64,000 nt of DNA from NCBI GenBank assembly GCA_025965155.1, contig JAOPXN010000025.1, forward strand, positions 1 through 64,000, read 5' to 3'. The notes under the pieces are model-generated. The model saw only the letters and a program-made list of their open reading frames with translations. It did no database searches and had not been told where the DNA came from. How positions within the stretch are numbered: position 1 is the stretch's first letter; every line of letters begins with the position of its first letter. Origin of the DNA: Propionibacteriaceae bacterium. GTDB lineage: Bacteria; Actinomycetota; Actinomycetes; Propionibacteriales; Propionibacteriaceae. Below are positions 1 to 64,000 of the stretch, one piece after another. Both the position numbers and the translations under genes were made by a program.

Positions 1-639
1 GACCTGCTCGACCCCGACCACGTGCGCTCCGCGCTCGGCGCGGTCTGGCAGCGCAACTTTCGGCACGACTTCACCCACCACTTCAACCACATGCGCAGCT
101 TTGTCCTGGGTGACGAGGCAGGCGTGCTGATGGCGACCTACGACGAGGGCCAGCGTCCGGAGCGCCCGTTCCCCTACTTCAACGAGGTGATGACCGGGTT
201 CGAGTACACCGCCGCCACCGGGCTGCTGCAGGTCGGGGCGGTGGAGGAGGGCCGGGAGATCATCCGTGCCATCCGGGACCGCTACGACGGGGCGCGGCGC
301 AATCCGTTCGACGAGGCGGAGTGCGGGCACCACTACGCGCGGGCCATGGCCAGCTGGTCGGCCTTCGCGGCCTGGAACGACATCAGCTACCACGCGCCGA
401 CCGCGACCCTGACGGTCGGACAACGGGCGGACCGCGGGCGGTCCTTCTGGTCCACCGGCTCCGCCTTCGGCACCTGGCAGCCGGACGACTCGGGCGCGTC
501 CCTCGGCACCCTCGAGGTGGTGCACGGCGAGCTTTTGCTCGAGGCGCTCGTCGTCGACGGCATTGGCCACCGGCCGCCGATTGGACGGCTGGCGCCGCAG
601 GAAACGTGGTCGGTGACCGCCAACCGCTCGTTCGCATGA
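1..639 (+). CDS. GH116-family glycosidase (glucosylceramidase/beta-glucosidase type), 3' fragment
   Basis: The reading frame is already open at base 1 and ends in TGA at 637-639, so only about 212 C-terminal residues are visible. They carry the signature of the catalytic (alpha/alpha)6 domain of non-lysosomal glucosylceramidase-like GH116 enzymes: PFPYFNEVMTGFEYTAA, then EIIRAIRDRYDG, then RNPFDEAECGHHYARAMASW. The family hydrolyses beta-glucosides or beta-xylosides with retention. The N-terminal part and any signal peptide lie outside the window. A LacI-type regulator gene follows 80 bp downstream on the same strand and may control it. The family call is from motif recognition; the substrate is unknown. 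Confidence 0.85.
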   Translation, partial: DLLDPDHVRSALGAVWQRNFRHDFTHHFNHMRSFVLGDEAGVLMATYDEGQRPERPFPYFNEVMTGFEYTAATGLLQVGAVEEGREIIRAIRDRYDGARRNPFDEAECGHHYARAMASWSAFAAWNDISYHAPTATLTVGQRADRGRSFWSTGSAFGTWQPDDSGASLGTLEVVHGELLLEALVVDGIGHRPPIGRLAPQETWSVTANRSFA

Positions 640-719
640 CAGTGGGCCGCGGTTCCGAGCCGACGGATCGCCGCGGGTACGCTGTCCCGATCGATGCGAC
701 AGCGGGAAAAGGGGCGCCG

Positions 720-1724
720 ATGGTCAAAATCGTCGACGTCGCGGAGGCGGCGCAGGTATCGGTCGCCACCGTGTCCCGGGCCCTCAACAACAGCGCCCGC
801 GTCGATCCGGTCCTCGCCGAACGTGTTCGGGCTGCCGCCGAGCGGCTCGGTTACCGGCCGAACGCCGTGGCCCGCAACCTGCGCCGCCAGGGGACGCAGG
901 TCTGGGCGTTGATCATCACCGATATCAACAACCCCTTCTACACGGCGGTGGCGCGCGGGGTTGAGGACTTCGCCCAGGAGTCGGGCTTCTCGGTGCTGCT
1001 GTGCAACACCGACGAGGACCAGGCGAAGGAGGACCGCTACCTCGAGGTGGCCGCGCAGGAGCGGGTCGCCGGCGTGATCCTCGCACCACGCTCGGACAAC
1101 TCCGACACCTCCATCCTGGAGTCGAGCGGGATCCCGCTCGTGGTCGTCGACCGCCACCTCAACCGGAAGGTCGACTTCGTCACCGCCGCCTCGTTCGAGG
1201 GGGCGGTCATGGCCACCGAGCATCTCCTCCGCCAGGGCTGGCAGCGACCCGCCTGCATCACCCGCCCGGCCGACACCGCGACTACCGAGCAACGCCGGAT
1301 GGGCTACGAGGACGTGGTCCGGCGGCACGGCTTGCCCGCCATCGTGCGCCATGTGCCCTTCCACGCCGACAGCGGCGTCGAGGCGATCAGCCGGTTGTTC
1401 GAGTCCGACGTTCCCCCCGACTCGCTGCTCGCGGTCGACTCGATGCTGGCGCTCGGGCTCATGACGGGACTGCAGCGCCGCAACCTCAAGATCGGCCGCG
1501 ACGTGGGCCTGATCGGCTTCGACGACGCGACCTGGGCGCCCGTGGTGGAACCGGCGCTCTCAGTGATCGCGCAGCCCGCCTACGAGATGGGCACGGAGGC
1601 GGCCCGGCTGCTGGTGAAGCGGATCCGGGGTCAGGGGCCGGCCGAGCCGCAGACCCTGGTGATGAGCACGACCCTGATCGTCCGGGGCAGCAGCCGGCGC
1701 CCGCGCGGCCGGCGGGGCGGCTAG
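720..1724 (+). CDS. LacI-family transcriptional regulator (1)
   Basis: This encodes a 334-residue regulator. An N-terminal LacI helix-turn-helix (VDVAEAAQVSVATVSRAL, residues 4-21) and hinge (GYRPNAVARNLR) precede a periplasmic-binding-protein-like sensor domain (ALIITDINNPFYTAVARGVED through LIGFDDATWAPVVEPALSVI). The ATG at 720 is chosen because GGGAAAAGGGG sits just upstream and because the helix-turn-helix of this family starts within about five residues of the start; the frame stays open far upstream but that extension is not LacI-like. The gene lies 80 bp after the GH116 gene, so a sugar-responsive local repressor is likely. The ligand is not predictable. The 3' end faces a membrane protein gene on the opposite strand. 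Confidence 0.93.
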   Translation: MVKIVDVAEAAQVSVATVSRALNNSARVDPVLAERVRAAAERLGYRPNAVARNLRRQGTQVWALIITDINNPFYTAVARGVEDFAQESGFSVLLCNTDEDQAKEDRYLEVAAQERVAGVILAPRSDNSDTSILESSGIPLVVVDRHLNRKVDFVTAASFEGAVMATEHLLRQGWQRPACITRPADTATTEQRRMGYEDVVRRHGLPAIVRHVPFHADSGVEAISRLFESDVPPDSLLAVDSMLALGLMTGLQRRNLKIGRDVGLIGFDDATWAPVVEPALSVIAQPAYEMGTEAARLLVKRIRGQGPAEPQTLVMSTTLIVRGSSRRPRGRRGG

Positions 1725-1766
1725 CCGACTGCGCTTCGGCGATGGACCCGGCCGTGTCGGCAACAG

Positions 1767-2393
1767 CTAGACGGTGACGTCCTGGTGGGCGGCCGGGGTG
1801 CTGGTCATCGTCCAGGTCGCGATCCGGCTGGACCTGTCGAAGAGCCAGATCGCAATCCACGCGATTCCCACGGCAAGGACGGCGAGACCGAGGTCCAGCA
1901 CCGCCTCAGGCACGAACGCGCGCAGTGAGATCGGTACGGCCCCGACGGCGTACAGGACGAGCGGCATCACGGGCACCTCGCGGGTGCGGAGCAGAGCCGT
2001 GACGAAGGTAAGCGTGCCGAGGAGGAACAGAATGGATACTGCGGTCAGGGCGATACCCAGCGAGCCGTCCCGGAGCGCCCGACCGGTGTCGGCCGGGAGG
2101 TCGGCGAGCACCAGATTGATTACGAACTCCACCCCGACTAGCGCAGACAGGGCGAACGCGTTCAGTAGGTAGGCGACTAGGCCAAAGGTCCCGGTGCGGC
2201 GACCAAAGGCGAGATAGAGGGCGGTGATGAGAGCCAGCGCCAGGATCTGCGCGAGCGGGGCGATCAGCTGGGTGAAGGCGGAGGTCTGGATGAGTTCTGC
2301 ACGCTTGGCGGCATTGATGAGCAGCACGACGGCGCTTCCGCAGCCAGCGGCCGCAGCGATGCGATAGAGCGTCGCGGGGACGGGATGGGACAT
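1767..2393 (-). CDS. Multi-pass membrane protein (possibly DUF4386-like)
   Basis: This encodes a 208-residue, very hydrophobic protein with about six predicted membrane segments, for example AAGCGSAVVLLINAA near the N-terminus, LIAPLAQILALALITALYLAF, and AVLAVGIAWIAIWLF near the C-terminus. The ATG at 2393 is preferred because GGAGG lies 5 bases upstream on this strand. A longer form starting at 2468 would add 25 polar residues. The layout resembles DUF4386-type proteins, but I cannot confirm the family and give no function. It is convergent with the LacI gene and divergent from the TetR gene. Confidence 0.7.
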   Translation of the reverse strand: MSHPVPATLYRIAAAAGCGSAVVLLINAAKRAELIQTSAFTQLIAPLAQILALALITALYLAFGRRTGTFGLVAYLLNAFALSALVGVEFVINLVLADLPADTGRALRDGSLGIALTAVSILFLLGTLTFVTALLRTREVPVMPLVLYAVGAVPISLRAFVPEAVLDLGLAVLAVGIAWIAIWLFDRSSRIATWTMTSTPAAHQDVTV

Positions 2394-2464
2394 GGCTTCC
2401 TCCGAGGAAGTTTGATTGATCACATCCCCCGGCCGGCGGCCGGGGACTGGTGGAACACGAGAAC

Positions 2465-2542
2465 TCATGGGCCTTGGGCCATGGGGCCAGGTCTCGGCGC
2501 CGCGCCGGGGGATAGCTGGCTTGCGATGGCAATCTCACTCAT
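2465..2542 (-). CDS. Possible 25-residue leader ORF upstream of the membrane protein gene
   Basis: On the minus strand an ATG at 2542 is preceded by AAGGAGGG and opens a 25-codon frame (MSEIAIASQLSPGAAP...). Its stop overlaps, as ATGA, the alternative ATG of the membrane protein gene at 2468. The purine-rich Shine-Dalgarno is clear but only 3 bases from the ATG, so initiation may be poor. It could be a leader peptide or a coupling device, or simply chance. No homology is known to me. Confidence 0.25.
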   Translation of the reverse strand: MSEIAIASQLSPGAAPRPGPMAQGP

Positions 2543-2641
2543 GGCCCTCCTTCCGGTGTTGCCTGACTGGCTGGATCTCCGCCGGGTTGTGGAGATTCCG
2601 TGGGCTTGGTTGAAACCTAGAAGGCAATGTGATGAGGACGC

Positions 2642-2659
2642 ATCACCACATGTGGTGAT
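2642..2659. promoter_or_regulatory. Perfect 18-bp palindrome, likely operator
   Basis: ATCACCACATGTGGTGAT reads identically on both strands. It lies in the 338-bp gap (2469-2806) between the divergent membrane protein and TetR genes, 147 bp before the TetR start. Related TGATG/CATCA half sites flank it at 2629-2634 (GTGATG) and near 2665. It looks like a dimeric repressor site, but its sequence differs from the palindrome downstream of tetR. The rest of the gap shows no further gene beyond the tiny ORF at 2465-2542. Confidence 0.55.
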
Positions 2660-2806
2660 TGAGGTGATGACGTGGCCGATCGGTACGCGGCTAGGCGGAA
2701 GGAAAAGCTGCCGGTCGATCTAGACGCGGTTAGGGAAAAGCGGATGTTGGTCAACTTGCCGGGCGACTAGGAGGTCGCGCGCAACCGTGGTCCCTACACT
2801 GACCCG

Positions 2807-3385
2807 ATGGACAGCCCGCCGCGCACGTCCCAGGAGCGCATTCTCAGCGCCGCGAAGCAGGTGTTCGCCGCGCACGGATACCGCGGCGGGAGCTTGAACG
2901 ACGTGGCAACCCTCGCGGGTTACACCCGGGCTGGACTTCTGCATCACTATCCGAGCAAGCAAGCGGTGCTGCTCGCGCTGCTGGACCTTCGGGACGAGCG
3001 GCTCGGTACCCGCGACTGGAGAGAAGTAGAGTCGATCTTCACCGTGATTGAGCGGCTGCCAGACCTGGTCCGGCGCATCCTCGAGGACCGGGTGCTCGTT
3101 CAGCTCGCGCATGCGCTCACCGCCGAAGCCTCCGAAAGTGGCCATCCCGCCCATGAGTGGGCAGCTGGCCGTCAAGATCAGCTTCGTCAGCGCCTTGTGG
3201 CGTCGGTCAGGCACTCAATCGACGCTCGCGAGCTGGCCCCGTCGATAGATCCGGAGTCTCTTGCGGCCGTCATCCTTGCCGCCGTGGAGGGCCTAGAAGC
3301 TCAATGGCTGATCAATGAGTCGGTCAGCCCGGTCCAGGGGGCACGTACCCTCCGACAGCTTCTCGAGGGCATCCGGCTTAGGTGA
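2807..3385 (+). CDS. TetR-family transcriptional regulator
   Basis: This encodes 192 residues. The N-terminal TetR helix-turn-helix is clear: ERILSAAKQVFAAHGYRG, then LNDVATLAGYTRAGLLHHYPSKQAVLLALL (residues about 10-57). A helical ligand-binding domain of normal family length follows. It lies 97 bp upstream of the GH106 rhamnosidase gene. The 18-bp palindrome at 3403-3420 in that gap has the ACC(N)ACC..GGT(N)GGT character of TetR operators, so control of the GH106 gene is the natural inference. The inducer is unknown; a rhamnoside or plant aglycone is plausible given the neighbours. Confidence 0.93.
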   Translation: MDSPPRTSQERILSAAKQVFAAHGYRGGSLNDVATLAGYTRAGLLHHYPSKQAVLLALLDLRDERLGTRDWREVESIFTVIERLPDLVRRILEDRVLVQLAHALTAEASESGHPAHEWAAGRQDQLRQRLVASVRHSIDARELAPSIDPESLAAVILAAVEGLEAQWLINESVSPVQGARTLRQLLEGIRLR

Positions 3386-3402
3386 GAATGGCCGCGGCTC
3401 AC

Positions 3403-3420
3403 ACCTACCAACTGGTAGGT
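3403..3420. promoter_or_regulatory. Probable TetR operator before the GH106 gene
   Basis: ACCTACCAACTGGTAGGT is an inverted repeat with 8-bp arms (ACCTACCA/TGGTAGGT) and a 2-bp centre. It lies between the TetR gene end (3385) and the GH106 start (3483), 5 bp before a LacI-type site. Size and symmetry fit a TetR dimer-pair operator. Confidence 0.7.
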
Positions 3421-3425
3421 AGTTG

Positions 3426-3437
3426 TGATACGTTTCA
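3426..3437. promoter_or_regulatory. Probable LacI-family operator before the GH106 gene
   Basis: TGATACGTTTCA matches the common LacI-family operator form TGAAACGTTTCA at 11 of 12 positions, with the central CG. It sits 45 bp before the GH106 start. A related site (TGAATCGTTTTA) precedes the ABC binding-protein gene at 7929, so the LacI regulator encoded at 6682 is the likely ligand-responsive repressor. Confidence 0.55.
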
Positions 3438-3482
3438 GCGAAATTGCAGGCGTAGCGGCGTACGCGTTCAAAGGAGAACATC

Positions 3483-6440
3483 ATGGCCATGGATGACCTC
3501 GTCCGGCTCATCAAGAACCCGCCCATTGAGTACCGGCCCGAGCTGCGCTGGTGGCTTGCGGAGGGGCTCCACACCGACGAGACGCTGCGGTACGAGATCG
3601 ACACTGCTCACCGGCTGGGGTTCGGCGGCATGGAGTTCCTCGCCATGGATGAGGGAAACATCGACCACTCCCGCTACGGATGGGGTGCGGAGGAGTGGGT
3701 TCACGACTCGCAGATCGTGGTCGAGGAGACAACGAAGCGCAACATGTCGGTGAGCTTCACCTCCGGCACGAACTGGTCGAACGCCAACCTCCCGACCATC
3801 GACGCCGACCACCCGGCGGCCGCAAAGGAACTGGACCTGGTCAGTGAGGACCTTCTCGCCGGCACCTCACGCACCGGAGCCCTGCAGCGGATCGATCTGA
3901 ACGCCGAGCCGGCGGCCCGGAAGCTTCCCGGGCACCGCGGTGTCATCCGCAAGCAGGTGTTGGTCGCCGTCATCGCCGCCCGCGTCGTGGAGGAGACAGA
4001 GGTCGGCGCCGTCTTGGATGTCGACTCCGTGGTTGACCTGACCAGCCAGGTGCGGGATGAGGCACTGGAGTGGACAGCGCCGGACGAGGGCACCTGGCGG
4101 CTCTTCACGTACTGGATGCATGGCACCGGCCAGACCGCATCGCCGTCCGCCTCCGTCAACTACACGGTCAGCTACGTTGACCCCGAGGGCGCTCAGGCCG
4201 TGATCGACTACTGGGAGTCGACGGTGCTCACCCCCGAACTGCGTGAGCAGATCGCTCGAAACCCCCGCGCCCAGATGTACATGGACTCCCTCGAGCTGTC
4301 GACCTACGGTGCCGGCGGGCTGTTCTGGGGCCATACGGTCGTCGAAGAGTTCCGGACTCGGCGCGGCTACGACATCACGGGTTGGCTACCTTTTTTGACG
4401 CGGGATGCGGCTTTCATGGCAGTCGACACCGTCTATCACAACGAGCCGCTCGATGAGCACCGGGTGACGGTGGAGAAGGTTCGCTTCGACTATGTGCGGA
4501 CGCTGACCGATCTCTATATCGAGAACATGCTGCGCCCGTTCGCGACGTTCCTTCACGACAACCAGATGACGCTGCGGGCGGAGATCAGCTACGGTCTACC
4601 GTTCGAGCTCACCCGGCCCGGCCCGGAGGTGGATGGCATCGAGACCGAGTCACTGGAGTTCGCATCCCAGATCGATGCCTACCGTCTGATGGCCGGCCCG
4701 GCGCACCTGTTCGGCAAGCAGTACTCCTCGGAGACCGGCGCGACCACGCGCAACCACATCCTCGACCACCGGTTCTACGACCAGATCATCGCCACCCAGC
4801 TGGCCGCCGGCATCACCAAGACGGTCCTGCACGGCTGGGCCAGTACCGCCGGCGCGGAAGGCGTCACAAAGTGGCCAGGGCACGAGGGCATGTGGCCGAT
4901 GTTCTCCGAGCGGTTCGACACCCGACAGCCGGCCTGTGAGTTCTACCCACTGTGGAACGCCGCCCTCGGCCGTTACCAGGCGGTCCTCCGCCAGGGCAAG
5001 CCCAGGATCGATGTCGGGATCCTGCGTACCGACCACTTCACCGACAACATGTCCGGCATCGGCTTCCTCGGCGAGGACGGCACCCGCACTCCCGACGAGG
5101 AGGCCTACGGCCGCCACTGGATGCGCAACCGTGAGAACCACTGGTGGCAGGACCTCGGCATGCAGGACGCCGGCTGGACGTATGAGTTCTTCGACGGCTC
5201 ACTTCTGCTGCACGACGACGTGTCGTTCTCCGACGGGGTGGTCCAGCCGAACGGCCCCGGCTACCAGGCACTGATCGTGTATCAAAGTGAGCTGGATCCC
5301 GACGCCGCGGCGAAGGTCCTCGAATGGGCCCGGGAGGGGCTCAAGGTGCTCGTCGTCCATGGCGCACGCGAACTCAAGCTGTTGATGAAGGGCCTGCACA
5401 CGACCCATCAGCGCGCCGCTGCGCGGACACCGGGTCTCGACGGACGTGATCAGGAACTCGGCACCACCTTGAAAGAACTGCTCGCGCTGCCCACCGTCGT
5501 CGCGATCGATGACCCCACGCGGACCGTCGATGCGCTGCGGAAGCTCGGCGTTGCGGGACGTGCGGAGTTCACCAGCGAGAACCGCAGCATCCTCAGTCAC
5601 CTGCGCGAGGACGGTAACCTGCTGAACCTGTACCTCTACCACTTCCTCTACGAGACTCAAGAGGCGGTCGAGGTCGAGGTAGCCCTCGCCGGCGTCGGTG
5701 CCGTGCACCGGATTGACGGCTGGACCGGGGCCACCCACCCACACTCCGGAGTCCGCCAGGACGGCGCGCGCACCATCTTGACGCTCACGCTGGCCCCCGG
5801 CGAGACGGCCCTCCTCACCCTCGACAGGTCGGCGACCACCGCACCCGAGTCCCCGGCGAGCTCGCGCGAGACGGTCGCCGACCTCTCCGAGTGGAGGGTT
5901 GCCGTGGAGAGCTGGGATGCCGGTGAGCTCCAGCTCATCACCGAGGACCGTGGGCTCGGCTACGAGACCCGCGAGGTCCGTCCGACGACGGCCGTCACCC
6001 GCATCGAAGCCGGGACGACAACTCTGCGCCCGTGGAAGGACATTGCCGAAGTCGGGCCCGAGGTCTCCGGCGTCGGTGAGTACACCACCACACTGCACCT
6101 TGAGCATCAGCCGCAGGAGGGACACCGGTACCTGCTTGACCTCGGATCCACGGCCGGGGGCCTCGGCTCGCTGCGGGTCAACGAAGGCGAGCTGAAGGGC
6201 TTCGATACCTCCGCTCCCGTCGTCGACGTCACCGACCAACTGCGCGCAGGGGACAACACGGTCATGATCCGGGTGTCGAGTTCGCTGAACAACCGGCTGC
6301 TTGCCCGCGGCTACTACGACAACGTGCCCGACATCATTGGCGAGCTGGCCGGGGGAGAGCGCCGGATGCAGACCACCGAGGTGCACGATTACGGTCTGCT
6401 CGGTCCGGTGCGGCTGCTGCGTGAAGCAGGAAGCCGGTGA
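3483..6440 (+). CDS. GH106-type alpha-L-rhamnosidase, cytoplasmic
   Basis: This encodes 985 residues. The N-terminus NPPIEYRPELRWWLAEGLH followed by EIDTAHRLGFGGMEF matches the start of the GH106 barrel domain, where NPP-x-E-x-RP and GFGG are typical. A catalytic barrel runs to roughly residue 600 (MYMDSLELSTYGAGGLFWG, MTLRAEISYG). The C-terminal 150 residues (GEYTTTLHL.., RYLLDLGSTAGGLGSLRVNEG) look like a galactose-binding beta-sandwich. Many GH106 enzymes carry a signal peptide; none is visible here, so it probably acts on imported rhamnosides. AAAGGAG lies just before the ATG. Two operators (3403, 3426) suggest dual TetR/LacI control. The family call is good; the exact linkage hydrolysed is not known. 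Confidence 0.8.
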   Translation: MAMDDLVRLIKNPPIEYRPELRWWLAEGLHTDETLRYEIDTAHRLGFGGMEFLAMDEGNIDHSRYGWGAEEWVHDSQIVVEETTKRNMSVSFTSGTNWSNANLPTIDADHPAAAKELDLVSEDLLAGTSRTGALQRIDLNAEPAARKLPGHRGVIRKQVLVAVIAARVVEETEVGAVLDVDSVVDLTSQVRDEALEWTAPDEGTWRLFTYWMHGTGQTASPSASVNYTVSYVDPEGAQAVIDYWESTVLTPELREQIARNPRAQMYMDSLELSTYGAGGLFWGHTVVEEFRTRRGYDITGWLPFLTRDAAFMAVDTVYHNEPLDEHRVTVEKVRFDYVRTLTDLYIENMLRPFATFLHDNQMTLRAEISYGLPFELTRPGPEVDGIETESLEFASQIDAYRLMAGPAHLFGKQYSSETGATTRNHILDHRFYDQIIATQLAAGITKTVLHGWASTAGAEGVTKWPGHEGMWPMFSERFDTRQPACEFYPLWNAALGRYQAVLRQGKPRIDVGILRTDHFTDNMSGIGFLGEDGTRTPDEEAYGRHWMRNRENHWWQDLGMQDAGWTYEFFDGSLLLHDDVSFSDGVVQPNGPGYQALIVYQSELDPDAAAKVLEWAREGLKVLVVHGARELKLLMKGLHTTHQRAAARTPGLDGRDQELGTTLKELLALPTVVAIDDPTRTVDALRKLGVAGRAEFTSENRSILSHLREDGNLLNLYLYHFLYETQEAVEVEVALAGVGAVHRIDGWTGATHPHSGVRQDGARTILTLTLAPGETALLTLDRSATTAPESPASSRETVADLSEWRVAVESWDAGELQLITEDRGLGYETREVRPTTAVTRIEAGTTTLRPWKDIAEVGPEVSGVGEYTTTLHLEHQPQEGHRYLLDLGSTAGGLGSLRVNEGELKGFDTSAPVVDVTDQLRAGDNTVMIRVSSSLNNRLLARGYYDNVPDIIGELAGGERRMQTTEVHDYGLLGPVRLLREAGSR

Positions 6441-6546
6441 CGAGCCGATGCCGGCTGTGACAGCGGTCATCTGATCCTGGCTCGTGCTGACAGGCCACAC
6501 GGCGGCGTCCGAGATCGCCGTGTCGCCCGGCCGGGAGGGCCCGGGA

Positions 6547-6567
6547 TGATACGTTGATACGAATCAA
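6547..6567. promoter_or_regulatory. LacI-type operator region upstream of lacI (2)
   Basis: TGATACG occurs twice, one base apart (6547-6553 and 6555-6561), and the second copy forms the imperfect palindrome TTGATACGAATCAA (6554-6567) with central CG. It lies in the 241-bp gap between the GH106 gene and the LacI gene, about 115 bp before the latter, and shares the TGATACG half site with the operator at 3426. Autoregulation of the LacI gene is the likely role. Confidence 0.5.
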
Positions 6568-6681
6568 GGGCGACGGGTTCCGGGTTCATGATCCCTCGCT
6601 GTAGGTGGTCCGAGTCGCATCATCGCAGCGTCTCAGGGAACGCCGTGGCGACGGCTGTGAGTGGATGGGTGGGCCAAGGAC

Positions 6682-7755
6682 ATGGCAGTGCAGAAATCGC
6701 CGGTCAGCGTGAAGGACGTCGCCGCCCTTGCGGGTGTCTCTGTCGGCACGGTTTCCAACGTAGTCAACTCCTCGGCCGTCGTCTCGGAGGCGACTCGGCA
6801 GCGGGTTGAGGATGCGATCGTGAAACTCGGTTGGGTCCGCAACGAGTCGGCTCGCCAGCTGCGGGCCGGACGGAGTCGCTCGATCGGCATGGTGGTGATG
6901 GAGATCGCCAACCCCTTCTTCACCGACATTGTCGGCGGTGTCGAAGACTATGTTCATGAGCGTGGTTATGCGGTCCAGCTCGGGAACAGCGCCGAGCAGG
7001 TCAGTCGAGAGCTGAGGCAGCTCGAGCTGTTCGAGGAGCAACGGGTCCGTGGCGTGCTGCTCGCGCCCATCCGGGAGATCGGTGACCGAATCGCTCGATT
7101 GCGGCGCCAAGGCATCCCGGTGGTACTGGTGGATAGAGCTGCGGGCGTGGCCGACGTCTGTTCGGTTTCGGTCGACGATGTCGAAGGTGGCAGGCTCGCG
7201 GTTGCGCATCTGGTCGAGCTGGGCCACCAACGGATTGCTTTCGTGGGAGGACCGAAACGCCTGCAACAGGTTCGCGATCGGAGTCTCGGTGCGCGGCTCG
7301 GAGCTTCGTCGATGGGCCCCGACGGTCACTTGATGACGCTGTCCACGCCGCGCCTGGACACCAAGTCGGGGGTCAGCGCGGCAGCCGAGATCGCCCTCAT
7401 GTCGGCGACCGAACGGCCTACGGCGGTCTTTGCAGCGAACGACTTGTTGGCCATCGGTCTGCTGCAAGGGTTTGTGACCCAAGGCATGCGGGTTCCCGAG
7501 GACGTGGCGATCATCGGCTACGACGACATCGCTTTCGCAGCGGCAGCCGCGGTTCCGTTGTCCTCCATCCGGCAACCTCGGGAGATCTTGGGGCGGCGAG
7601 CTGCTGAGTTGCTCTTCGAGGAGGTTGCGGCGCTCGAGACAGACCTACCGCACCAGCATCAGCAGGTGCAGTTCCTGCCCGAGCTGGTTGTCCGGCGTTC
7701 CACTGCCGGCGCCAGGACAACCTCAGCAAAGTCAGGATCGGGCAGCGCCGCATAA
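6682..7755 (+). CDS. LacI-family transcriptional regulator (2), probable rhamnoside regulon repressor
   Basis: This encodes about 357 residues. The helix-turn-helix (SVKDVAALAGVSVGTVSNVVN, in two overlapping pieces near residues 8-28) and hinge (ARQLRAGRS) are followed by a sugar-sensing domain (IGMVVMEIANPFFTDIVGGVE; TAVFAANDLLAIGLLQGF; AIIGYDDIAFAAAAAVPLSSI). The start is uncertain: GTG at 6661 is in frame, but ATG 6682 places the helix-turn-helix at the usual distance; neither has an ideal ribosome site. It stands between the GH106 gene and the ABC importer, both preceded by sites sharing TGAWWCGTTT, so it is the best candidate repressor of this module. Confidence 0.92.
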   Translation: MAVQKSPVSVKDVAALAGVSVGTVSNVVNSSAVVSEATRQRVEDAIVKLGWVRNESARQLRAGRSRSIGMVVMEIANPFFTDIVGGVEDYVHERGYAVQLGNSAEQVSRELRQLELFEEQRVRGVLLAPIREIGDRIARLRRQGIPVVLVDRAAGVADVCSVSVDDVEGGRLAVAHLVELGHQRIAFVGGPKRLQQVRDRSLGARLGASSMGPDGHLMTLSTPRLDTKSGVSAAAEIALMSATERPTAVFAANDLLAIGLLQGFVTQGMRVPEDVAIIGYDDIAFAAAAAVPLSSIRQPREILGRRAAELLFEEVAALETDLPHQHQQVQFLPELVVRRSTAGARTTSAKSGSGSAA

Positions 7756-7882
7756 CCAATGTCGACGCCGACGACCTACCACGGCATAGGACGACCTGCG
7801 TCTGCATAGGCCGCGAATCCTGGGCGATGCCGCCGTCTGTATTCGCTCTCACCTGAGCCGGATCTGGGCGTTAAGCCGGGGG

Positions 7883-7912
7883 TTGACAGTGTTCAAGATC
7901 GCCTCCTAGACT
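7883..7912 (+). promoter_or_regulatory. Sigma70-type promoter of the rhamnoside importer operon
   Basis: TTGACA (7883-7888) and TAGACT (7907-7912) are separated by 18 bp. The predicted start near 7919 puts the inverted repeat at 7928-7946 immediately downstream of the start point, a good position for repression. Confidence 0.6.
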
Positions 7913-7927
7913 CCATGAGACCACAGA

Positions 7928-7946
7928 GTGAATCGTTTTAATTCAC
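7928..7946. promoter_or_regulatory. Operator-like inverted repeat before the ABC binding-protein gene
   Basis: GTGAAT(7 bases)ATTCAC forms a 6-bp-arm inverted repeat, and within it TGAATCGTTTTA (7929-7940) fits the LacI form TGAAACGTTTCA at 10 of 12 positions. It lies 24 bp before the GTG start chosen for the downstream gene. Confidence 0.55.
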
Positions 7947-7969
7947 CATCGTCTTACAAGGAGGTAAGC

Positions 7970-9301
7970 GTGCTTCCAGTACGTATCCATCGATTTGCCC
8001 GCCCGTTGCTGGCGGCTACCGCGATAGCGACGATCCTGGCCGGGTGTTCGGTGGGCTCCGTCGGCGGCGGTGGTGACTCCGGGTCCGCCGGGGCGACCAA
8101 CATCACCGTCCTGTATGGGACCGGCACCGCGAATGACACCCTGTTCAAGGCCCTCTCCGATGGCTTCACGGCAGCGAACCCCGACATTAAGCTGACCCTC
8201 GAGACGCAGCCCACCGGAACCGAGGGCGACAACCTGACCAAGACGAAGCTGTCGACGGGGGAGATGGCCGACGTCTTCTACTACAACTCCGGGTCGCTGT
8301 TCCAAGCGCTGAACCCGGACACCAACCTGGCGCCGCTCACTGACCAGCCGTGGGTTGACCAGCTTTCCGCGGAGATGAAGACCGTCGTCAGCACCCCCAA
8401 CGGGACCTACGGTGCACCGCTCGGCACCACGTTCGCGGGCGGCGTGCTCTACAACAAGAAGGTCTACGACAAGCTCGGGCTGAAGGTACCCACGTCGTGG
8501 GCGGAGTTCGACGCCAACAACAAGAAGATTCTGGCCGACGGCAAGGTCACGCCGATCGAGCAGACGTTCGGGGATACCTGGACCTCCCAGCTCTTCGTCC
8601 TCGGCGACTTCGCCAACGTCGCCGCCCAGGATCCGAACTGGGCGGCCGACTACACGGCCAACAAGGCGAAGTACAGTGACCAGCCGGCACTCCAGGCGTT
8701 CAAGAACCAGCAGCAGACCCACGCCGACGGCTACTACAACAAGAACTTCGCCTCAGCCAAGTTCGATGACGGCGTCAAGGCAATCGCCACCGGCACGGCG
8801 GCCCACTACCCGATGCTCACGGCTGTCCTCTCTACGGTGGTTCAGAACTACCCGGAGAACGTGGACGATGTCGGGTTCTTCCCGTTGCCGGCACAGGATG
8901 CCGCGAACACGCAGATGACGCTCTGGCTGCCCAACGCCATCTACATTCCGAAGACGACTGAAGGCGCCAAGTTGGATGCAGCGAAGAAGTTCGTCGCGTG
9001 GGTCAACTCCACTGAGGGCTGCGCGGTGCAGCAGAAGGCCGGGTCGGTGAGCGGCCCGTACGCGATCAGCTCGTGCACCCTGCCCGACTCCGTGCCGGCA
9101 GCCGTTAAGGACATGCAGCCCTACCTGGACAACAAGAAGGTCAGCCCGGCTCTGGAGTTCCTGTCGCCGATCAAGGGCCCGAACCTGGAAAACATCACCG
9201 TTGAGGTTGGCTCCGGAATCTCGTCGGCCGAAAAGGGCGCCAAGCAGTACGACGAGGACGTGAAGAAGCAGGCCCAGCAGCTCGGGCTTGAAGGCTGGTA
9301 G
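7970..9301 (+). CDS. Sugar ABC transporter substrate-binding lipoprotein (CUT1), rhamnoside cluster
   Basis: This encodes 443 residues. The GTG at 7970 is chosen because AAGGAGG stands 5 bases upstream; an upstream in-frame GTG at 7928 would fall in the operator repeat. The N-terminus is a lipoprotein signal (RFARPLLAATAIATILAGC, lipid-modified Cys at residue 26) followed by a Gly/Ser linker. The rest is a family 1 solute-binding fold (ITVLYGTGTANDTLFKALSDGF; VPTSWAEFDANNKKIL; WLPNAIYIPKTTEGAKLDAAKKFV). It should capture an oligosaccharide, probably rhamnose-containing given its neighbours, and deliver it to the two permeases downstream. No ATPase gene accompanies it. Confidence 0.92.
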   Translation: MLPVRIHRFARPLLAATAIATILAGCSVGSVGGGGDSGSAGATNITVLYGTGTANDTLFKALSDGFTAANPDIKLTLETQPTGTEGDNLTKTKLSTGEMADVFYYNSGSLFQALNPDTNLAPLTDQPWVDQLSAEMKTVVSTPNGTYGAPLGTTFAGGVLYNKKVYDKLGLKVPTSWAEFDANNKKILADGKVTPIEQTFGDTWTSQLFVLGDFANVAAQDPNWAADYTANKAKYSDQPALQAFKNQQQTHADGYYNKNFASAKFDDGVKAIATGTAAHYPMLTAVLSTVVQNYPENVDDVGFFPLPAQDAANTQMTLWLPNAIYIPKTTEGAKLDAAKKFVAWVNSTEGCAVQQKAGSVSGPYAISSCTLPDSVPAAVKDMQPYLDNKKVSPALEFLSPIKGPNLENITVEVGSGISSAEKGAKQYDEDVKKQAQQLGLEGW

Positions 9302-9318
9302 GTCGCTACCAGCACCGT

Positions 9319-9345
9319 CGGGGCGACCGCGTGCCGGTCGCCCCG
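9319..9345 (+). repeat. Intercistronic hairpin between binding-protein and permease genes
   Basis: CGGGGCGACCG and CGGTCGCCCCG form a perfect 11-bp stem with a 5-base loop, and no T-tract follows. A hairpin in this position commonly protects the upstream binding-protein message, so that it is made in excess over the permeases (as known for malE-malF); that role here is inference. Confidence 0.65.
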
Positions 9346-9391
9346 GCAACTCCCTCCGTACCTGTACGTCCTTCATATTTGGAGATGACAG

Positions 9392-10312
9392 ATGGTCTCA
9401 ACGCTGACTCCCTCTGGAGTGCAGACAGCGAGCAATCAAGCTCGACCACGGCGACGACGGCGGAGCCCCTACCCCCTCTGGTTCTTCGCCATCCCTGGCT
9501 TGCTCTTCATCGTGCTGTTCGCGATCCCGACATTTGCCTCGTTCTACTTCAGCCTGACCCGCTGGACCCTGTCCACCACGGAGTTCATCGGCCTTGACAA
9601 CTTCATCCTGTTCTTCAAGGAGCCGACGCTGGTCAGTGGCTTCACCCACACCTTCATCTACGCCTTCCTCACCTCGGCGGCGAAGGTTGTGCTGGGGATG
9701 CTGCTCGGCGTGCTGCTTACCTCGAAGATCATCGGGCGCGGTTACCTCCGGTCAGTGGTCTTCTTCCCGGTGCTGGTCTCCACCATCGGAGTCGGGCTGA
9801 CGTTCAAAATCTTGCTGGATCCCTTCAACGGCTTGGTGAACAAGACACTGGCGGCGGTCGGCATCACGGGACCGGGCTGGCTCACCGACCCGAGCCTCGC
9901 GCTCTACTCGGTCATCGGCGTCGACGTCTGGAAAGGCATCGGCATTGCCACCCTGATCTACATCGCCGGAATGGTGGCCATTCCGCAGGAGTACTACGAG
10001 GCGGCCAAGGTCGATGGCTCGACCGGTCGGCAGATGTTCTTCAACATCACCTTGCCGTTGCTCCGGCCGGCTACCACGACGGTGATCCTGCTCTCGCTGA
10101 TCGGGGGCCTGCGGTCATTCGACCTCATCTGGGCAATGACGAAGGGTGGACCGGGATTTACCAGTGACGTGATCGCCTCGGTCATCTACAAGCAGTACCA
10201 GGCCGGCTTCTACGGTCTCTCCACCGCTGGAAACGTGGTGCTCTTCGTCGTCGTGGCCGCAATCGTCGTGCCGATGTCGATCTACTTCAACCGGCAGGAG
10301 GCCCCACGATGA
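9392..10312 (+). CDS. Sugar ABC transporter permease, MalF type
   Basis: This encodes 306 residues with six predicted membrane helices, from FAIPGLLFIVLFAIPTFASFYF to VVLFVVVAAIVVPMSIYF. The binding-protein-dependent permease motif (EAAx3G..., the EAA loop that contacts the ATPase) reads YYEAAKVDGSTGRQMFFNITLPLLRP near residues 205-230. GGAG precedes the ATG. It overlaps the next permease gene by 4 bp (ATGA), so the two are co-translated. It is part of the CUT1 importer with the lipoprotein at 7970. Confidence 0.93.
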   Translation: MVSTLTPSGVQTASNQARPRRRRRSPYPLWFFAIPGLLFIVLFAIPTFASFYFSLTRWTLSTTEFIGLDNFILFFKEPTLVSGFTHTFIYAFLTSAAKVVLGMLLGVLLTSKIIGRGYLRSVVFFPVLVSTIGVGLTFKILLDPFNGLVNKTLAAVGITGPGWLTDPSLALYSVIGVDVWKGIGIATLIYIAGMVAIPQEYYEAAKVDGSTGRQMFFNITLPLLRPATTTVILLSLIGGLRSFDLIWAMTKGGPGFTSDVIASVIYKQYQAGFYGLSTAGNVVLFVVVAAIVVPMSIYFNRQEAPR

Positions 10313-11142
10313 AGCACGAGAGACGCCGCAGCTGGATCGTCGGGATCATCGCCATCCTCGCGTCCATCGTGATCTTCCTGGTCCCGTTCGCCTTCATCTT
10401 CCTGACCGCGAGCAAGACGGTGAAGGATGCCGCCGATCTGGCGTTCACCCTGCCCACAGAATGGGCGCTGTTTGAGAATATCTCGACCGTGTTGCAGACG
10501 AACCAGTTCGTTGTGCTGCGCGCCTTCATCAACAGCATCACGTTGACTGTGACCAGTGTGATCATCATGGTTGTGCTCGCCGCAATGGCCGGCTACATCC
10601 TCGATCGGCGCAAGTCCCGCTGGAACGCAATCGCGAACTTCTTCGTGCTGGCCGGCCTGATCGTGCCGCCGGCGGTGGTGCCGACGATCTGGGTGATGCA
10701 AATGCTCGGACTGTTCAAGACCATGCCGGGGATGATCCTGATCGAGGTGACCTTCGGGCTCTCGTTCTGCATCCTGCTCTTCAAGTCGTTCGTGTCGAGC
10801 ATCCCACGAGAGCTGGACGAGGCAGCGATTGTCGACGGCGCCGGTCCGTTGCGGCTCTTCTTCAGTGTGATCCTGCCTCTGCTTAAGCCGGTGGTCGTCA
10901 CAGTCATCGTCGTGCAGGCCGTTTTCGTATTCAATGACTTCGCGGGCCCGCTCTACTTCCTCCCCGGAAACGAGGGGGTGACCGTGCAGCTGACCCTGTA
11001 CAACTTCCAGAGTCAGACGCTCAACCAGTGGAACCTGCTGTTCGCTGACATCTTGTTGATCACCATCCCGCCGCTGGTGATGTACATGTTCTTCAACCGA
11101 CAGATCGTGGCCGGCATGACGTCGGGTGCGGTCAAGGGCTGA
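10309..11142 (+). CDS. Sugar ABC transporter permease, MalG type
   Basis: This encodes 277 residues and overlaps the preceding permease gene by 4 bp. Predicted helices start with IVGIIAILASIVIFLVPFAFIFL, and the EAA loop is present (ELDEAAIVDGAGPLRLFFSVILPLLKP, near residues 165-190). It ends with the usual MalG-type tail (FNRQIVAGMTSGAVKG). It forms the heterodimeric channel with the MalF-type partner. The ATPase must be encoded elsewhere, as is usual in actinomycetes that use one MsiK for many importers. Confidence 0.93.
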   Translation: MKHERRRSWIVGIIAILASIVIFLVPFAFIFLTASKTVKDAADLAFTLPTEWALFENISTVLQTNQFVVLRAFINSITLTVTSVIIMVVLAAMAGYILDRRKSRWNAIANFFVLAGLIVPPAVVPTIWVMQMLGLFKTMPGMILIEVTFGLSFCILLFKSFVSSIPRELDEAAIVDGAGPLRLFFSVILPLLKPVVVTVIVVQAVFVFNDFAGPLYFLPGNEGVTVQLTLYNFQSQTLNQWNLLFADILLITIPPLVMYMFFNRQIVAGMTSGAVKG

Positions 11143-11188
11143 CATGTTCGTGCTGAGCCGTGGACTCGGTCGTGGAGACCGCCGATCA

Positions 11189-11791
11189 TCACCAGTATTC
11201 GGGTGGGATCGTGTGGTTGTGCCAGCCCAGCTCGTTGGCGGCGATGAAGGCCGAGAGTGCTTCATCGCCGGTCAACGGATCTGCCAACCACCGGTCGACG
11301 ACATCGATCAAGTCCCCCGCCCTCTCCGGCGAGGGCTGGTCGATGATGTCCGACCAGGCGTCGAGGAATCCATCGGGGAGCGCAGGCGCCAGTCCGGTGA
11401 GGTCGGCGGCCAGGTATTTCTGCCCGCGGAACAGGCGCCGATGGTGGGCCAGCGCGCACCGTCCCGCGGCCAGCGCGGAATGCACGGCCGAGTGCTGGAG
11501 CAGGAAGCGATCGCCACGGTCAGCGGCGGCGCGAAGGTAGCCGGGGGACGCCAGCTTCACATCGACATATCCGCCAAGGTAGGCCACGCCGACCGTGCTC
11601 ACGTAGCCAACCCGTCCGGCCCTCGCCGCGACGTCGTAGGCAGAGTCGGTGACAACGAGGTAGACATCAACGTCGGAATCGGGCCGCTCATCACCGCGGG
11701 CGACCGAACCCACCACAAGAACTCCGAGCGTGTCCGAGCTCGCCCGCTGGCTTTCGGTGAAGGCCGCAAAGGTCTGTTCGTGATGGTGCAT
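11189..11791 (-). CDS. Nucleotidyltransferase-fold protein (pol-beta superfamily)
   Basis: This encodes 200 residues. The active-site pattern GSVARGDERPDSDVDVYLVV near residues 27-46 is the GS..RG..x..SDxD motif of the minimal nucleotidyltransferase / aminoglycoside adenylyltransferase superfamily, with both metal-binding Asp residues (DVD) present. The C-terminal half is helical and not recognised. The gene lies antisense, between the importer permease and the GH78 rhamnosidase, with no obvious HEPN partner beside it. Whether it modifies a small molecule, a protein or a tRNA is not visible. Its orientation suggests it is not part of the sugar operon. Confidence 0.8.
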   Translation of the reverse strand: MHHHEQTFAAFTESQRASSDTLGVLVVGSVARGDERPDSDVDVYLVVTDSAYDVAARAGRVGYVSTVGVAYLGGYVDVKLASPGYLRAAADRGDRFLLQHSAVHSALAAGRCALAHHRRLFRGQKYLAADLTGLAPALPDGFLDAWSDIIDQPSPERAGDLIDVVDRWLADPLTGDEALSAFIAANELGWHNHTIPPEYW

Positions 11792-11855
11792 CCCTTACAT
11801 TCCCATAATCCCTCAGAGTTCCTCCAATCCCTTCGTGAACTGAAGAAAGGTCCAC

Positions 11856-14141
11856 ATGTCTGAGATTTCGTCCGCCACCATGATCGGCTCCGCCCAGGAT
11901 CAGAACGCGCCACTGCTGCGGACCGAGTTCACCCTGGAGTCCGGCCACGGACCGGTCGCCAAGGCCGAACTGCAGGCATCGGCCCAAGGCATCTTCGAGG
12001 CGTACCTGGGCGGGGCCAAGGTCGGCGACGATGTGCTGAGCCCTGGCTGGTCCAGCTATGAGTGGCGGTTGCGCTATCGCAGCTATGAGGTCACCGACCT
12101 GCTCCAGAACACGTCCGAGGCGCCGGTGGTGCTCGGCTTCGGACTCGGCAACGGCTGGTTCCGGGGTCGCCTGACCTGGAGTGGTGGCCGCGCGTTCTAC
12201 GGTGACCGGCTCGGCGCGATCGGTGCGCTGGTGATCACCTACGAAGACGGTCATCAGCAGGTAGTCCGCACCGACGGGTCGTGGACCTCGGGTCCGTCTG
12301 CCGTGCTCGCCGACGACTTCTACGACGGGCAGACCATCGACGCCCGGTTGGCCTCGGATGCGTGGCTGCGTCCGGGATTCTCCAGTGACTCCTGGACCGG
12401 CGTCACGGCGCTGGACTTCGACGTCGACAAGCTGGTCGAGTACGTCGGACCGCCAGTGGTGCGGCATGAGGAGCTCCGGCCGGTGAAGATCTGGCAGTCG
12501 CCCGCAGGTAGGACGTTGGTCGACTTCGGCCAGAACCTCGTTGGCTGGTTGAAGTTCTCGGTGCGCGGCGAGCGGGGCGAGACGATCACGCTGCGCCACG
12601 CCGAGGTGCTGGAGGACGGCGAGCTCGGTGTCCGTCCGCTGCGCAGTGCGAAGGCGACCGACGAGCTGATCATGAGCGGCAATGACGACTTTTTCGAGCC
12701 GACCTTCACCTTCCACGGCTTCCGCTATGCCGAGATCACCGGGTGGCCGGGGGAGCTCACGGTGGACTCCCTGGTCGCCGTCGTCGTCTCGTCGGCGCTG
12801 GAGCGGATCGGTGACTTCGAGTGCTCCGACCCGATGCTGAACCAGCTGCACCGCAACGTCGTCTGGGGACAGCGCGGCAACTTCGTCGACGTGCCGACCG
12901 ACTGCCCGCAGCGCGACGAGCGGCTGGGATGGACCGGTGACCTCGCTGTGTTCTCCCCGACCGCCGTCTTCCTCTTCGACTCCAGCGGCTTCCTGCGCGA
13001 CTGGCTCCGCGATCTTGACGTCGAGCAGCGCGCGGCCGACGGCATGGTGCCCTTCGTCGTCCCGGACGTGATCAAGTTCCTGCCGCCGAACAAGGACTTC
13101 GGCGCCCAGGACTCAACCTCGTTCTGGAGCGACGCGGCAGCATGGGTGCCCTGGGCGGCCTGGCAGGCCTACGGCGATCGTGATGCCTTGGCTGAGGCAT
13201 TCCCGGCCATGGCTGCTCACGTCCGCCGGGTGGAGAGCAAGCTGTCGGAGCAGGACCTCTGGGATAGTGGCTTCCAGTTCGCTGACTGGCTCGACCCGGC
13301 GGCGCCTCCAGAGGATCCGGCTGCGGCGAAGGCGGACAAGAGCGTGGTGTCAACGGCAGCTGTGTACCGCAGCAGTGCCACAGTGGCCGCTGCCGCCCGA
13401 GAGCTCGGGCTGGACGCTGAGGCGGAGCACTTCGCGGCACTGGCGGCCCGGGTCCGCAGGGCCTTCAACACCCATTACGTGACCGACCAGGGTCAGGTGC
13501 TGAGCGACTGTCCCACCGTGTACGCGCTGGCCATCGCCTTTGGGTTGCTGGACGAACCCCAGCTGCAGTTTGCCGGCGACCGGCTCGCTGAGCTCGTTGC
13601 TGAGAACGGCTATCGGGTCGCCACCGGGTTCGCGGGGACGCCCTACATCTCCGATGCGCTCACCATGACCGGGCACCTGGACGAGGCCTACCGGCTGCTG
13701 CTGGAGCGGGAGTGCCCGTCCTGGCTGTATCCGGTGACGATGGGGGCGACGACGATCTGGGAGCGGTGGGACTCGATGCTGCCCGACGGATCGATCAACC
13801 CGGGCGAGATGACCAGCTTCAACCATTACGCACTGGGCGCGGTCGCGGACTGGATGCATCGCGTCGTCGGCGGCCTTGCTCCTGCCGCGCCCGGATACCA
13901 GCGAGTCCGGATTGCGCCGCAGCCGGGCGGCGATCTCACCTGGGCGAAGACCTCGCTGCGGACGCCGCATGGCGACGTCCGGGTTGCCTGGGAGATCGTC
14001 GACGGCGAGCTCCGGGTTGACGCCGATCTCCCCGAGGGAGTGACGGCGGAGCTGGCACTGCCGGGCTCGGACATCGAAATCGTCACCGGCGGGCAGTCGG
14101 TGAGCCGGTCAACAACCTCTGAAGTAAGGAGTCATGCGTGA
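11856..14141 (+). CDS. GH78 alpha-L-rhamnosidase, cytoplasmic
   Basis: This encodes 761 residues. Domain order follows the family: an N-terminal lectin-like module (residues about 40-180, with AYLGGAKVGDDVLSPGWSSY), a beta-sandwich (LVDFGQNLVGWLKFSVRGERGE), the (alpha/alpha)6 catalytic domain with the diagnostic DCPQRDERLGWTGD segment near residues 348-361, and a C-terminal beta-sandwich (SINPGEMTSFNHYALGAVADWMH.., VRIAPQPGGDL). It releases L-rhamnose from oligosaccharides or glycosides. No signal peptide is seen. GAAAGG precedes the ATG. Its stop overlaps the rhaI start, giving a GH78-rhaI-aldolase-kinase operon that turns rhamnosides into lactate and DHAP. Confidence 0.92.
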   Translation: MSEISSATMIGSAQDQNAPLLRTEFTLESGHGPVAKAELQASAQGIFEAYLGGAKVGDDVLSPGWSSYEWRLRYRSYEVTDLLQNTSEAPVVLGFGLGNGWFRGRLTWSGGRAFYGDRLGAIGALVITYEDGHQQVVRTDGSWTSGPSAVLADDFYDGQTIDARLASDAWLRPGFSSDSWTGVTALDFDVDKLVEYVGPPVVRHEELRPVKIWQSPAGRTLVDFGQNLVGWLKFSVRGERGETITLRHAEVLEDGELGVRPLRSAKATDELIMSGNDDFFEPTFTFHGFRYAEITGWPGELTVDSLVAVVVSSALERIGDFECSDPMLNQLHRNVVWGQRGNFVDVPTDCPQRDERLGWTGDLAVFSPTAVFLFDSSGFLRDWLRDLDVEQRAADGMVPFVVPDVIKFLPPNKDFGAQDSTSFWSDAAAWVPWAAWQAYGDRDALAEAFPAMAAHVRRVESKLSEQDLWDSGFQFADWLDPAAPPEDPAAAKADKSVVSTAAVYRSSATVAAAARELGLDAEAEHFAALAARVRRAFNTHYVTDQGQVLSDCPTVYALAIAFGLLDEPQLQFAGDRLAELVAENGYRVATGFAGTPYISDALTMTGHLDEAYRLLLERECPSWLYPVTMGATTIWERWDSMLPDGSINPGEMTSFNHYALGAVADWMHRVVGGLAPAAPGYQRVRIAPQPGGDLTWAKTSLRTPHGDVRVAWEIVDGELRVDADLPEGVTAELALPGSDIEIVTGGQSVSRSTTSEVRSHA

Positions 14142-15304
14142 TTACGTTTGCATCCATTGCCGACCAGCTCGCCGGTCAAGTGATCGAGCTACCTTCGTGG
14201 GCGTTCGGCAACTCCGGTACCCGGTTCAAAGTGTTCGGCACTCCGGGTACCCCGCGGACGATCCAGGAGAAGCTGGCCGATGCAGCCAAGGTGAACGAGC
14301 TGACCGGCCTGGCACCGAAGGTTGCCTTGCATATCCCGTGGGACAAGGTGGACGACTACGCGGCCCTGAGGGCGTACGCGGCTGATCTTGGCGTCGCGCT
14401 GGGAACCGTCAACTCGAACACCTTCCAGGACGACATCTACAAGTTCGGCAGCCTCACCCATGTGGATGAGTCGGTGCGCCGCAAGGCAATCGAGCATCAC
14501 CTCGAATGCATCGAGGTGATGGACCAGACCGGCTCACGGGACCTGAAGATCTGGCTGGCCGACGGCACCAACTACGCCGGGCAGGGTGATATCCGCGGCC
14601 GGCAGGACAGGCTGGCCGACAGCCTCCAGCAGATCTATGACCGGATCGGTGAAGATCAGCGGCTGGTGCTGGAGTACAAGTTCTTCGAGCCGGCGTTCTA
14701 CCACATGGACGTGCCGGACTGGGGCACCTCCTATGTCCAGGTCAGCGCGCTCGGCGAACGGGCTACTGTCTGCCTGGACACCGGTCACCACGCGCCCGGC
14801 ACCAACATCGAGTTCATCGTCGCGCAGCTGCTGCGGCTGGGGAAGCTCGGCTCGTTCGACTTCAACTCCCGGTACTACGCCGACGACGATCTGATCGTCG
14901 GCTCGGCGGATCCGTTCCAGCTGTTCCGCATCCTGTTCGAGGTAGTCCGCGGTGGCGGCTTCGGCCCGGACTCCGATGTGGCGTTCATGCTGGACCAGTG
15001 CCACAACGTGGAGGACAAGATCCCCGGCCAGATCCGCTCGGTGCTCAACGTCCAAGAGATGATGGCCCGGGCCTTGCTGGTGGATCGGGATGCCTTGCTG
15101 GCCGCTCAGGAGGCGGGCGATGTTCTTGGTGCCAACGGCATTCTGATGGACGCTTTCTACACCGACGTCCGGCCTGAGCTCGCGAAGTGGCGCCAGTCCC
15201 GGGGTCTGCCGGCCGACCCGATGAAGGCGTACGCCGAGTCCGGCTACCAGACCAAGATCAACACCGAACGAGTGGGCGGCCATCAGGCCGGATGGGGAGC
15301 ATGA
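14138..15304 (+). CDS. rhaI: L-rhamnose isomerase (RhaI type)
   Basis: This encodes 388 residues. The GTG at 14138 overlaps the GH78 stop (GTGA) and has AAGGAG 6 bases upstream. The sequence is of the xylose-isomerase-like TIM-barrel RhaI family known from Pseudomonas stutzeri and many actinobacteria, rather than E. coli RhaA. Metal- and substrate-site segments are visible: LEYKFFEPAFYHMD, CLDTGHHAPGTN, SFDFNSRYYADDD and FMLDQCHNVEDK. It converts L-rhamnose to L-rhamnulose in the cytoplasm. The next gene starts one base after its stop. Confidence 0.93.
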   Translation: MITFASIADQLAGQVIELPSWAFGNSGTRFKVFGTPGTPRTIQEKLADAAKVNELTGLAPKVALHIPWDKVDDYAALRAYAADLGVALGTVNSNTFQDDIYKFGSLTHVDESVRRKAIEHHLECIEVMDQTGSRDLKIWLADGTNYAGQGDIRGRQDRLADSLQQIYDRIGEDQRLVLEYKFFEPAFYHMDVPDWGTSYVQVSALGERATVCLDTGHHAPGTNIEFIVAQLLRLGKLGSFDFNSRYYADDDLIVGSADPFQLFRILFEVVRGGGFGPDSDVAFMLDQCHNVEDKIPGQIRSVLNVQEMMARALLVDRDALLAAQEAGDVLGANGILMDAFYTDVRPELAKWRQSRGLPADPMKAYAESGYQTKINTERVGGHQAGWGA

Positions 15305-15305
15305 G

Positions 15306-17342
15306 ATGACTAACACTGCGGTGACGGAGCTGATCGAGCGCTCAAACCGGCTCGGCTCGGACCCGAAGAACACCAACTACGCCGGTGGAAACACCTCCGC
15401 CAAGGGCAGCGAGATCGATCCAGTGACCGGCGAGCCGGTGGAGCTGTGTTGGGTCAAGGGCTCCGGCGGCGACCTGGGCACGCTGAAGGAGAGCGGCCTG
15501 GCGGTGCTCCGGCTGGACCGGATGCGGTCGCTGGTGGATGTGTATCCCGGCCTCGATCGCGAAGACGAGATGGTCGCCGCGTTCGACTACTGCCTGCACG
15601 GCAAGGGCGGAGCGGCGCCGTCGATCGACACGGCGATGCATGGCCTGGTCGACGCAGCCCATGTTGACCATCTCCATCCCGATTCCGGCATCGCGATCGC
15701 CACCGCAGCCGACGGCGAGGAGCTGACTAGCAAGATCTTCGGCGACAAGGTGGTGTGGGTGCCGTGGCGCCGTCCCGGGTTCCAGCTGGGCCTCGACATC
15801 GCCAAGATCAAAGCCGACAACCCTCAGGCGATCGGCTGCATCCTCGGCGGCCACGGCATCACTGCGTGGGGCGCGACGTCGGAGGAGTCGGAGGCCAACT
15901 CGCTGTGGATCATCGACACCGCTGCTGCCTACATTGCTCAGAATGCCAAGCCGGAGCCGTTCGGGCCGGCGCTGGACGGGTACGCCGCGCTGCCGGAGAC
16001 CGAACGGCGTGCTAAGGCGGCCGCGCTCGCTCCGACGCTGCGGTCGATCGCCTCCCATGACAAGCCGATGGTCGGACATTTCACCGACGCCGACGTGGTA
16101 CTGGACTTCCTGGCATCGGCCGAGCATCCGCGGTTGGCCGCACTCGGCACCAGCTGCCCGGACCACTTCCTGCGGACCAAGGTCAAGCCGCTGGTTCTCG
16201 ACCTGCCCGCCTCGGCAACGGTGGAGGAGTCGATCGCCCGGCTCACCGAGCTGCACGAGACGTACCGCGCCGACTACCAGGCGTACTACGACCGCAACGC
16301 CACTCCGCACTCACCGGCCATTCGCGGGGCCGACCCGTTGATCATCTTGGTCCCCGGTGTGGGCATGTTCTCCTACGGGGCTAACAAGCAGACCGCCCGG
16401 GTCGCCGGTGAGTTCTACGTCAATGCCATCAATGTGATGCGGGGCGCCGAGGGTCTGTCCAGCTACGCGCCGATTGACGAGGCGGAGAAGTTCAAGATCG
16501 AGTACTGGGCGCTCGAGGAGGCCAAGCTGGCGCGGATGCCCAAGCCCAAGTCGCTCGCCTCCCGGATCGCCCTGGTCACCGGCGCCGCTTCAGGCATCGG
16601 CAAGGCCATCGCCACCCGGCTCGCCGCCGAAGGTGCCTGTGTGGTCATCGCCGACCTCGACCTGGAGAAGGCACAGGGCGCGGCGGCCGAGATCGGGAAC
16701 ACCGACGTGGCCGTGGGCGTCGCGGCCAACGTCGCCGACGAGGATGCAGTGCGGGCCAGCATCGACGCTGCTGTGCTGGCGTTCGGCGGGCTCGACATCG
16801 TGGTGAACAACGCCGGACTCTCGCTGTCCAAGGCGTTGCTGGACACCACCGTCGCCGACTGGGACCTGCAGCACAATGTGATGGCGAAGGGCTCCTTCCT
16901 GGTCTCGAAAGCGGCCGCGAAGGTGCTGATCGAGCAGAAGCTGGGCGGAGACATTATCTACATCTCCTCGAAGAACTCGGTCTTCGCCGGCCCGAACAAC
17001 ATCGCCTACTCCGCGACCAAGGCCGACCAGGCACACCAGGTGCGGCTGCTCGCGGCCGAACTGGGGGAGTACGGGGTCAAGGTCAACGGCATCAACCCCG
17101 ACGGCGTGGTCCGAGGTTCCGGCATCTTCGCCGGCGGCTGGGGCGCGAAACGCGCAGCCGTCTACGGCGTGCCGGAGGAGGAGCTCGGAAAGTACTACGC
17201 GCAGCGCACCCTGCTCAAGCGTGAGGTACTGCCCGAGAACGTCGCCAACGCAGTGTTCGTACTCTGCTCATCCGACCTCAGCCACACGACCGGGTTGCAC
17301 ATCCCCGTCGACGCGGGTGTCGCGGCCGCGTTCCTCCGGTGA
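15306..17342 (+). CDS. rhaEW: Bifunctional rhamnulose-1-phosphate aldolase / L-lactaldehyde dehydrogenase (RhaEW type)
   Basis: This encodes 678 residues and is a two-domain fusion. Residues 1 to about 400 are a class II aldolase domain with Zn-binding histidines (DAAHVDHLHPDSG, GGHGITAWG). Residues about 418-678 are a short-chain dehydrogenase with the nucleotide motif TGAASGIGKAI (about residue 424), the NNAGLS segment and the Ser/Tyr-x3-Lys catalytic set (ISSKNS..AYSATKAD). The aldolase splits L-rhamnulose-1-P into DHAP and L-lactaldehyde; the dehydrogenase part oxidises the lactaldehyde. The same fusion (YuxG/RhaEW) is known in Bacillus and actinobacteria. It lies in the rhaI-rhaEW-rhaB operon. 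Confidence 0.92.
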   Translation: MTNTAVTELIERSNRLGSDPKNTNYAGGNTSAKGSEIDPVTGEPVELCWVKGSGGDLGTLKESGLAVLRLDRMRSLVDVYPGLDREDEMVAAFDYCLHGKGGAAPSIDTAMHGLVDAAHVDHLHPDSGIAIATAADGEELTSKIFGDKVVWVPWRRPGFQLGLDIAKIKADNPQAIGCILGGHGITAWGATSEESEANSLWIIDTAAAYIAQNAKPEPFGPALDGYAALPETERRAKAAALAPTLRSIASHDKPMVGHFTDADVVLDFLASAEHPRLAALGTSCPDHFLRTKVKPLVLDLPASATVEESIARLTELHETYRADYQAYYDRNATPHSPAIRGADPLIILVPGVGMFSYGANKQTARVAGEFYVNAINVMRGAEGLSSYAPIDEAEKFKIEYWALEEAKLARMPKPKSLASRIALVTGAASGIGKAIATRLAAEGACVVIADLDLEKAQGAAAEIGNTDVAVGVAANVADEDAVRASIDAAVLAFGGLDIVVNNAGLSLSKALLDTTVADWDLQHNVMAKGSFLVSKAAAKVLIEQKLGGDIIYISSKNSVFAGPNNIAYSATKADQAHQVRLLAAELGEYGVKVNGINPDGVVRGSGIFAGGWGAKRAAVYGVPEEELGKYYAQRTLLKREVLPENVANAVFVLCSSDLSHTTGLHIPVDAGVAAAFLR

Positions 17343-17361
17343 GCCGGCCGAGGGGGCGGAG

Positions 17362-18783
17362 ATGACCAGCTCCGGTGTCGTGGCTGCGGTTGACCTGGGT
17401 GCCACCAGCGGCCGGGTGATCATCGGTCGGGTGGGTCCGGACACGCTGAGTGTCGAGGCGGTCCACCGGTTCCCCAACCAGCCAGTGCGGACGGCCGACG
17501 GCCTGCACTGGAACATCCTTGAGCTCTATCGCAATGTGCTGGTCGGGTTGGGCAAAGCCGTTGCGGCCGAGCCCGGGTTGGCCAGCATCGGCATCGACGC
17601 GTGGGCGGTCGACTATGCGTTGCTGCGCGGCGACATGATGATCAACAACCCGTTCCACTATCGGGATGAGCGGACCCACCGCGGGGTCGAGCTCGTGCAC
17701 GATGTCGTCGACCTGGCGTCGCTCTACGCCGCGAATGGGCTGCAGTTCCTGCCGTTCAACACTGTGTACCAGCTCGCTGTTGATCGAGCTGCCGGACAGC
17801 TGGACGGAGCCGACACGGTCCTGATGCTGCCAGATCTGCTGAGCTTCTGGCTGACGGGAGAGAAGGTGGCCGAGCGGACCAACGCGTCCACTGGAGGCCT
17901 GCTCGACGTACGCAGCGGCGAGTGGAACGACGAGCTGATGAACCGGCTCGGCCTGCCCTTGGCGCTGTTCCCGCGCCTGGTCGCGGCCGGCTCAAGAATC
18001 GGTCGCCTTCGCCACTCGGTGGCACACGAGATCGGAACCGACCGTGCCATTGATGTCGTTGCGGTCGGGTCACACGACACCGCTTCGGCCGTCGTCGCCG
18101 TGCCGATGCTGACCGACGACGCTGCGTACATCTCCTCGGGAACCTGGTCGCTGGTCGGCGTCGAGCTCGACAAGCCAGTCCTCGACGACTCCAGCCGTGA
18201 CGCGAATTTCACCAATGAAGGTGGCGTGGACGGACGAATTCGCTATCTGCACAACGTGATGGGGCTTTGGCTTCTGAGTGAATGCGTACGGACCTGGGAG
18301 CGCGACGGCGCACACGTTGACCTGCCGACCCTCATCACCCAGGCCGCGCAGGTGAGGAGTCAGGTCGCCATCTTTGACGCCAACGACCCGGGTCTGCTGC
18401 CGCCGGGCGATATGCCGAGCCGGATCGTCCAGCTCTGTGCGGACCAGGGGTTGTCGGCACCGAGGACGCCGGCAGAGCTTGTCCGCAGCATTCTGGAAAG
18501 CTTGGCCGCAGCGTATGCTGAGGCGATCGACCAGGCGCAGCTGCTCAGCGGCAAGACCATCCGGACGGTGCACATTGTCGGTGGCGGGAGCCAGAACACG
18601 TTGCTGTGCCAGCTGACCGCCGACCGAACGGGTCGCACGGTTCTGGCCGGTCCGGTCGAGGCCACGGCGATTGGAAACGTCCTCGTGCAGTCCAGGGCAG
18701 CCGGGCTGATCGTCGGTGAGCTGGAGCAGCTGCGAGCCCGGGTAGCGCGAACCTTCCCGCCAACCTCGTACCGACCGAGATGA
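17362..18783 (+). CDS. rhaB: Rhamnulokinase
   Basis: This encodes 473 residues. The ATG at 17362 follows GGGGGCGGAG, and the protein starts directly with the FGGY-kinase phosphate loop AAVDLGATSGRVIIG. Other family features are DAWAVDYALL, the GSHDTASAVVAVP segment and SSGTWSLVGVE, and a C-terminal lobe with HIVGGGSQNTLLCQLTAD and AxGNVLVQ. It phosphorylates L-rhamnulose at C1 for the aldolase encoded upstream. The frame is open further upstream, but that part overlaps the aldolase gene. It is the last gene of the rhamnose operon; a 364-bp gap with a folded element follows. Confidence 0.94.
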   Translation: MTSSGVVAAVDLGATSGRVIIGRVGPDTLSVEAVHRFPNQPVRTADGLHWNILELYRNVLVGLGKAVAAEPGLASIGIDAWAVDYALLRGDMMINNPFHYRDERTHRGVELVHDVVDLASLYAANGLQFLPFNTVYQLAVDRAAGQLDGADTVLMLPDLLSFWLTGEKVAERTNASTGGLLDVRSGEWNDELMNRLGLPLALFPRLVAAGSRIGRLRHSVAHEIGTDRAIDVVAVGSHDTASAVVAVPMLTDDAAYISSGTWSLVGVELDKPVLDDSSRDANFTNEGGVDGRIRYLHNVMGLWLLSECVRTWERDGAHVDLPTLITQAAQVRSQVAIFDANDPGLLPPGDMPSRIVQLCADQGLSAPRTPAELVRSILESLAAAYAEAIDQAQLLSGKTIRTVHIVGGGSQNTLLCQLTADRTGRTVLAGPVEATAIGNVLVQSRAAGLIVGELEQLRARVARTFPPTSYRPR

Positions 18784-18908
18784 CCAGCGGCACAGTCTGG
18801 TTATCTGTGCGACAGGGATTATAGGAACGGTTGAGTAAGGTCCAACGGTAGTTTTAATAGCCGGGATCCAGGGAACTAATTACCAAAATCTTCAACATAA
18901 GTAAAAGA

Positions 18909-19001
18909 CCGTGGCGCAGGGCCCCGCCGGTAAGCACCGTCGGGGGGCCGGTGCAATACCGACAGGGCCCAACGTTACGTACCTTTAAGGATACGCCACG
19001 G
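18909..19001. ncRNA. Candidate structured RNA / complex terminator in a convergent gap
   Basis: The 364-bp gap 18784-19147 between the convergent rhaB and MEDS genes holds no convincing protein gene and is more AT-rich than its surroundings up to 18908. It contains a compact fold. A perfect 8-bp closing stem pairs CCGTGGCG (18909-18916) with CGCCACGG (18994-19001). Inside are a hairpin CCCCG-C-CGGT (loop AAGC) ACCG-T-CGGGG (18922-18945), a second hairpin CGGT (loop GCAAT) ACCG (18949-18961), and complementary GGGCCC segments (18919-18924, 18965-18970). Read on the minus strand a TCTTTTACTT tract follows, so it could terminate the MEDS transcript. I match it to no known RNA family. Confidence 0.4.
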
Positions 19002-19147
19002 CTGACTTCTATGTTTTACCTGGAGCCCAACAATGTAAAGCCCCTCCGCAAAACTGCTGGACGTTCACCCAAATATGAATTATCGCAATGGTTACCGGCT
19101 CCTGCGATGGCACGGTCGCCACCTCTGGGGCGACGCGTCGCAACAGG

Positions 19148-20122
19148 TCAGATCCAGTGGTAGATCCGCACTGTCGTCCCCGCCGTGGTGGAGCGGAACT
19201 GGACGAGGTCGCAGACCTGGTTGGCCGACCAGAGGCCGTTGCGCTGTTCCCGCGGCACCGCCTTGCGGCCGGCAAGCGGGTCGTCCACCCTGATCTCGTC
19301 CTGGACTTCACAGATGACTGCGTGTTCTTCGTTCCGCACCCGGATGGTGCCTTGGGTGGCGCCGCGCTGGAGACTGCTCATGGCCAGGTTCTGGACGGCG
19401 ACGGCAAGGGCCGCGGCCTCGTCCGCTGGCACCCCTGAGGCGTGGGCCCTGACCGCGACGAATAGTGGCACGCCCCGAAGTCCCTCGGAGAACGTCATCT
19501 CGTCGGCCGTCCCACTCAGCTCGGGCAGGTCCGATGTGAAGATCGTGTCGATATGCGTGCGTCCGGCGTAGGTGATGCTGCCTCGATAGCCGTCAGCGTC
19601 CCTGATCGCAGGGTGGCTGCGGTGTGCCTCTTCGATCACCGACGGCGGGAGCCGTTCGGCGTCGTAGGGGCACAGCAACCAGAACGGAGTATCGGGCTCG
19701 ACCGCAATGTTCAGCAGCGCCTCATGGAACTGGCTCTCAAGGATCTCCTCCGGGCGACGCCCTGGCCAGATGGGTTCGCCGATGCCCCGTACTGGTCGAC
19801 CAACCGACGACTCGGCGTCCAGGAACTCCCGCCACGCGGGGATGATCTTGGCCGGGTTCCGGCCGAGCTCCGCCATGTCCACGAAGTGCACCCGGTCGGC
19901 GTCAGGGCCGAGGGCCTCGCGGATGAGCTGCGTCTGTGAGTCGACCACTGCCACCATCACCGGTTCGTCGGCGGCCAGTCCCTCCACGATGAAGGGCACG
20001 GTACCGGCCAGGAACTGCGCAGAGTTCCGCCAGAAGAAAGCCTCGTGCCGATAGGTGGTGTGTGGTCGAACCTGCTGCGCTGCGACGATGACGGGACTCC
20101 TTGAAGGGACGTGGGTGAGCAA
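19148..20122 (-). CDS. MEDS-domain protein with degenerate RsbW-like ATPase domain
   Basis: This encodes 324 residues. The N-terminal half (HEAFFWRNSAQFLAGTVPFIVEGLAADEPVMVAVV.., in pieces around residues 25-190; GEPIWPGRRPEEILESQFHEALLN; LLCPYDAERL) is the MEDS sensory domain. The C-terminal 120 residues resemble the anti-sigma HATPase domain (DDPLAGR, GLWSANQVCDLVQFRST..GTTVRIY). The N-box, normally NELATNS, reads QNLAMSS here, so the Glu and Asn expected for Mg-ATP binding are absent. In actinomycetes such proteins act on SigB-like stress sigma factors. It stands alone, divergent from lacI (3). Confidence 0.82.
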   Translation of the reverse strand: MLTHVPSRSPVIVAAQQVRPHTTYRHEAFFWRNSAQFLAGTVPFIVEGLAADEPVMVAVVDSQTQLIREALGPDADRVHFVDMAELGRNPAKIIPAWREFLDAESSVGRPVRGIGEPIWPGRRPEEILESQFHEALLNIAVEPDTPFWLLCPYDAERLPPSVIEEAHRSHPAIRDADGYRGSITYAGRTHIDTIFTSDLPELSGTADEMTFSEGLRGVPLFVAVRAHASGVPADEAAALAVAVQNLAMSSLQRGATQGTIRVRNEEHAVICEVQDEIRVDDPLAGRKAVPREQRNGLWSANQVCDLVQFRSTTAGTTVRIYHWI

Positions 20123-20267
20123 GTCGCTGGCTGCGGCCAGCGGGGCCTCGCTATGAGGTCATAAGTCAGTTCGCGCGGTACTACCTTCGACTAAGAAATA
20201 TAGTCCTCGGCTCGCATGATCTAAACGTTTTCGCGGCAACAATTAGGGGTCGAAGACCTGAGCGTCA

Positions 20268-20281
20268 TTACAACGGTTACC
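20268..20281. promoter_or_regulatory. LacI-type operator upstream of lacI (3)
   Basis: TTACAACGGTTACC has a perfect left half of the local consensus TTACAACG(A/T)TGTAA and a degenerate right half. It lies 31 bp before the ATG at 20313, overlapping where the lacI (3) promoter must be, which suggests autoregulation. A second AT-rich CG-centred element, TAAACGTTTT, is at 20222-20231 between the two divergent genes. Confidence 0.5.
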
Positions 20282-20312
20282 TAAGCGCCCCCGTCCGTGT
20301 AGGTTGACCGCC

Positions 20313-21335
20313 ATGCGCGCAACAGTGAGGGATGTGGCTCACCGTGCGAACGTGTCTCCCAAGACTGTGTCCAACGTGGTGAACGGCACCTTCCCCGTCT
20401 CCGCAACGACACGGCGGCGGGTTGAGCACGCGATGGCCGAGCTCGACTACGTCCCCAACCTGGCCGCGCGCGGGCTTCGCAACGGCCACAGCGGGCTGAT
20501 CGCACTGGCGCTTCCGAACCTAGGTACCGCCTACTCCGCCGAGATGGCGCACCACCTGGTCGCTGCCGCGACGCGGCGAGGACTCAGCGTGCAGATCGAG
20601 GAGACAGCCGGGGGAGCGGAGCGAGAGCGACAGCTGCTGTCCCGGGCCCGGGCGCAGTTGATCGACGGGATGGTGCTCAACCCGGTGCTGCTCGAGACCA
20701 CCGCTGTGCAGCGGGGCGTGTCGCTACCGCCGGTGGTGCTGATCGGGGAGGTCGATCAGCCGGTCGCCGACCACGTCTGGATCGACAACCCGGCCGCGGC
20801 GCAGGAGATGACCGCCTTGCTGGTCGCACAAGGGCACCGACGCATCGCCGTGGTGGGAAAGATGGAGTCGGAGACGTCCAGGTTGCGGCTACAGGGTTAT
20901 CTCGCTGCCCTGGCCGAGGCTGGGCTGGAGCGAGATGTCGGTTTGGAGATCGAGACGAACGACTACACCTCAGCTGGGGGCGCTGCCGCCCTCCGGTCGT
21001 TCCTGGCGCACAGCGATCCGCCGGAGGCGATCTTCTGTTTCACCGATTCTCTCGCCCTGGGTGTGCTGAACGCCCTGTGGTCGGCAGGGCTCCGGGTGCC
21101 GGACGATGTCAGCGTGGTCGGCTATGACAACGTGGCCGAAGTGCAGTACTCCGTGCCGCCGCTGACCACGTTGCACTTCGACAGAGGTGAGCTCGCTGAA
21201 GCGGCGCTCACCTTGTTGATGGCGCGCATCGCGGACCCCGACCGACCCATCCAGAACCTCACGGTGCCCCACTCGGTCGCTCACCGGGCCAGCACCCGGC
21301 GGCGGCCGGTCGAACGAGCAGCGTCCAGAATATGA
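20313..21335 (+). CDS. LacI-family transcriptional regulator (3), probable arabinoside regulon repressor
   Basis: This encodes 340 residues from the ATG at 20313; an in-frame TTG nine bases earlier is less likely. The helix-turn-helix is VRDVAHRANVSPKTVSNVVNG and the hinge is NLAARGLRNGHSG. The sensor domain includes IALALPNLGTAYSAEMAHH and EAIFCFTDSLALGVLNAL with VVGYDNVAEVQYSVPPLTT. It precedes the arabinofuranosidase gene by 185 bp. Four similar operators (20268, 21357, 21416, 23051) surround it and the genes downstream, so it likely represses the whole arabinose module and itself. The inducer, probably arabinose or an arabino-oligosaccharide, is inferred from the targets. Confidence 0.93.
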   Translation: MRATVRDVAHRANVSPKTVSNVVNGTFPVSATTRRRVEHAMAELDYVPNLAARGLRNGHSGLIALALPNLGTAYSAEMAHHLVAAATRRGLSVQIEETAGGAERERQLLSRARAQLIDGMVLNPVLLETTAVQRGVSLPPVVLIGEVDQPVADHVWIDNPAAAQEMTALLVAQGHRRIAVVGKMESETSRLRLQGYLAALAEAGLERDVGLEIETNDYTSAGGAAALRSFLAHSDPPEAIFCFTDSLALGVLNALWSAGLRVPDDVSVVGYDNVAEVQYSVPPLTTLHFDRGELAEAALTLLMARIADPDRPIQNLTVPHSVAHRASTRRRPVERAASRI

Positions 21336-21356
21336 GATCCGCCATTGTTGCGCCCA

Positions 21357-21372
21357 ACTACAACGATGTAGT
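21357..21372. promoter_or_regulatory. LacI-type operator O2 before abfA (1)
   Basis: ACTACAACGATGTAGT is a 16-bp near-perfect palindrome with a central CG (only the bases flanking CG break symmetry). It lies 21 bp after the lacI (3) stop and 58 bp, centre to centre, before the next copy. Confidence 0.75.
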
Positions 21373-21415
21373 GTCCCGCACAAGACAGGTCGGGCTACGT
21401 CAGGTGCTCGGCCTG

Positions 21416-21429
21416 TTACAACGATGTAG
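21416..21429. promoter_or_regulatory. LacI-type operator O3 before abfA (1)
   Basis: TTACAACGATGTAG shares TACAACGATGTAG with O2 and lies 91 bp before the abfA start. The paired sites would suit cooperative or looping repression by a tetrameric or paired dimeric LacI protein; that mechanism is inference. Confidence 0.75.
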
Positions 21430-21520
21430 CCCCTAACGGGCGCACGCTTCCGGCCGCGCCACACCGCGCCGTACCTGACGGCCGTCGCCCCATCAAACCT
21501 CGATCAAGGGAGATCCCTTA

Positions 21521-23050
21521 ATGCCCTCAGCGAAACTCGTCCTCGACGCGGCCTTCACGATTGCCCCGGTTCCGCGGCGATTGTTCGGCTCCTTCGTGGA
21601 GCACATGGGTCGATGTGTCTATACCGGTATCTACGAGCCGGGGCACCCGACAGCGGATGATCAGGGCCTTCGCCGCGACGTGATGGAACTGACCAAGGAG
21701 ATCGGCCCGACCGTGGTCCGGTACCCCGGTGGCAACTTCGTCTCGAACTACCGCTGGGAAGACGGCACTGGACCGAAGAACCAGCGCCCCACCCGGCTGG
21801 ACCTCGCGTGGCACTCCATCGAAACCAACCAGTTCGGCCTGCACGAGTTCGACGACTGGGCCAAGAAGGTCGACACCGAGGTCATGATGGCGGTCAACCT
21901 GGGTACCCGGGGTCTGCAGGAGGCCTGCGACCTGCTCGAGTACACCAACCACGAGGGTGGCACCTACTGGTCCGACCGGCGCATCGCGAACGGCGCCAAG
22001 GACCCGTTCAACTACAAGCTGTGGTGCCTCGGCAACGAGATGGACGGACCGTGGCAGGTTGGCCACAAGACGCCCGAGGAGTACGGTCGCCTCGCCGCCG
22101 AGACCGGCAAGGCGATGCGGTTGATCGACTCCGAGATCGAGCTGGTCGCCTGCGGCTCGTCGAACTCCAGGATGCCCACCTTCGGGCAGTGGGAGTCGAC
22201 AGTGCTCGAGCTCACCTACGACACCGTCGACTACATCTCGTTGCACGCCTACTACGAGGAGACCGACAACGACCCGCTGACGTTCCTGGCCTCGGCGGTG
22301 AACATGGACAACTTCATCGAGGACGTGATCTCCACCGCTGACGCCGTCCGGGCGCGCGGCCGCCACAAGAAGCGGATCAACTTGTCGTTCGACGAGTGGA
22401 ACGTCTGGTACATCAACCAGTTCAGCGGCGACGGCCCCAAGCCCAACACCGTTGAGTGGAAGCCGCAGCCGCGACTGATCGAGGACGAGTACTCGGTGAC
22501 CGATGCCGTCGTGGTCGGCACGTTCATGAACTCGCTGCTCCGCCACGGAGACCGGGTGACGGTCGCCTGCCAGGCCCAGCTCGTCAACGTGATCGGCCTG
22601 CTCCGCTCGGAGGAGGGTGGCGCTGCCTGGAAGCAGACCATCGCCTACCCGTTCGAGCAGATGCGGCGACTCGCCACCGGGCAGATCGTGCAGGTGGTAG
22701 CCAGCGGTGACAAGTTCGACTCTCCCACCTACACTGACGTCCCGGTCGTGGACGCCACTGCGACCTACGACGAAGAGACCGGCCGGGCCGCCCTGTTCGT
22801 CGCCAACCGCAGCCTTGAGGAGTCATCGGTGCTGGAGGTCGACCTCCGGGGGCTGGGAGCCACCGCCGTACGGGAAGCCAGCACGCTGCACGCCGGGTCG
22901 AACCAGGACCGCCACACGACGAACCTGGAGGACCACAGCGCGGTAGCTCCGCGGCCGTTCACCGACCACGTGCTGGACTCCGGCCGGCTCAAGGCCAGCC
23001 TGCCTCCACTGTCCTGGACGGTGTTCGAGTTCGACTGCCTGCGCGGTTGA
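21521..23050 (+). CDS. abfA: GH51 alpha-L-arabinofuranosidase (1), cytoplasmic
   Basis: This encodes 509 residues, standard for intracellular GH51 enzymes. The barrel domain holds the acid/base Glu173 (WCLGNEMDGPWQ) and the nucleophile Glu292 (LSFDEWNVWY); the N-terminal FGSFVEHMGRCVYTGIYEPGH segment is also typical. The last 120 residues form the C-terminal beta-sandwich. No signal peptide is seen. It removes terminal L-arabinofuranose from imported arabinan or arabinoxylan oligosaccharides. GGGAG lies before the ATG. Its promoter region carries two LacI-type operators, and the importer genes follow after a 208-bp gap. It is clearly paralogous to the gene at 26577. Confidence 0.95.
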   Translation: MPSAKLVLDAAFTIAPVPRRLFGSFVEHMGRCVYTGIYEPGHPTADDQGLRRDVMELTKEIGPTVVRYPGGNFVSNYRWEDGTGPKNQRPTRLDLAWHSIETNQFGLHEFDDWAKKVDTEVMMAVNLGTRGLQEACDLLEYTNHEGGTYWSDRRIANGAKDPFNYKLWCLGNEMDGPWQVGHKTPEEYGRLAAETGKAMRLIDSEIELVACGSSNSRMPTFGQWESTVLELTYDTVDYISLHAYYEETDNDPLTFLASAVNMDNFIEDVISTADAVRARGRHKKRINLSFDEWNVWYINQFSGDGPKPNTVEWKPQPRLIEDEYSVTDAVVVGTFMNSLLRHGDRVTVACQAQLVNVIGLLRSEEGGAAWKQTIAYPFEQMRRLATGQIVQVVASGDKFDSPTYTDVPVVDATATYDEETGRAALFVANRSLEESSVLEVDLRGLGATAVREASTLHAGSNQDRHTTNLEDHSAVAPRPFTDHVLDSGRLKASLPPLSWTVFEFDCLRG

Positions 23051-23064
23051 GAGCAACGTTGTAA
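23051..23064. promoter_or_regulatory. LacI-type operator O4 before the arabinoside importer
   Basis: GAGCAACGTTGTAA has a perfect right half of the consensus TTACAACGTTGTAA and the central AACGTT. It begins directly after the abfA stop and lies about 16 bp before a possible -35 (TTGACC, 23080-23085). The message would have a leader of roughly 150 bases up to the start at 23259, in which I see no recognised riboswitch. Confidence 0.6.
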
Positions 23065-23258
23065 AAGCGTCACCTAGCATTGACCCACTTTGCTGGATTT
23101 AAACTACTGATCATGTGACTATCGTCACGGGGCCAGTACGAACGATTCAAGTGAGCCGGCTAGCCCGCAAGACACCAGAGAGTCACGGCAGTCTCCGCCT
23201 CCATAGGCGGGTGCCAACCCCTCTGGCGAAGGATCAAACCACCATGAAAGGAAGCACG

Positions 23259-24653
23259 ATGACAAAGACGTTCAGCGCATCCAGTACCGGAGTTCCGTTC
23301 ATTCGGGACAGGAACATCAGCCGGCGAGGGCTCCTCGGTGGCGCGGTTGGGGCAGCAGCAGCAGTGGGCCTTGCCGCTTGCGGCGCCGGTTCTGCCGGTG
23401 CCCCCGGACAGGCCGCATCGGTTCCAGGCAGCGGCGGCGCCGAGGAGTACACCGGGCCCAACGTCTCGCTCGCCTACTGGAACGGCCTCACCGGTGGTGA
23501 CGGTCCGATCATGAAAAAGATGATGGAGAAGTTCAACTCCGAGCACCCGAACATCAAGGTCAGCATGACCGCGATTGCCTGGGCGGACTACTACCAGAAG
23601 CTGCCGGCCGCCGTGAGCAACGGCAAGGGCCCCGACATCGGCATCATGCACGAGTACTCGCTGGCGACGAACGCGGCCCGGCAGGTGCTGCAGCCGCTCG
23701 ACGACGTCGCCACCGCCTTGAAGATGACAGCGGAGGACTTCCACCCGCTCGTCTGGGCAGCTGGGATCTATAAGGGTCCAAAGGACGACGCCCCGGTGCG
23801 CTACGGCATCCCCCTGGACGTGCACCCGGCTGGCCTGTACTACAACAAGACAGTGCTCGAGAAGCTCGGTGAGGACCCGGAGAAGGCTCCCACCACTGGC
23901 GACGAGCTGATGGCCATCCTGGATAAGGCCAAGTCGAAGGGCATGCAGGGCATGTGGACCTCGGCGTTGAGCGTCAACGGTCTGGAATGGCAGACCCTCG
24001 TCTACCAGTTCGGCGGCAAGATGGTCAACGACGACGGCCTCACCGTTGGCTGGGGTGGCGAGGAGGGTGTCAAGGCACTCACCTGGTGGAAGAACCTGAT
24101 CGACAACGGCCACAGCCCCAAGAACGCTGCGGCTGACGGCAACTACGTGTCGTTCAACAACGACAAGGCCGCCTTCATGATCAACGGCCCCTGGATGACC
24201 ACGCCGTTGAGCGACAACAAGAAGCTGAAGTGGGGCGCCGCACCGGTACCGCAGATCGGCGACTCGCTCCAGACCTGGTCGGGCGCGCACCACTTCGTGC
24301 TGCCGCGTCAGGTCCAGCCTGACCAGAACAAGGCAACTGCCAGCCGGGTCTTCGTCAACTGGATGTCGCAGCAGTCGCTCACCTGGGCGACGGCAGGCAT
24401 GGTTCCGGCCCGTAAGAGCGTCCGCGAGGATCCCGAGTTCGCCAAGCAGGGCGCCGTCACCCAGTTCGCCAAGGAGCTTGACTTCGTCAACTTCGTGCCT
24501 GCGGTTCCGGGTATCCAGGACATCGACCAGGTCCGCAACGCCGCAGTCCAAGAGGCCATGCTGGGCAAGAAGGACATTGCTACTGCTCTTGGAGAGGGTG
24601 CAGAGAAGGCCAACCAGATCCTGGCCGCCAACGCGAAGAAGTATGGGGGATGA
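23259..24653 (+). CDS. Sugar ABC transporter substrate-binding lipoprotein (CUT1, Tat-type signal), arabinoside cluster
   Basis: This encodes 464 residues from the ATG at 23259, chosen because AAAGGA stands 6 bases upstream; ATG 23244 is an alternative and the frame is open back to 23115. The N-terminus has a twin-arginine motif (SRRGLL, residues 21-26), a hydrophobic stretch and a lipobox (GLAAC, Cys41), so a folded, Tat-exported lipoprotein is predicted. The mature part is a family 1 solute-binding fold (LAYWNGLTGGDGPIMKKMMEKF; AAFMINGPWMTTPL). It probably binds arabino-oligosaccharides. The stop overlaps the permease start by 4 bp. Confidence 0.92.
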   Translation: MTKTFSASSTGVPFIRDRNISRRGLLGGAVGAAAAVGLAACGAGSAGAPGQAASVPGSGGAEEYTGPNVSLAYWNGLTGGDGPIMKKMMEKFNSEHPNIKVSMTAIAWADYYQKLPAAVSNGKGPDIGIMHEYSLATNAARQVLQPLDDVATALKMTAEDFHPLVWAAGIYKGPKDDAPVRYGIPLDVHPAGLYYNKTVLEKLGEDPEKAPTTGDELMAILDKAKSKGMQGMWTSALSVNGLEWQTLVYQFGGKMVNDDGLTVGWGGEEGVKALTWWKNLIDNGHSPKNAAADGNYVSFNNDKAAFMINGPWMTTPLSDNKKLKWGAAPVPQIGDSLQTWSGAHHFVLPRQVQPDQNKATASRVFVNWMSQQSLTWATAGMVPARKSVREDPEFAKQGAVTQFAKELDFVNFVPAVPGIQDIDQVRNAAVQEAMLGKKDIATALGEGAEKANQILAANAKKYGG

Positions 24654-25603
24654 GCACCACCACGGCGCCGGCGAAGACCTCGCCGGCGGTCCGGGGGGCC
24701 ACCTCGGGTAGGCACGGCAAGCTACGACTGCATCATACGGCGACGCCGTACCTGCTGTGTGCGCCGTACCTGCTGCTGCTGGCCACCTTCGTGCTGGGTC
24801 CGGCCCTGTTCGGAGTGTGGGTCAGCCTGCACGACTGGGACTTCATGCTGCCGCAGAAGCCGTTCATCGGGTTGGACAACTACAAGAACCTCCTCGACTC
24901 CAGCTCGGTGATCTACGAACCGTTCTGGAAGGGCATGCGAGCCACGGCCATCTTCGTGGTGGCCAGCGTTCCGTTCCTGATCTCGATCCCGTTGCTCATC
25001 GCGATCCTGCTCAACCGGCACTTCCCGGGTCGGACGTTCTTCCGGGCGATGATCTTCGCCCCGTTCGTGCTGGGCATCGCAGTGATCGGCGTGCTGTTCA
25101 ACTACCTGCTGGACGCACAGTTCGGTCTGATCAACTGGCTGCTCGGCTTCGTCGGCGTCGGCCCGATCGGATGGGCGCAGACCCAGCCCTGGGCGTGGAT
25201 CGCGCTGGTGGGCATGACGGTCTGGTGGACCCTCGGGTTCAACACCGTGATCTACCTGGCCGGTCTCGGAAACATCCCTGCCGAGCAGTACGAGGCGGCC
25301 GAGCTCGACGGTGCGGGCGCCTGGGGCAAGTTCCGGTTCATCACCATCCCAGGTCTGCGGACCGTGCTGGTGTTCGTGATCACGACCACCATCCTGGCGA
25401 GCGCGAACATGTTCGGACAGTCGTACCTGGTGACCAAGGGTGGACCTGGTGACAGCACCCGGACAGCGATCATGGTGATGACGGAGGAAGGTCTGAGACA
25501 GTTCAAGATGGGCACCGCATCGGCCATGAGCTACGTGTTGGCCCTGTTCCTGGCGGTCATCTCCATCATCAACTTCATCGTGATGCGGGAGAGGAAGTCA
25601 TGA
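24650..25603 (+). CDS. Sugar ABC transporter permease, MalF type (arabinoside importer)
   Basis: This encodes 317 residues and overlaps both neighbours by 4 bp (ATGA), indicating coupled translation. Six predicted helices start with YLLCAPYLLLLATFVLGPALFG and end with SYVLALFLAVISIINFIVM. The ATPase-contact EAA loop is present (QYEAAELDGAGAWGKFRFITIPGL, near residues 210-235). It pairs with the MalG-type protein encoded next. Confidence 0.93.
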   Translation: MSTTTAPAKTSPAVRGATSGRHGKLRLHHTATPYLLCAPYLLLLATFVLGPALFGVWVSLHDWDFMLPQKPFIGLDNYKNLLDSSSVIYEPFWKGMRATAIFVVASVPFLISIPLLIAILLNRHFPGRTFFRAMIFAPFVLGIAVIGVLFNYLLDAQFGLINWLLGFVGVGPIGWAQTQPWAWIALVGMTVWWTLGFNTVIYLAGLGNIPAEQYEAAELDGAGAWGKFRFITIPGLRTVLVFVITTTILASANMFGQSYLVTKGGPGDSTRTAIMVMTEEGLRQFKMGTASAMSYVLALFLAVISIINFIVMRERKS

Positions 25604-26493
25604 CTCAGACAACCAGCGAAGCCAGGCCGGCCACCGTCGAAGCCACGCCGGGTCGACGCAAACGAAGCAGCCGTCATCACAACGGACCGCTGTTCTGGAT
25701 CGGCATGGTCATCCTTGCCGCCATCTTCGTCATCCCGATTATCTGGATGTACCTGACGTCGTTCCGGTCGCTGTCGGACTCACGCAGAGTTCCACTGACG
25801 ATCATCCCTGATGAGATCACCCTTCGCGCCTTCAGGTTCATCTTCTCTGAGACCCAGAACCCGGTCCTGCTGTGGGCTCTCAACTCGCTGATCGCGGCGT
25901 CGGCGCATTCCATCTTGGTGTTGGTGGTGGCGTCGATGGCGGCCTACGCGCTGGCTCGGATGCAGTTCAAGGGGCGGGGAGTGATCTTCGCCGTGATCAT
26001 CGGCACCCTGTTCGTTCCGCACTTCATCTTCTTGATGCCGAACTACCTGCTGATGGACAAGCTCGGTTGGTTGGACACGCTGATCGCACTGATCGTGCCG
26101 GGAGCGGCAGGGGCTTTCGGGGTGTTCTTCCTGCGGCAGTTCTTCCTCGGGATCCCTCGGGAGCTCGAAGAGAGCGCGCTGATCGACGGAGCGAACACCT
26201 GGACCATCCTGACCAGGATCATCCTGCCGATCGCTCGGCCGGCGCTGATCACTTTGGGTGTGCTGTCCTTCCTCGGGAACTGGAACGACTTCCTGTGGCC
26301 CGTCTTCGTGCTGTTCTCTCCTGAACGGCTCACGTTGCCGGCCGGACTGTCCACCCTGCAGGGCGCGTTCGCTACCGACTACCCGGTGATCATGGCCGGC
26401 GCCACGATCGCCTCGGTGCCGGTGTTGATTCTCTACATCGCGCTGCAGCGCTACATCATCGAAGGTGTGGCAACTAGCGGCCTCAAAGGCTGA
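25600..26493 (+). CDS. Sugar ABC transporter permease, MalG type (arabinoside importer)
   Basis: This encodes 297 residues. A basic N-terminal tail (GRRKRSSRHH) precedes the first helix GMVILAAIFVIPIIWMYL. The EAA loop reads ELEESALIDGANTWTILTRIILPIARP near residues 185-210, with Ser for the second Ala, which is tolerated in the family. It ends with the MalG-like YIIEGVATSGLKG. No ATPase gene is adjacent. A strong terminator follows 12 bp after the stop. Confidence 0.93.
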   Translation: MTQTTSEARPATVEATPGRRKRSSRHHNGPLFWIGMVILAAIFVIPIIWMYLTSFRSLSDSRRVPLTIIPDEITLRAFRFIFSETQNPVLLWALNSLIAASAHSILVLVVASMAAYALARMQFKGRGVIFAVIIGTLFVPHFIFLMPNYLLMDKLGWLDTLIALIVPGAAGAFGVFFLRQFFLGIPRELEESALIDGANTWTILTRIILPIARPALITLGVLSFLGNWNDFLWPVFVLFSPERLTLPAGLSTLQGAFATDYPVIMAGATIASVPVLILYIALQRYIIEGVATSGLKG

Positions 26494-26504
26494 CAAATCC
26501 AGAG

Positions 26505-26548
26505 AAGGCCTCGACCCACCGGCGAGCCGGTGGGTCGGGGCCTTTTCT
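26505..26548 (+). terminator. Rho-independent terminator after the arabinoside importer
   Basis: GGCC-T-CGACCCACCGG, a 4-base loop, then CCGGTGGGTCG-G-GGCC form a near-perfect stem of about 16 bp followed by TTTTCTTC. It separates the importer operon from the second arabinofuranosidase gene, which starts 29 bp downstream and so either uses read-through or a promoter hidden in this short gap. Confidence 0.85.
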
Positions 26549-26576
26549 TCGCTCCTAACCGACAAGGAAGTCCTAC

Positions 26577-28112
26577 ATGGCACGTGCACGCATCACCCTT
26601 GACCGCGACTTCACTCTGGGCCCAGTGCCCCGTAGGCTCTTCGGATCCTTCGTCGAGCACATGGCCCGCTGCGTCTACACCGGCATCTTCGAACCAGGCC
26701 ATCCCGAAGCGGACGAGCAGGGACTGCGCCGCGACGTGCTGGAGCTCACCCGTGAGCTCGGTGTGACGGTCGTCCGCTACCCGGGCGGCAACTTCGTCTC
26801 AGGCTATGACTGGGAGGACGGGGTCGGACCGGTCGACCAGCGGCCCCGCCGACTCGACGGCGCCTGGCACACGCTGGAGACCAACGCCTTCGGCCTGCAC
26901 GAGTTCATCGACTGGGCGCGGCTCGCCGAGGTCGAGGTAATGGAGGCTGTCAACCTCGGTACTCGAGGCGTCCAGGCCGCTCGCCAGCTGCTCGAGTACG
27001 CCAACCACCCGGGCGGCACCAAGCTTTCGGACCTGCGCCGCGAGCATGGAGCGGAGGAGCCTTTCGACATCCGGCTGTGGTGCCTGGGCAACGAGATGGA
27101 CGGTCCCTGGCAGATCGGGTTCAAGACGGCCGAGGAGTATGGCCGGCTGGCCCAGGAGACGGCGCGGGCTATGCGCATGATCGACTCCAACCTTGAGCTG
27201 GTCGCGTGCGGCAGCTCGAGCCTGTCCATGCCGACCTTCGGTGCCTGGGAGCACACGGTGCTGACCCACACCTATGACCAGGTCGACTACATCTCGCTGC
27301 ACGCGTACTACTCCGATAACGACGGCGACGCCGAGAGCTTCCTGGCCAGCGCCGTGGATATGGACAGGTTCATCGAGGCGGTCGTCGCCACCGCGGACGC
27401 CGTACGCGCCCAGGGGCAGCATCAGAAGTTCATCAACCTCTCCTTCGACGAGTGGAACGTCTCCTACCGGCACAACGAAGCCGAGGGCCGGCCGACCGAC
27501 GCCGAACTGACCCGTGACTGGGCCGAGCATCCGCCCATCGGCGAGGGAGACTACGACGTCACCGAGGCTGTCGTGGTCGGGACGCTGCTGAACTCGCTGC
27601 TCCGCCACGGGGACCGGGTCAAGATCGCGAACCAGGCGCAGCTGGTGAACCTGCTCGGGCTGATCCGCACCGAGGAGGGCGGGCCGGCCTGGCGTCAGAC
27701 GATCTTCTTCCCCTTCGCCGCCATGGCCAACACCGCCGCCGGGCAGATCCTCCGCCCGTCGGTGACCTCCGACCGCTACTCGACCGCTAAGTACGGGGAT
27801 ACCGATGTGGTCGATGTCAGCGCCACCTGGGACGAGGACGAAGGGGTGCTCGCCTTGTTCGTGGCCAACCGAGGTCTGACCGAGGCTGCGTCGGTCGATG
27901 TGGTGTTGCGTGGCCTTGACGCCGACGAGATCATCTCGGCACAGGTGCTGACGATCCCCGACGGGGCTGACCGGTTCGCAGCGAACACGGCGACTGAGCA
28001 GCCGGTCGGGCTGGTCGACCTGGACGGCGTCGAGACCAAGGACGGCAACGTGCAGCTCGCGCTGCCGCCGCTGTGCTGGGCTGTGGTGAAGCTCGCGGTC
28101 AGCCAAAACTGA
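26577..28112 (+). CDS. abfA: GH51 alpha-L-arabinofuranosidase (2), cytoplasmic
   Basis: This encodes 511 residues, closely paralogous along its whole length to the enzyme encoded at 21521. The acid/base Glu173 (WCLGNEMDGPWQ) and nucleophile Glu292 (LSFDEWNVSY) fall at the same positions. It differs in the loop after the nucleophile, where an insertion (RHNEAEGRPTDAELTRDW) replaces a short stretch; this loop shapes the substrate pocket, so the two enzymes may prefer different arabinosides. No signal peptide is seen. AAGGAAG precedes the ATG. It is cut off from the importer genes by a terminator. Confidence 0.95.
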   Translation: MARARITLDRDFTLGPVPRRLFGSFVEHMARCVYTGIFEPGHPEADEQGLRRDVLELTRELGVTVVRYPGGNFVSGYDWEDGVGPVDQRPRRLDGAWHTLETNAFGLHEFIDWARLAEVEVMEAVNLGTRGVQAARQLLEYANHPGGTKLSDLRREHGAEEPFDIRLWCLGNEMDGPWQIGFKTAEEYGRLAQETARAMRMIDSNLELVACGSSSLSMPTFGAWEHTVLTHTYDQVDYISLHAYYSDNDGDAESFLASAVDMDRFIEAVVATADAVRAQGQHQKFINLSFDEWNVSYRHNEAEGRPTDAELTRDWAEHPPIGEGDYDVTEAVVVGTLLNSLLRHGDRVKIANQAQLVNLLGLIRTEEGGPAWRQTIFFPFAAMANTAAGQILRPSVTSDRYSTAKYGDTDVVDVSATWDEDEGVLALFVANRGLTEAASVDVVLRGLDADEIISAQVLTIPDGADRFAANTATEQPVGLVDLDGVETKDGNVQLALPPLCWAVVKLAVSQN

Positions 28113-28145
28113 CGGGGTAGCGGTTCCCGGGACTTGTTTCTGTCG

Positions 28146-28157
28146 TACAGTTTGATC
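28146..28157 (+). promoter_or_regulatory. Possible -10 box of a leaderless gene
   Basis: TACAGT at 28146-28151 stands 6 bases before the ATG at 28158, and no Shine-Dalgarno is visible. This spacing is what leaderless actinobacterial genes show. The -35 (GTTCCC, 28123-28128) is weak. Confidence 0.4.
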
Positions 28158-29000
28158 ATGAGCAGTGCTGCTACGCCAACGGTTCCGGGAACCGACCAGC
28201 CCGATGATCTTGTTGCCGGCCTCTTCACCGACGGGGTCATCGCCTGCAAGGGAGCCTTCTCCCGCGAGTGGGCCGCCGCCATGCATGAGGACATCATGGC
28301 CGCCTTCGAGGAGGCCATCGGCCGAGAAGGCGGTGCGGTCGGTCGAGGTCCGAAGCGTTACTACGTGGAGATCCATCCCGAGCAGCTGCGTGGTTTCGTA
28401 GACCTGGTCACTCACCCGTGGGTGACGGCGGTTTCGGAGGCGGTCCTCGGTCCCGACTACGAGATCGTCGAGATCGGTTTCGACATCCCGTTTGCGGGTG
28501 CGGTGAACCAGCCGTGGCACCGTGACTTCCCCTCGCCACCACAGACGTATGAACAGCGTCAGCTGACGTCGCTGGCGTTCAACCTGACGGCGGTGGACAC
28601 AACGCCCGACATGGGCCCGTTCCACATTGCCGTCGGGACGCAGTTCGAGAGAGGTGAGAACTTCGATCACGGTATGTTTCCGCCGCAGAGCGAGTGGCCG
28701 CGCTACGAGGCCGCGGGCCAGCTCAAGATGCCGCAGATGGGCGACATCTCGGCTCGGTCGGCGCTCACCATCCACCGCGGCACGGCCAACCAGTCACCTC
28801 ATGCGCGCCCGGTTCTGGTGCTGGGCGTCGACGCTCCGGGCGCCGGCCATGCCGAGCTGCACGACATGATGATCACCCGTGAGTTTCATGCCTCGCTGCC
28901 CGAGCAGGTGCGCAGCCACCTCCATGCGCGGGTAGTGGACGAGCTGGTCCCGATCGTGCAGAAGCACACCATCGAGGGACTGGTGATGGGGGCGCCGTAA
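28158..29000 (+). CDS. Phytanoyl-CoA dioxygenase-family (Fe(II)/2-oxoglutarate) oxygenase
   Basis: This encodes 280 residues. A double-stranded beta-helix with the iron triad is visible: H-x-D in QPWHRDFPSP (near residues 121-127) and the distal His in ALTIHRGTANQSPHARPVLVLG, whose Arg fits 2-oxoglutarate binding. The family hydroxylates varied small molecules, so the name does not imply phytanate metabolism. It follows abfA (2) on the same strand by 45 bp but has its own likely promoter. A TTG at 28134 could extend it by eight residues. The substrate is unknown; a link to plant-derived aglycones is speculative. Confidence 0.8.
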   Translation: MSSAATPTVPGTDQPDDLVAGLFTDGVIACKGAFSREWAAAMHEDIMAAFEEAIGREGGAVGRGPKRYYVEIHPEQLRGFVDLVTHPWVTAVSEAVLGPDYEIVEIGFDIPFAGAVNQPWHRDFPSPPQTYEQRQLTSLAFNLTAVDTTPDMGPFHIAVGTQFERGENFDHGMFPPQSEWPRYEAAGQLKMPQMGDISARSALTIHRGTANQSPHARPVLVLGVDAPGAGHAELHDMMITREFHASLPEQVRSHLHARVVDELVPIVQKHTIEGLVMGAP

Positions 29001-29028
29001 CCGCTCGACTCGGTCGGCCCGCTAGCTC

Positions 29029-30342
29029 TTAGTCGGTGTACTTAGCCAGGTCCGAGGTGTCACCTCGGGCCAGATCGCGGAACAGCGCCAGCGCCCGTTC
29101 CCGGTCCCATTGGACCGCCGAGCCCACCGGTGTGGGGAGGTTAGGGTTCGCGATCGGCACCGTCAAGGTGTACCCGTCCGGACCGGAGACCTTGGTCATC
29201 GCCCGTGCCAGCTTGGCCATCTCCCACGCACTCGTGTCCTCGCCGAGCTTCAGCGCATCGGCGGACGCCATCCACAACCGCCAGTACCGGATCGGGTTCA
29301 ACACCGTGGCCGGCGCCGCCGCCTTCTTCGCCACCGCCGCCAGCATCTGGCGTTGCCGCGCCACCCGACCGAGGTCACCCTTCGGGTCCGCGTAGCGCAT
29401 CCGGACGTAGCCGAGAGCGTCGGCACCGCTCAGCTCCTGGCATCCTTCCGGCAGGTCGAGATGACTGTTGCGGTCCTTGATCGCCTTCGGTAGGCACATC
29501 TCGATGCCGCCGAGCGCGTCGATCACGTTGACGAAACCGCCGAAGCCGACCTCGAGATAGCCGTCGATCCGCAGTCCCGTGTTCTGCTCGACCGTCCGCA
29601 CCAACAGTTCCGGACCGCCGAAGGAGTAGGCCGCGTTGATCTTGTCCCTGCCATGCTTGGGGACGCTCACGTAGGAGTCGCGCGGGATGGAAATCAGTGC
29701 CGGCTTCCCGCCAGGTGGGATGTGCATCAACATCACGGTGTCGGTACGTTGCCCTGCGGTGCTGCCTGTTCCGAGCTTCTTCTTCTCGGCCTTGGTCAAG
29801 CCCTCGCGTGAGTCGGATCCGACCATCAGGAACGTCGTCCCCGGCTGGTCGGCCGGCCGGTCGCCGCTGGGGGAGTCGTCCACCCGCGCGATCTGGCTCC
29901 AGGCCAGGACCGGTATCGCCAGCAGTCCGACGACGGCCAGCACCAGCACCAGCACCAGCACCCGGCGCACTCTGCGTGCTGGTCGGCGCTTCCCCGGCCC
30001 GCCACCAGTGGCTCCACCGCCAGGTCCGCCACCCCCGGGCCCCGAGTCGCCCGGGGTGCCCGGATGAACCGGCCCGTACACCGCGGTCCGCGGGTCGGCA
30101 GGCACCGCCGGCTGGGCTGCTGTGGGACGGGGCCCGGTCGGGGCGTCGCTTGAGATCGGCTGACCGGCGGGAGGTCGCGGCCGCCCTGACTGACCCGAGC
30201 GTCCGGAATGTCCTGGGGGTACTCCGGCAGGGCCGGCGTCTGCAGTCACCGGCGGCAGCACCCGGGTCGGTTCCGGCTCCGGATCGGACTTCGGCTCGCG
30301 GCCGTAGAGCCAGTCCAGATCGTCGTCGCGGCTTCCTGCCAT
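29029..30342 (-). CDS. LytR-CpsA-Psr (LCP) family cell-wall glycopolymer ligase (1)
   Basis: This encodes 437 residues. The cytoplasmic N-terminus begins MAGSRDDDLDWLYG, with the DWLYG motif frequent in actinobacterial LCP proteins, followed by a Pro/Gly-rich tail. One membrane helix (VLVLVLVLAVVGLLAIPVLAW, about residues 127-147) leads to the extracytoplasmic LCP domain with the catalytic-site segments RTDTVMLMHI and SIPRDSYVSVP and, later, ALGYVRMRYADPKGDLGR. Such enzymes attach undecaprenyl-linked glycopolymers to peptidoglycan. It is divergent from a second LCP gene and convergent with the oxygenase gene. Confidence 0.92.
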   Translation of the reverse strand: MAGSRDDDLDWLYGREPKSDPEPEPTRVLPPVTADAGPAGVPPGHSGRSGQSGRPRPPAGQPISSDAPTGPRPTAAQPAVPADPRTAVYGPVHPGTPGDSGPGGGGPGGGATGGGPGKRRPARRVRRVLVLVLVLAVVGLLAIPVLAWSQIARVDDSPSGDRPADQPGTTFLMVGSDSREGLTKAEKKKLGTGSTAGQRTDTVMLMHIPPGGKPALISIPRDSYVSVPKHGRDKINAAYSFGGPELLVRTVEQNTGLRIDGYLEVGFGGFVNVIDALGGIEMCLPKAIKDRNSHLDLPEGCQELSGADALGYVRMRYADPKGDLGRVARQRQMLAAVAKKAAAPATVLNPIRYWRLWMASADALKLGEDTSAWEMAKLARAMTKVSGPDGYTLTVPIANPNLPTPVGSAVQWDRERALALFRDLARGDTSDLAKYTD

Positions 30343-30474
30343 GAGTAAAGACTTTACCCGCGCAAACTGTGAGGTGTCGGCGTGGCGAGGCGAGCCGCTT
30401 GCGGCTCCACCTCGATACTGGCAGTGATCTCCTCGGAGATTCCTTCCCCATTGCAGATCGAAAGGCCCCTGAGG

Positions 30475-31992
30475 GTGTCCATCAACACTGCGAGCACGCG
30501 TCCCGTTCCACCGCCGTCGAGTACCACCCGACGCAGCGACCGGGTGAAGCTCCGGCGCGGGCTCACCTTCTTGGCGATGACCCTGGTACTCCCGGGATCG
30601 GCCCAGATCGCTGCCGGAAACCGCCGGGTCGGCCGATTCGCTGTCCGGGTCTGGATGGCGCTGTGGGCCTCGCTACTGCTGGTTGGTGCGCTCACGCTGC
30701 TGTGGCGGGGCGGCGCTATCGCGATGTTCACGTTCGGGCCAACCCTTCGAGTCGTGCAAGCGGTGATGATCGCCGTCGGGATCGGTTGGGCACTGTTGCT
30801 GCTGGATGCCTGGCGCATCGCCCGCCCGCCCGAGCTTGCCCGGCAGCACCGGCTCGGCTTCGCGATCCTCAACGTGGCCCTGGTCTTCCTGGTGGCCGGA
30901 GGGCTGTTCGCGTCGGCGTCGATGGTGTCCAGCCAGCGGGACATGATGGCCTCGGTCTTCGCTGGTGGAGGTGACACCAAGAGCAAGAACGGTCGGTTCA
31001 ACGTGCTGTTGATGGGCGGCGATGCAGGCAAGAACCGGACCGGTCTCCGGCCCGACAGCATGACCATTGCCAGCATCGATGCCGACACCGGCCGCACTGT
31101 GCTGTTCAGCCTGCCGCGCAACATGGAGGACGTACCGTTCCCCGAGTCGTCGCCGCTGCACGACAAGTTCCCGCGAGGTTTCGGCTGCGCTGACCATTCC
31201 TGCATGTTGAACGCGGTCTACACCTACGCCACCGAGCACGCCGCCCTGTATCCCGGTGTCACCAACCCAGGGGCGCAGGCGACCAAGGAAGCAGTTGAGG
31301 GGGTCACCGGGCTGACGATCAACTACTGGGCGCTGATCGACCTCAAGGGCTTCGAGGCCCTGGTGAACGCCGTGGGTGGTATCACGCTGGACATCAACAA
31401 GCGGGTGCCGATTGGCGGGGGCAGTACCAAGATCTCGGGCTATATCGAGACCGGCAAGCATGTCCAACTGGACGGCTATCACGCCCTGTGGTTCGCCCGA
31501 TCCCGGGCCGACTCCTCCGACTACGAGCGGATGGCGCGGCAAAAGTGCGTGATGAGCGCGATGTTGAACCAGCTGGACCCCATGACGGTGCTGACGAAGT
31601 TCAACCAGATCGCCGCTGCGGGCAAGGAGATCGTGGCCACCGACATTCCGACCTCCACCATCAATACGCTGATGCAGCTGGCGCTCAAGGCTAAGAAGCT
31701 TCCGATCTCGAGCCTGTCCTTCGTGCCACCGTTGGTCTATCCGGGTAGCCCCAACTTCACCGTCATCCACGCCGCAGTCCAGGCCAAGATCGACGCCGCT
31801 GAGGGGGCCGACCGAGGCGAGAAGCCGGCCAAGGGGGCCGAACCCGCCAGCCGGGCCAGCTCCGACCCGAGCACCGAGGCGGAACAGAACGGCAGCAGCT
31901 CGGCCACCGCCGAGCCAGGCGCCGGGGCCAGCAGCACGCCTAAGCCGGGTCAGGACACCGAGGATCTTGCGGAGGTATGTGCGGCGCGGTGA
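30475..31992 (+). CDS. LytR-CpsA-Psr (LCP) family protein (2), multi-helix N-terminus
   Basis: This encodes about 505 residues from the GTG at 30475, which has AAAGG 9 bases upstream; the frame is open back to 30382, so the start is uncertain. Unlike its divergent neighbour it has four N-terminal membrane helices (RGLTFLAMTLVLPGSAQIAA; WMALWASLLLVGALTLLW; VMIAVGIGWALLLLDAW; GFAILNVALVFLVAGGLF). The LCP domain follows (FNVLLMGGDAGKNRTGLRPD, SLPRNMEDVPFP, ALWFARSRADSSDYERMARQ). The C-terminal tail is low-complexity Ser/Ala/Pro/Glu. It resembles the CpsA/Rv3267 type next to mannose and F420 genes in mycobacteria. Confidence 0.9.
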   Translation: MSINTASTRPVPPPSSTTRRSDRVKLRRGLTFLAMTLVLPGSAQIAAGNRRVGRFAVRVWMALWASLLLVGALTLLWRGGAIAMFTFGPTLRVVQAVMIAVGIGWALLLLDAWRIARPPELARQHRLGFAILNVALVFLVAGGLFASASMVSSQRDMMASVFAGGGDTKSKNGRFNVLLMGGDAGKNRTGLRPDSMTIASIDADTGRTVLFSLPRNMEDVPFPESSPLHDKFPRGFGCADHSCMLNAVYTYATEHAALYPGVTNPGAQATKEAVEGVTGLTINYWALIDLKGFEALVNAVGGITLDINKRVPIGGGSTKISGYIETGKHVQLDGYHALWFARSRADSSDYERMARQKCVMSAMLNQLDPMTVLTKFNQIAAAGKEIVATDIPTSTINTLMQLALKAKKLPISSLSFVPPLVYPGSPNFTVIHAAVQAKIDAAEGADRGEKPAKGAEPASRASSDPSTEAEQNGSSSATAEPGAGASSTPKPGQDTEDLAEVCAAR

Positions 31993-32037
31993 CTCAGACC
32001 GCGAGTTGAACCGAGCACAGGAACCGGGCACGGCACA

Positions 32038-33072
32038 ATGGCTGCCGTGACCGATGCCTCCGCCGCGGACCAGCCAACGACCTACCCCGGCGTGAGCGTG
32101 GTGATGCCGGTGCTGAACGAGGAGCGTCATCTGGGCGCCGCGGTACGGCGGGTGCTGGACCAGGACTACCCCGGTGAGCTCGAGGTGATCATGGCGGTCG
32201 GTCCGAGCCAGGACCGAACGGGCCAGATCGCGGCAGAGCTGGCCGCGGCCGACAGCCGGCTCCGGGTCGTGGACAACCCGGCCGGCCGTACCCCGCACGC
32301 ACTCAACCTCGCCATCGCCGCCGCTCAGTACGACGTGATCGTCCGGGTCGACGGCCACGGTGAGCTGACCGACGGCTACATCGCCAAGGCGGTGGAGCTG
32401 CTGCAGAGTACCGGGGCAGCCAACGTCGGGGGAGTGATGGACGCCCAGGGCGAGAGCCCCTTCGAGCAGGCTGTCGCGTCGGCGTACACCACCCGGCTGG
32501 GCCTCGGCGGCTCCACCTTTCACCTGGAGGACTCACCGGCAGGACCAGCCGACACCGTGTTCCTCGGCGTCTTCCGCAAGGACGCGCTGGCAGCGGTCGG
32601 AGGCTTCGACGAGTCCATGCACCGTGCCCAGGACTGGGAGCTGAACTATCGGCTGCGGCGCTCCGGTCAGACTGTCTGGTTCTCACCGGAGCTGAAGGTG
32701 ACCTACCGCCCGCGCTCCAGCCTGAAGGCGCTGGTTCGGCAGATGTACGAGACCGGCAAATGGCGTCGGGAGGTGGTCCGCCGGTATCCCGAGACCGCCG
32801 GCAGGCGTTACCTGGCGCCGCCGGTCGCGGTGTCTGGGATCGTGCTCGGGACGACCGCCGGTGCGCTCGGCACCATCACCGGCCCGAAGTGGCTGCGGGC
32901 CGGTCTCCTGGCTCCGCTGGGATACCTGGGCGTACTGGCTGTCGCTGTCGCGACCGCCCCGCCGACGCTCAATGCAGCCGCCCGGCGCCGGCTGCCGCTG
33001 GTGCTGGCGGCAATGCACCTCTCCTGGGGAGCCGGCTTTCTGGTCGGGTTGCGGGACCGCCGACCCGACTGA
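32038..33072 (+). CDS. Glycosyltransferase family 2 protein
   Basis: This encodes 344 residues. The GT2 nucleotide-sugar fold is clear: VSVVMPVLNEERHLGAAVRRVL at the start, the metal-binding VRVDGHGEL, and FDESMHRAQDWELNYRLRRSG near residues 190-210 (acceptor/base region). Two C-terminal membrane helices (VSGIVLGTTAGALGTITG; APLGYLGVLAVAVAT) would anchor it facing the cytoplasm. It likely adds a sugar to a lipid-linked cell-wall or exopolysaccharide precursor, in keeping with the LCP gene 45 bp upstream. The sugar donor is unknown. Confidence 0.9.
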   Translation: MAAVTDASAADQPTTYPGVSVVMPVLNEERHLGAAVRRVLDQDYPGELEVIMAVGPSQDRTGQIAAELAAADSRLRVVDNPAGRTPHALNLAIAAAQYDVIVRVDGHGELTDGYIAKAVELLQSTGAANVGGVMDAQGESPFEQAVASAYTTRLGLGGSTFHLEDSPAGPADTVFLGVFRKDALAAVGGFDESMHRAQDWELNYRLRRSGQTVWFSPELKVTYRPRSSLKALVRQMYETGKWRREVVRRYPETAGRRYLAPPVAVSGIVLGTTAGALGTITGPKWLRAGLLAPLGYLGVLAVAVATAPPTLNAAARRRLPLVLAAMHLSWGAGFLVGLRDRRPD

Positions 33073-33116
33073 TCGGCACCCTTGCCGCGCGGTGTGGCCA
33101 GCTTAGTGGCACATGT

Positions 33117-33157
33117 TTGACTTAATGTCATTACAAACTCTATCCTCGGTGTACACC
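33117..33157 (+). promoter_or_regulatory. Promoter of the tautomerase gene with an IolR-like box
   Basis: TTGACT (33117-33122) and TATCCT (33141-33146) are 18 bp apart. The spacer holds TGTCATTACAAA (33126-33137), which agrees at 9 of 10 positions with the KGWCHTRACA motif described for IolR of Corynebacterium glutamicum and recurs almost unchanged upstream of iolC. A small palindrome GGTGTACACC lies at 33148-33157. Confidence 0.55.
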
Positions 33158-33176
33158 ACACCACGAAGGGGGCGCG

Positions 33177-33566
33177 ATGCCACTCGTTCGGATAGACGTT
33201 CAGCAGGGCCGTACGACTGAGGAGCTGCGGCGGATCGCCGACACGGTCCAGGAGGTCATGCTCGAGGTATTCGACGCGCCACCGCGGGACCGGTACCAGA
33301 TCATCACCGAACATCCGGTCGGCCACATCATCGCCGAGGACACCGGGTTGGGGTTCGACCGCAGTCCCGGAGTGACGGTGATCCAGATCTTCCAGCAAGG
33401 TCGCAGTGAGGCGCAGAAGAAGGCGGCGTTTGCCGAGCTGGCCCTCCGGCTCGATAAGGACTGCGGCATCGCACCGACCGACTTGATCATCTCGGTGACG
33501 GCCAACCAGCGCGAGGACTGGTCGTTCGGACTCGGCCGGGCGCAGTTCCTGGAGGGTGACCTGTGA
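33177..33566 (+). CDS. Tautomerase-superfamily protein
   Basis: This encodes 129 residues, about twice the length of a 4-oxalocrotonate tautomerase subunit, as in the MSAD/cis-CaaD-like tautomerase branch. It starts Met-Pro (PLVRIDVQQGRT), so processing would expose the N-terminal Pro that is the catalytic base of the superfamily. Two beta-alpha-beta units are discernible (LVRIDV..TEELRRIADTVQEVMLEVF; VTVIQIFQQGRSEAQKKAAFAELALRL). AAGGGGG precedes the ATG. It lies 142 bp before iolC and shares a promoter box with it, so a role in inositol catabolism, such as keto-enol conversion of an intermediate, is possible but unproven. Confidence 0.85.
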   Translation: MPLVRIDVQQGRTTEELRRIADTVQEVMLEVFDAPPRDRYQIITEHPVGHIIAEDTGLGFDRSPGVTVIQIFQQGRSEAQKKAAFAELALRLDKDCGIAPTDLIISVTANQREDWSFGLGRAQFLEGDL

Positions 33567-33601
33567 CCGGCGAGCAGACCCAGCAGAACTTAATGCCGGT
33601 T

Positions 33602-33653
33602 TGTCTTTACAAATCATTGACTCCGGTACGCAGAGGGAATAGCGTTCCCTCTG
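33602..33653 (+). promoter_or_regulatory. iol operon promoter region: IolR-like box and perfect inverted repeat
   Basis: TGTCTTTACAAA (33602-33613) matches the box before the tautomerase gene in all but one base. It abuts TTGACT (33617-33622), a likely -35, with TAGCGT (33640-33645) a weak -10 at 17 bp. Over this -10 lies a perfect 9-bp inverted repeat, CAGAGGGAA (33631-33639) and TTCCCTCTG (33645-33653) around TAGCG, which looks like a second operator. The iolC start is 56 bp downstream. Confidence 0.55.
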
Positions 33654-33708
33654 TGGCCGACCCAGACCGACCGGCCGGCACCCACCCGAACTTTCTCAAG
33701 GGAGAGAT

Positions 33709-34722
33709 ATGAGCAGCGCGACTGCCCGAATCGACTCAAGCGCGCTGGAGGTTTTGACCTTCGGACGAAGCGGAGTGGACATCTATCCACACCAGATCGG
33801 GGTGGGTCTTGAAGACGTCCAGACCTTCGGCAAGTACCTAGGCGGCACCACCGCAAACGTAGCCGTAGCGGCGGCCCGGCTCGGCCGGCGCGCCGCCATC
33901 ATCACCGGAGTGGGCAACGACCCGTTCGGCCGCTTCGTCCGCAAGGCGCTGCGCGAGCTGGACGTTGACGACAGCCATGTCGTGGTCAACTTCGAGTACG
34001 CCACCCCGGTCACCTTCTGCGAGATCTTTCCGCCGGACGACTTCCCGCTCTGGTTCTACCGGCAGCCAACTGCGCCCGACCTGCAGGTACGGCCCAGCGA
34101 CATCGACTTCGACGCCGTCCGAGGCACCGACCTGATGTGGCTCTCGGTCACCGGGCTGAGCGAGGAGCCGAGCCGTGAGTCCCACTTTGCTGTCCTGGAA
34201 GCCAGGCAGCGCAGACCGCACACGGTGCTGGACCTCGACTACCGCCCGATGTTCTGGGACTCGGCTGCGCACGCGACCGAGCAGGTGCAAAAGGCCCTGC
34301 CGTACGTCACTGTTGCGGTCGGCAACCGCGAAGAGTGTGAGGTCGCTGTCGGAGAGACCGATCCGGAGCGGGCAGCGGATGCGCTGCTGGATGCCGGGGT
34401 TGAGCTCGCCGTGGTGAAGCAGGGACCCAAGGGCGTCCTGGCGAAGACCCGCACCGAGCGGGTCGAGTCGCCGCCGATCATGATCCAGCCGCTGAACGGC
34501 CTTGGCGCCGGCGACAGCTTTGGCGGGTCGCTCGCTCACGGGCTGCTGGCCGGCTGGCCGCTGGAGAAGATCCTGCAGAACGCCAACGCAGCGGGCGCCA
34601 TCGTCGCCTCGCGGCTGGAGTGCTCCACCGCCATGCCGACCGAAGCCGAGATCGACCTCTTGATCGCCGGCGGCGACCCCAATGCCGAGCTGGCATCCGC
34701 ATCAACAGCCGAGGTTCGATGA
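33709..34722 (+). CDS. iolC: 5-dehydro-2-deoxygluconokinase
   Basis: This encodes 337 residues of the PfkB ribokinase fold. It has the N-terminal LTFGRSGVDIYP segment, the GGTTANVAVAAARLGRRAA substrate region and the C-terminal GAGDSFGG catalytic motif (NGLGAGDSFGGSLAHGLL) with the anion hole and base Asp. It phosphorylates 2-deoxy-5-keto-D-gluconate late in myo-inositol breakdown. AAGGGAGAG precedes the ATG. It is the first gene of the eight-gene iol operon and overlaps the next gene by 4 bp. Confidence 0.94.
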   Translation: MSSATARIDSSALEVLTFGRSGVDIYPHQIGVGLEDVQTFGKYLGGTTANVAVAAARLGRRAAIITGVGNDPFGRFVRKALRELDVDDSHVVVNFEYATPVTFCEIFPPDDFPLWFYRQPTAPDLQVRPSDIDFDAVRGTDLMWLSVTGLSEEPSRESHFAVLEARQRRPHTVLDLDYRPMFWDSAAHATEQVQKALPYVTVAVGNREECEVAVGETDPERAADALLDAGVELAVVKQGPKGVLAKTRTERVESPPIMIQPLNGLGAGDSFGGSLAHGLLAGWPLEKILQNANAAGAIVASRLECSTAMPTEAEIDLLIAGGDPNAELASASTAEVR

Positions 34723-35627
34723 TCATGACGACAACCGTTGCCACCACTCCCTTCGTGTCCGAGATCGCCGAGATCAACGAAGTTCGGCTGCGCGAGCCGA
34801 GCCGGATCAAGAAGCTGCTGGGGTCCCGTAAGCGGCGTCCGCTGGTGGGTGAGGACGGCCGGCTGATGATCGTCGCCTGTGACCACCCTGCCCGCGGTGC
34901 GTTGGCCGCCACCGGGCGCCCGGACGCCATGGCGAGCCGCACCGAGCTGCTCGGTCGCCTGGTGACGGCACTGTCCCGTCCCGGGGTGGACGGTCTGCTG
35001 GCCACGGCCGACATCATCGAGGACCTGGTGCTGCTCGGCGCCCTCGAGGACAAGGTCGTGTTCTCCTCGATGAACCGCGGCGGGCTGCAGGGGTCGGTGT
35101 TCGAGATGGACGACCGGCTCACCGGGTACGACGTCCAGGGAACCCTCGACGCCGGCTGCGACGGAGCCAAGATGCTGACCCGGATCGACCTGGACGACCC
35201 AGGCACCGTGTCCACTCTGCAAGCCTGCGGCCAGGCGATCACCGAGCTCAACCGGGCCGAGCTGGTCGCGCTGGTCGAGCCGTTCATGTCCAGCCGCGTC
35301 AACGGCAAGGTGGTCAACGACCTGAGCGCCGATGCCGTGATCAAGTCCGTGCACATCGCGCAGGGCCTCGGCGCTTCCAGCGCCTACACCTGGATGAAGC
35401 TTCCGGTGGTGGAGGAGATGGAGCGGGTCATGGACGCCACCACCCTGCCCACCCTGCTGCTGGGCGGTGACCCGGACGCCGCGTCGCCCGACGCGACCTA
35501 CGCCGCCTGGCGAACCGCGTTGGAGCTTCCGTCGGTCCGCGGTCTTGTGGTCGGCCGGACCCTGCTCTACCCAGCCGACGACGACGTGGCGAACGCAGTC
35601 GACATCGCCGTCTCGATGGTGCGGTGA
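34719..35627 (+). CDS. Cgl0158-type aldolase (deoxy-ketogluconate-6-P aldolase candidate)
   Basis: This encodes 302 residues. The ATG at 34719 overlaps the iolC stop (ATGA); a second ATG is at 34725. The sequence is a beta/alpha barrel of the Cgl0158 / deoxyribose-phosphate aldolase-like family seen in actinobacterial iol clusters: RLMIVACDHPARGALAA, DGLLATADIIEDLV, GAKMLTRID and TLLLGGDP. It occupies the place of IolJ, which splits 5-keto-2-deoxygluconate-6-P into DHAP and malonate semialdehyde. A Lys suited to Schiff-base chemistry lies in GAKML or WMKLP. The role is inferred from position. Confidence 0.85.
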   Translation: MIMTTTVATTPFVSEIAEINEVRLREPSRIKKLLGSRKRRPLVGEDGRLMIVACDHPARGALAATGRPDAMASRTELLGRLVTALSRPGVDGLLATADIIEDLVLLGALEDKVVFSSMNRGGLQGSVFEMDDRLTGYDVQGTLDAGCDGAKMLTRIDLDDPGTVSTLQACGQAITELNRAELVALVEPFMSSRVNGKVVNDLSADAVIKSVHIAQGLGASSAYTWMKLPVVEEMERVMDATTLPTLLLGGDPDAASPDATYAAWRTALELPSVRGLVVGRTLLYPADDDVANAVDIAVSMVR

Positions 35628-35634
35628 GGCAGAC

Positions 35635-36519
35635 GTGACCGCGAGCCAGCTGTATCTGCCAGCCGGTCAGGCGACGACGGCGGAGTACGACACCCAGGTG
35701 ACGCCTGAGTCGGCCGGCTGGGGCTACTCCAGCCTGCGCGTCGTGACAGTGCCGGTTGCCGGAACCCATACCTTCTCCACCGGGTCCGACGAGGTGATCG
35801 TGGTGCCGCTGGAAGGATCGGCGACGATCGAGGTGGACGGGTCCTTCGTCGACCTTGATGGCCGAGTCGACGTCTTCGCCGGACCGACCGACTTCGCCTA
35901 CCTGCCGATCGACAGCGTGGTAACCATCAGCGCGGCCAACGGCGGTCGGTTCGCTCTGGCCGGCGCCCGGACAGATCGCAAGCTGCCGTTCCGCTACGGC
36001 CCGGTGGCAGACGTCCCGGTCGAGCTGCGGGGAGCCGGCTCATGCAGCCGTCAGGTCCGCAACTTCGCCACTCCGGAGGCTTTCCCGGCCGCCAAGATCA
36101 TCGCGTGCGAGGTGATCACTCCGGGTGGCAACTGGTCCTCCTATCCCGCGCACAAGCACGACGAGCAGTCCGAGTCCGAGGCCGAGCTCGAGGAGATCTA
36201 CTACTTCGAGATCAGTTCGGGGCCTAACGGTGAACCAGGCTTCGGTTACCACCGCACCTCGTCGTCGCCGAACAAGGAGATCGACATCCTCGAGGAGGTG
36301 CGTACCAGAGACACGGTGCTGGTCCCGCACGGCTGGCACGGCCCCTGTGTCGCCGCGCCCGGCTTCGACATGTACTACCTGAACGTGATGGCAGGCCCGG
36401 CGAAGGAACGTGCCTGGCTCATCTCCGACCATCCCGACCAGGGATGGGTCCGGGGCACCTGGGCCGACCAGGCCGTGGACCCTCGACTTACCCCGATCCC
36501 AGATCTGAAAGGCAGCTGA
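35635..36519 (+). CDS. iolB: 5-deoxy-glucuronate isomerase
   Basis: This encodes 294 residues from the GTG at 35635, which has GAGG 6 bases upstream; longer forms would overlap the aldolase gene. It is a bicupin: N-terminal cupin (HTFSTGSDEVIVVPLEGSATIEV) and C-terminal cupin with the metal-binding pattern SSYPAHKHDE..ELEEIYYFEI and the distal His in VLVPHGWHGPC. It isomerises 5-deoxy-D-glucuronate to 2-deoxy-5-keto-D-gluconate. It starts 8 bases after the aldolase stop and ends one base before iolD. Confidence 0.94.
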   Translation: MTASQLYLPAGQATTAEYDTQVTPESAGWGYSSLRVVTVPVAGTHTFSTGSDEVIVVPLEGSATIEVDGSFVDLDGRVDVFAGPTDFAYLPIDSVVTISAANGGRFALAGARTDRKLPFRYGPVADVPVELRGAGSCSRQVRNFATPEAFPAAKIIACEVITPGGNWSSYPAHKHDEQSESEAELEEIYYFEISSGPNGEPGFGYHRTSSSPNKEIDILEEVRTRDTVLVPHGWHGPCVAAPGFDMYYLNVMAGPAKERAWLISDHPDQGWVRGTWADQAVDPRLTPIPDLKGS

Positions 36520-36520
36520 G

Positions 36521-38434
36521 ATGGCAACCAGCAGCACCGTCCGACTGACCGTCGCGCAGGCAACTGTGCAGTTCCTCAGCGCCCAGTACTCCGAGTCTGA
36601 CGGCGTCGAGCAGAAGCTTTTCGCCGGCTGCTTCGGCATCTTCGGTCACGGCAACGTGGCGGGGCTCGGGCAGGCGCTCCTGCAGGCCGAGCTGACCGAC
36701 CCCGATGCGCTCCCGTATGTACTGGGCCGCAACGAGCAGGCCATGGTGCACAGCGCCGTGGCGTACGCGCGGATGAAGGACCGGCTGCAGACCTGGGCCG
36801 TGTCCAGCAGCGTCGGCCCGGGCGCCACCAACATGGTCACGGGTGCAGCCCTGGCCACGATCAACCGGCTGCCGGTGCTGCTGCTGCCGGCTGACACCTT
36901 CGCCAGCCGCAGCGCGTCCCCGTTGCTGCAGGAGCTGGAGGTGCCGCAGAGTGGCGACGTGACGGTCAACGACTGCTTCCGGCCGGTCTCGAAGTACTTC
37001 GACCGGATCTGGCGGCCGGAGCAGCTGCCCTCGGCGCTCCTGGCCGCGATGAGAGTTCTGACCGACCCGGTGGAGACCGGTGCTGTCACCATCTGTCTGC
37101 CGCAGGACGTGCAGGCCGAGGCGTACGACTGGCCCGAGGCGCTGTTCGCCAAGCGGGTCTGGCATGTGGCCCGGCCGCTGCCCGAGCCCGCTCGGATCGA
37201 GGCCGCCGTCCGCGCCATCCGGCAGGCTGAACGGCCACTGATCGTCGCTGGTGGCGGGGTCGGCTACTCCCGGGCGCACGAAGCGCTGGCCGGGTTCGTC
37301 GAAGCCACCGGCATCCCGGTCGGCCAGAGCCAGGCCGGCAAGGGCTCGCTGCTGTACGACCACCCGCAGTGCCTGGGCGCGATCGGCTCGACCGGGACCA
37401 CGGCCGCCAACGAGATCGCCCGGACCGCCGACCTGGTGATCGGCATCGGTACCCGCTACTCCGACTTCACCACCGCCAGCCGGACGGCCTTCGCGGCACC
37501 GGACGTGCAGTTCATCAACATCAACGTGGCCGGCCTGGACGCGGTCAAGCAGGCAGGCCTCGGCATCGTCGCGGACGCCCGCGAGTCGCTGCAGGCGCTG
37601 ACGGCAGCGTTGCAGGGCTACCGGGTGGACGACAGCTACGCGACCCAGGTCAGCGAGCTGAAGGCTGAGTGGGATGCGACCGTCGACGCGGTGTACCACC
37701 CGAAGGTGCCCAACGGCGGCGCGGGCGGGCTGCTGACCCAGAACGAGGTGATCGGGATGGTCAACGAGCTCTCCGACCCGCGTGATGTCGTCGTGTGTGC
37801 CGCCGGCTCGATGCCAGGCGACCTGCACAAGCTGTGGCGGACCCGCGACCCGCTCGGCTACCACGTCGAGTACGGCTATTCCTGCATGGGTTACGAAGTG
37901 GCCGGTGGGCTCGGGGTGGCGATGGCCTGCCCGGACCGCGACGTGTTCGTCATGGTGGGCGACGGCTCGTACCTGATGATGGCCACCGAGCTGGTGACCG
38001 CCGTGCAGGAGGGCACCAAGATCATCACCGTGCTGGTCCAGAACCATGGCTTCGCCTCCATCGGCTCGCTGTCGGAGTCACTGGGCTCGCAGCGGTTCGG
38101 GACGAAGTACCGCCGTCGCTCCGGCACCGGCCGCCTCGACGGTGACCTGCTGCCGGTGGATTTGGCTGCCAACGCGGCGAGCCTGGGCGTCGAGGTGATC
38201 AAGGTAGCCACCGCGGCCGAGTTCGCCGATGCGGTCAAGGTCGCGAAGGGCGCCGATGAAAGCATCGTGATCTACGTCGAGACCGACCCGTTGATCGGGG
38301 CGCCGGACTCAGAGTCCTGGTGGGACGTGCCGGTGAGTGAGGTGTCGACCCTGTCCTCGACCCAGCAGGCACGCGAGGTATACGACAAGTACAAGGCCAC
38401 CCAGAAGCTGTTCTTGAACCCGGTGCAGCCCTAG
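36521..38434 (+). CDS. iolD: 3D-(3,5/4)-trihydroxycyclohexane-1,2-dione acylhydrolase
   Basis: This encodes 637 residues, a thiamine-diphosphate enzyme of normal family length. The N-terminal domain carries the conserved Glu region (LPYVLGRNEQAMVHSAVAYAR) and the C-terminal domain the ThDP/Mg motif (VGDGSYLMMATELVTAVQEGTKI, with VLVQNHGFASIGSLS). It opens the six-membered ring of the inosose-derived dione to 5-deoxy-glucuronate. AAAGGCAG lies before the ATG. A 61-bp gap follows before iolE. Confidence 0.95.
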   Translation: MATSSTVRLTVAQATVQFLSAQYSESDGVEQKLFAGCFGIFGHGNVAGLGQALLQAELTDPDALPYVLGRNEQAMVHSAVAYARMKDRLQTWAVSSSVGPGATNMVTGAALATINRLPVLLLPADTFASRSASPLLQELEVPQSGDVTVNDCFRPVSKYFDRIWRPEQLPSALLAAMRVLTDPVETGAVTICLPQDVQAEAYDWPEALFAKRVWHVARPLPEPARIEAAVRAIRQAERPLIVAGGGVGYSRAHEALAGFVEATGIPVGQSQAGKGSLLYDHPQCLGAIGSTGTTAANEIARTADLVIGIGTRYSDFTTASRTAFAAPDVQFININVAGLDAVKQAGLGIVADARESLQALTAALQGYRVDDSYATQVSELKAEWDATVDAVYHPKVPNGGAGGLLTQNEVIGMVNELSDPRDVVVCAAGSMPGDLHKLWRTRDPLGYHVEYGYSCMGYEVAGGLGVAMACPDRDVFVMVGDGSYLMMATELVTAVQEGTKIITVLVQNHGFASIGSLSESLGSQRFGTKYRRRSGTGRLDGDLLPVDLAANAASLGVEVIKVATAAEFADAVKVAKGADESIVIYVETDPLIGAPDSESWWDVPVSEVSTLSSTQQAREVYDKYKATQKLFLNPVQP

Positions 38435-38495
38435 ATCGGGCCGGCTCGCCACTGGAACATTCAGCCAAACCACACCTACCCGCAGGAGAGTGCAC

Positions 38496-39407
38496 GTGTC
38501 ATCGACGATCACCATCGGTACTGCCCCGGACTCATGGGGCGTCTGGTTCCCCAGCGATCCCGAGCAGCTGCCGGCCACCCAGTTCCTCAGAGAGGTTCAG
38601 GAAGCTGGCTACGGTTGGATCGAGCTGGGTCCGTACGGCTACCTCTCCAAGGACCCTGCCGAGCTGCAGGACCAGCTCGACGCGCACGGTCTGAAGGTGC
38701 TGGCGGGGACGGTGTTCGAGCATCTGCACCGGCCGGACTCCTGGGACGAGGTCTGGTCTCAGGTGACCGACGTGGCTGCGCTGACCCAGGCCGTCGGCGG
38801 CAAGCACATCGTCGTGATCCCCGACCCGTGGCGTGACCACAAGTCCGGTGACCATCTGGAGAGTCGCGAGCTGCCGCCCGAGCAGTGGACGCAGATGACC
38901 AAGGGGCTGGACGAGCTCGGCCGGCGCATCCTCGATGAGTACGGCCTGCACGTGCAGTTCCACTCCCACGCGGACAGTCACGTCGGCTACCAGCCCGACA
39001 TCGAGCGGCTGCTGGCCGACACCAACCCTGACTGGGTCAACCTCTGCCTGGACACCGGCCACGTCGCCTACTACGGCGGTGACTGCCTGGAGCTGATCCA
39101 GAAGTACCCGGACCGGATCGGCTACCTGCATCTCAAGCAGGTCAACCCCAAGATCGTCTCCGAGGTTCTGGACAAGGACCTGTCGTTCCCGGAGGCGGTC
39201 CGGATGGGCGCCATGATCGAGCCGCCGCTAGGTGTCCCGGCGATGGAGCCGCTGCTGGACGCCGTAGCCGCCCTGAACCGTGACATCTACGGCATCATCG
39301 AGCACGACCTCTACCCGTGCGCGCCGGACCTGCCGCTGCCCATCGCGCGGCGGACGAAAACCTACCTGAGTTCCTGCAGTGGAGCCTCGATCGAGTTTGG
39401 GAGCTGA
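38496..39407 (+). CDS. iolE: Inosose (2-keto-myo-inositol) dehydratase
   Basis: This encodes 303 residues. The GTG at 38496 is chosen because AGGAG stands 7 bases before it; an in-frame GTG at 38490 is too close to that site. The xylose-isomerase-like barrel begins ITIGTAPDSWGVWFP, typical of IolE, and has metal-site segments LHVQFHSHADSHVG, LCLDTGHVAYYGGD, YLHLKQVNP and IIEHDLYP. It dehydrates 2-keto-myo-inositol to the dione used by IolD. It ends 3 bp before iolG. Confidence 0.94.
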   Translation: MSSTITIGTAPDSWGVWFPSDPEQLPATQFLREVQEAGYGWIELGPYGYLSKDPAELQDQLDAHGLKVLAGTVFEHLHRPDSWDEVWSQVTDVAALTQAVGGKHIVVIPDPWRDHKSGDHLESRELPPEQWTQMTKGLDELGRRILDEYGLHVQFHSHADSHVGYQPDIERLLADTNPDWVNLCLDTGHVAYYGGDCLELIQKYPDRIGYLHLKQVNPKIVSEVLDKDLSFPEAVRMGAMIEPPLGVPAMEPLLDAVAALNRDIYGIIEHDLYPCAPDLPLPIARRTKTYLSSCSGASIEFGS

Positions 39408-39410
39408 AGA

Positions 39411-40487
39411 ATGAGCGACTTGCGAATCGCCGTGCTGGGTGTCGGCATGATGGGCGCGTTCCATGTGGACGCGCTGACCAAGCGGATCCGGGGTGCAAAC
39501 GTGACTGTGGTCAGCGACTTCTTCGCGGAGAAGGCTGAGGAGGTGGCGGCCCAAGCCGGTGCCCGCGCGGTGGCCGACCCTATCGAAGCCATCAACGCCC
39601 CCGATGTGGATGCCGTGCTGATCGCCAGCCCGGGCGCCGCCCACGATGAGCAGGTCAACGCCTGTCTCGACCGCGGCATCCCGGTGCTGTGTGAGAAGCC
39701 GCTGACCACCGACATCGCCTCGTCGTACGCGATCATCCAGAAGGAGGCGGCGCTCGGCAAGCAGCTGATCCAGGTCGGGTTCATGCGTCGGTTCGACCCT
39801 GAGTACGTGGCGTTGAAGAAGTTGATCACCGACGGTGACTTGGGGAACCCGTTGCTGGTGCACTGCACCCACCGCAACCCGAATGTGCCGCCGCACTTCA
39901 ACTCCGAGTTCATGATCAGGGACTCGGTGGTGCACGAGGTGGATGTCGCCCGGTTCCTGCTGGACGAGGAGATCACCAGTGTGCAGGTGCTCAAGGGCGT
40001 CGCCACCAGCTCGGCACCGGCCGGCACCAGCGACCCGATGATCGTGGTCTTCGAGACCGAGTCCGGGCGACTGGTCACCGACGAGATCTACGTACGGACC
40101 GGCGTCGCCTACGAGGTGCGCACCGAAGTCGTGGGGGAGCAGGGCAGTGCGCTCATCGGCCTCGACCAGAACCTGCAGCTGAAGTCGACCAACGGACGAT
40201 GGGGCGGCCAGATCACGCCCGGCTTCGTCGAGCGGTTCGGGGCGGCGTACGACATCGAGCTGCAGCGCTGGGTCGATGCGGCCAAGCGGGGCACCATCGA
40301 CGGCCCCGGCGCCTGGGACGGCTACGCCGCTGTCGCGGTCTGTGAGGCCGGTGTCGAGGCGGTGCGTACCGGCCAGAAGGTTCCGGTGCACCTGGGTGCC
40401 CGGCCGGCGCAGGGCGGGGTCGCCGAAGAGCTGTCCGAGCCCGAGCCCGGGATCCAGGCTCCTGATCTTGAGGCGGCCCGGCCGTGA
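39411..40487 (+). CDS. iolG: myo-Inositol 2-dehydrogenase
   Basis: This encodes 358 residues of the GFO/IDH/MocA family. The Rossmann motif is AVLGVGMMGAFHVDAL near residues 7-22, the conserved CEKPLTTD segment follows near residue 98, and MRRFDPEYVALKKLI and HEVDVARFLL match inositol dehydrogenases. It oxidises myo-inositol to 2-keto-myo-inositol with NAD, the first step of the pathway. The C-terminal stretch of about 20 residues is acidic and variable. The stop overlaps the start of the next gene (GTGA). Confidence 0.93.
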   Translation: MSDLRIAVLGVGMMGAFHVDALTKRIRGANVTVVSDFFAEKAEEVAAQAGARAVADPIEAINAPDVDAVLIASPGAAHDEQVNACLDRGIPVLCEKPLTTDIASSYAIIQKEAALGKQLIQVGFMRRFDPEYVALKKLITDGDLGNPLLVHCTHRNPNVPPHFNSEFMIRDSVVHEVDVARFLLDEEITSVQVLKGVATSSAPAGTSDPMIVVFETESGRLVTDEIYVRTGVAYEVRTEVVGEQGSALIGLDQNLQLKSTNGRWGGQITPGFVERFGAAYDIELQRWVDAAKRGTIDGPGAWDGYAAVAVCEAGVEAVRTGQKVPVHLGARPAQGGVAEELSEPEPGIQAPDLEAARP

Positions 40488-41392
40488 AGCTAGCACTCGA
40501 TCCGCAGATGTTCTACTCCACCCAGTCGTTTCTGGAGCTGCCCGACACCGTCGCTGCACTGGGCTACGACTGGATGGAGCTGTCACCCAAGGCCGACTTC
40601 ATCCCGTTCTTCTCCTATCCCAAGGTCGATGACGCGGGAGTGCGGGCCCTGAAGAAGCGGGCCGCGGACGCCGGGGTTGGGATTGCCTCGGTGCTGCCGG
40701 TACAGCGCTGGTCCGGTCCTGACTCCGACCAGCGCCGGGCGGCGGTCCGGTCCTGGAAGCGGATCATCCAGATCACCGTCGACCTCGGCGTGGACGTGAT
40801 CAACAGCGAGTTCAACGGTCGTCCGGAAGCTCCGGAGACAGCAGAGGCGCACTTCATGCAGTCGTTGGAGGAGCTGCTGCCGATCTTGGAGGCCGAGGGC
40901 ATCAAGCTGGTGCTGGAGCCCCATCCGGACGACTTCATCGAGGACGGGCATGCAGCCGTCAACGCCATCCGTGGGCTTAACAAGGACTGGATCTCGTTCC
41001 TCTACTGCACACCGCACACCTTCCACCAAGGCAACGACGCGACTGGAATCATCACCGCAGCGGCCGACAAGGTCAGCTATGTGCACCTGGCCGACACCTT
41101 GGATCACACTGCGTGCAACGGTCTGCGCTACATCGTCAACCCGCCGGGGTCCACAGTCCGGGTGCATCAGCACGCGGAGATGGGTCGGGGCGAGGTGAAC
41201 TTCGACGAGGTCTTCGCTGCGCTCGCGGCGGTCGGGTTCGACGGTGTGATCAGCAGCTGTGTCTTCGGTTGGGAGGAGCAGGCGCGAGAGGTCAGCGTCC
41301 GCCAACGCGACAAGGCACTTGCCTTGGTCGGTAAGCACTTTGGGCACGATGCCCAGGCGTCACTCAGCAGCAGCAAGATCACCTCGAACTAG
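40484..41392 (+). CDS. iolH: Sugar phosphate isomerase/epimerase family protein (IolH-like)
   Basis: This encodes 302 residues from a GTG overlapping the iolG stop. It is an AP-endonuclease-2-like TIM barrel: LALDPQMFYSTQSFLELPDTVAALGYDWMELSP at the start (quoted in part), VLEPHPDDFIEDGHAAVNAI, YVHLADTLDHT and VHQHAEMGRGEVNFDEVF give the metal and substrate segments. It has the position and sequence character of IolH. The exact reaction of IolH is not settled; epimerisation or isomerisation of a pathway intermediate is likely. It may equally be an inosose isomerase for other inositol isomers. Confidence 0.82.
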   Translation: MKLALDPQMFYSTQSFLELPDTVAALGYDWMELSPKADFIPFFSYPKVDDAGVRALKKRAADAGVGIASVLPVQRWSGPDSDQRRAAVRSWKRIIQITVDLGVDVINSEFNGRPEAPETAEAHFMQSLEELLPILEAEGIKLVLEPHPDDFIEDGHAAVNAIRGLNKDWISFLYCTPHTFHQGNDATGIITAAADKVSYVHLADTLDHTACNGLRYIVNPPGSTVRVHQHAEMGRGEVNFDEVFAALAAVGFDGVISSCVFGWEEQAREVSVRQRDKALALVGKHFGHDAQASLSSSKITSN

Positions 41393-41409
41393 TTGAACGA
41401 AGGACAACC

Positions 41410-42903
41410 ATGGCCACAACGCTGTACCACTGGAAGAACGGCGCCAGTTTTGAGGGAACGTCCGGTAACTTCTCCGACGTCACCGACCCCGCGACCGGTG
41501 AGGTCAGCGCCCAGCTGGCGCTTGCCTCCGCCGACGATGTCGACGCTGTCGTCCAGGCTGCGGTGGCAGCCTTTCCGAAGTGGCGGGACACGTCGCTGAC
41601 CAAACGGACCCAGGTGCTCTTCGCCTTCCGTGAGCTGCTGAACGCCCGCAAGGGTGAGCTGGCCGCGATCATCACTGCTGAACACGGCAAGGTTCTCTCC
41701 GATGCTCTGGGCGAGGTCAGCCGGGGCCAGGAGGTGGTGGAGTTCGCCTGCGGCATGCCGCACCTGCTCAAGGGTGCCTTCACCGAGAACGCCTCTACTG
41801 GTGTGGATGTGCACTCGGTCCGCCAACCGCTAGGTCCGGTGGCGATCATCTCGCCGTTCAACTTCCCTGCCATGGTGCCGATGTGGTTCTACCCGATCGC
41901 GATCGCCACCGGGAACACAGTGGTGCTCAAGCCCAGCGAGAAGGTGCCGACCGCGGCGCTGTGGATGGCTCAGCTGTGGAAGGAGGCCGGTCTGCCCGAC
42001 GGCGTCTTCAACGTGCTCAACGGCGACAAGGTGGCCGTCGACGGACTGCTCACCCATCCCGACATCAAGTCGGTCTCCTTCGTCGGGTCGACCCCGATCG
42101 CCCGCTACGTGTACGAGACCGGCACGACCCACGGCAAGCGGGTCCAGGCCCTGGGTGGCGCCAAGAACCACATGCTGGTGCTGCCGGACGCCGATCTTGA
42201 TCTTGCCGCCGACCAGGCGATCAACGCCGGTTTCGGTTCAGCCGGTGAGCGCTGCATGGCGATCTCGGCGGTCCTCGCCGTTGGCGACATCGCCGACGAG
42301 CTGGTCTCCAAGATCAAGGAGCGGGCCGAGACCCTGCGGACCGGCGACGGTCGGCGGGGATGCGACATGGGTCCGCTGGTCACCGCGGTGGCCCGGGACC
42401 GGGTCTCCGGCTACGTGGATGCTGGCGAGGCAGCCGGCGCGACCCTGGTCGTCGACGGCCGCGGCGTCAAGCCCGACGCCGATGGGCAGGGCTTCTTCGT
42501 CGGGCCAACCCTGTTCGACAACGTGACGACGGACATGTCGATCTACACCGACGAGATCTTCGGTCCGGTGCTGTCGGTGGTCCGGGTAGATACCTACGAG
42601 GAGGGAGTCGAGTTGATCAACTCCAACCCGTACGGCAACGGGACCGCGATCTTCACCAATGACGGCGGCGCCGCTCGGCGGTTCTCCAACGAGGTGCAGG
42701 TCGGCATGATCGGCGTCAACGTGCCGGTGCCGGTGCCGATGGCGTATTACTCCTTCGGTGGTTGGAAGAACTCGCTGTTCGGCGACACCCACGCCCACGG
42801 TGTGGAGGGCGTGCACTTCTTCACCCGCGGCAAGGTGGTGACGTCGCGGTGGCTGGACCCGAGCCACGGCGGGCTGAACCTGGGGTTCCCGCAGAACACC
42901 TGA
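41410..42903 (+). CDS. iolA: Methylmalonate/malonate-semialdehyde dehydrogenase (CoA-acylating)
   Basis: This encodes 497 residues (mmsA/iolA family). ALDH features are HSVRQPLGPVAIISPFNFP, the VGSTPIARYVYE nucleotide loop, NHMLVLPDADLD, and the catalytic Cys in GSAGERCMAIS near residue 286. The Ala/Gly-Glu-Arg-Cys-Met context is typical of the CoA-acylating subgroup, which lacks the usual general-base Glu. It converts malonate semialdehyde to acetyl-CoA, the last step of inositol breakdown. It is the final gene of the operon; a strong terminator follows. Confidence 0.94.
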   Translation: MATTLYHWKNGASFEGTSGNFSDVTDPATGEVSAQLALASADDVDAVVQAAVAAFPKWRDTSLTKRTQVLFAFRELLNARKGELAAIITAEHGKVLSDALGEVSRGQEVVEFACGMPHLLKGAFTENASTGVDVHSVRQPLGPVAIISPFNFPAMVPMWFYPIAIATGNTVVLKPSEKVPTAALWMAQLWKEAGLPDGVFNVLNGDKVAVDGLLTHPDIKSVSFVGSTPIARYVYETGTTHGKRVQALGGAKNHMLVLPDADLDLAADQAINAGFGSAGERCMAISAVLAVGDIADELVSKIKERAETLRTGDGRRGCDMGPLVTAVARDRVSGYVDAGEAAGATLVVDGRGVKPDADGQGFFVGPTLFDNVTTDMSIYTDEIFGPVLSVVRVDTYEEGVELINSNPYGNGTAIFTNDGGAARRFSNEVQVGMIGVNVPVPVPMAYYSFGGWKNSLFGDTHAHGVEGVHFFTRGKVVTSRWLDPSHGGLNLGFPQNT

Positions 42904-42922
42904 GGCACCTCAGCTGAGCCTC

Positions 42923-42978
42923 GACCCAGCCGGCGCCGGCTGATCAAGATTGGCCGGCGCCGCTGGGGTGGGTCCTTT
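42923..42978. terminator. Bidirectional terminator between the iol operon and TIGR03089
   Basis: GACCCAGCCGGCGCCGG (from 42923) pairs with CCGGCGCCGCTGGGGTGGGTC (ending 42974) around a 14-base loop, with a short CCTTT after it. It lies in the 76-bp gap between convergent genes, so it can serve both strands. Confidence 0.75.
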
Positions 42979-42979
42979 G

Positions 42980-43729
42980 CTATCCGGCAACTGTGACCCG
43001 TTCGTCGATCTTGATCTTGTCCAGCCGGTGCTGGTCCGCTCCGGTGACCACCACAGCGGAGCCGCCCGACAGTAGCGGGACCAGCAGCCCCGCCCGGATG
43101 GTCGTCCACGGGTCCGACGTCTCGACCAGAACGCGCTGGGCAGCGGGGCCGGAATCGACTTCGGTGAGCTCGCGCTGGGAGAGTTCGCGGTCGGCATCGC
43201 GCCACGCGGTCACGTCGTCGTCGACCGGGATCGCAGCGTGAATGTCGGGCTGGCTGCGTACCTCCAACGAGTAGTCGACCAGCGGGCTCGGCAACGGCTG
43301 GGAGAACCCCAGCCCGAGCGGGTGCAGCGAACAGGCCAGCAGCTCGGTACGCCCAGCGTCGGCGAGGTCGGCTGGGGACAGGCCGTGCAGCTGGGTAGGG
43401 CCGAGGACCCGCAGGGCGGGTGCCGCGGCGGACCCGGTGAGGGCGGCGACGGCGCCCACCTGCCAGCAGGCGGCGGCCCAGACGAACGTCACCCAGTGCC
43501 CGGGAGCCTCCACCGCCAAGGGCAGCGCCACCACGTCGCCGGGCTCGACCCCGTACTCGTCCACCATCAGGTTGGAGGTCTTGTCGACCCAGTTGCGGAA
43601 GGAGATGGCCGACAGCTCGGTCCGTTCGCCGGAGCTGAGATCGTAGTAGGTAATCAGCGGCTCGGCGCCGTTGCTGCGGACGCGGCGGCGAAGGATCTCC
43701 AGAATCTGCGGGCTCACTGCACCGATCAT
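42980..43729 (-). CDS. TIGR03089-family protein (truncated adenylating-enzyme-like)
   Basis: This encodes 249 residues. It resembles the N-terminal part of AMP-dependent synthetases (LITYYDLSSGERTELSAISFRNWVDKTSNLMVDEYG in pieces; VEPGDVVALPLAVEAPGHWVTFVWAAACWQVGAV) but lacks the AMP-binding P-loop and C-terminal lid, as in the actinobacterial TIGR03089 group, whose function is unknown. In mycobacteria a homologue also lies beside the LCP and mannose-activation genes. It is divergent from the guanylyltransferase gene. Confidence 0.85.
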   Translation of the reverse strand: MIGAVSPQILEILRRRVRSNGAEPLITYYDLSSGERTELSAISFRNWVDKTSNLMVDEYGVEPGDVVALPLAVEAPGHWVTFVWAAACWQVGAVAALTGSAAAPALRVLGPTQLHGLSPADLADAGRTELLACSLHPLGLGFSQPLPSPLVDYSLEVRSQPDIHAAIPVDDDVTAWRDADRELSQRELTEVDSGPAAQRVLVETSDPWTTIRAGLLVPLLSGGSAVVVTGADQHRLDKIKIDERVTVAG

Positions 43730-43782
43730 GCCAGGGACCGTTTTCCAAACCTGCGGGCGATGGCGCCGTTAGGCTAGCCCGC

Positions 43783-44862
43783 ATGCGTTACGTGGTGATT
43801 ATGGCCGGTGGCTCCGGCAAGCGTCTGTGGCCGCTGTCCCGGCAGGACATGCCCAAGCAGCTGCTGAACGTGGTGGGGGGCAAGAGTCTGCTGCGGATCG
43901 CTTTCGAGCGTCTCGGCGGCATCGTGCCCAACGAGCAGGTGCTCGTGTGCACCGGTGCGGACTACGCCGACGTGGTCGCCGCCGAGCTGCCCGAGCTCGG
44001 ACCGGAGAACCTGATGGGGGAGCCGGAGGGCCGCGACTCGCTCAATGCCGTCGCCTGGACCGCAGCCGTGCTGGCCGAGCGGGACCCGGACGCCGTGGTC
44101 GCGGTCGTCGCCTCCGACCACATCATCCACCCGGTGGAGAGCTTCCAGAGCTCCCTCGACGAGGGTTTCCGGGTGGCCGAGTCCGACCCGACCGCGCTGG
44201 TCACCTTCGGCGTGGTGCCCACCTCACCTCACACCGGGTACGGCTACCTCGAGCGGGGCGAGTCGCTGGCTGAGCACGAGAACGCGTGCGAGGTGCTGGC
44301 GTTCAAGGAGAAGCCCGACCGGGCCACGGCACAGCAGTACCTGGACTCGGGTGGCTACTGGTGGAACTCCGGCATGTTCGTCTGGCGCGCCCGGACGCTG
44401 CTGGACCAGCTGGAGGTCCTGGTGCCGGAGACGTACCGCGCGGTGACCGAGCTCGCGGCGCACCCGGAGCAGCTGAAGGAGATCTACCCGCAGCTGGAGC
44501 GGATCAGCGTCGACTATGCGGTGATGGAGCCGGTCTCCCAGGGGCGCGGTACCGCCCATGTGGTGGCGGTTCGGCTGCCGATCACCTGGCACGACGTCGG
44601 CGGCTTCGCGGCACTCGGAGAGCAGCTTCCGCACGACGACCAGGGCAACGCGACCTCAGGCGTCAGCGTGCTGGTGGACGCCCGGGACAACCTGGTCATC
44701 AACCAGTCCGAGGACGGCCGGCTGGTGGCGGTGGTCGGTCTGAGCGGCACCGTGATCGTGCAGACTCCGCAGATCACCCTGGTGTGCCCGGTCGGCGAGG
44801 CGGAACGGATCAAGGAACTTTTGGCCACCGTCACCGCCCAGCTGGGGCGTACCTACGCCTGA
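43783..44862 (+). CDS. manC: Mannose-1-phosphate guanylyltransferase
   Basis: This encodes 359 residues. The nucleotidyltransferase signature is at the N-terminus (MAGGSGKRLWPLSRQDMPKQLL, quoted in part), and FKEKPDRATAQQYLDSGGYWWNSGMF follows near residues 170-200, both diagnostic of GDP-mannose pyrophosphorylases. There is no fused isomerase domain. It makes GDP-mannose for cell-wall glycans, lipomannan-type lipids or glycoprotein mannosylation. TAGGCT stands 7 bases before the ATG with no Shine-Dalgarno, so a leaderless message is plausible. The M. tuberculosis homologue is called manB. Confidence 0.94.
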   Translation: MRYVVIMAGGSGKRLWPLSRQDMPKQLLNVVGGKSLLRIAFERLGGIVPNEQVLVCTGADYADVVAAELPELGPENLMGEPEGRDSLNAVAWTAAVLAERDPDAVVAVVASDHIIHPVESFQSSLDEGFRVAESDPTALVTFGVVPTSPHTGYGYLERGESLAEHENACEVLAFKEKPDRATAQQYLDSGGYWWNSGMFVWRARTLLDQLEVLVPETYRAVTELAAHPEQLKEIYPQLERISVDYAVMEPVSQGRGTAHVVAVRLPITWHDVGGFAALGEQLPHDDQGNATSGVSVLVDARDNLVINQSEDGRLVAVVGLSGTVIVQTPQITLVCPVGEAERIKELLATVTAQLGRTYA

Positions 44863-44869
44863 GGCGTCA

Positions 44870-44947
44870 CTCCACCCACGAACCTGGCGCTCCACCCACG
44901 TTATGTCGTGGGTGGAGTACCGGTTTCCCACGTACACGTGGGAAACC
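44870..44947. repeat. Tandem perfect hairpins in a convergent gap
   Basis: Two near-contiguous perfect stems are present. CTCCACCCACG (44890-44900) pairs with CGTGGGTGGAG (44907-44917) over a 6-base loop, and GGTTTCCCACGT (44922-44933) pairs with ACGTGGGAAACC (44936-44947). A third copy of CTCCACCCACG stands at 44870-44880 as an alternative partner. No T-tract follows. They lie between the convergent guanylyltransferase and DUF3105 genes and probably act as two-sided terminators or as a dispersed repeat element. Confidence 0.75.
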
Positions 44948-44986
44948 AACAGACCCCAGCCGCGGAGGACCGGGAGGGGGAGGGGG

Positions 44987-45730
44987 TTAGGCGGCGTTGG
45001 GCTCGGGGGAGTTGGTGTAGGGGTACTTGGCCATGAACTCCTTGACCGCGGGGCCGCTGACCAGGACGCAGGGCTGCCGGACGGCCTTCTGCCTGGCGGC
45101 GTCGGTCGGGGCGCTCGGGTCGGCGTACCAGTGGGCCAGGACCACGTTCTTGCCCGCGGGGAAGCCGGCGCCATCCGCCTCGCTCCAGGGGGCGGCGATG
45201 AACTTGTCCTTGGTGTAGTCGTCACCGGCGAACGTCTTGGAGATCTGCTCCAGCTTGTCCTTCTCGTCGGCCGGCATGGTGTCGCGGTACCAGGCCAGCG
45301 TGTAGCCGTGCTCCAGGTTGTGCACCAGCGTCTCGACCGCGGGCCGGTCCGCCATCGTGTAGAAGCGTTTCGTGAAGGGGGCCGGGGAGGCGTAGTGGGC
45401 GCCGGCGGCCGGGGGGAACTCGGCGTACGTCACCTTGGTGCCGTCCGGTACGTGCTCCTGGTTACCGCTCGCCGGGTCCTCCGCCGGGGTGTCGCAGCCG
45501 GCGGCGGAGATGGACGCGCCGATGTCGTCCAAGGTCGCCGACCGGGCCCGGTAGTCATCCACGAACAGGTAGATGGGGTATGCCAGCAGCGCCAGTGCCA
45601 GCACCACGCAGACGGCGAGCAGACCGGCCGTGCGTCGCCGCTGGTCCCGCTTGCGGGCCGCCTCGAAGGAGGCCAGCTTGTCGCGACGGCTACCGCCGGT
45701 CGAGGTGGCCTTCAGTTTTGGCTTTGGCAC
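44987..45730 (-). CDS. DUF3105-family membrane-anchored protein
   Basis: This encodes 247 residues. A basic cytoplasmic N-terminus (KLASFEAARKRDQRRRTA) leads to one membrane helix (GLLAVCVVLALALLAYPIYLFV, residues about 36-57). The extracytoplasmic domain has the DUF3105 hallmarks: VTYAEFPPAAGAHYASPAPF, then AVETLVHNLEHGYTLAWY, where the conserved His residues could bind a metal. The function is unknown. It stands apart from both neighbours and may be its own unit. Confidence 0.88.
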   Translation of the reverse strand: MPKPKLKATSTGGSRRDKLASFEAARKRDQRRRTAGLLAVCVVLALALLAYPIYLFVDDYRARSATLDDIGASISAAGCDTPAEDPASGNQEHVPDGTKVTYAEFPPAAGAHYASPAPFTKRFYTMADRPAVETLVHNLEHGYTLAWYRDTMPADEKDKLEQISKTFAGDDYTKDKFIAAPWSEADGAGFPAGKNVVLAHWYADPSAPTDAARQKAVRQPCVLVSGPAVKEFMAKYPYTNSPEPNAA

Positions 45731-45831
45731 GGGTGGCTCCTACTGCTCGAGATTGAGGACGTGCCGGGCGTGGGCGCGCGGATACGCCTCCCTACCGGGC
45801 ACGAGAGGGAAGTCTATCCCGGACGGCCAAG

Positions 45832-46740
45832 TCAGCTTCCGGACTCGGGCCGGTGCCCGGACCCCTGGACGGCGGCGACGACAAGCGCGCGGACCAGGGT
45901 GGCCCGGTCACCGTCGACCTCGATCGCCGACAGCACCGCGTCCGCGAGGGCGCCGTCGGGATGGTCGATCACCTCCTCGAACTGGTCCCCGCGGCCGTGC
46001 GCCACCAAGATGGCTTCCAGCACGGACTCACGCGATCCGCGGCCGAACAGGTCCTCCTCAGCGATCCGGATCAGGTCGGACGCCGCGGTGTCGGTCGGGC
46101 CGTCGGACAGGTGCGCGCTGAGCCCCCGGACCACTGCCACCGGCCGGCCGCCGAGCTTGGACTTGGCCAGGTCGGCGGCGGCGGCGACCTCGTCGGCCAC
46201 CGCGACAGCGGTGACCTGGAGCTCGTTGCCGTACGGGTCGGTCCTTCCGTCGTACCGGTCGAGCACCCGGACGCCGGACGACCCGATCGCATGGTCGGTC
46301 TGCCCGATTCGCCAGGCGCGGCCGGCCGTGTCGGAGATGATCACCCCTACCGACACCCCGTACCGGTCGCGCAGGGCACAGCGCAGGGACTTCGCACTTG
46401 CATCCGGATCGAGCGGCAGCAACAGGACCGAGTCGGGATCCACATTGGAGTTGTCTACCCCGGCCGCGGCGATGGTGAGGCCGTGGCGGGTCCGGACGAT
46501 CCGCATCGGACCACGCCTGGCCACCGTGGCGGTGGACTCGGCCAGGATGGCCTCCATCCGATGCTCGGCCGGCAGCCGGCGCGCCTCCGCCTTGCTGACG
46601 ATTTTGGAGGTGACCACCAGGATGTCCCCGTCGGTGAGCGGCCCGGCGGGGTCGGCGGCGACCGCATCCACGATGACAGCCGCGAGGTCGGTGTCGGCGG
46701 TCACCTCGCCGATCCCCTCTGGAGCGAAGATGCTAATCAT
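45832..46740 (-). CDS. cofE: Coenzyme F420-0:L-glutamate ligase (CofE domain only)
   Basis: This encodes 302 residues. CofE motifs are visible: DGDILVVTSKIVSKAEAR at residues about 37-55, RTRHGLTIAAAGVDNSNV, and VIISDTAGRAWRIGQTDHAIG with the metal-binding Asp residues. It adds gamma-linked glutamates to F420-0. Mycobacterial FbiB is longer because it carries a C-terminal nitroreductase-like domain that reduces dehydro-F420-0; that domain is absent here, so the reductase must be encoded elsewhere. It overlaps cofD by 4 bp and is translated after it. Confidence 0.92.
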   Translation of the reverse strand: MISIFAPEGIGEVTADTDLAAVIVDAVAADPAGPLTDGDILVVTSKIVSKAEARRLPAEHRMEAILAESTATVARRGPMRIVRTRHGLTIAAAGVDNSNVDPDSVLLLPLDPDASAKSLRCALRDRYGVSVGVIISDTAGRAWRIGQTDHAIGSSGVRVLDRYDGRTDPYGNELQVTAVAVADEVAAAADLAKSKLGGRPVAVVRGLSAHLSDGPTDTAASDLIRIAEEDLFGRGSRESVLEAILVAHGRGDQFEEVIDHPDGALADAVLSAIEVDGDRATLVRALVVAAVQGSGHRPESGS

Positions 46741-47729
46741 CGAGACGCGGTCCCGGCCCCGTACCGCTCGACCCCGCTGCGGATGAACTCCGCGGTGCTG
46801 CCGGGATCGTGCATCAGCAGGTCGGTGGCCATGCTGGGCAGGCCGGCCTGCTGCAGCTGGTCCACCGATCCGGCGTCAGCGGTGTCGACCAACCAGGCGT
46901 CCAGCACCCCGCCACCGGTACGGGATCCGTAGTGCAGACCGACGGCCGCCGCATCGACGTCCACGCCGATCATCGGCAGCAGCCGGTGTGCCATACCCAG
47001 CACGGGGGCACCGCCGAGGATGCCGGCGAACCCGATCACGGGTGCACTCGCTGAGGCCAGCGCCGACCGCATCCCTGGAACAGCCAGGATCGGACCGATC
47101 GAGACCACCGGATTGCTCGGAGCCACCAGGATCAGGTCAGCGGCTGCAACGGTGTTGGCCAGGCCCGGCGTCAGCGTGGCCTTCTCGATCCCGACCCGGA
47201 CCATGTCACGGGCCTCCGGCGCCGCGTGCAGGCGTACCCAGTACTCCTGGAAGTGCACCGCGCGCCGGCCGGACGCCGCCTCGGGGTCATCGATCACGAT
47301 GTGGGTCTCGACCCGGTCGTCGGTCATCGGCACCAGGTGCAGAGCCGGGTCGTCGCCCAGCCAGCGGGTGGTCAGCGCCCGGGTCACCTCCGATAGCGGG
47401 TAGCCAGCGTCGAGCATCTGGGTGCGTACCAGGTGGGTGGCTATGTCGAGGTCGCCCAACCCGAACCAGGATGGCTCCACGCCATACACCGCCAGCTCGT
47501 CCTTGACCCGCCAGGTCTCCCCGGCCCGGCCCCAGCCGCGGATCTGGTCGCTCCCGCCGCCGAGCGTGTACATCATCGTGTCCAGGTCGGGACAGATCCG
47601 CAGGCCGTGCATGGTGATGTCATCGGCGGTGTTCACGATGACGGTGATCTGCGCGTCCGGATACGCCCGCCGAGCCCCGGCCACGAACTTCGAACCACCC
47701 ACGCCGCCGGCCAGGATCACGATCTGCAC
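46737..47729 (-). CDS. cofD: 2-phospho-L-lactate / phosphoenolpyruvate transferase (CofD/FbiA)
   Basis: This encodes 330 residues. The N-terminal glycine loop VILAGGVGGSKFVAGARRAYP is typical, followed by IVNTADDITMHGLRICPDLDTMMYTLGG and the NPVVSIGPILAVPGMRSAL segment near residue 200. It transfers the phospho-lactyl (or, in actinomycetes, phosphoenolpyruvyl) moiety to Fo, giving (dehydro-)F420-0. It is co-transcribed with the cofE gene downstream. The guanylyltransferase partner CofC/FbiD and the Fo synthase are not in the window. Confidence 0.94.
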   Translation of the reverse strand: MQIVILAGGVGGSKFVAGARRAYPDAQITVIVNTADDITMHGLRICPDLDTMMYTLGGGSDQIRGWGRAGETWRVKDELAVYGVEPSWFGLGDLDIATHLVRTQMLDAGYPLSEVTRALTTRWLGDDPALHLVPMTDDRVETHIVIDDPEAASGRRAVHFQEYWVRLHAAPEARDMVRVGIEKATLTPGLANTVAAADLILVAPSNPVVSIGPILAVPGMRSALASASAPVIGFAGILGGAPVLGMAHRLLPMIGVDVDAAAVGLHYGSRTGGGVLDAWLVDTADAGSVDQLQQAGLPSMATDLLMHDPGSTAEFIRSGVERYGAGTASR

Positions 47730-47896
47730 GGGCTCAGTCTTTCACCCCGTCCCGGTAAGTCCGGACCGCCGTCGCTGTGCGGTCCGCGCCAGCACCACCG
47801 CGGGGGTAGGTCTCGTCGCCCCCAGTCGGTGTGAACGGGTACGGGCATAGGCTGGCTGCGACTCGGGCAGGTGCTGATCGTGGTGAGGAGTGGACC

Positions 47897-48781
47897 GTGG
47901 TGGAGAGTCTGAAGAGGCTACGTGAACCGGCTGCGTTCGTCGTACTGGTTGCCTTGGGAGTCCGGCTGCTGCTGGGGGTACTGAGCCTGTTCGTGCTCGC
48001 CACCGAGGACCGGCTCGGTTCGTTCACCGCCGCATCCCGCAGCGTCGCCAGCTGGATCACCGACCCGCTGGCCGCCGTAGTGCTGTTCGCCCTGGTCGCC
48101 AGCTGTGTTCTCTTTGAGCGGACCCCTCGGGCGCGGCTGCTGACCGGGGCGTCCCTGATCGTCGTCGTAACCGGCGTGGGGCTCACCCTGCTGCTGGCGC
48201 TGATCGGAGTCGCGGCCCACGGTGGCATCAACCGGGCGCCCAGCTTCCTGGTCCTGCTGGCCGACCTGGCAGTCCCGGCGCTAGCCGCGCTTGGCCTGTA
48301 CCGCTTGTACCAGGGACAGCCGGCTGCGGCCCGACCCCCGGCTCTCCCGGCGGGATCCCCGGGTGGTCAGCCGGCTTCGTACTGGCCGGCTTCGGAAGAG
48401 GCCGAGCAGCCCCCGCCGACCTGGCAGCCGGACCAGGCCGCCGGTGCCGCCTGGAACACGGCCGGTGAGGCCGCCACGGGTGCCGCCGCCTCCGGGTGGG
48501 GAACCCCTGGTGAGTCCGGCGGCTGGAGCCCGGTGCCACGCTCCCAGCCGCCGCAACACTGGTCGGCCCCTGAGCACGTCGGGCCCGAATACTCGAGCCC
48601 CCAGAATCCCGGCTCCGGGTACCGGAGCGCCGAACCGTCACTGCCAGCGTCGACCGACCCGGCTGACGAGCCCACCGTGCGTACGCCGGCGCCGAACCGG
48701 CCCGAATCTCGGGCCACCCCGCAGCAGCACGGCGAAACCGGCTCTGACCGCGGGAATTGGCCGGATCCGCGCCAGTCCTGA
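47897..48781 (+). CDS. Membrane protein with proline-rich C-terminal tail
   Basis: This encodes 294 residues from the GTG at 47897, chosen for GAGGAG 7 bases upstream; the frame is open further but without such a site. Four predicted helices fill residues 10-140 (AAFVVLVALGVRLLLGVLSLFVLA; PLAAVVLFALVASCVLF; ASLIVVVTGVGLTLLLALIGVAA; VLLADLAVPALAALGLYRLY). The remaining 145 residues are a disordered Pro/Ser/Gly/Trp-rich tail with repeated short SW and YW motifs. I recognise no family. It is divergent from cofD. Confidence 0.7.
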   Translation: MVESLKRLREPAAFVVLVALGVRLLLGVLSLFVLATEDRLGSFTAASRSVASWITDPLAAVVLFALVASCVLFERTPRARLLTGASLIVVVTGVGLTLLLALIGVAAHGGINRAPSFLVLLADLAVPALAALGLYRLYQGQPAAARPPALPAGSPGGQPASYWPASEEAEQPPPTWQPDQAAGAAWNTAGEAATGAAASGWGTPGESGGWSPVPRSQPPQHWSAPEHVGPEYSSPQNPGSGYRSAEPSLPASTDPADEPTVRTPAPNRPESRATPQQHGETGSDRGNWPDPRQS

Positions 48782-48831
48782 TACCAGGTGGTGTTTCTGG
48801 TTCAGGACGGACCCCAATATCAGGTCTCCAC

Positions 48832-48861
48832 TTGACTTCCGGGTATTGACGGGCATGTAAT
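48832..48861 (+). promoter_or_regulatory. Promoter of the whiB-like gene
   Basis: TTGACT (48832-48837) and TGTAAT (48856-48861) are 18 bp apart, a good housekeeping-type pair. The transcript would begin near 48868. Confidence 0.6.
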
Positions 48862-48881
48862 TTCACTCATGTAGTTCGGAG

Positions 48882-48913
48882 ATGAACCGGTCATCGGGGA
48901 CTGGTCGGTTCAT
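48882..48913 (+). promoter_or_regulatory. Leader hairpin or operator before the whiB-like gene
   Basis: ATGAACCG (48882-48889) is the inverse complement of CGGTTCAT (48906-48913), with GTC/GAC pairing possible inside the loop. It lies just after the predicted transcription start, within the 5' leader. Confidence 0.45.
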
Positions 48914-49007
48914 TCGTTGAAACATGCAAGTTGTCACCGGCGAGACCCGCGAAGTCTCTGACTGGCAGCGCAATCACATGCACATTCGGGTCGAGGAGGC
49001 GCAGCAC

Positions 49008-49256
49008 ATGCAGGAACTGATGGATTTCGATGAGGGCGCCCTCAGCTGGCAAGAACGAGCGCTCTGCGCACAGACCGATCCCGAGGCCTTCTTTCCGGAG
49101 AAGGGCGGTTCGACTCGGGAGGCAAAGAAGGTGTGCCTCTCCTGCGATGTTCGCGGTGAGTGCCTCGAGTACGCGCTGGCCAATGACGAGCGCTTCGGCA
49201 TCTGGGGCGGACTGAGCGAGCGCGAACGGCGCAAGTTGAAGAAGCGGGCTGTCTGA
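49008..49256 (+). CDS. whiB2: WhiB-family iron-sulfur transcription factor (WhiB2/WhmD-like)
   Basis: This encodes 82 residues from the ATG at 49008, preferred for the strong GAGGAGG 8 bases upstream; an in-frame ATG at 48924 would give 110 residues but lacks a ribosome site. All four cluster-binding Cys are present (WQERALCAQTDPEAFFP, then VCLSCDVRGEC), followed by the GIWGGLSERER turn and the basic tail RRKLKKRAV. WhiB2/WhmD is needed for septation and division. In mycobacteria it also lies beside the F420 and mannose genes, supporting the subfamily call. Confidence 0.92.
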   Translation: MQELMDFDEGALSWQERALCAQTDPEAFFPEKGGSTREAKKVCLSCDVRGECLEYALANDERFGIWGGLSERERRKLKKRAV

Positions 49257-49374
49257 CATCGTCGGCGTGCCGCATCGGCCGCCCGGCACGCGGCGTGATG
49301 TGCCAGGCGTGCCTGCCGTCTGCGCCGGCTTGCGCCCCGACCGGGCTCGACGCCCGGAGGGCATGCGTCGGGCC

Positions 49375-49400
49375 GCGCCGCGCGGGGCCCACCGCGGCGC
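49375..49400 (+). terminator. GC-rich hairpin after whiB (possible terminator)
   Basis: GCGCCGCG (49375-49382) and CGCGGCGC (49393-49400) form a perfect stem over 10 bases, but with no T-tract. It is in the 422-bp gap 49257-49678, where I see no protein gene. CATAAT near 49475 could be a -10 box for the glycosyltransferase gene downstream. Confidence 0.4.
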
Positions 49401-49678
49401 AACAGCCCCGGCCACCCATGGTGACCGCTGGCCTACCTCAGGCAGCGCGAATGGAGTGTTTCGGTCACCTCGCATAATGTAGAGGCGCTCTCGGCGTCGG
49501 CCCGACGTCGACTGACACCGGATGGTTTCACTGACGCGGTCTCACCTCCCCTCGTGCGGGGCGTTGGCAGGCGAGCGGCGGAGCTGAGATACGACCGGCG
49601 AGCAGCGCAGAACAAATTGTCCGAGCTCCTCTCGCGCCACGCGGGATGCGCGCGAGTGCAGAGGTAACGCCAACACCG

Positions 49679-52600
49679 ATGGCCAGAGACACCGCCCACG
49701 ACGATGTAGTGAACCAGGGGCACCTCCGAGCCGGTGAGCGTGAGGACTTCAGCCAGCTGCGTCTGAGCCCCAGCGCCCCGGACTCCGACTCCGACGTGAA
49801 CCCGTGGGCGTGGGCCGACGTCGAGTACCAAGAAGACACACCGGTCGACATCTCCGCCTGCCACGTCACCGCCGTCCTGGTCACCCTGGATGCTGAGCTG
49901 TGGCTGCCGCAGACCTTGTCCGGAATCGCCGCCCTGACCCATCGGCCGGACCGGTTGATCGCGATCGACAACGACAGCTCCGATCGGACCCGGCGGATGC
50001 TGAACCAGGCCGTCGCTGAAGGTCTGCTGGACGCGGTCTACTCCGGAGCCCGGGAGTACGGTTTCGGCACGGCGGTCGCCAGCGCCCTCAGCCAGGACCT
50101 GCAGCGACCTGGCCACCCGCGCGCTGCGGCGGACTCGGAGCACTCTTGGCTCTGGTTGCTGCACGACGATGCGGTGCCGGCACCCAATGCGTTGACCCAG
50201 CTACTCAGCCACGTCGTCACTGATCCGACCATCGACATCACCGGGCCGAAGCTGCTGCTGCCCAAGCGACGCAACCATAGTCAACAGCTGAGCGAGGTCG
50301 GCGTCTCCATCTCGGGCACCGGTCGCCGGGAGCTGATGCTCGACGTCGGTGAGATAGACCAGGGCCAACGGGACAAGCCCGAACCCCGGCTGGGCGTCTC
50401 CTCCTGCGGCATGCTGGTCAGGACCGCGGTCTGGGAGGAGCTCGGCGGGTTCGACCGAGCCGTCCCGGTCTTCCGCGACGGGGTCGAGTTCGGTTGGCGA
50501 GCCCACCTGCGCGGCTACCGCGTGCTGACTTCTCCGGCCGCCGCGATGGTGCACCGGCAGGTGGGCCGCGCCGGCCTTCGGCCGCACGGCGTCATCGGAC
50601 CGCGGCCGGCCCAGGTCGACCGCGAGCTCGGGATGCTGGTCGTCGCCGGTCACGCCACGAGCCGGCAGCTTCCGGTGGTCTGGCTCCGGCTGGTCTGGAG
50701 CTGCCTGCTGCATGCTTTCGGCTATCTCCTCGGCAAGGTGCCGGGACGCTCGCTGGACGAGCTGCTGGCGCTGCGTACCTTCGTCCGCCACCCGGGCCGC
50801 ATCCACGCAATCCGGCACCGGCTGGCCGCCGTCGAGGCCGCGCCCGGCGCCGGTGACAGGGTCGGTGCGCTCCGGCCCCCGTGGTGGTCCAGCCTCCGGG
50901 TCGCCTCCGAGGCAGTGTCTGGGGCGGTGTCCGAGCGGTACCGCTCAGTCGCGGGCGAAGCCGACGCCACCTCGCTGGATGAGCTGACCGGTGATGACTT
51001 CACCTCCGGTGCGGAGGAGAAGGTGCGCAACCCTTGGCTGGCGCCGGTGGTCATCACCGGGGTGCTGGCAGCCGTGGCCAGTGTGGTGGCTGTTCGCCAG
51101 CTGCTCGGTACCGGAGCACTGACCGCGCCGGCGCTGCTGCCCGGCCCGGCCGACCTGTCGGCGCTCTGGCACCGGGTGGTGGCGCCGATCGCTGGTGCGC
51201 CGTACCAGTACACGCCGCCGTGGTTGGCCCTGGTCGCACTGGGCTCGACCGTGCTGGCGGGCCGGCCGGAATGGTTGGTCACGCTGCTGCTGTGCGGGGT
51301 GGTGCCACTGGCCTTGATCAGCGTCTACCCGGTGGTTCGGCGTGTCATCTCCAACCGTTGGACCCGGCTCTGGGCGGCGCTGACGTACGCGCTGCTGCCG
51401 GTCCTGCTGGGCGGCACCAACGTCGGCCGGCTCGGTCTGAGCGTTTTCGCGGTCGCGCTGCCGCTGCTGGTGCTGGCCGCGCGGGCCCTGGTCCTGCGCC
51501 GACAGCGGACACCGGAAGCCTGGCGCGGCGGCTGGGGTGCGGGCGTGGTCCTAGTGGCCCTGATCGCCTTCGAGCCGTCGCTGCTGATCTTCGCCCTGGT
51601 CGTCGGAGCCATCGGAGCCGTGGCGTTGCGACGCACGCCTCGTAAGGCGGGACGGATCGGTATCGCCGTCGGCGTCCCGTTGCTCGTGTTGGCGCCGTGG
51701 TGGCCCGGCATCGTCGCGTCCTGGGGGCGGCTGTTCGCCGGACCGGACGCAGCGCTGGGTGGTGCACCAGCCGCGCCGTCGGTCTGGGGCCTGATGATCG
51801 GCCGGGGAGGCGGCGCGGGGTTGCCGCCGCTGTGGCTGGGGCTGCTCGTCTTCGGGGTCCTCTGGTTGGTTGCGCTGCTGGGGCTGGGCCGTAGGCCGCG
51901 GAGCCACGCTGTCGTCGCCGCGTGGGTGACGGCCCTGCTGGCGCTCACCGCTGCCGTGCTTTTCTCCCGGATGGTGGTGGCGGTACCCCCGATCGGGACC
52001 GAGATCCGCCCGGAGGTGAGCAGCTATCTGCTGCTGAGCTTCGCCGCCTTGATCCTCGCGGCCGGCATCGGCGTGGACGGGCTGTCGGGAGCCCTGGCCG
52101 GTCGCAGCTTCTCGGTCCTGCAGCCGCTCGCCGTGGTGGCCGGCGTGCTGGTTGGCCTGATCACCGTCGGCGCGGCCGGCTGGTGGATCTTGGCCGGCGC
52201 CCGGGGCCCGATCGAGCGTGTCCAGCTCGACGCGCTGCCCCCGTACGTGCTGAACGCGATGCAGTCCGAGGCTAAGGTGCGGGTGCTCGCCATCGACCTC
52301 AGCCAGCCGGAAGCCCGCTTCAACGTGGTAGCCGATGACCAGGTACGGCTGGGTGACGCCGACCGCGGGTACACCTTCGGTGGGTCTAAGGAGGCCCGCA
52401 ACCGGTCCGAGGATCTGGTGATCCGGCTGGTCGCCGGTACCGCGGACACCGACATCGGCGCCGAGCTCCGCGACCTGGGGATCGGGTACGTCTGGGTCAC
52501 CGGCGCCGACGAGGAGGAGGCCGCGCGGATCGACAACACCCCCGGCCTGGGCGCCGCCAGCGGGAACGCCCGCGGCACCGTCTGGCAGCTGCAGCCGGCG

Positions 52601-52969
52601 GTCACCCGGGCAGTGGTCGCGTCCGGCGCCGAGCTCACCCCGGTCAGCTCCGGCACGGTGCTGCCGCCCGGTCCCGCGGGCCGCCAGCTACGACTGGGAG
52701 AGGCGGCGGACCCGCGCTGGATGGCGACCGTGGACGGCCGGCCGCTGGCCGCGGTGGGCGGCAGCTGGCAGCAGGTCTTCGAGCTGCCCGCGTCCGGTGG
52801 GCGGCTGGAGTACGAGATCCCCTCGGCGATGCGCTGGTGGTTGATCGGATCGGGAGTGCTGCTGCTGGTGGCGGCGGTGCTGGCCGCTCCTGCGGTCCGC
52901 CGGCCGGAGGTACGTGATCCGGCCCGGTCGGCTCGCCGGGCCGCCACCGTGACAGGAGTGGATCTGTGA
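49679..52969 (+). CDS. Large membrane glycosyltransferase, GT2 domain plus polytopic region
   Basis: This encodes about 1096 residues (ATG at 49679; an in-frame ATG at 49646 is possible). The GT2 domain occupies roughly residues 55-320 (VTAVLVTLDAELWLPQTLSGI; IAIDNDSSDRTRRML; LWLLHDDAVPAPNAL; FRDGVEFGWRAHLRGYRV). At least ten membrane helices follow from about residue 465 to 850. A periplasmic beta-rich domain and a last helix (WWLIGSGVLLLVAAVLAAPAV) close the protein. Such giants next to DUF5719 and whiB2 are conserved in actinobacteria and presumably build a surface glycan; the sugar is unknown. The stop overlaps the next start. Confidence 0.88.
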   Translation: MARDTAHDDVVNQGHLRAGEREDFSQLRLSPSAPDSDSDVNPWAWADVEYQEDTPVDISACHVTAVLVTLDAELWLPQTLSGIAALTHRPDRLIAIDNDSSDRTRRMLNQAVAEGLLDAVYSGAREYGFGTAVASALSQDLQRPGHPRAAADSEHSWLWLLHDDAVPAPNALTQLLSHVVTDPTIDITGPKLLLPKRRNHSQQLSEVGVSISGTGRRELMLDVGEIDQGQRDKPEPRLGVSSCGMLVRTAVWEELGGFDRAVPVFRDGVEFGWRAHLRGYRVLTSPAAAMVHRQVGRAGLRPHGVIGPRPAQVDRELGMLVVAGHATSRQLPVVWLRLVWSCLLHAFGYLLGKVPGRSLDELLALRTFVRHPGRIHAIRHRLAAVEAAPGAGDRVGALRPPWWSSLRVASEAVSGAVSERYRSVAGEADATSLDELTGDDFTSGAEEKVRNPWLAPVVITGVLAAVASVVAVRQLLGTGALTAPALLPGPADLSALWHRVVAPIAGAPYQYTPPWLALVALGSTVLAGRPEWLVTLLLCGVVPLALISVYPVVRRVISNRWTRLWAALTYALLPVLLGGTNVGRLGLSVFAVALPLLVLAARALVLRRQRTPEAWRGGWGAGVVLVALIAFEPSLLIFALVVGAIGAVALRRTPRKAGRIGIAVGVPLLVLAPWWPGIVASWGRLFAGPDAALGGAPAAPSVWGLMIGRGGGAGLPPLWLGLLVFGVLWLVALLGLGRRPRSHAVVAAWVTALLALTAAVLFSRMVVAVPPIGTEIRPEVSSYLLLSFAALILAAGIGVDGLSGALAGRSFSVLQPLAVVAGVLVGLITVGAAGWWILAGARGPIERVQLDALPPYVLNAMQSEAKVRVLAIDLSQPEARFNVVADDQVRLGDADRGYTFGGSKEARNRSEDLVIRLVAGTADTDIGAELRDLGIGYVWVTGADEEEAARIDNTPGLGAASGNARGTVWQLQPAVTRAVVASGAELTPVSSGTVLPPGPAGRQLRLGEAADPRWMATVDGRPLAAVGGSWQQVFELPASGGRLEYEIPSAMRWWLIGSGVLLLVAAVLAAPAVRRPEVRDPARSARRAATVTGVDL

Positions 52970-54432
52970 GCCAGCGACGGTATCCGCTAGCCGGTCTTCG
53001 ACGGTCTCCGGTGGCCGGCCTGGTAGCCGTGCTGGCCGCCCTGGTGGCGCTGCTGCTGGTGGTCGGCGGCGGAAGCCTGCTCCAGCCGCAGAGCGCCACC
53101 TTCATCCCGGACCGGATCCCGGTCGTTGGGCGCACCAACACTGTGTGTACGGTCCCCGGCGAGCTCCCCGACGCCAGTACCAGCGTTTCGGCGGTGGTGA
53201 TGCGGCAGGCACCCGGCCGCGGGGGGACGCTGGCGGGTACGCCGATCGGCGCCACCTCGCCGAGCCTGACACTGACCGAGCAGGGCAAGGGGCAGGTCCA
53301 GACCGGCCTGACGAAGACGGTGCTGCTGCAGGGCGAGGGAGTGATGGCTACCGCCAGTAGCGCGGCCGTCGTCACCTCCGCCAGTGCCGGTGAGCAGCAG
53401 GGGCTGATGGCCGCGCCCTGCCAGCGCCCGGCCACCAACCACTGGCTGGTCGGGGTGGGGGCGTCGGCTTCGTACCGCAGCGAGGTGGTGCTGACCAACC
53501 CCGACGACTCCCAGGCCGAGGTGGACCTTCGTTACTACGGCCGCAACGGGTTGGTGGTGGTCCCCGGCAGCCCGGGCGTGATCGTGGCCGCCCGCAGCTC
53601 CACCGTCGTCTCGCTCGACTCGTTGGTCGCGGTCGAGGGCCCGCTCACGGTGGCCGTGCGCGCCGACGAGGGTCGCGTCTCCGCGGTCGCCCGCACTCTC
53701 GCGAGCAGCGGGATGGATCCGGCCGGGGCCGACTGGCAGGTGGGATCCACCGCGCCCAGTACCCGGACGGTGATCCCGGGCATCCCGGAGGGCCCAGGGG
53801 CCCGCGAGCTGTTCGTCGTCAACCCCAGCACGACCCGGGCCACTGTCCGGGTCGAGGTGCTGGGCCAGCAGGGCAGCTTCGCCCCCGCCGGTGCGGACGC
53901 GATCGAGGTGCTGCCGGAGAGCACCGGCTCGGTGCAGCTGGCCGACGGTCTGGCGGGCGCGCCCGGAGCGATCCGGCTAGTCAGTGACGTACCGGTGACC
54001 GGGGCGGTGGTGTCTCGCAGCAGCCGTGAGTCCGCCACCCCCGACCTGGCGGTGCAGCCGGCGGCGCCGGCCATGCTGAGCACCGGACTGGTGGCGGTCG
54101 CCACCACCGACCTGGGCGACAGCGAGCTGGTCCTGAGCAACGACACTGAGGTGGAGACGACTGCCTCGATCGAGGTGCTCAGCTATGACGGGGTGACGCT
54201 GCGCCGCGACGATATCTACCTGGGGCCGAACAGCACCTCGACCCGGAGACTCAACTCTCCGGCACCGTCGTACCTGGTGGTGCGGGCGCCGACGGCCACC
54301 GGTGTGTACGGGGGAGTCGTGCTGACCCAGCCCGACGGTGACTCAGCGGGTCTGGCCACCATGGGAGTCAGCTCACCCGACGTTGCCAGCCGGGCGCCAA
54401 AGACGCGGCTGGACCCCTCCGTCGGCCGTTGA
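52966..54432 (+). CDS. DUF5719-family secreted or anchored protein
   Basis: This encodes 488 residues from a GTG overlapping the glycosyltransferase stop (GTGA). A single N-terminal helix (GLVAVLAALVALLLVVGGGSL, residues about 17-37) acts as signal anchor. The rest is predicted extracytoplasmic and built of repeated beta-sandwich units that share a pattern such as SEVVLTNPDDSQAEVDLRYYG, ARELFVVNPSTTRATVRVEVLG and SELVLSNDTEVETTASIEVLS, that is three immunoglobulin-like repeats. It is always paired with the giant glycosyltransferase, so the two likely act together at the surface. No enzyme motif is seen. Confidence 0.85.
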   Translation: MSQRRYPLAGLRRSPVAGLVAVLAALVALLLVVGGGSLLQPQSATFIPDRIPVVGRTNTVCTVPGELPDASTSVSAVVMRQAPGRGGTLAGTPIGATSPSLTLTEQGKGQVQTGLTKTVLLQGEGVMATASSAAVVTSASAGEQQGLMAAPCQRPATNHWLVGVGASASYRSEVVLTNPDDSQAEVDLRYYGRNGLVVVPGSPGVIVAARSSTVVSLDSLVAVEGPLTVAVRADEGRVSAVARTLASSGMDPAGADWQVGSTAPSTRTVIPGIPEGPGARELFVVNPSTTRATVRVEVLGQQGSFAPAGADAIEVLPESTGSVQLADGLAGAPGAIRLVSDVPVTGAVVSRSSRESATPDLAVQPAAPAMLSTGLVAVATTDLGDSELVLSNDTEVETTASIEVLSYDGVTLRRDDIYLGPNSTSTRRLNSPAPSYLVVRAPTATGVYGGVVLTQPDGDSAGLATMGVSSPDVASRAPKTRLDPSVGR

Positions 54433-54477
54433 GCCATGCGGGCCGGCGCTCAGTCAGTGTCGTCGCTGAGGCGGCGC

Positions 54478-54921
54478 TCAGTCGGTGTCGTCGCCGAGGC
54501 CTTCGGGATCGATCTCGTCGACGCTGCGGCCGGTGAGCGCGGACAGCTGCTCGACGATGGTCCGGTAGACCAGGATGCTGAGCCCCCGACGGGTGGCGGC
54601 GCGGTGCTCCAGTGGCCGGCGGTAGATCACCACCTGAGCCATCCGATCAGCGTCGGACTCCAACGCTGCCGCGAGCGGCACCCGGTCACCCGACCAGGCC
54701 GTCTCCAGGAACGGTACGTCCTCGACCCCGAAGGTGACCCCGACCAGAGCGTCGGGACACTGCCGCGCGATCCGCTCGACCGCTCCATGCACGGCCTCGG
54801 TGAAGAAGTCCGCCTTGGTCGCGGGCCGAGGTGGTCTGGCCGGCCGCCCGGTGAGCGGGTTCGGTAGCGCCAGCGGTCCACGCAGGCCGCGGGAGTGGCG
54901 ATCGCGACGGCGGACTGACAT
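54478..54921 (-). CDS. Metallopeptidase-family (zincin-like) protein
   Basis: This encodes 147 residues from the ATG at 54921 (MSVRRRDRHSRGLRGPLALP, the typical actinobacterial start). Family features are DFFTEAVHGAVERIARQCPDAL, VGVTFGVEDVPF, PLAAALESDADRMAQVVIYRRPLE and the C-terminal VEQLSALTGRSVDEIDPE. These proteins are annotated as metallopeptidases, but no HExxH motif is present here: the expected position reads VYRTIVEQLS, so protease activity is doubtful. It is convergent with DUF5719 and divergent from DUF3499, as in mycobacteria (Rv3259/Rv3258c). Confidence 0.85.
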   Translation of the reverse strand: MSVRRRDRHSRGLRGPLALPNPLTGRPARPPRPATKADFFTEAVHGAVERIARQCPDALVGVTFGVEDVPFLETAWSGDRVPLAAALESDADRMAQVVIYRRPLEHRAATRRGLSILVYRTIVEQLSALTGRSVDEIDPEGLGDDTD

Positions 54922-55086
54922 GTGGACGAGCCTAGTGTGTCCGCAGTTCCCCCACCGCCCACTAGTCGCCTCCTCCGCGCTGTAGGCGGCGTGGCGCAGC
55001 GGAACTGACGTCTCGACGCACGCCTTTCGTGCTGACACGCGCCCTCCTCCCACGATCGGCGCGCTCGTGCGAGTAGCGTCGTCGCG

Positions 55087-55464
55087 GTGAGGTCAAGACG
55101 CTGCTCTCGGACCGGTTGTTCGCGGCCCGCCGTTGCCACGCTGACCTACGTCTACGACGACTCGACCGCTGTCCTCGGGCCGCTCGCCACGCAGGCTGAG
55201 CCGCACTGCTACGACCTGTGCCAGCAGCACGCGGTGGCGCTCTCGGCTCCGCTGGGGTGGGAGGTGATCCGGCTCGCCTCCGACCCGGACCCGGCTCCGA
55301 GCACCGACGACCTGCTGGCGCTCGCGGACGCCGTCCGTGAGGTGGGTCTGTCCTACGACCCGCCGGTCGAGACCCACCAGGACCGTACGGTGCAGCGCCG
55401 CTCGGGCATCGTGGAGCTGGGCCGCCGAGGCCACCTCACCGTGCTGGCCGACCCCGACGCCTGA
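55087..55464 (+). CDS. DUF3499-family protein
   Basis: This encodes 125 residues from a GTG. The whole conserved N-terminal pattern is present: RCSRTGCSRPAVATLTYVY, DSTAVLGPLA, EPHCYDLCQQHAVALSAPLGWEVIRL. The Cys and His residues (CxxxxC, C, CxxH) could bind zinc. The function is unknown. In most actinobacteria a phosphomannomutase gene follows; here there are only 162 bp before the Trm112 gene. Confidence 0.9.
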   Translation: MRSRRCSRTGCSRPAVATLTYVYDDSTAVLGPLATQAEPHCYDLCQQHAVALSAPLGWEVIRLASDPDPAPSTDDLLALADAVREVGLSYDPPVETHQDRTVQRRSGIVELGRRGHLTVLADPDA

Positions 55465-55626
55465 CCCACCTCCCACCACAAGCCCGCCGAGGCGTCAGGT
55501 CTGCCGCGGCACGCCGCCCAGACGCCGGAGGATCCGACCAGTCGGCGGTGGTCGAAGTGGCGGGCGCTGCGTTGCTGGCGGGCGACGGTGTAGAAATAGG
55601 GGACCGCACCAACCTGGAGGAGTGGA

Positions 55627-55815
55627 ATGGCTGTCGAACTGGCCCCCGAACTGCTGGAGATCCTGGCCTGCCCTAACTGCCACGGATCGTTGGCGGTCGA
55701 CCACGACCGTGACGAACTGGTCTGCGTCGCCGCCGACTGCGGTCTGGCCTACCCGGTCCGGCAGGGAATCCCGGTGCTGCTGATCGACGAAGCCCGCCGA
55801 CCCGACCACCACTGA
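55627..55815 (+). CDS. Trm112-family small zinc protein
   Basis: This encodes 62 residues. It has the Cys4 pattern of Trm112/YcaR proteins: [13 protein letters not shown] (CxxC) and [27 protein letters not shown] (second Cys pair). Eukaryotic Trm112 activates methyltransferases; the bacterial role is less clear. GGAGG precedes the ATG. It is followed 16 bp later by the TobH-like gene, a conserved pair. Confidence 0.9.
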
Positions 55816-55831
55816 GCCAGGAGGGTTGCCG

Positions 55832-56860
55832 ATGTCGGTTTTCGACGACTCATGGCTGGAGGACCGGCAGGCGCTCCAGGGTGCCGACCCGGTGCTGCGG
55901 CGCCTAGCGGAGGCCGGCGCCCGGCTACGGCAGGAGACCGTCGAGGCGCGGGTGCCAATCGCGCAGCTGAGCGACCTGGCCCGTCCCCGGGCCGTGATCG
56001 CGGCGGGCCCGGAGGCCCGGTTCATTCGGGCCATCTTGGAGCCGGTCTGCCCGGTGCCCTTCGTCGCCTGGCCGTCGCACGGCCTACCCGGCTGGGTTGG
56101 CGCCTTGGACCTGGTGGTGGTGATGGCCAGCGACGGCGCGCCGCCCGGGATGATCGCCACCGTGCATGAAGCGGTACGGCGCGGCGCTCAGCTCATCATC
56201 GCCTGCCCGCCGGCGTCCATGGCGGCCGAGCACGCTGCGTCCCGCTCCACCACGCTGCTGCCGACCAGAACGGCCGACCCGCTGGCCGCTGCCATCGTGG
56301 TGCTCTCGGGCCTGCACGAGATGCAGCTGGGCCCCGAGGTGCACCCGGACGCAGTGGCCGACGCGATGGACCAGGTAGCCGAGGACTGCTCCCCGTTCGT
56401 GGACGTGTCGGAGAACCCGGCCAAGGACCTCGCCATGGGGCTCGCCGACGCCCAGGCGCTGGTCTGGGGCGGATCCGTCCTCGCCGCCCGGGCCAGCCGG
56501 CGGCTGGCGGAGGCGCTCCGTGCAGCGAGCGGCCGCCCCGCGCTGGCCGCCGACGCGGACGAGCTGCTGCCCATCCTCGAGACCGCGGCACCGCGTGACC
56601 CGTTCGCCGACCCGTTCGAGGACGTGGTCGCCACCGACCGGCGACCGTGCCTGCTCACCCTGGACGACGGGAACACCGACGACCTGGTCCGCTCGGCGCA
56701 GAGCCGGCTGCTGGCGGCGGCGGACCGTAACGACATTCGGGTCTGTCCGATCGCGCACCGCACCGGGTCGGACGTGGAGCGCTACGCCACGTTGCTGCAG
56801 ACGGGGATGTTCGCGTCCGTCTATCTGGCGCTCGGCCTGGGCCGGTACCACAACGTCTGA
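55832..56860 (+). CDS. SIS-domain / TobH-like phosphosugar isomerase-family protein
   Basis: This encodes 342 residues from the ATG at 55832, with AGGAGGG 6 bases upstream. It starts FDDSWLEDRQALQGADPVLRRLAEAGARLR (in part), typical of the actinobacterial TobH-like group, and has two weak SIS-like halves (PRAVIAAGPEARFIRAIL; LDLVVVMASDGAPPGMIATVHEAVRRGAQLIIACPP). In mycobacteria the homologue (Rv3256c) lies between manB/pmmA and manA, suggesting a role in mannose phosphate metabolism, but catalytic residues are not obvious and activity is unproven. Confidence 0.8.
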   Translation: MSVFDDSWLEDRQALQGADPVLRRLAEAGARLRQETVEARVPIAQLSDLARPRAVIAAGPEARFIRAILEPVCPVPFVAWPSHGLPGWVGALDLVVVMASDGAPPGMIATVHEAVRRGAQLIIACPPASMAAEHAASRSTTLLPTRTADPLAAAIVVLSGLHEMQLGPEVHPDAVADAMDQVAEDCSPFVDVSENPAKDLAMGLADAQALVWGGSVLAARASRRLAEALRAASGRPALAADADELLPILETAAPRDPFADPFEDVVATDRRPCLLTLDDGNTDDLVRSAQSRLLAAADRNDIRVCPIAHRTGSDVERYATLLQTGMFASVYLALGLGRYHNV

Positions 56861-56937
56861 GGACTACCCCGGCAGCTGCCACGACACCGGCGGTCCGACG
56901 CCGTGGGCCGGTGCGGGTTCTGGCAAGATGGCCGACT

Positions 56938-57921
56938 GTGAGTGCTGAAGGTGGAACCAAGGCCGTCGTTGCGGCGCTGATCGCGAACACGTTCATTGCA
57001 GCGACGAAGTTCGCTGCCTGGGGTCTGACCGGGGCGTCCTCGCTGCTGGCGGAGGCGATCCACTCGGTGGCAGACGCCGGCAACCAGGCACTGCTGCTGG
57101 TGGGTGGCAAGCGGGCCCGGCGGGAAGCGACGCCCGAGCACCCGTTCGGCTTCGGCCGCGAACGCTACATCTTCGCGTTCATCGTCGCGATCGTGCTGTT
57201 CTCGGTGGGTGGTCTGTTTGCGCTCTACGAGGCGTACCACAAGTACCACGAGATCCACTCCGGCCACCCGAACGAGCTGCTGGAAAGCAGGTGGTGGTGG
57301 GTACCGATCGCGGTCCTGGTGGCTGCCATCATCGCCGAGTCGCTGTCGTTCCGGACCGCGATCATCGAGTCCAACCGCAGTCGCGGCAAGCAAAGCTGGA
57401 GCAAGTTCATCCGTTCGGCCAAGGCGCCTGAGCTGCCGGTGATCTTGCTCGAGGACTTCGCGGCTCTGCTGGGCCTGGTCTTTGCGCTGTTCGGCGTCGG
57501 GATGACCCTGATCACCGGCAACGGATACTTCGACGTGATCGGTACGGCCATGATCGGCTTGCTGCTGGTCGCCGTCGCTGTCGCGCTGGCCATCGAGACC
57601 AAAAGCCTGCTGCTCGGTGAGTCCGCCGGGCCGGAGGTCAACGGCAAGATCCAGGCAGCCCTCGAAGCGACGCCGGGCGTCGACCACGTCATCCACATGA
57701 AGACCCTGCACCTGGGCCCGGAGGAGATCCTCGTCGCCGCAAAGATCGCAGTCGACCCGACAGAGCGTGCAGCCGACCTGGCGGCCGCTATCGACGCCGC
57801 CGAGGCAGCCGTACGGAAGGCCGAACCGATGGTCACCTCGCTGTACCTCGAGCCGGACATCTTCAAGGCCGACTACGTGGCCGCGCCGCGTCCCGAGCGG
57901 CCATCCGCTCCGAGCCACTGA
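56938..57921 (+). CDS. Cation diffusion facilitator (CDF) transporter
   Basis: This encodes 327 residues. The GTG at 56938 is chosen; CAAGAT ten bases upstream resembles a -10 box, so the message may be leaderless. CDF features are the first helix [21 protein letters not shown], the metal site helix [25 protein letters not shown] (quoted in part; His and Asp of the H-x3-D site), and [18 protein letters not shown]. The second metal helix reads [19 protein letters not shown]. The subgroup with NQALLL and LLEDxAAxxG resembles ZnT9-type members. It exports zinc or another divalent metal in exchange for protons. It takes the place where manA usually stands. Confidence 0.9.
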
Positions 57922-57928
57922 GCCGATC

Positions 57929-58351
57929 ATGCGGGTCTGGGTCCTCAACGGCGTGAACCTCGGTCGGCTCGGCACTCGGCAGCCGGAGGTGTACGGCGCC
58001 ACCACCTACGCCCAGCTTGTCCAGCGGTGCACAACTCGCGGCGCCGAGCTCGGGCTGGAGGTCGAATGCCGCCAGACCGACTCCGAGGCGGAGCTGGTCG
58101 GCTGGCTGCACCAGGCCGCGGACGATGCCATCCCGGTGGTGCTGAACCCCGCTGCCTGGAGCCACTACTCGATCGCGGTGGCCGACGCGGTGGCGCTGCG
58201 GACGGCGGACCTGGTCGAGGTTCACCTGTCCAACATCCACACCCGGGAGCCCTTCCGGCACCACTCGGTGGTCAGCGCGTACGCCACCGGAGTGATCGCC
58301 GGCCTCGGTGTCGCCGGCTACGACGCCGCACTGGCGTACCTCGCCCGCTGA
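57929..58351 (+). CDS. aroQ: Type II 3-dehydroquinate dehydratase
   Basis: This encodes 140 residues, a normal type II length. Active-site elements are present: [18 protein letters not shown] contributes the catalytic Arg and Tyr, [12 protein letters not shown] the Asn, and [19 protein letters not shown] the general-acid His and substrate-binding Arg. Several usually fixed residues differ (GVNLGRLG for GPNLNLLG, PAAWSH for PGAYTH), so this is a divergent member. It dehydrates 3-dehydroquinate in the shikimate pathway or in quinate breakdown. It starts 7 bp after the CDF gene; no other aro gene is near. Confidence 0.88.
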
Positions 58352-58431
58352 CGGCGCAGGCAACCCGGCCGGTGGCGCTGATCACAGTGCGGCAGTTGGT
58401 TGCGGCTCAGGTCAGCCCCTAGGCTCGACCC

Positions 58432-59871
58432 ATGGATTTTCGTGTCGCTGACCTGAGCCTGGCCGAGTTCGGCCGCAAAGAGATCACCCTCGCCGAGCAT
58501 GAGATGCCCGGTCTGATGGCCATGCGTGCCCAGTTCGGCGAGTCCAAGCCGCTGTCCGGCGCCAGGATCGCCGGTTCGCTGCATATGACCATCCAGACCG
58601 CGGTGCTGATCGAGACGCTGGTCGCGCTGGGCGCCGAGGTGCGCTGGGCGAGCTGCAACATCTTCTCCACCCAGGACCACGCCGCCGCCGCGGTCGTGGT
58701 GGGCAAGGACGGCACCCCGGAAAACCCGCAGGGCGTACCGGTGTTCGCCTGGAAGGGTGAGTCGCTGGAGGAGTACTGGGAGTGCACCGCGAAGATCCTC
58801 ACCTGGGACGACGGCGAGTTCGCCAACATGATCCTCGACGACGGCGGTGACGCGACACTGCTGGTCCACAAGGGTGTCGAGTACGAGAAGGCCGGGAAGG
58901 TGCCGGAGGCCAGCGAGGACGACCCCGAGGAGCTTCGGGTGATCCTCGCCCTGCTGCGCCGGTCGTTGGCCGAGGAACGCAGCTGGACCGAGGTGGCCAA
59001 TGCCATCAAGGGGGTCACCGAGGAGACCACCACCGGTGTCCACCGGCTGTACGAGATGTTCCGCAGCTCGCAGCTGCTGTTCCCGGCGATCAACGTCAAC
59101 GACTCGGTCACCAAGTCCAAGTTCGACAACAAGTACGGCTGCCGACACTCCCTGATCGACGGGCTGAACCGGGCCACCGACGTACTGATCGGCGGCAAGG
59201 TGGCAGTGGTCTGCGGCTACGGTGACGTCGGCAAGGGCTGCGCAGAGTCGCTCCGAGGCCAGGGTGCACGGGTGATCATTACCGAGGTTGACCCGATCTG
59301 TGCGCTGCAGGCGGCAATGGACGGCTACCAGGTGACCACCCTGGAGGAGGCGCTGCCGGTCGCCGACATCTACATCACCGCCACCGGCTGCTACTCGGTC
59401 ATCACCGCAGACCAGATGAGCCGGATGAAGCACCAGGCGATCGTGGCCAACATCGGTCACTTCGACAACGAGATCGACATGGCCGGACTGGAGAAGACTC
59501 CCGGCATCGTCCGCAACAACATCAAGCCGCAGGTCGACGAGTGGATCTTCGACGCCGACTCGGACCAGCGGCACTCGATCCTCGTGCTGAGCGAGGGCCG
59601 GCTGATGAACCTCGGCAACGCGACCGGGCACCCGAGCTTCGTGATGAGCAACTCCTTCACCAACCAGGTGCTGGCGCAGATCGAGATCTTCACCCGCACC
59701 GACGAGTACCCGGTGGGTGTCTATACACTGCCCAAGCACCTCGACGAAGCGGTGGCGCGCCTGCACCTGGGTGCCCTCGGAGTGAAGCTCACCGAGCTGA
59801 CCAGCAAGCAGGCTCAGTACCTCGGCGTGCCGGTCGAGGGACCGTACAAGCCAGATCACTACCGTTACTGA
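58432..59871 (+). CDS. ahcY: Adenosylhomocysteinase (S-adenosylhomocysteine hydrolase)
   Basis: This encodes 479 residues. The start [20 protein letters not shown], the substrate segments [20 protein letters not shown] and [14 protein letters not shown], the NAD-binding loop [20 protein letters not shown] (about residues 256-275), and the C-terminal [24 protein letters not shown] end are all diagnostic. The C-terminal Lys and Tyr that complete the NAD site of the neighbouring subunit are present. An insert of about 40 residues near position 150 ([13 protein letters not shown]) is typical of bacterial enzymes. It regenerates homocysteine and adenosine after methyl transfer. Confidence 0.97.
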
Positions 59872-59961
59872 CGTCCGGCGCGTCAGGACCGGTGTGGAAC
59901 CCCGATGCGCGAGCGAGCCCGATTCGCCTGACTTCGCGGCTCGACGAGAGGACGACCAGGG

Positions 59962-62900
59962 ATGAGCATCAAGGTCGCGCTTGAGCATCGCACCACGTAC
60001 AGCTTCGACCGGCCGGTGGCAATCGGGCCGCATGTCATCCGGCTGCGCCCGGCGCCACACTCCCGTACCCCGATCGATTCGTACGCGCTGACCATCTCCC
60101 CGTCGGACCATTTCATCAACTGGCAGCAGGACCCGTTCGGCAACTACCTGGCCCGGGTGGTGTTCCCATCCAAGGCCAGCCAGCTGGACATCACTGTTGG
60201 CCTGGTCGCCGACCTGGGCGTCATCAACCCGTTCGACTTCTTCGTCGAGGACTACGCGGAGCGGTTCCCGTTCAGCTACCCACCCGACCTGGCCGCCGAG
60301 CTGGAGCCGTACCTGCAGCAGCCCGACAAGAGCGATGCGCCGGTCCTGTTCGGCTGGCTCGATGGACTGTCGCGGCCGCCCGAGGGCGGCCGGGCCATCA
60401 TCGACTTCCTGGTCGACATCAACTCCGCGGTCTACCGCGACGTGGCCTACTCGGTCCGGATGGAGCCGGGAGTGCAGACTCCCGACCAGACACTGACCCG
60501 GCAGATCGGCTCCTGCCGCGACTCGGCCTGGCTGCTGGTGGCGGCGCTGCGACATTACGGGCTCGCCGCCCGGTTCGTCTCCGGCTACCTGGTCCAGCTG
60601 GCGTCGGACCAGCAGAGTCTGGACGGACCCAGCGGACCGAGCGAGGACTTCACCGACCTGCACGCGTGGGCCGAGGTCTACATTCCCGGAGCGGGTTGGA
60701 TCGGGCTCGACCCCACCTCGGCGCTGTTCGCCGGCGAGGGCCACATCCCGCTGGCCGCCACCCCGAACCCGTCATCCTCGGCCGCCATCACCGGCGTCAC
60801 CGAGCCGTGCGAGGTCAGCTTCAGTTTCTCCAACACGGTCCGCCGGGTCCATCAGGACCCACGCGTCACCAAGCCGTACACGCCTGGGCAGACCGAGCGG
60901 CTGAACGAGCTCGGCGAGCTGGTCGACCTGCGGCTGCAGCAGTCCGGGCTCGACCTCACCATGGGTGGTGAACCCACCTTCGTCTCCATCGACGACTTGA
61001 CCTCGGCGGAGTGGACGGTGGCCGCCGACGGGCCGCACAAGCGGGAACGCGCCAACGCACTGGCCGCCGCACTCCGTGACCGGTACGCCGGTCAGGGACT
61101 GATCCAACGCAGCCAGGGCAAGTGGTACCCCGGTGAGGAGCTGCCGCGCTGGCAGATCGGGCTGATCTGGCGTACCGACGGGCAGCCGTTGTGGTCGGAC
61201 GGGCGGCTGCTCGCGGACCCGAACGACGACACCCGCGCCGACCCGGGCGCGGCCGCCCGGGCCGAGACGCTGGCTCGGGCCATGACGAAGGCGTTCGACC
61301 TGCCGGACAGCCAGTGCCGGCCCGCTTACGAGGACCCGCTGGAGTCCATCGCCGCCGACCTCCGGCAACCCGAGGGCCCGCGGCCCGGAGCCGAACCGGA
61401 AGCCAGCCAGGTGTCCGGGTTGGACGCCGAGCAGGAGCCGGTCGGCTGGGTGCTACCGCTGACCCCCGCCTGGTGGGGTGAGGGCTGGGCCAGCGCCGAC
61501 TGGAGACTGCGGCGGGGCAGGATCGTGCTGGTCCCGGGCGAGTCGCCCGCCGGTCAGCGGCTGCCGCTGCGGTCGGTGTCCTGGGTCGACCCGGACTACA
61601 CCGGCGAGCAGAGTGTGTACGCCAAGCTGGACGAGGAGCTGCCCGGGTTCGACTCCCCGTACCCGGTCGCGGTCGTCACCGACCCGTCCGAGACCGAGTC
61701 TCGGACCGCTGTCGTGGTTGAGGCCCGAGACGGTTTCGTGTACGTCTTCCTGCCGCCGCTGGAGAGGCTGGAGCAGTTCATCCAGCTGGTCCGGGTACTG
61801 GACCGGGTCGTGACCGAGCTGGACACGCCGGTGGTGCTGGAAGGCTACGGCCCGCCGGTGGACCCCAGGATCAAGACATTGATGGTCACCCCAGACCCCG
61901 GCGTGATCGAGGTGAACGTGCACCCCACCTCCAGCTGGGCCGAACTGAGCGAGCTCACCACCACCTTGTACGCGATGGCCCGGGCGGAACGGCTCGGCAC
62001 CGAGACCTTCGGCCTGGATGGCCGACACAGCGGCACCGGCGGCGGCAACCACATCACCCTGGGTGGCCCGGAGGCGTCCCGCTCGCCGATGCTGCGGCGA
62101 CCCGACCTGCTGGTCAGCCTGCTGACCTACTGGCAGCACCACCCGTCGCTGTCCTACCTGTTTTCCGGCCGGTTCATCGGCCCGACCAGCCAGGCCCCCC
62201 GGGTCGACGAGGGCCGGCCGGAGACGTTGTACGAGCTGGAGATCTCCTTCGCCGAGATCGAGCAGCTCGACGACACCGACCGCCGGCCCTGGGCGGTGGA
62301 CCGGGCGCTGCGGCACCTGCTGACCGACATCACCGGCAACACCCACCGGGCCGAGTTCTGTATTGACAAGCTCTACAGCCCGGACACGCTGCGTGGGCGG
62401 CTCGGACTGCTGGAGCTGCGCGGCTTCGAGATGCCACCGCATCCGGACATGGCCCTGGTCCAGGCGCTGCTGGTCCGCGCGCTGGTGGCTCGGTTCGCCG
62501 AAGAGCCGTACTCGACTCCGTTGGTCCGGTGGGGGACCCAGCTGCACGAACGGTTCCTGCTCCCGCATTACGCGGCCGCAGACATCGCCGACGTGGTGGC
62601 CGACCTGCGCGCGCACGGGATCGACTTCGAACTCGGCTGGCTGGACCCGTACCTTGAGTTCCGTTTCCCACGGATCGGCATCACCCGGATCGACGACCTC
62701 GAACTGGAGCTGCGTTCGGCGATCGAGCCCTGGCACGTCCTCGGTGAGGAAGCATCCTCCGGCGGCACCGCCCGCTACGTCGACTCCTCGACCGAACGGC
62801 TGCAGGTCCGCCTGTCGGGTGTGATCCCGGGACGTCATCTGCTCACCTGCAACGGTGTGGCGGTTCCGCTGGTGCCGACCGGCACTCCGGGTACGTACGT

Positions 62901-63252
62901 GGCCGGTATCCGCTACCGCGCCTGGAAGGCCTGGTCGTCGCTGCACCCGACGCTGGAGGTGGACTCGCCGCTCGCTTTCGACGTGGTCGACCGGGCCAGC
63001 CGGGTCTCGCTCGGCGGCGCCACGTACCACGTGGTGCACCCCGGCGGGCGCTCGTACGACTCACCGCCGGTCAACGCCAAGGAGGCCGAAGCCCGCCGGG
63101 CCCGCCGGTTCGAGGCGGTCGGGCACACGTCGGGGGAGGTGGACGTGGACGCGCTGACCGAACAGCTCAGCTGGCGTGCCGTCAGCGACACCGAGTATCC
63201 GCTGACGCTGGACCTGCGGCGGCGGCTGCCCCGGCGGTGGGGACGCCCGTGA
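59962..63252 (+). CDS. Transglutaminase-domain and DUF2126 protein
   Basis: This encodes 1096 residues. The N-terminal part (to about 290) is a bacterial transglutaminase-like module: an N-terminal beta-region (LEHRTTYSFDRPVAIGPHVIRLRP, in part) and a Cys-protease-like core with Cys185 (QIGSCRDSAW), His234 (DLHAWAEVY) and Asp250 (GLDPTSALF). From about residue 330 the DUF2126 region follows (LTMGGEPTFVSIDD; KWYPGEELPRWQIGLIWR; GTGGGNHITLGG; HTSGEVDVD near the end). Such genes lie with circularly permuted ATP-grasp and alpha-E genes and are predicted to form or break amide bonds; the substrate is unknown. The stop overlaps the next start. Confidence 0.92.
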   Translation: MSIKVALEHRTTYSFDRPVAIGPHVIRLRPAPHSRTPIDSYALTISPSDHFINWQQDPFGNYLARVVFPSKASQLDITVGLVADLGVINPFDFFVEDYAERFPFSYPPDLAAELEPYLQQPDKSDAPVLFGWLDGLSRPPEGGRAIIDFLVDINSAVYRDVAYSVRMEPGVQTPDQTLTRQIGSCRDSAWLLVAALRHYGLAARFVSGYLVQLASDQQSLDGPSGPSEDFTDLHAWAEVYIPGAGWIGLDPTSALFAGEGHIPLAATPNPSSSAAITGVTEPCEVSFSFSNTVRRVHQDPRVTKPYTPGQTERLNELGELVDLRLQQSGLDLTMGGEPTFVSIDDLTSAEWTVAADGPHKRERANALAAALRDRYAGQGLIQRSQGKWYPGEELPRWQIGLIWRTDGQPLWSDGRLLADPNDDTRADPGAAARAETLARAMTKAFDLPDSQCRPAYEDPLESIAADLRQPEGPRPGAEPEASQVSGLDAEQEPVGWVLPLTPAWWGEGWASADWRLRRGRIVLVPGESPAGQRLPLRSVSWVDPDYTGEQSVYAKLDEELPGFDSPYPVAVVTDPSETESRTAVVVEARDGFVYVFLPPLERLEQFIQLVRVLDRVVTELDTPVVLEGYGPPVDPRIKTLMVTPDPGVIEVNVHPTSSWAELSELTTTLYAMARAERLGTETFGLDGRHSGTGGGNHITLGGPEASRSPMLRRPDLLVSLLTYWQHHPSLSYLFSGRFIGPTSQAPRVDEGRPETLYELEISFAEIEQLDDTDRRPWAVDRALRHLLTDITGNTHRAEFCIDKLYSPDTLRGRLGLLELRGFEMPPHPDMALVQALLVRALVARFAEEPYSTPLVRWGTQLHERFLLPHYAAADIADVVADLRAHGIDFELGWLDPYLEFRFPRIGITRIDDLELELRSAIEPWHVLGEEASSGGTARYVDSSTERLQVRLSGVIPGRHLLTCNGVAVPLVPTGTPGTYVAGIRYRAWKAWSSLHPTLEVDSPLAFDVVDRASRVSLGGATYHVVHPGGRSYDSPPVNAKEAEARRARRFEAVGHTSGEVDVDALTEQLSWRAVSDTEYPLTLDLRRRLPRRWGRP

Positions 63253-64000
63253 CCGTCCTGACCCGCTACCTGGCTGCGGCCGGGCAGCCCAACATGTTCG
63301 ACCCCACCCCCGTCTTCGACGAGTTCGCCAACCCCGACGGCACGGTCCGTCACGGCTGGGCAGCGCTGCTGGAGGGGCTGGACGAGTTCGCCGACAGTGA
63401 CCTGCAGCAGGCCCAGCGGAAGGTGGCCCGGCTGCTGGAGGACGACGGAGTCACCTACACCCCCGGCCCGGCTACCGGGAGCTCCATCCTTGACCAGCAG
63501 ACGCCGGTCGACGGCGACCGGACGCTGGCCGGGGCCGTGCCCTGGAAGCTGGACCCGCTGCCGCTCGTGCTGGACGACCAGCAGTGGGCCGGTCTCGAGG
63601 TGGGGATGGTGCAGCGCTCGGAGCTGCTCAACGCCGTCGTCGCCGACCTGTACGGAAGCCAGCAGCTGCTCCGCGAGCGGCGGCTGCCGGCCGCGGCCAT
63701 CCTCGACCACGGCGAGTTCCTCCGCGCCGCGGTCGGCCTCAAAACGGTCCGTACCCCGCTGTTCATGCTGGCTGCGGACCTGGGCCGGGACACCGAGGGC
63801 ACCTGGAAGGTGATGTCGGACCGGACCCAGGCACCGTCGGGGGCCGGGTTCGCGATGCAGAACCGGCGGGTGGTCTCCCGGGTGATGCCGGAGGTGTACC
63901 AGGATGCGCACCTGCACCGGCTCACCCCGTTCTTCCACGCCATGCGGATGGCCCTGGTGGACGCGGCGCCCAGCCACGTCGAGGACCCACGGGTGGTCGT
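63249..64000 (+). CDS. Circularly permuted ATP-grasp type 2 protein, 5' fragment
   Basis: The frame starts at a GTG overlapping the stop of the DUF2126 gene (GTGA) and is open to the window end, giving 250 residues. The conserved N-terminal pattern of the family is present: FDPTPVFDEFANPDGTVRHGW, then VQRSELLNAVVADLYGSQQLLRE, ILDHGEFLRA, LFMLAADLGRD, WKVMSDRTQAPSGAGFAMQNR. The ATP-grasp ligase domain should continue beyond the window. It is predicted to be a carboxylate-amine ligase partner of the upstream protein. Confidence 0.93.
   Translation, partial: MTVLTRYLAAAGQPNMFDPTPVFDEFANPDGTVRHGWAALLEGLDEFADSDLQQAQRKVARLLEDDGVTYTPGPATGSSILDQQTPVDGDRTLAGAVPWKLDPLPLVLDDQQWAGLEVGMVQRSELLNAVVADLYGSQQLLRERRLPAAAILDHGEFLRAAVGLKTVRTPLFMLAADLGRDTEGTWKVMSDRTQAPSGAGFAMQNRRVVSRVMPEVYQDAHLHRLTPFFHAMRMALVDAAPSHVEDPRVV

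Follow-up and report, generated by a model that had tools for sequence, protein, structure and literature searches.

A tautomerase-superfamily gene heading an actinobacterial inositol operon is predicted to encode a malonate semialdehyde decarboxylase under IolR-type control

What might a protein of the tautomerase superfamily do at the head of an operon for inositol catabolism? The question is raised by a stretch of 64,000 nucleotides (the window) from an actinobacterium whose close relatives are Propionibacteriaceae, in a genus that includes Microlunatus flavus. Here, a gene coding for a 129-residue protein with the Pfam domain Tautomerase_2 (33177-33566) heads an iol operon running to 42903, with all genes on the forward strand. 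It is followed, in order, by iolC for 5-dehydro-2-deoxygluconokinase (33709-34722; TIGR04382, above cut-off), a Cgl0159-like gene in the position of the aldolase IolJ (34725-35627; PF22649), iolB (35626-36519; TIGR04378, above cut-off), and iolD (36521-38434; TIGR04377, above cut-off), with the start codons of the Cgl0159-like gene and iolB being uncertain. Then come an iolE-like gene (38490-39407; TIGR04379 at 138 bits, under the cut-off of 290), a gene for an IolG-like inositol dehydrogenase (39411-40487; under its cut-offs, 217 vs 355), a gene for a xylose-isomerase-like TIM-barrel protein of the IolI/IolH type, recognized by profile matches (40484-41392), and mmsA (iolA), coding for a CoA-acylating (methyl)malonate-semialdehyde dehydrogenase (41410-42903; TIGR01722, above cut-off). 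The iolE-like and iolG-like products (38490-40487) fall well under the NCBIfam cut-offs, and other inositol isomers may be involved.

A preliminary description of this locus had proposed that the tautomerase gene and iolC share a promoter box resembling that of IolR. The boxes do stand where it had placed them, namely TGTCATTACAAA at 33126-33137 and TGTCTTTACAAA at 33602-33613, in or beside TTGACT -35 elements at 33117-33122 and 33617-33622, and both match KGWCHTRACA, the motif quoted there and attributed to Corynebacterium glutamicum IolR, at nine of ten positions, with a T at the position of the R. As evidence, this motif with up to one mismatch is worthless: the window contains 24 matches, fewer than the mean of 41 for shuffled sequences. 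In full, the box is palindromic, TTTGTC-NN-GACAAA, and it is this longer form that defines two predicted operators. The first, AATGTCATTACAAA (33124-33137, forward strand), lies between the -35 and -10 elements of the promoter of the tautomerase gene (33117-33146), in which TTGACT is followed after 18 bases by the -10-like TATCCT (33141-33146). A scan of 33050-33730 reported this promoter as its only sigma-70-like site, with shuffled sequences giving a mean of 0.1. The second, TTTGTCTTTACAAA (33600-33613, forward strand), ends 3 bases short of the TTGACT of the likely iolC promoter (33617-33645), which has a weak -10 element, TAGCGT, 17 bases further on, and which went unreported in the same scan. 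The positions of both boxes would suit a repressor.

The exact form TGTCNTNACAAA has two occurrences in the genome (4.49 Mb), neither of them outside this locus, while the reversed pattern has one. For an assessment of the full palindrome, we used an independent weight matrix trained solely on ten other genomes of the genus that have iolD and lack an ortholog of the tautomerase gene. Across the 64 kb window this matrix ranked 33600-33613 first (23.4 bits) and 33124-33137 second (17.1 bits), and none of 20 windows of 64 kb generated from a Markov model contained a site at 17.1 bits, the highest being 14.9. The third site in the window, at 62357 (9.9 bits), was set aside as a chance match, as it lies inside a frame of 1096 codons.

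A box common to the tautomerase and iol genes in other genomes had been named as a check on the original proposal, and it is indeed found. In all eight genus loci with an ortholog, the palindrome precedes both the tautomerase gene and iolC, with a single weak site among the 16 (that before the tautomerase gene of locus L004). The ten genus genomes with iolD and without the ortholog were in turn scored with a matrix built from the eight ortholog-bearing loci, which avoids circular scoring. In the iolC regions of these ten, each covering about 6.1 kb, the top-scoring site lay before iolC in every case, with scores of 19.9-25.4 bits; six of them have a distant tautomerase match (E 2e-4 to 4e-10), and a second iolD place present in two of them was left out. 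Given this conservation before iolC in the relatives and the top ranking of the two boxes in the window, the box is, as far as sequence comparison can tell, most likely an iol operator, of which the tautomerase gene would have its own copy.

The preliminary description had further suggested that the tautomerase is part of inositol catabolism and had named co-occurrence beyond this genome as a means of checking this. Both points gain support from gene neighborhoods. Among 197 sampled genomes of the family, 28 have a tautomerase match, 12 of them above 110 bits, and iolD is found in all of these 12 as against 94 of the 197 overall. In eight of the 12, comprising the source genome and seven others with at least 62% identity, the gene stands directly 5' of iolC (in one, the contig end cuts iolC); in the remaining four, with 47-51% identity, no iolC directly follows the gene within 1.5 kb. 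One carrier of the gene is M. flavus CGMCC 4.6856 (L061, which is identical in position to L007). A wider set was assembled from the best 80 of 486 relatives obtained in one scan of species genomes with two peptide patterns, with neighborhoods covering up to 10 kb on each side, less on short contigs, and with iolB, iolC, iolD, iolE and iolJ taken as core genes. At least one core gene lies near the tautomerase gene in 26 of these best 80 loci, and at least three in 19; genus loci account for five of the 26, and in seven, L097 among them, the linkage depends on no more than two core genes. The linked loci recur across families and in various gene orders, with examples in Geodermatophilus, Blastococcus, Modestobacter, Kocuria, Nocardioides, Pengzhenrongella, Hoyosella, Brachybacterium, Gulosibacter and one Bacillus. 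At L097 (Nocardioides immobilis, 10001-10344), the tautomerase frame is broken, and this copy may be a pseudogene or reflect a sequencing error.

On a tree of 81 rows built from few columns, the label of iol linkage requires eight changes, with at least seven forced by well-supported branches; shuffled labels gave 11.3 changes on average, and as few as eight in 12 of 500 trials. Linkage also extends to plasmids. A search of plasmids returned 226 and 258 matching records, and of eight regions inspected two contain iol genes: one from Pseudarthrobacter, in which the tautomerase gene is followed by iolC, and one from Clavibacter, with iol genes, the tautomerase gene and a GntR gene. In both, the product is annotated merely as "tautomerase family protein". 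Four of the other regions have no iol gene among their annotated genes, and the remaining two records are unannotated.

Counting boxes with the independent matrix at a threshold of 12 and within 350 bases upstream (background 1.0%), we found one before the tautomerase gene in four of the five genus loci, in 13 of the 21 other iol-linked loci, and in six of the 54 loci without observed iol linkage, these six being two Geodermatophilaceae, two Gordonia, Acidipropionibacterium and, doubtfully, Sporolactobacillus. The other eight iol-linked loci outside the genus have no box directly before the tautomerase gene; in Brachybacterium, the box occurs at iolC and at one other place and is absent before the tautomerase gene.

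Which protein might bind the box? The genome has 17 GntR matches, one of which, on contig 2 (L046), resembles the GntR genes found in 16 of the 80 loci, with identities of 43-67%; 15 of these 16 loci are iol-linked, and the GntR gene frequently adjoins iolC or the tautomerase gene. A palindromic operator common to promoters of iol genes is thus accompanied in this genome by an ortholog of the GntR regulators that adjoin iol genes in other genomes, and on these two features we provisionally assign the locus to an IolR (GntR) regulon. We infer that L046 is likely to be IolR, an identification that goes by the GntR genes beside iol genes. Among 19 tested genomes (L082 was left out), an ortholog of L046 (above 170 bits) is present in all five with a boxed tautomerase gene; of the 14 lacking the box, seven have the ortholog and seven do not. 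Autoregulation of this GntR gene through the box was considered and rejected, with no box occurring in the 12 kb around the gene, which is on another contig.

That very absence, along with one further box in the genome that is flanked by a LacI gene and a gene for a sugar-binding protein, would be in keeping with the box belonging to a different regulator (a LacI protein, for example, or a regulator of sugar genes in general), in which case a common site would be no sign of inositol control. We regard this as improbable in light of the recurrence of a GntR gene beside iol genes in a search directed at GntR genes, the top-ranking site before iolC in all ten relatives, and the inner part of some relatives' boxes, for instance TGTCATGACA, which fits the quoted IolR motif exactly.

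As for the encoded protein, its best sequence matches in the PDB are the malonate semialdehyde decarboxylases (MSADs) 2aag, 2aaj and 3mjz (E 3e-32 to 1e-31), with the next match at 9e-5. An AlphaFold model (pLDDT 94.3) has as its best fold matches 2aag, 2aaj, 3mjz and 3mlc, all of them MSADs, with TM scores of 0.90-0.91 and 41-46% identity, while 7tvk, also titled as an MSAD, comes at rank 21. The 4-oxalocrotonate tautomerase family fits poorly by comparison: the best of its NCBIfam models scored 30.9 bits, far below the cut-off of 103. In an alignment of 80 rows, comprising the window protein and 79 loci (L097 excluded), Pro-1, Asp-37, Arg-75 and Phe-116 are present in every row and Trp-114 in 79, with the invariance of Asp-37 being partly built in, as this residue is part of one of the two patterns used to fetch the sequences. 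We take Pro-1, Asp-37 and the arginine at 75/76 to be the catalytic residues of the MSADs. At position 73, the window protein has Gln, as do 52 of the 80 rows, and 14 rows have Arg.

Comparison with two known enzymes, 2aag, which we take to be the MSAD of Pseudomonas pavonaceae 170, and 3mjz from the coryneform strain FG41, reveals the same length and fold, together with Pro-1, Asp-37, Arg-75/76, Trp-114 and Phe-116. The window protein, with Gln-73 and Arg-75, has a mix of the two known MSAD site layouts. It lacks the Arg-73 of the Pseudomonas enzyme, as does the FG41 MSAD, and because the latter is presumably an active decarboxylase, we do not consider Arg-73 to be defining for the group. With its nearest characterized relatives by both sequence and fold being MSADs, and with Pro-1, Asp-37 and the arginine at 75/76 in place, the protein groups with the MSADs and is most likely a malonate semialdehyde decarboxylase, its activity being a prediction from sequence and the structural model.

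The neighborhoods of its relatives point in the same direction. In six loci with no iol core gene nearby, from Rhodococcus, Nocardia, Mycolicibacterium and Gordonia (L086, L087, L091, L096, L101 and L105), mmsA lies just 5' of the MSAD gene on the same strand, across a gap of 10 to 134 bases, with two of the contigs extending less than 600 bases upstream. MmsA acts on malonate semialdehyde, and because its gene adjoins that for the MSAD-type protein in these six loci, malonate semialdehyde is suggested as the substrate independently of inositol. The preliminary description had offered inosose, a dione and malonate semialdehyde as substrates of a keto-enol conversion. The last of these finds support and the first two do not, and, judging from sequence, fold, catalytic residues and the adjacency of mmsA, decarboxylation is the most likely reaction in place of keto-enol conversion. 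A true tautomerase acting on inosose, trihydroxycyclohexane dione or 2-deoxy-5-keto-gluconate would ease keto-enol conversion in between the steps of IolE, IolD and IolB, and both the superfamily of the protein and its having the same type of operator as the operon for these steps agree with such a role. Yet, the nearest characterized relatives are decarboxylases, the full set of MSAD residues is present, the mmsA neighborhoods devoid of iol genes would be left unexplained, and we know of no keto-enol tautomerase step needed by the textbook inositol pathway; hence, we hold this alternative to be very unlikely.

A different concern is where the substrate comes from. In 54 of the best 80 of the 486 relatives, no iol core gene was seen in up to 10 kb on each side, some of the contigs being short, and it follows that the MSAD family has other uses besides inositol. 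At L091 and L096, a gene for an FAD-dependent oxidoreductase lies upstream, accompanied at L091 by a GABA-permease-like gene, and the mmsA-MSAD loci possibly belong to a pathway in which a beta-alanine-like amine is degraded through malonate semialdehyde. A plasmid of Nicoliella spurrieriana (Lactobacillaceae; L135, 3752-7393) has adjacent genes for a GABA-transaminase-like protein, an APC permease and an MSAD-type protein, which may represent another source of malonate semialdehyde. The MSAD of the window could, by extension from these loci and from the predominance of unlinked ones, act on malonate semialdehyde from elsewhere, such as beta-alanine-like amines or halogenated acrylates, and stand before the iol operon by accident. 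An accident of this kind appears quite improbable when set against an operator that precedes the two genes in each of the eight ortholog-bearing genomes of the genus (one of 16 sites being weak), a box before the gene in several families, and the repeated linkage to iol genes in differing orders.

On the strength of the gene order, the conserved boxes, the protein family and its residues, we think it likely that the gene encodes an MSAD-type decarboxylase of the inositol regulon, which would be repressed by a GntR protein and provide a second exit for malonate semialdehyde. Breakdown of inositol by the iol enzymes yields dihydroxyacetone phosphate and malonate semialdehyde. In the mechanism we posit, the GntR repressor, likely an ortholog of the GntR regulators beside iol genes in other Actinobacteria, would bind TTTGTC-NN-GACAAA before the MSAD gene and iolC, blocking both promoters until an inducer derived from inositol is present. 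MmsA would then convert malonate semialdehyde to acetyl-CoA using NAD and CoA, whereas the MSAD would split it into acetaldehyde and CO2 without a cofactor, by way of Pro-1, Asp-37 and Arg-75. The latter route might be a relief valve for times when NAD or CoA runs low, or a second outlet for a reactive aldehyde that operates in parallel. The two enzymes, found here in the same operon, would act on the same substrate with unrelated folds.

The MSAD is an accessory component: among 20 genomes of the genus, eight have the ortholog and 18 have iolD, and the gene is thus dispensable. The mmsA of the operon could by itself suffice for disposing of malonate semialdehyde. That the MSAD is a general replacement of mmsA is ruled out by the presence of mmsA in 14 of 16 tested genomes with an MSAD-type gene, whether iol-linked or not; in Gulosibacter, mmsA is found in the genome and not within the 20.4 kb around its iol genes. 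Going beyond this locus, we favor, with somewhat less assurance, the view that an IolR-controlled MSAD is a recurrent second exit of actinobacterial inositol catabolism, free of CoA and NAD, and that this is a main natural role of the actinobacterial MSAD clade, whose database label is simply "tautomerase family protein".

The chemistry of the MSADs and the iol pathway are both already known. The preliminary description had considered the link between them to be undescribed, which is doubtful for bacteria at large: in Lactobacillus casei, a member of Bacillota, the iolK gene of the iol operon is reportedly annotated as a putative malonate semialdehyde decarboxylase. If that annotation is right, it would be an MSAD-type gene in an iol operon. 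For the actinobacterial link, we found no description in a literature search that covered few subscription papers. With respect to regulation, C. glutamicum IolR offers the closest parallel, with a GntR-type repressor and a similar box as quoted in the preliminary description; we know of no tautomerase gene in its regulon.

Passages of one paper place iolK in the iol operon of L. casei BL23 (PMC2530867), and reference titles in two others present C. glutamicum IolR as a GntR-type repressor of inositol genes (PMC3899939, PMC8634428). A literature search combining MSAD or tautomerase with inositol, iolD or iolK, in which subscription journals were mostly uncovered, gave no description of the link among the papers listed, and in the two papers with both tautomerase and iolD the passages were unrelated. 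The word "inositol" is absent from the main text of a survey of the superfamily (PMC5818174) and of a paper on a mycobacterial MSAD (PMC10606566); a term search of the main text of a large survey of iol clusters (PMC9430895) found no "tautomerase", "decarboxyl" or "iolK", and the GapMind paper (PMC9007349) has no malonate semialdehyde terms. In Bacillus subtilis, passages of a study of enzyme-overproducing cells describe yodA as "similar to malonate semialdehyde decarboxylase", name no regulator for it, and report it as down alongside iol genes, with no yodA-iol link being drawn in those passages (PMC11656851).

As to what this large subgroup of tautomerases does in nature, the pathway named in passages of the literature is the breakdown of the soil fumigant 1,3-dichloropropene, and not that of inositol (PMC10606566). 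The conserved operator and gene order would tie an MSAD clade to inositol breakdown. If this is true, the label "tautomerase family protein" would give way to a defined step in many actinobacterial genomes, and malonate semialdehyde could leave the inositol pathway by a second route that needs no cofactor.

Elsewhere in the genome, TTTGTCNNNACAAA with one mismatch proved weak as a means of finding further members of the regulon, giving eight strand matches at five places against five for a backward control. Four of these places are outside the window. Two of the latter, at L156:8873 and L157:4356 (contigs 10 and 23; 19.3 and 22.2 bits), precede genes for ABC binding proteins of the sugar type, which match a rhizopine binding protein best among the NCBIfam models, below its cut-off. 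Rhizopine is an inositol derivative, and these proteins may constitute a part of the regulon concerned with the uptake of inositol or inosamine. The genes downstream of the other two boxes (12.1 and 19.9 bits) include nothing inositol-like. Within the window, a profile-checked LacI-family gene at 20304 lies near an apparent sugar ABC transporter region (21521-28112), in which two similar proteins of about 510 residues, presumably of the GH51 arabinofuranosidase type, are encoded on both sides of the transporter.
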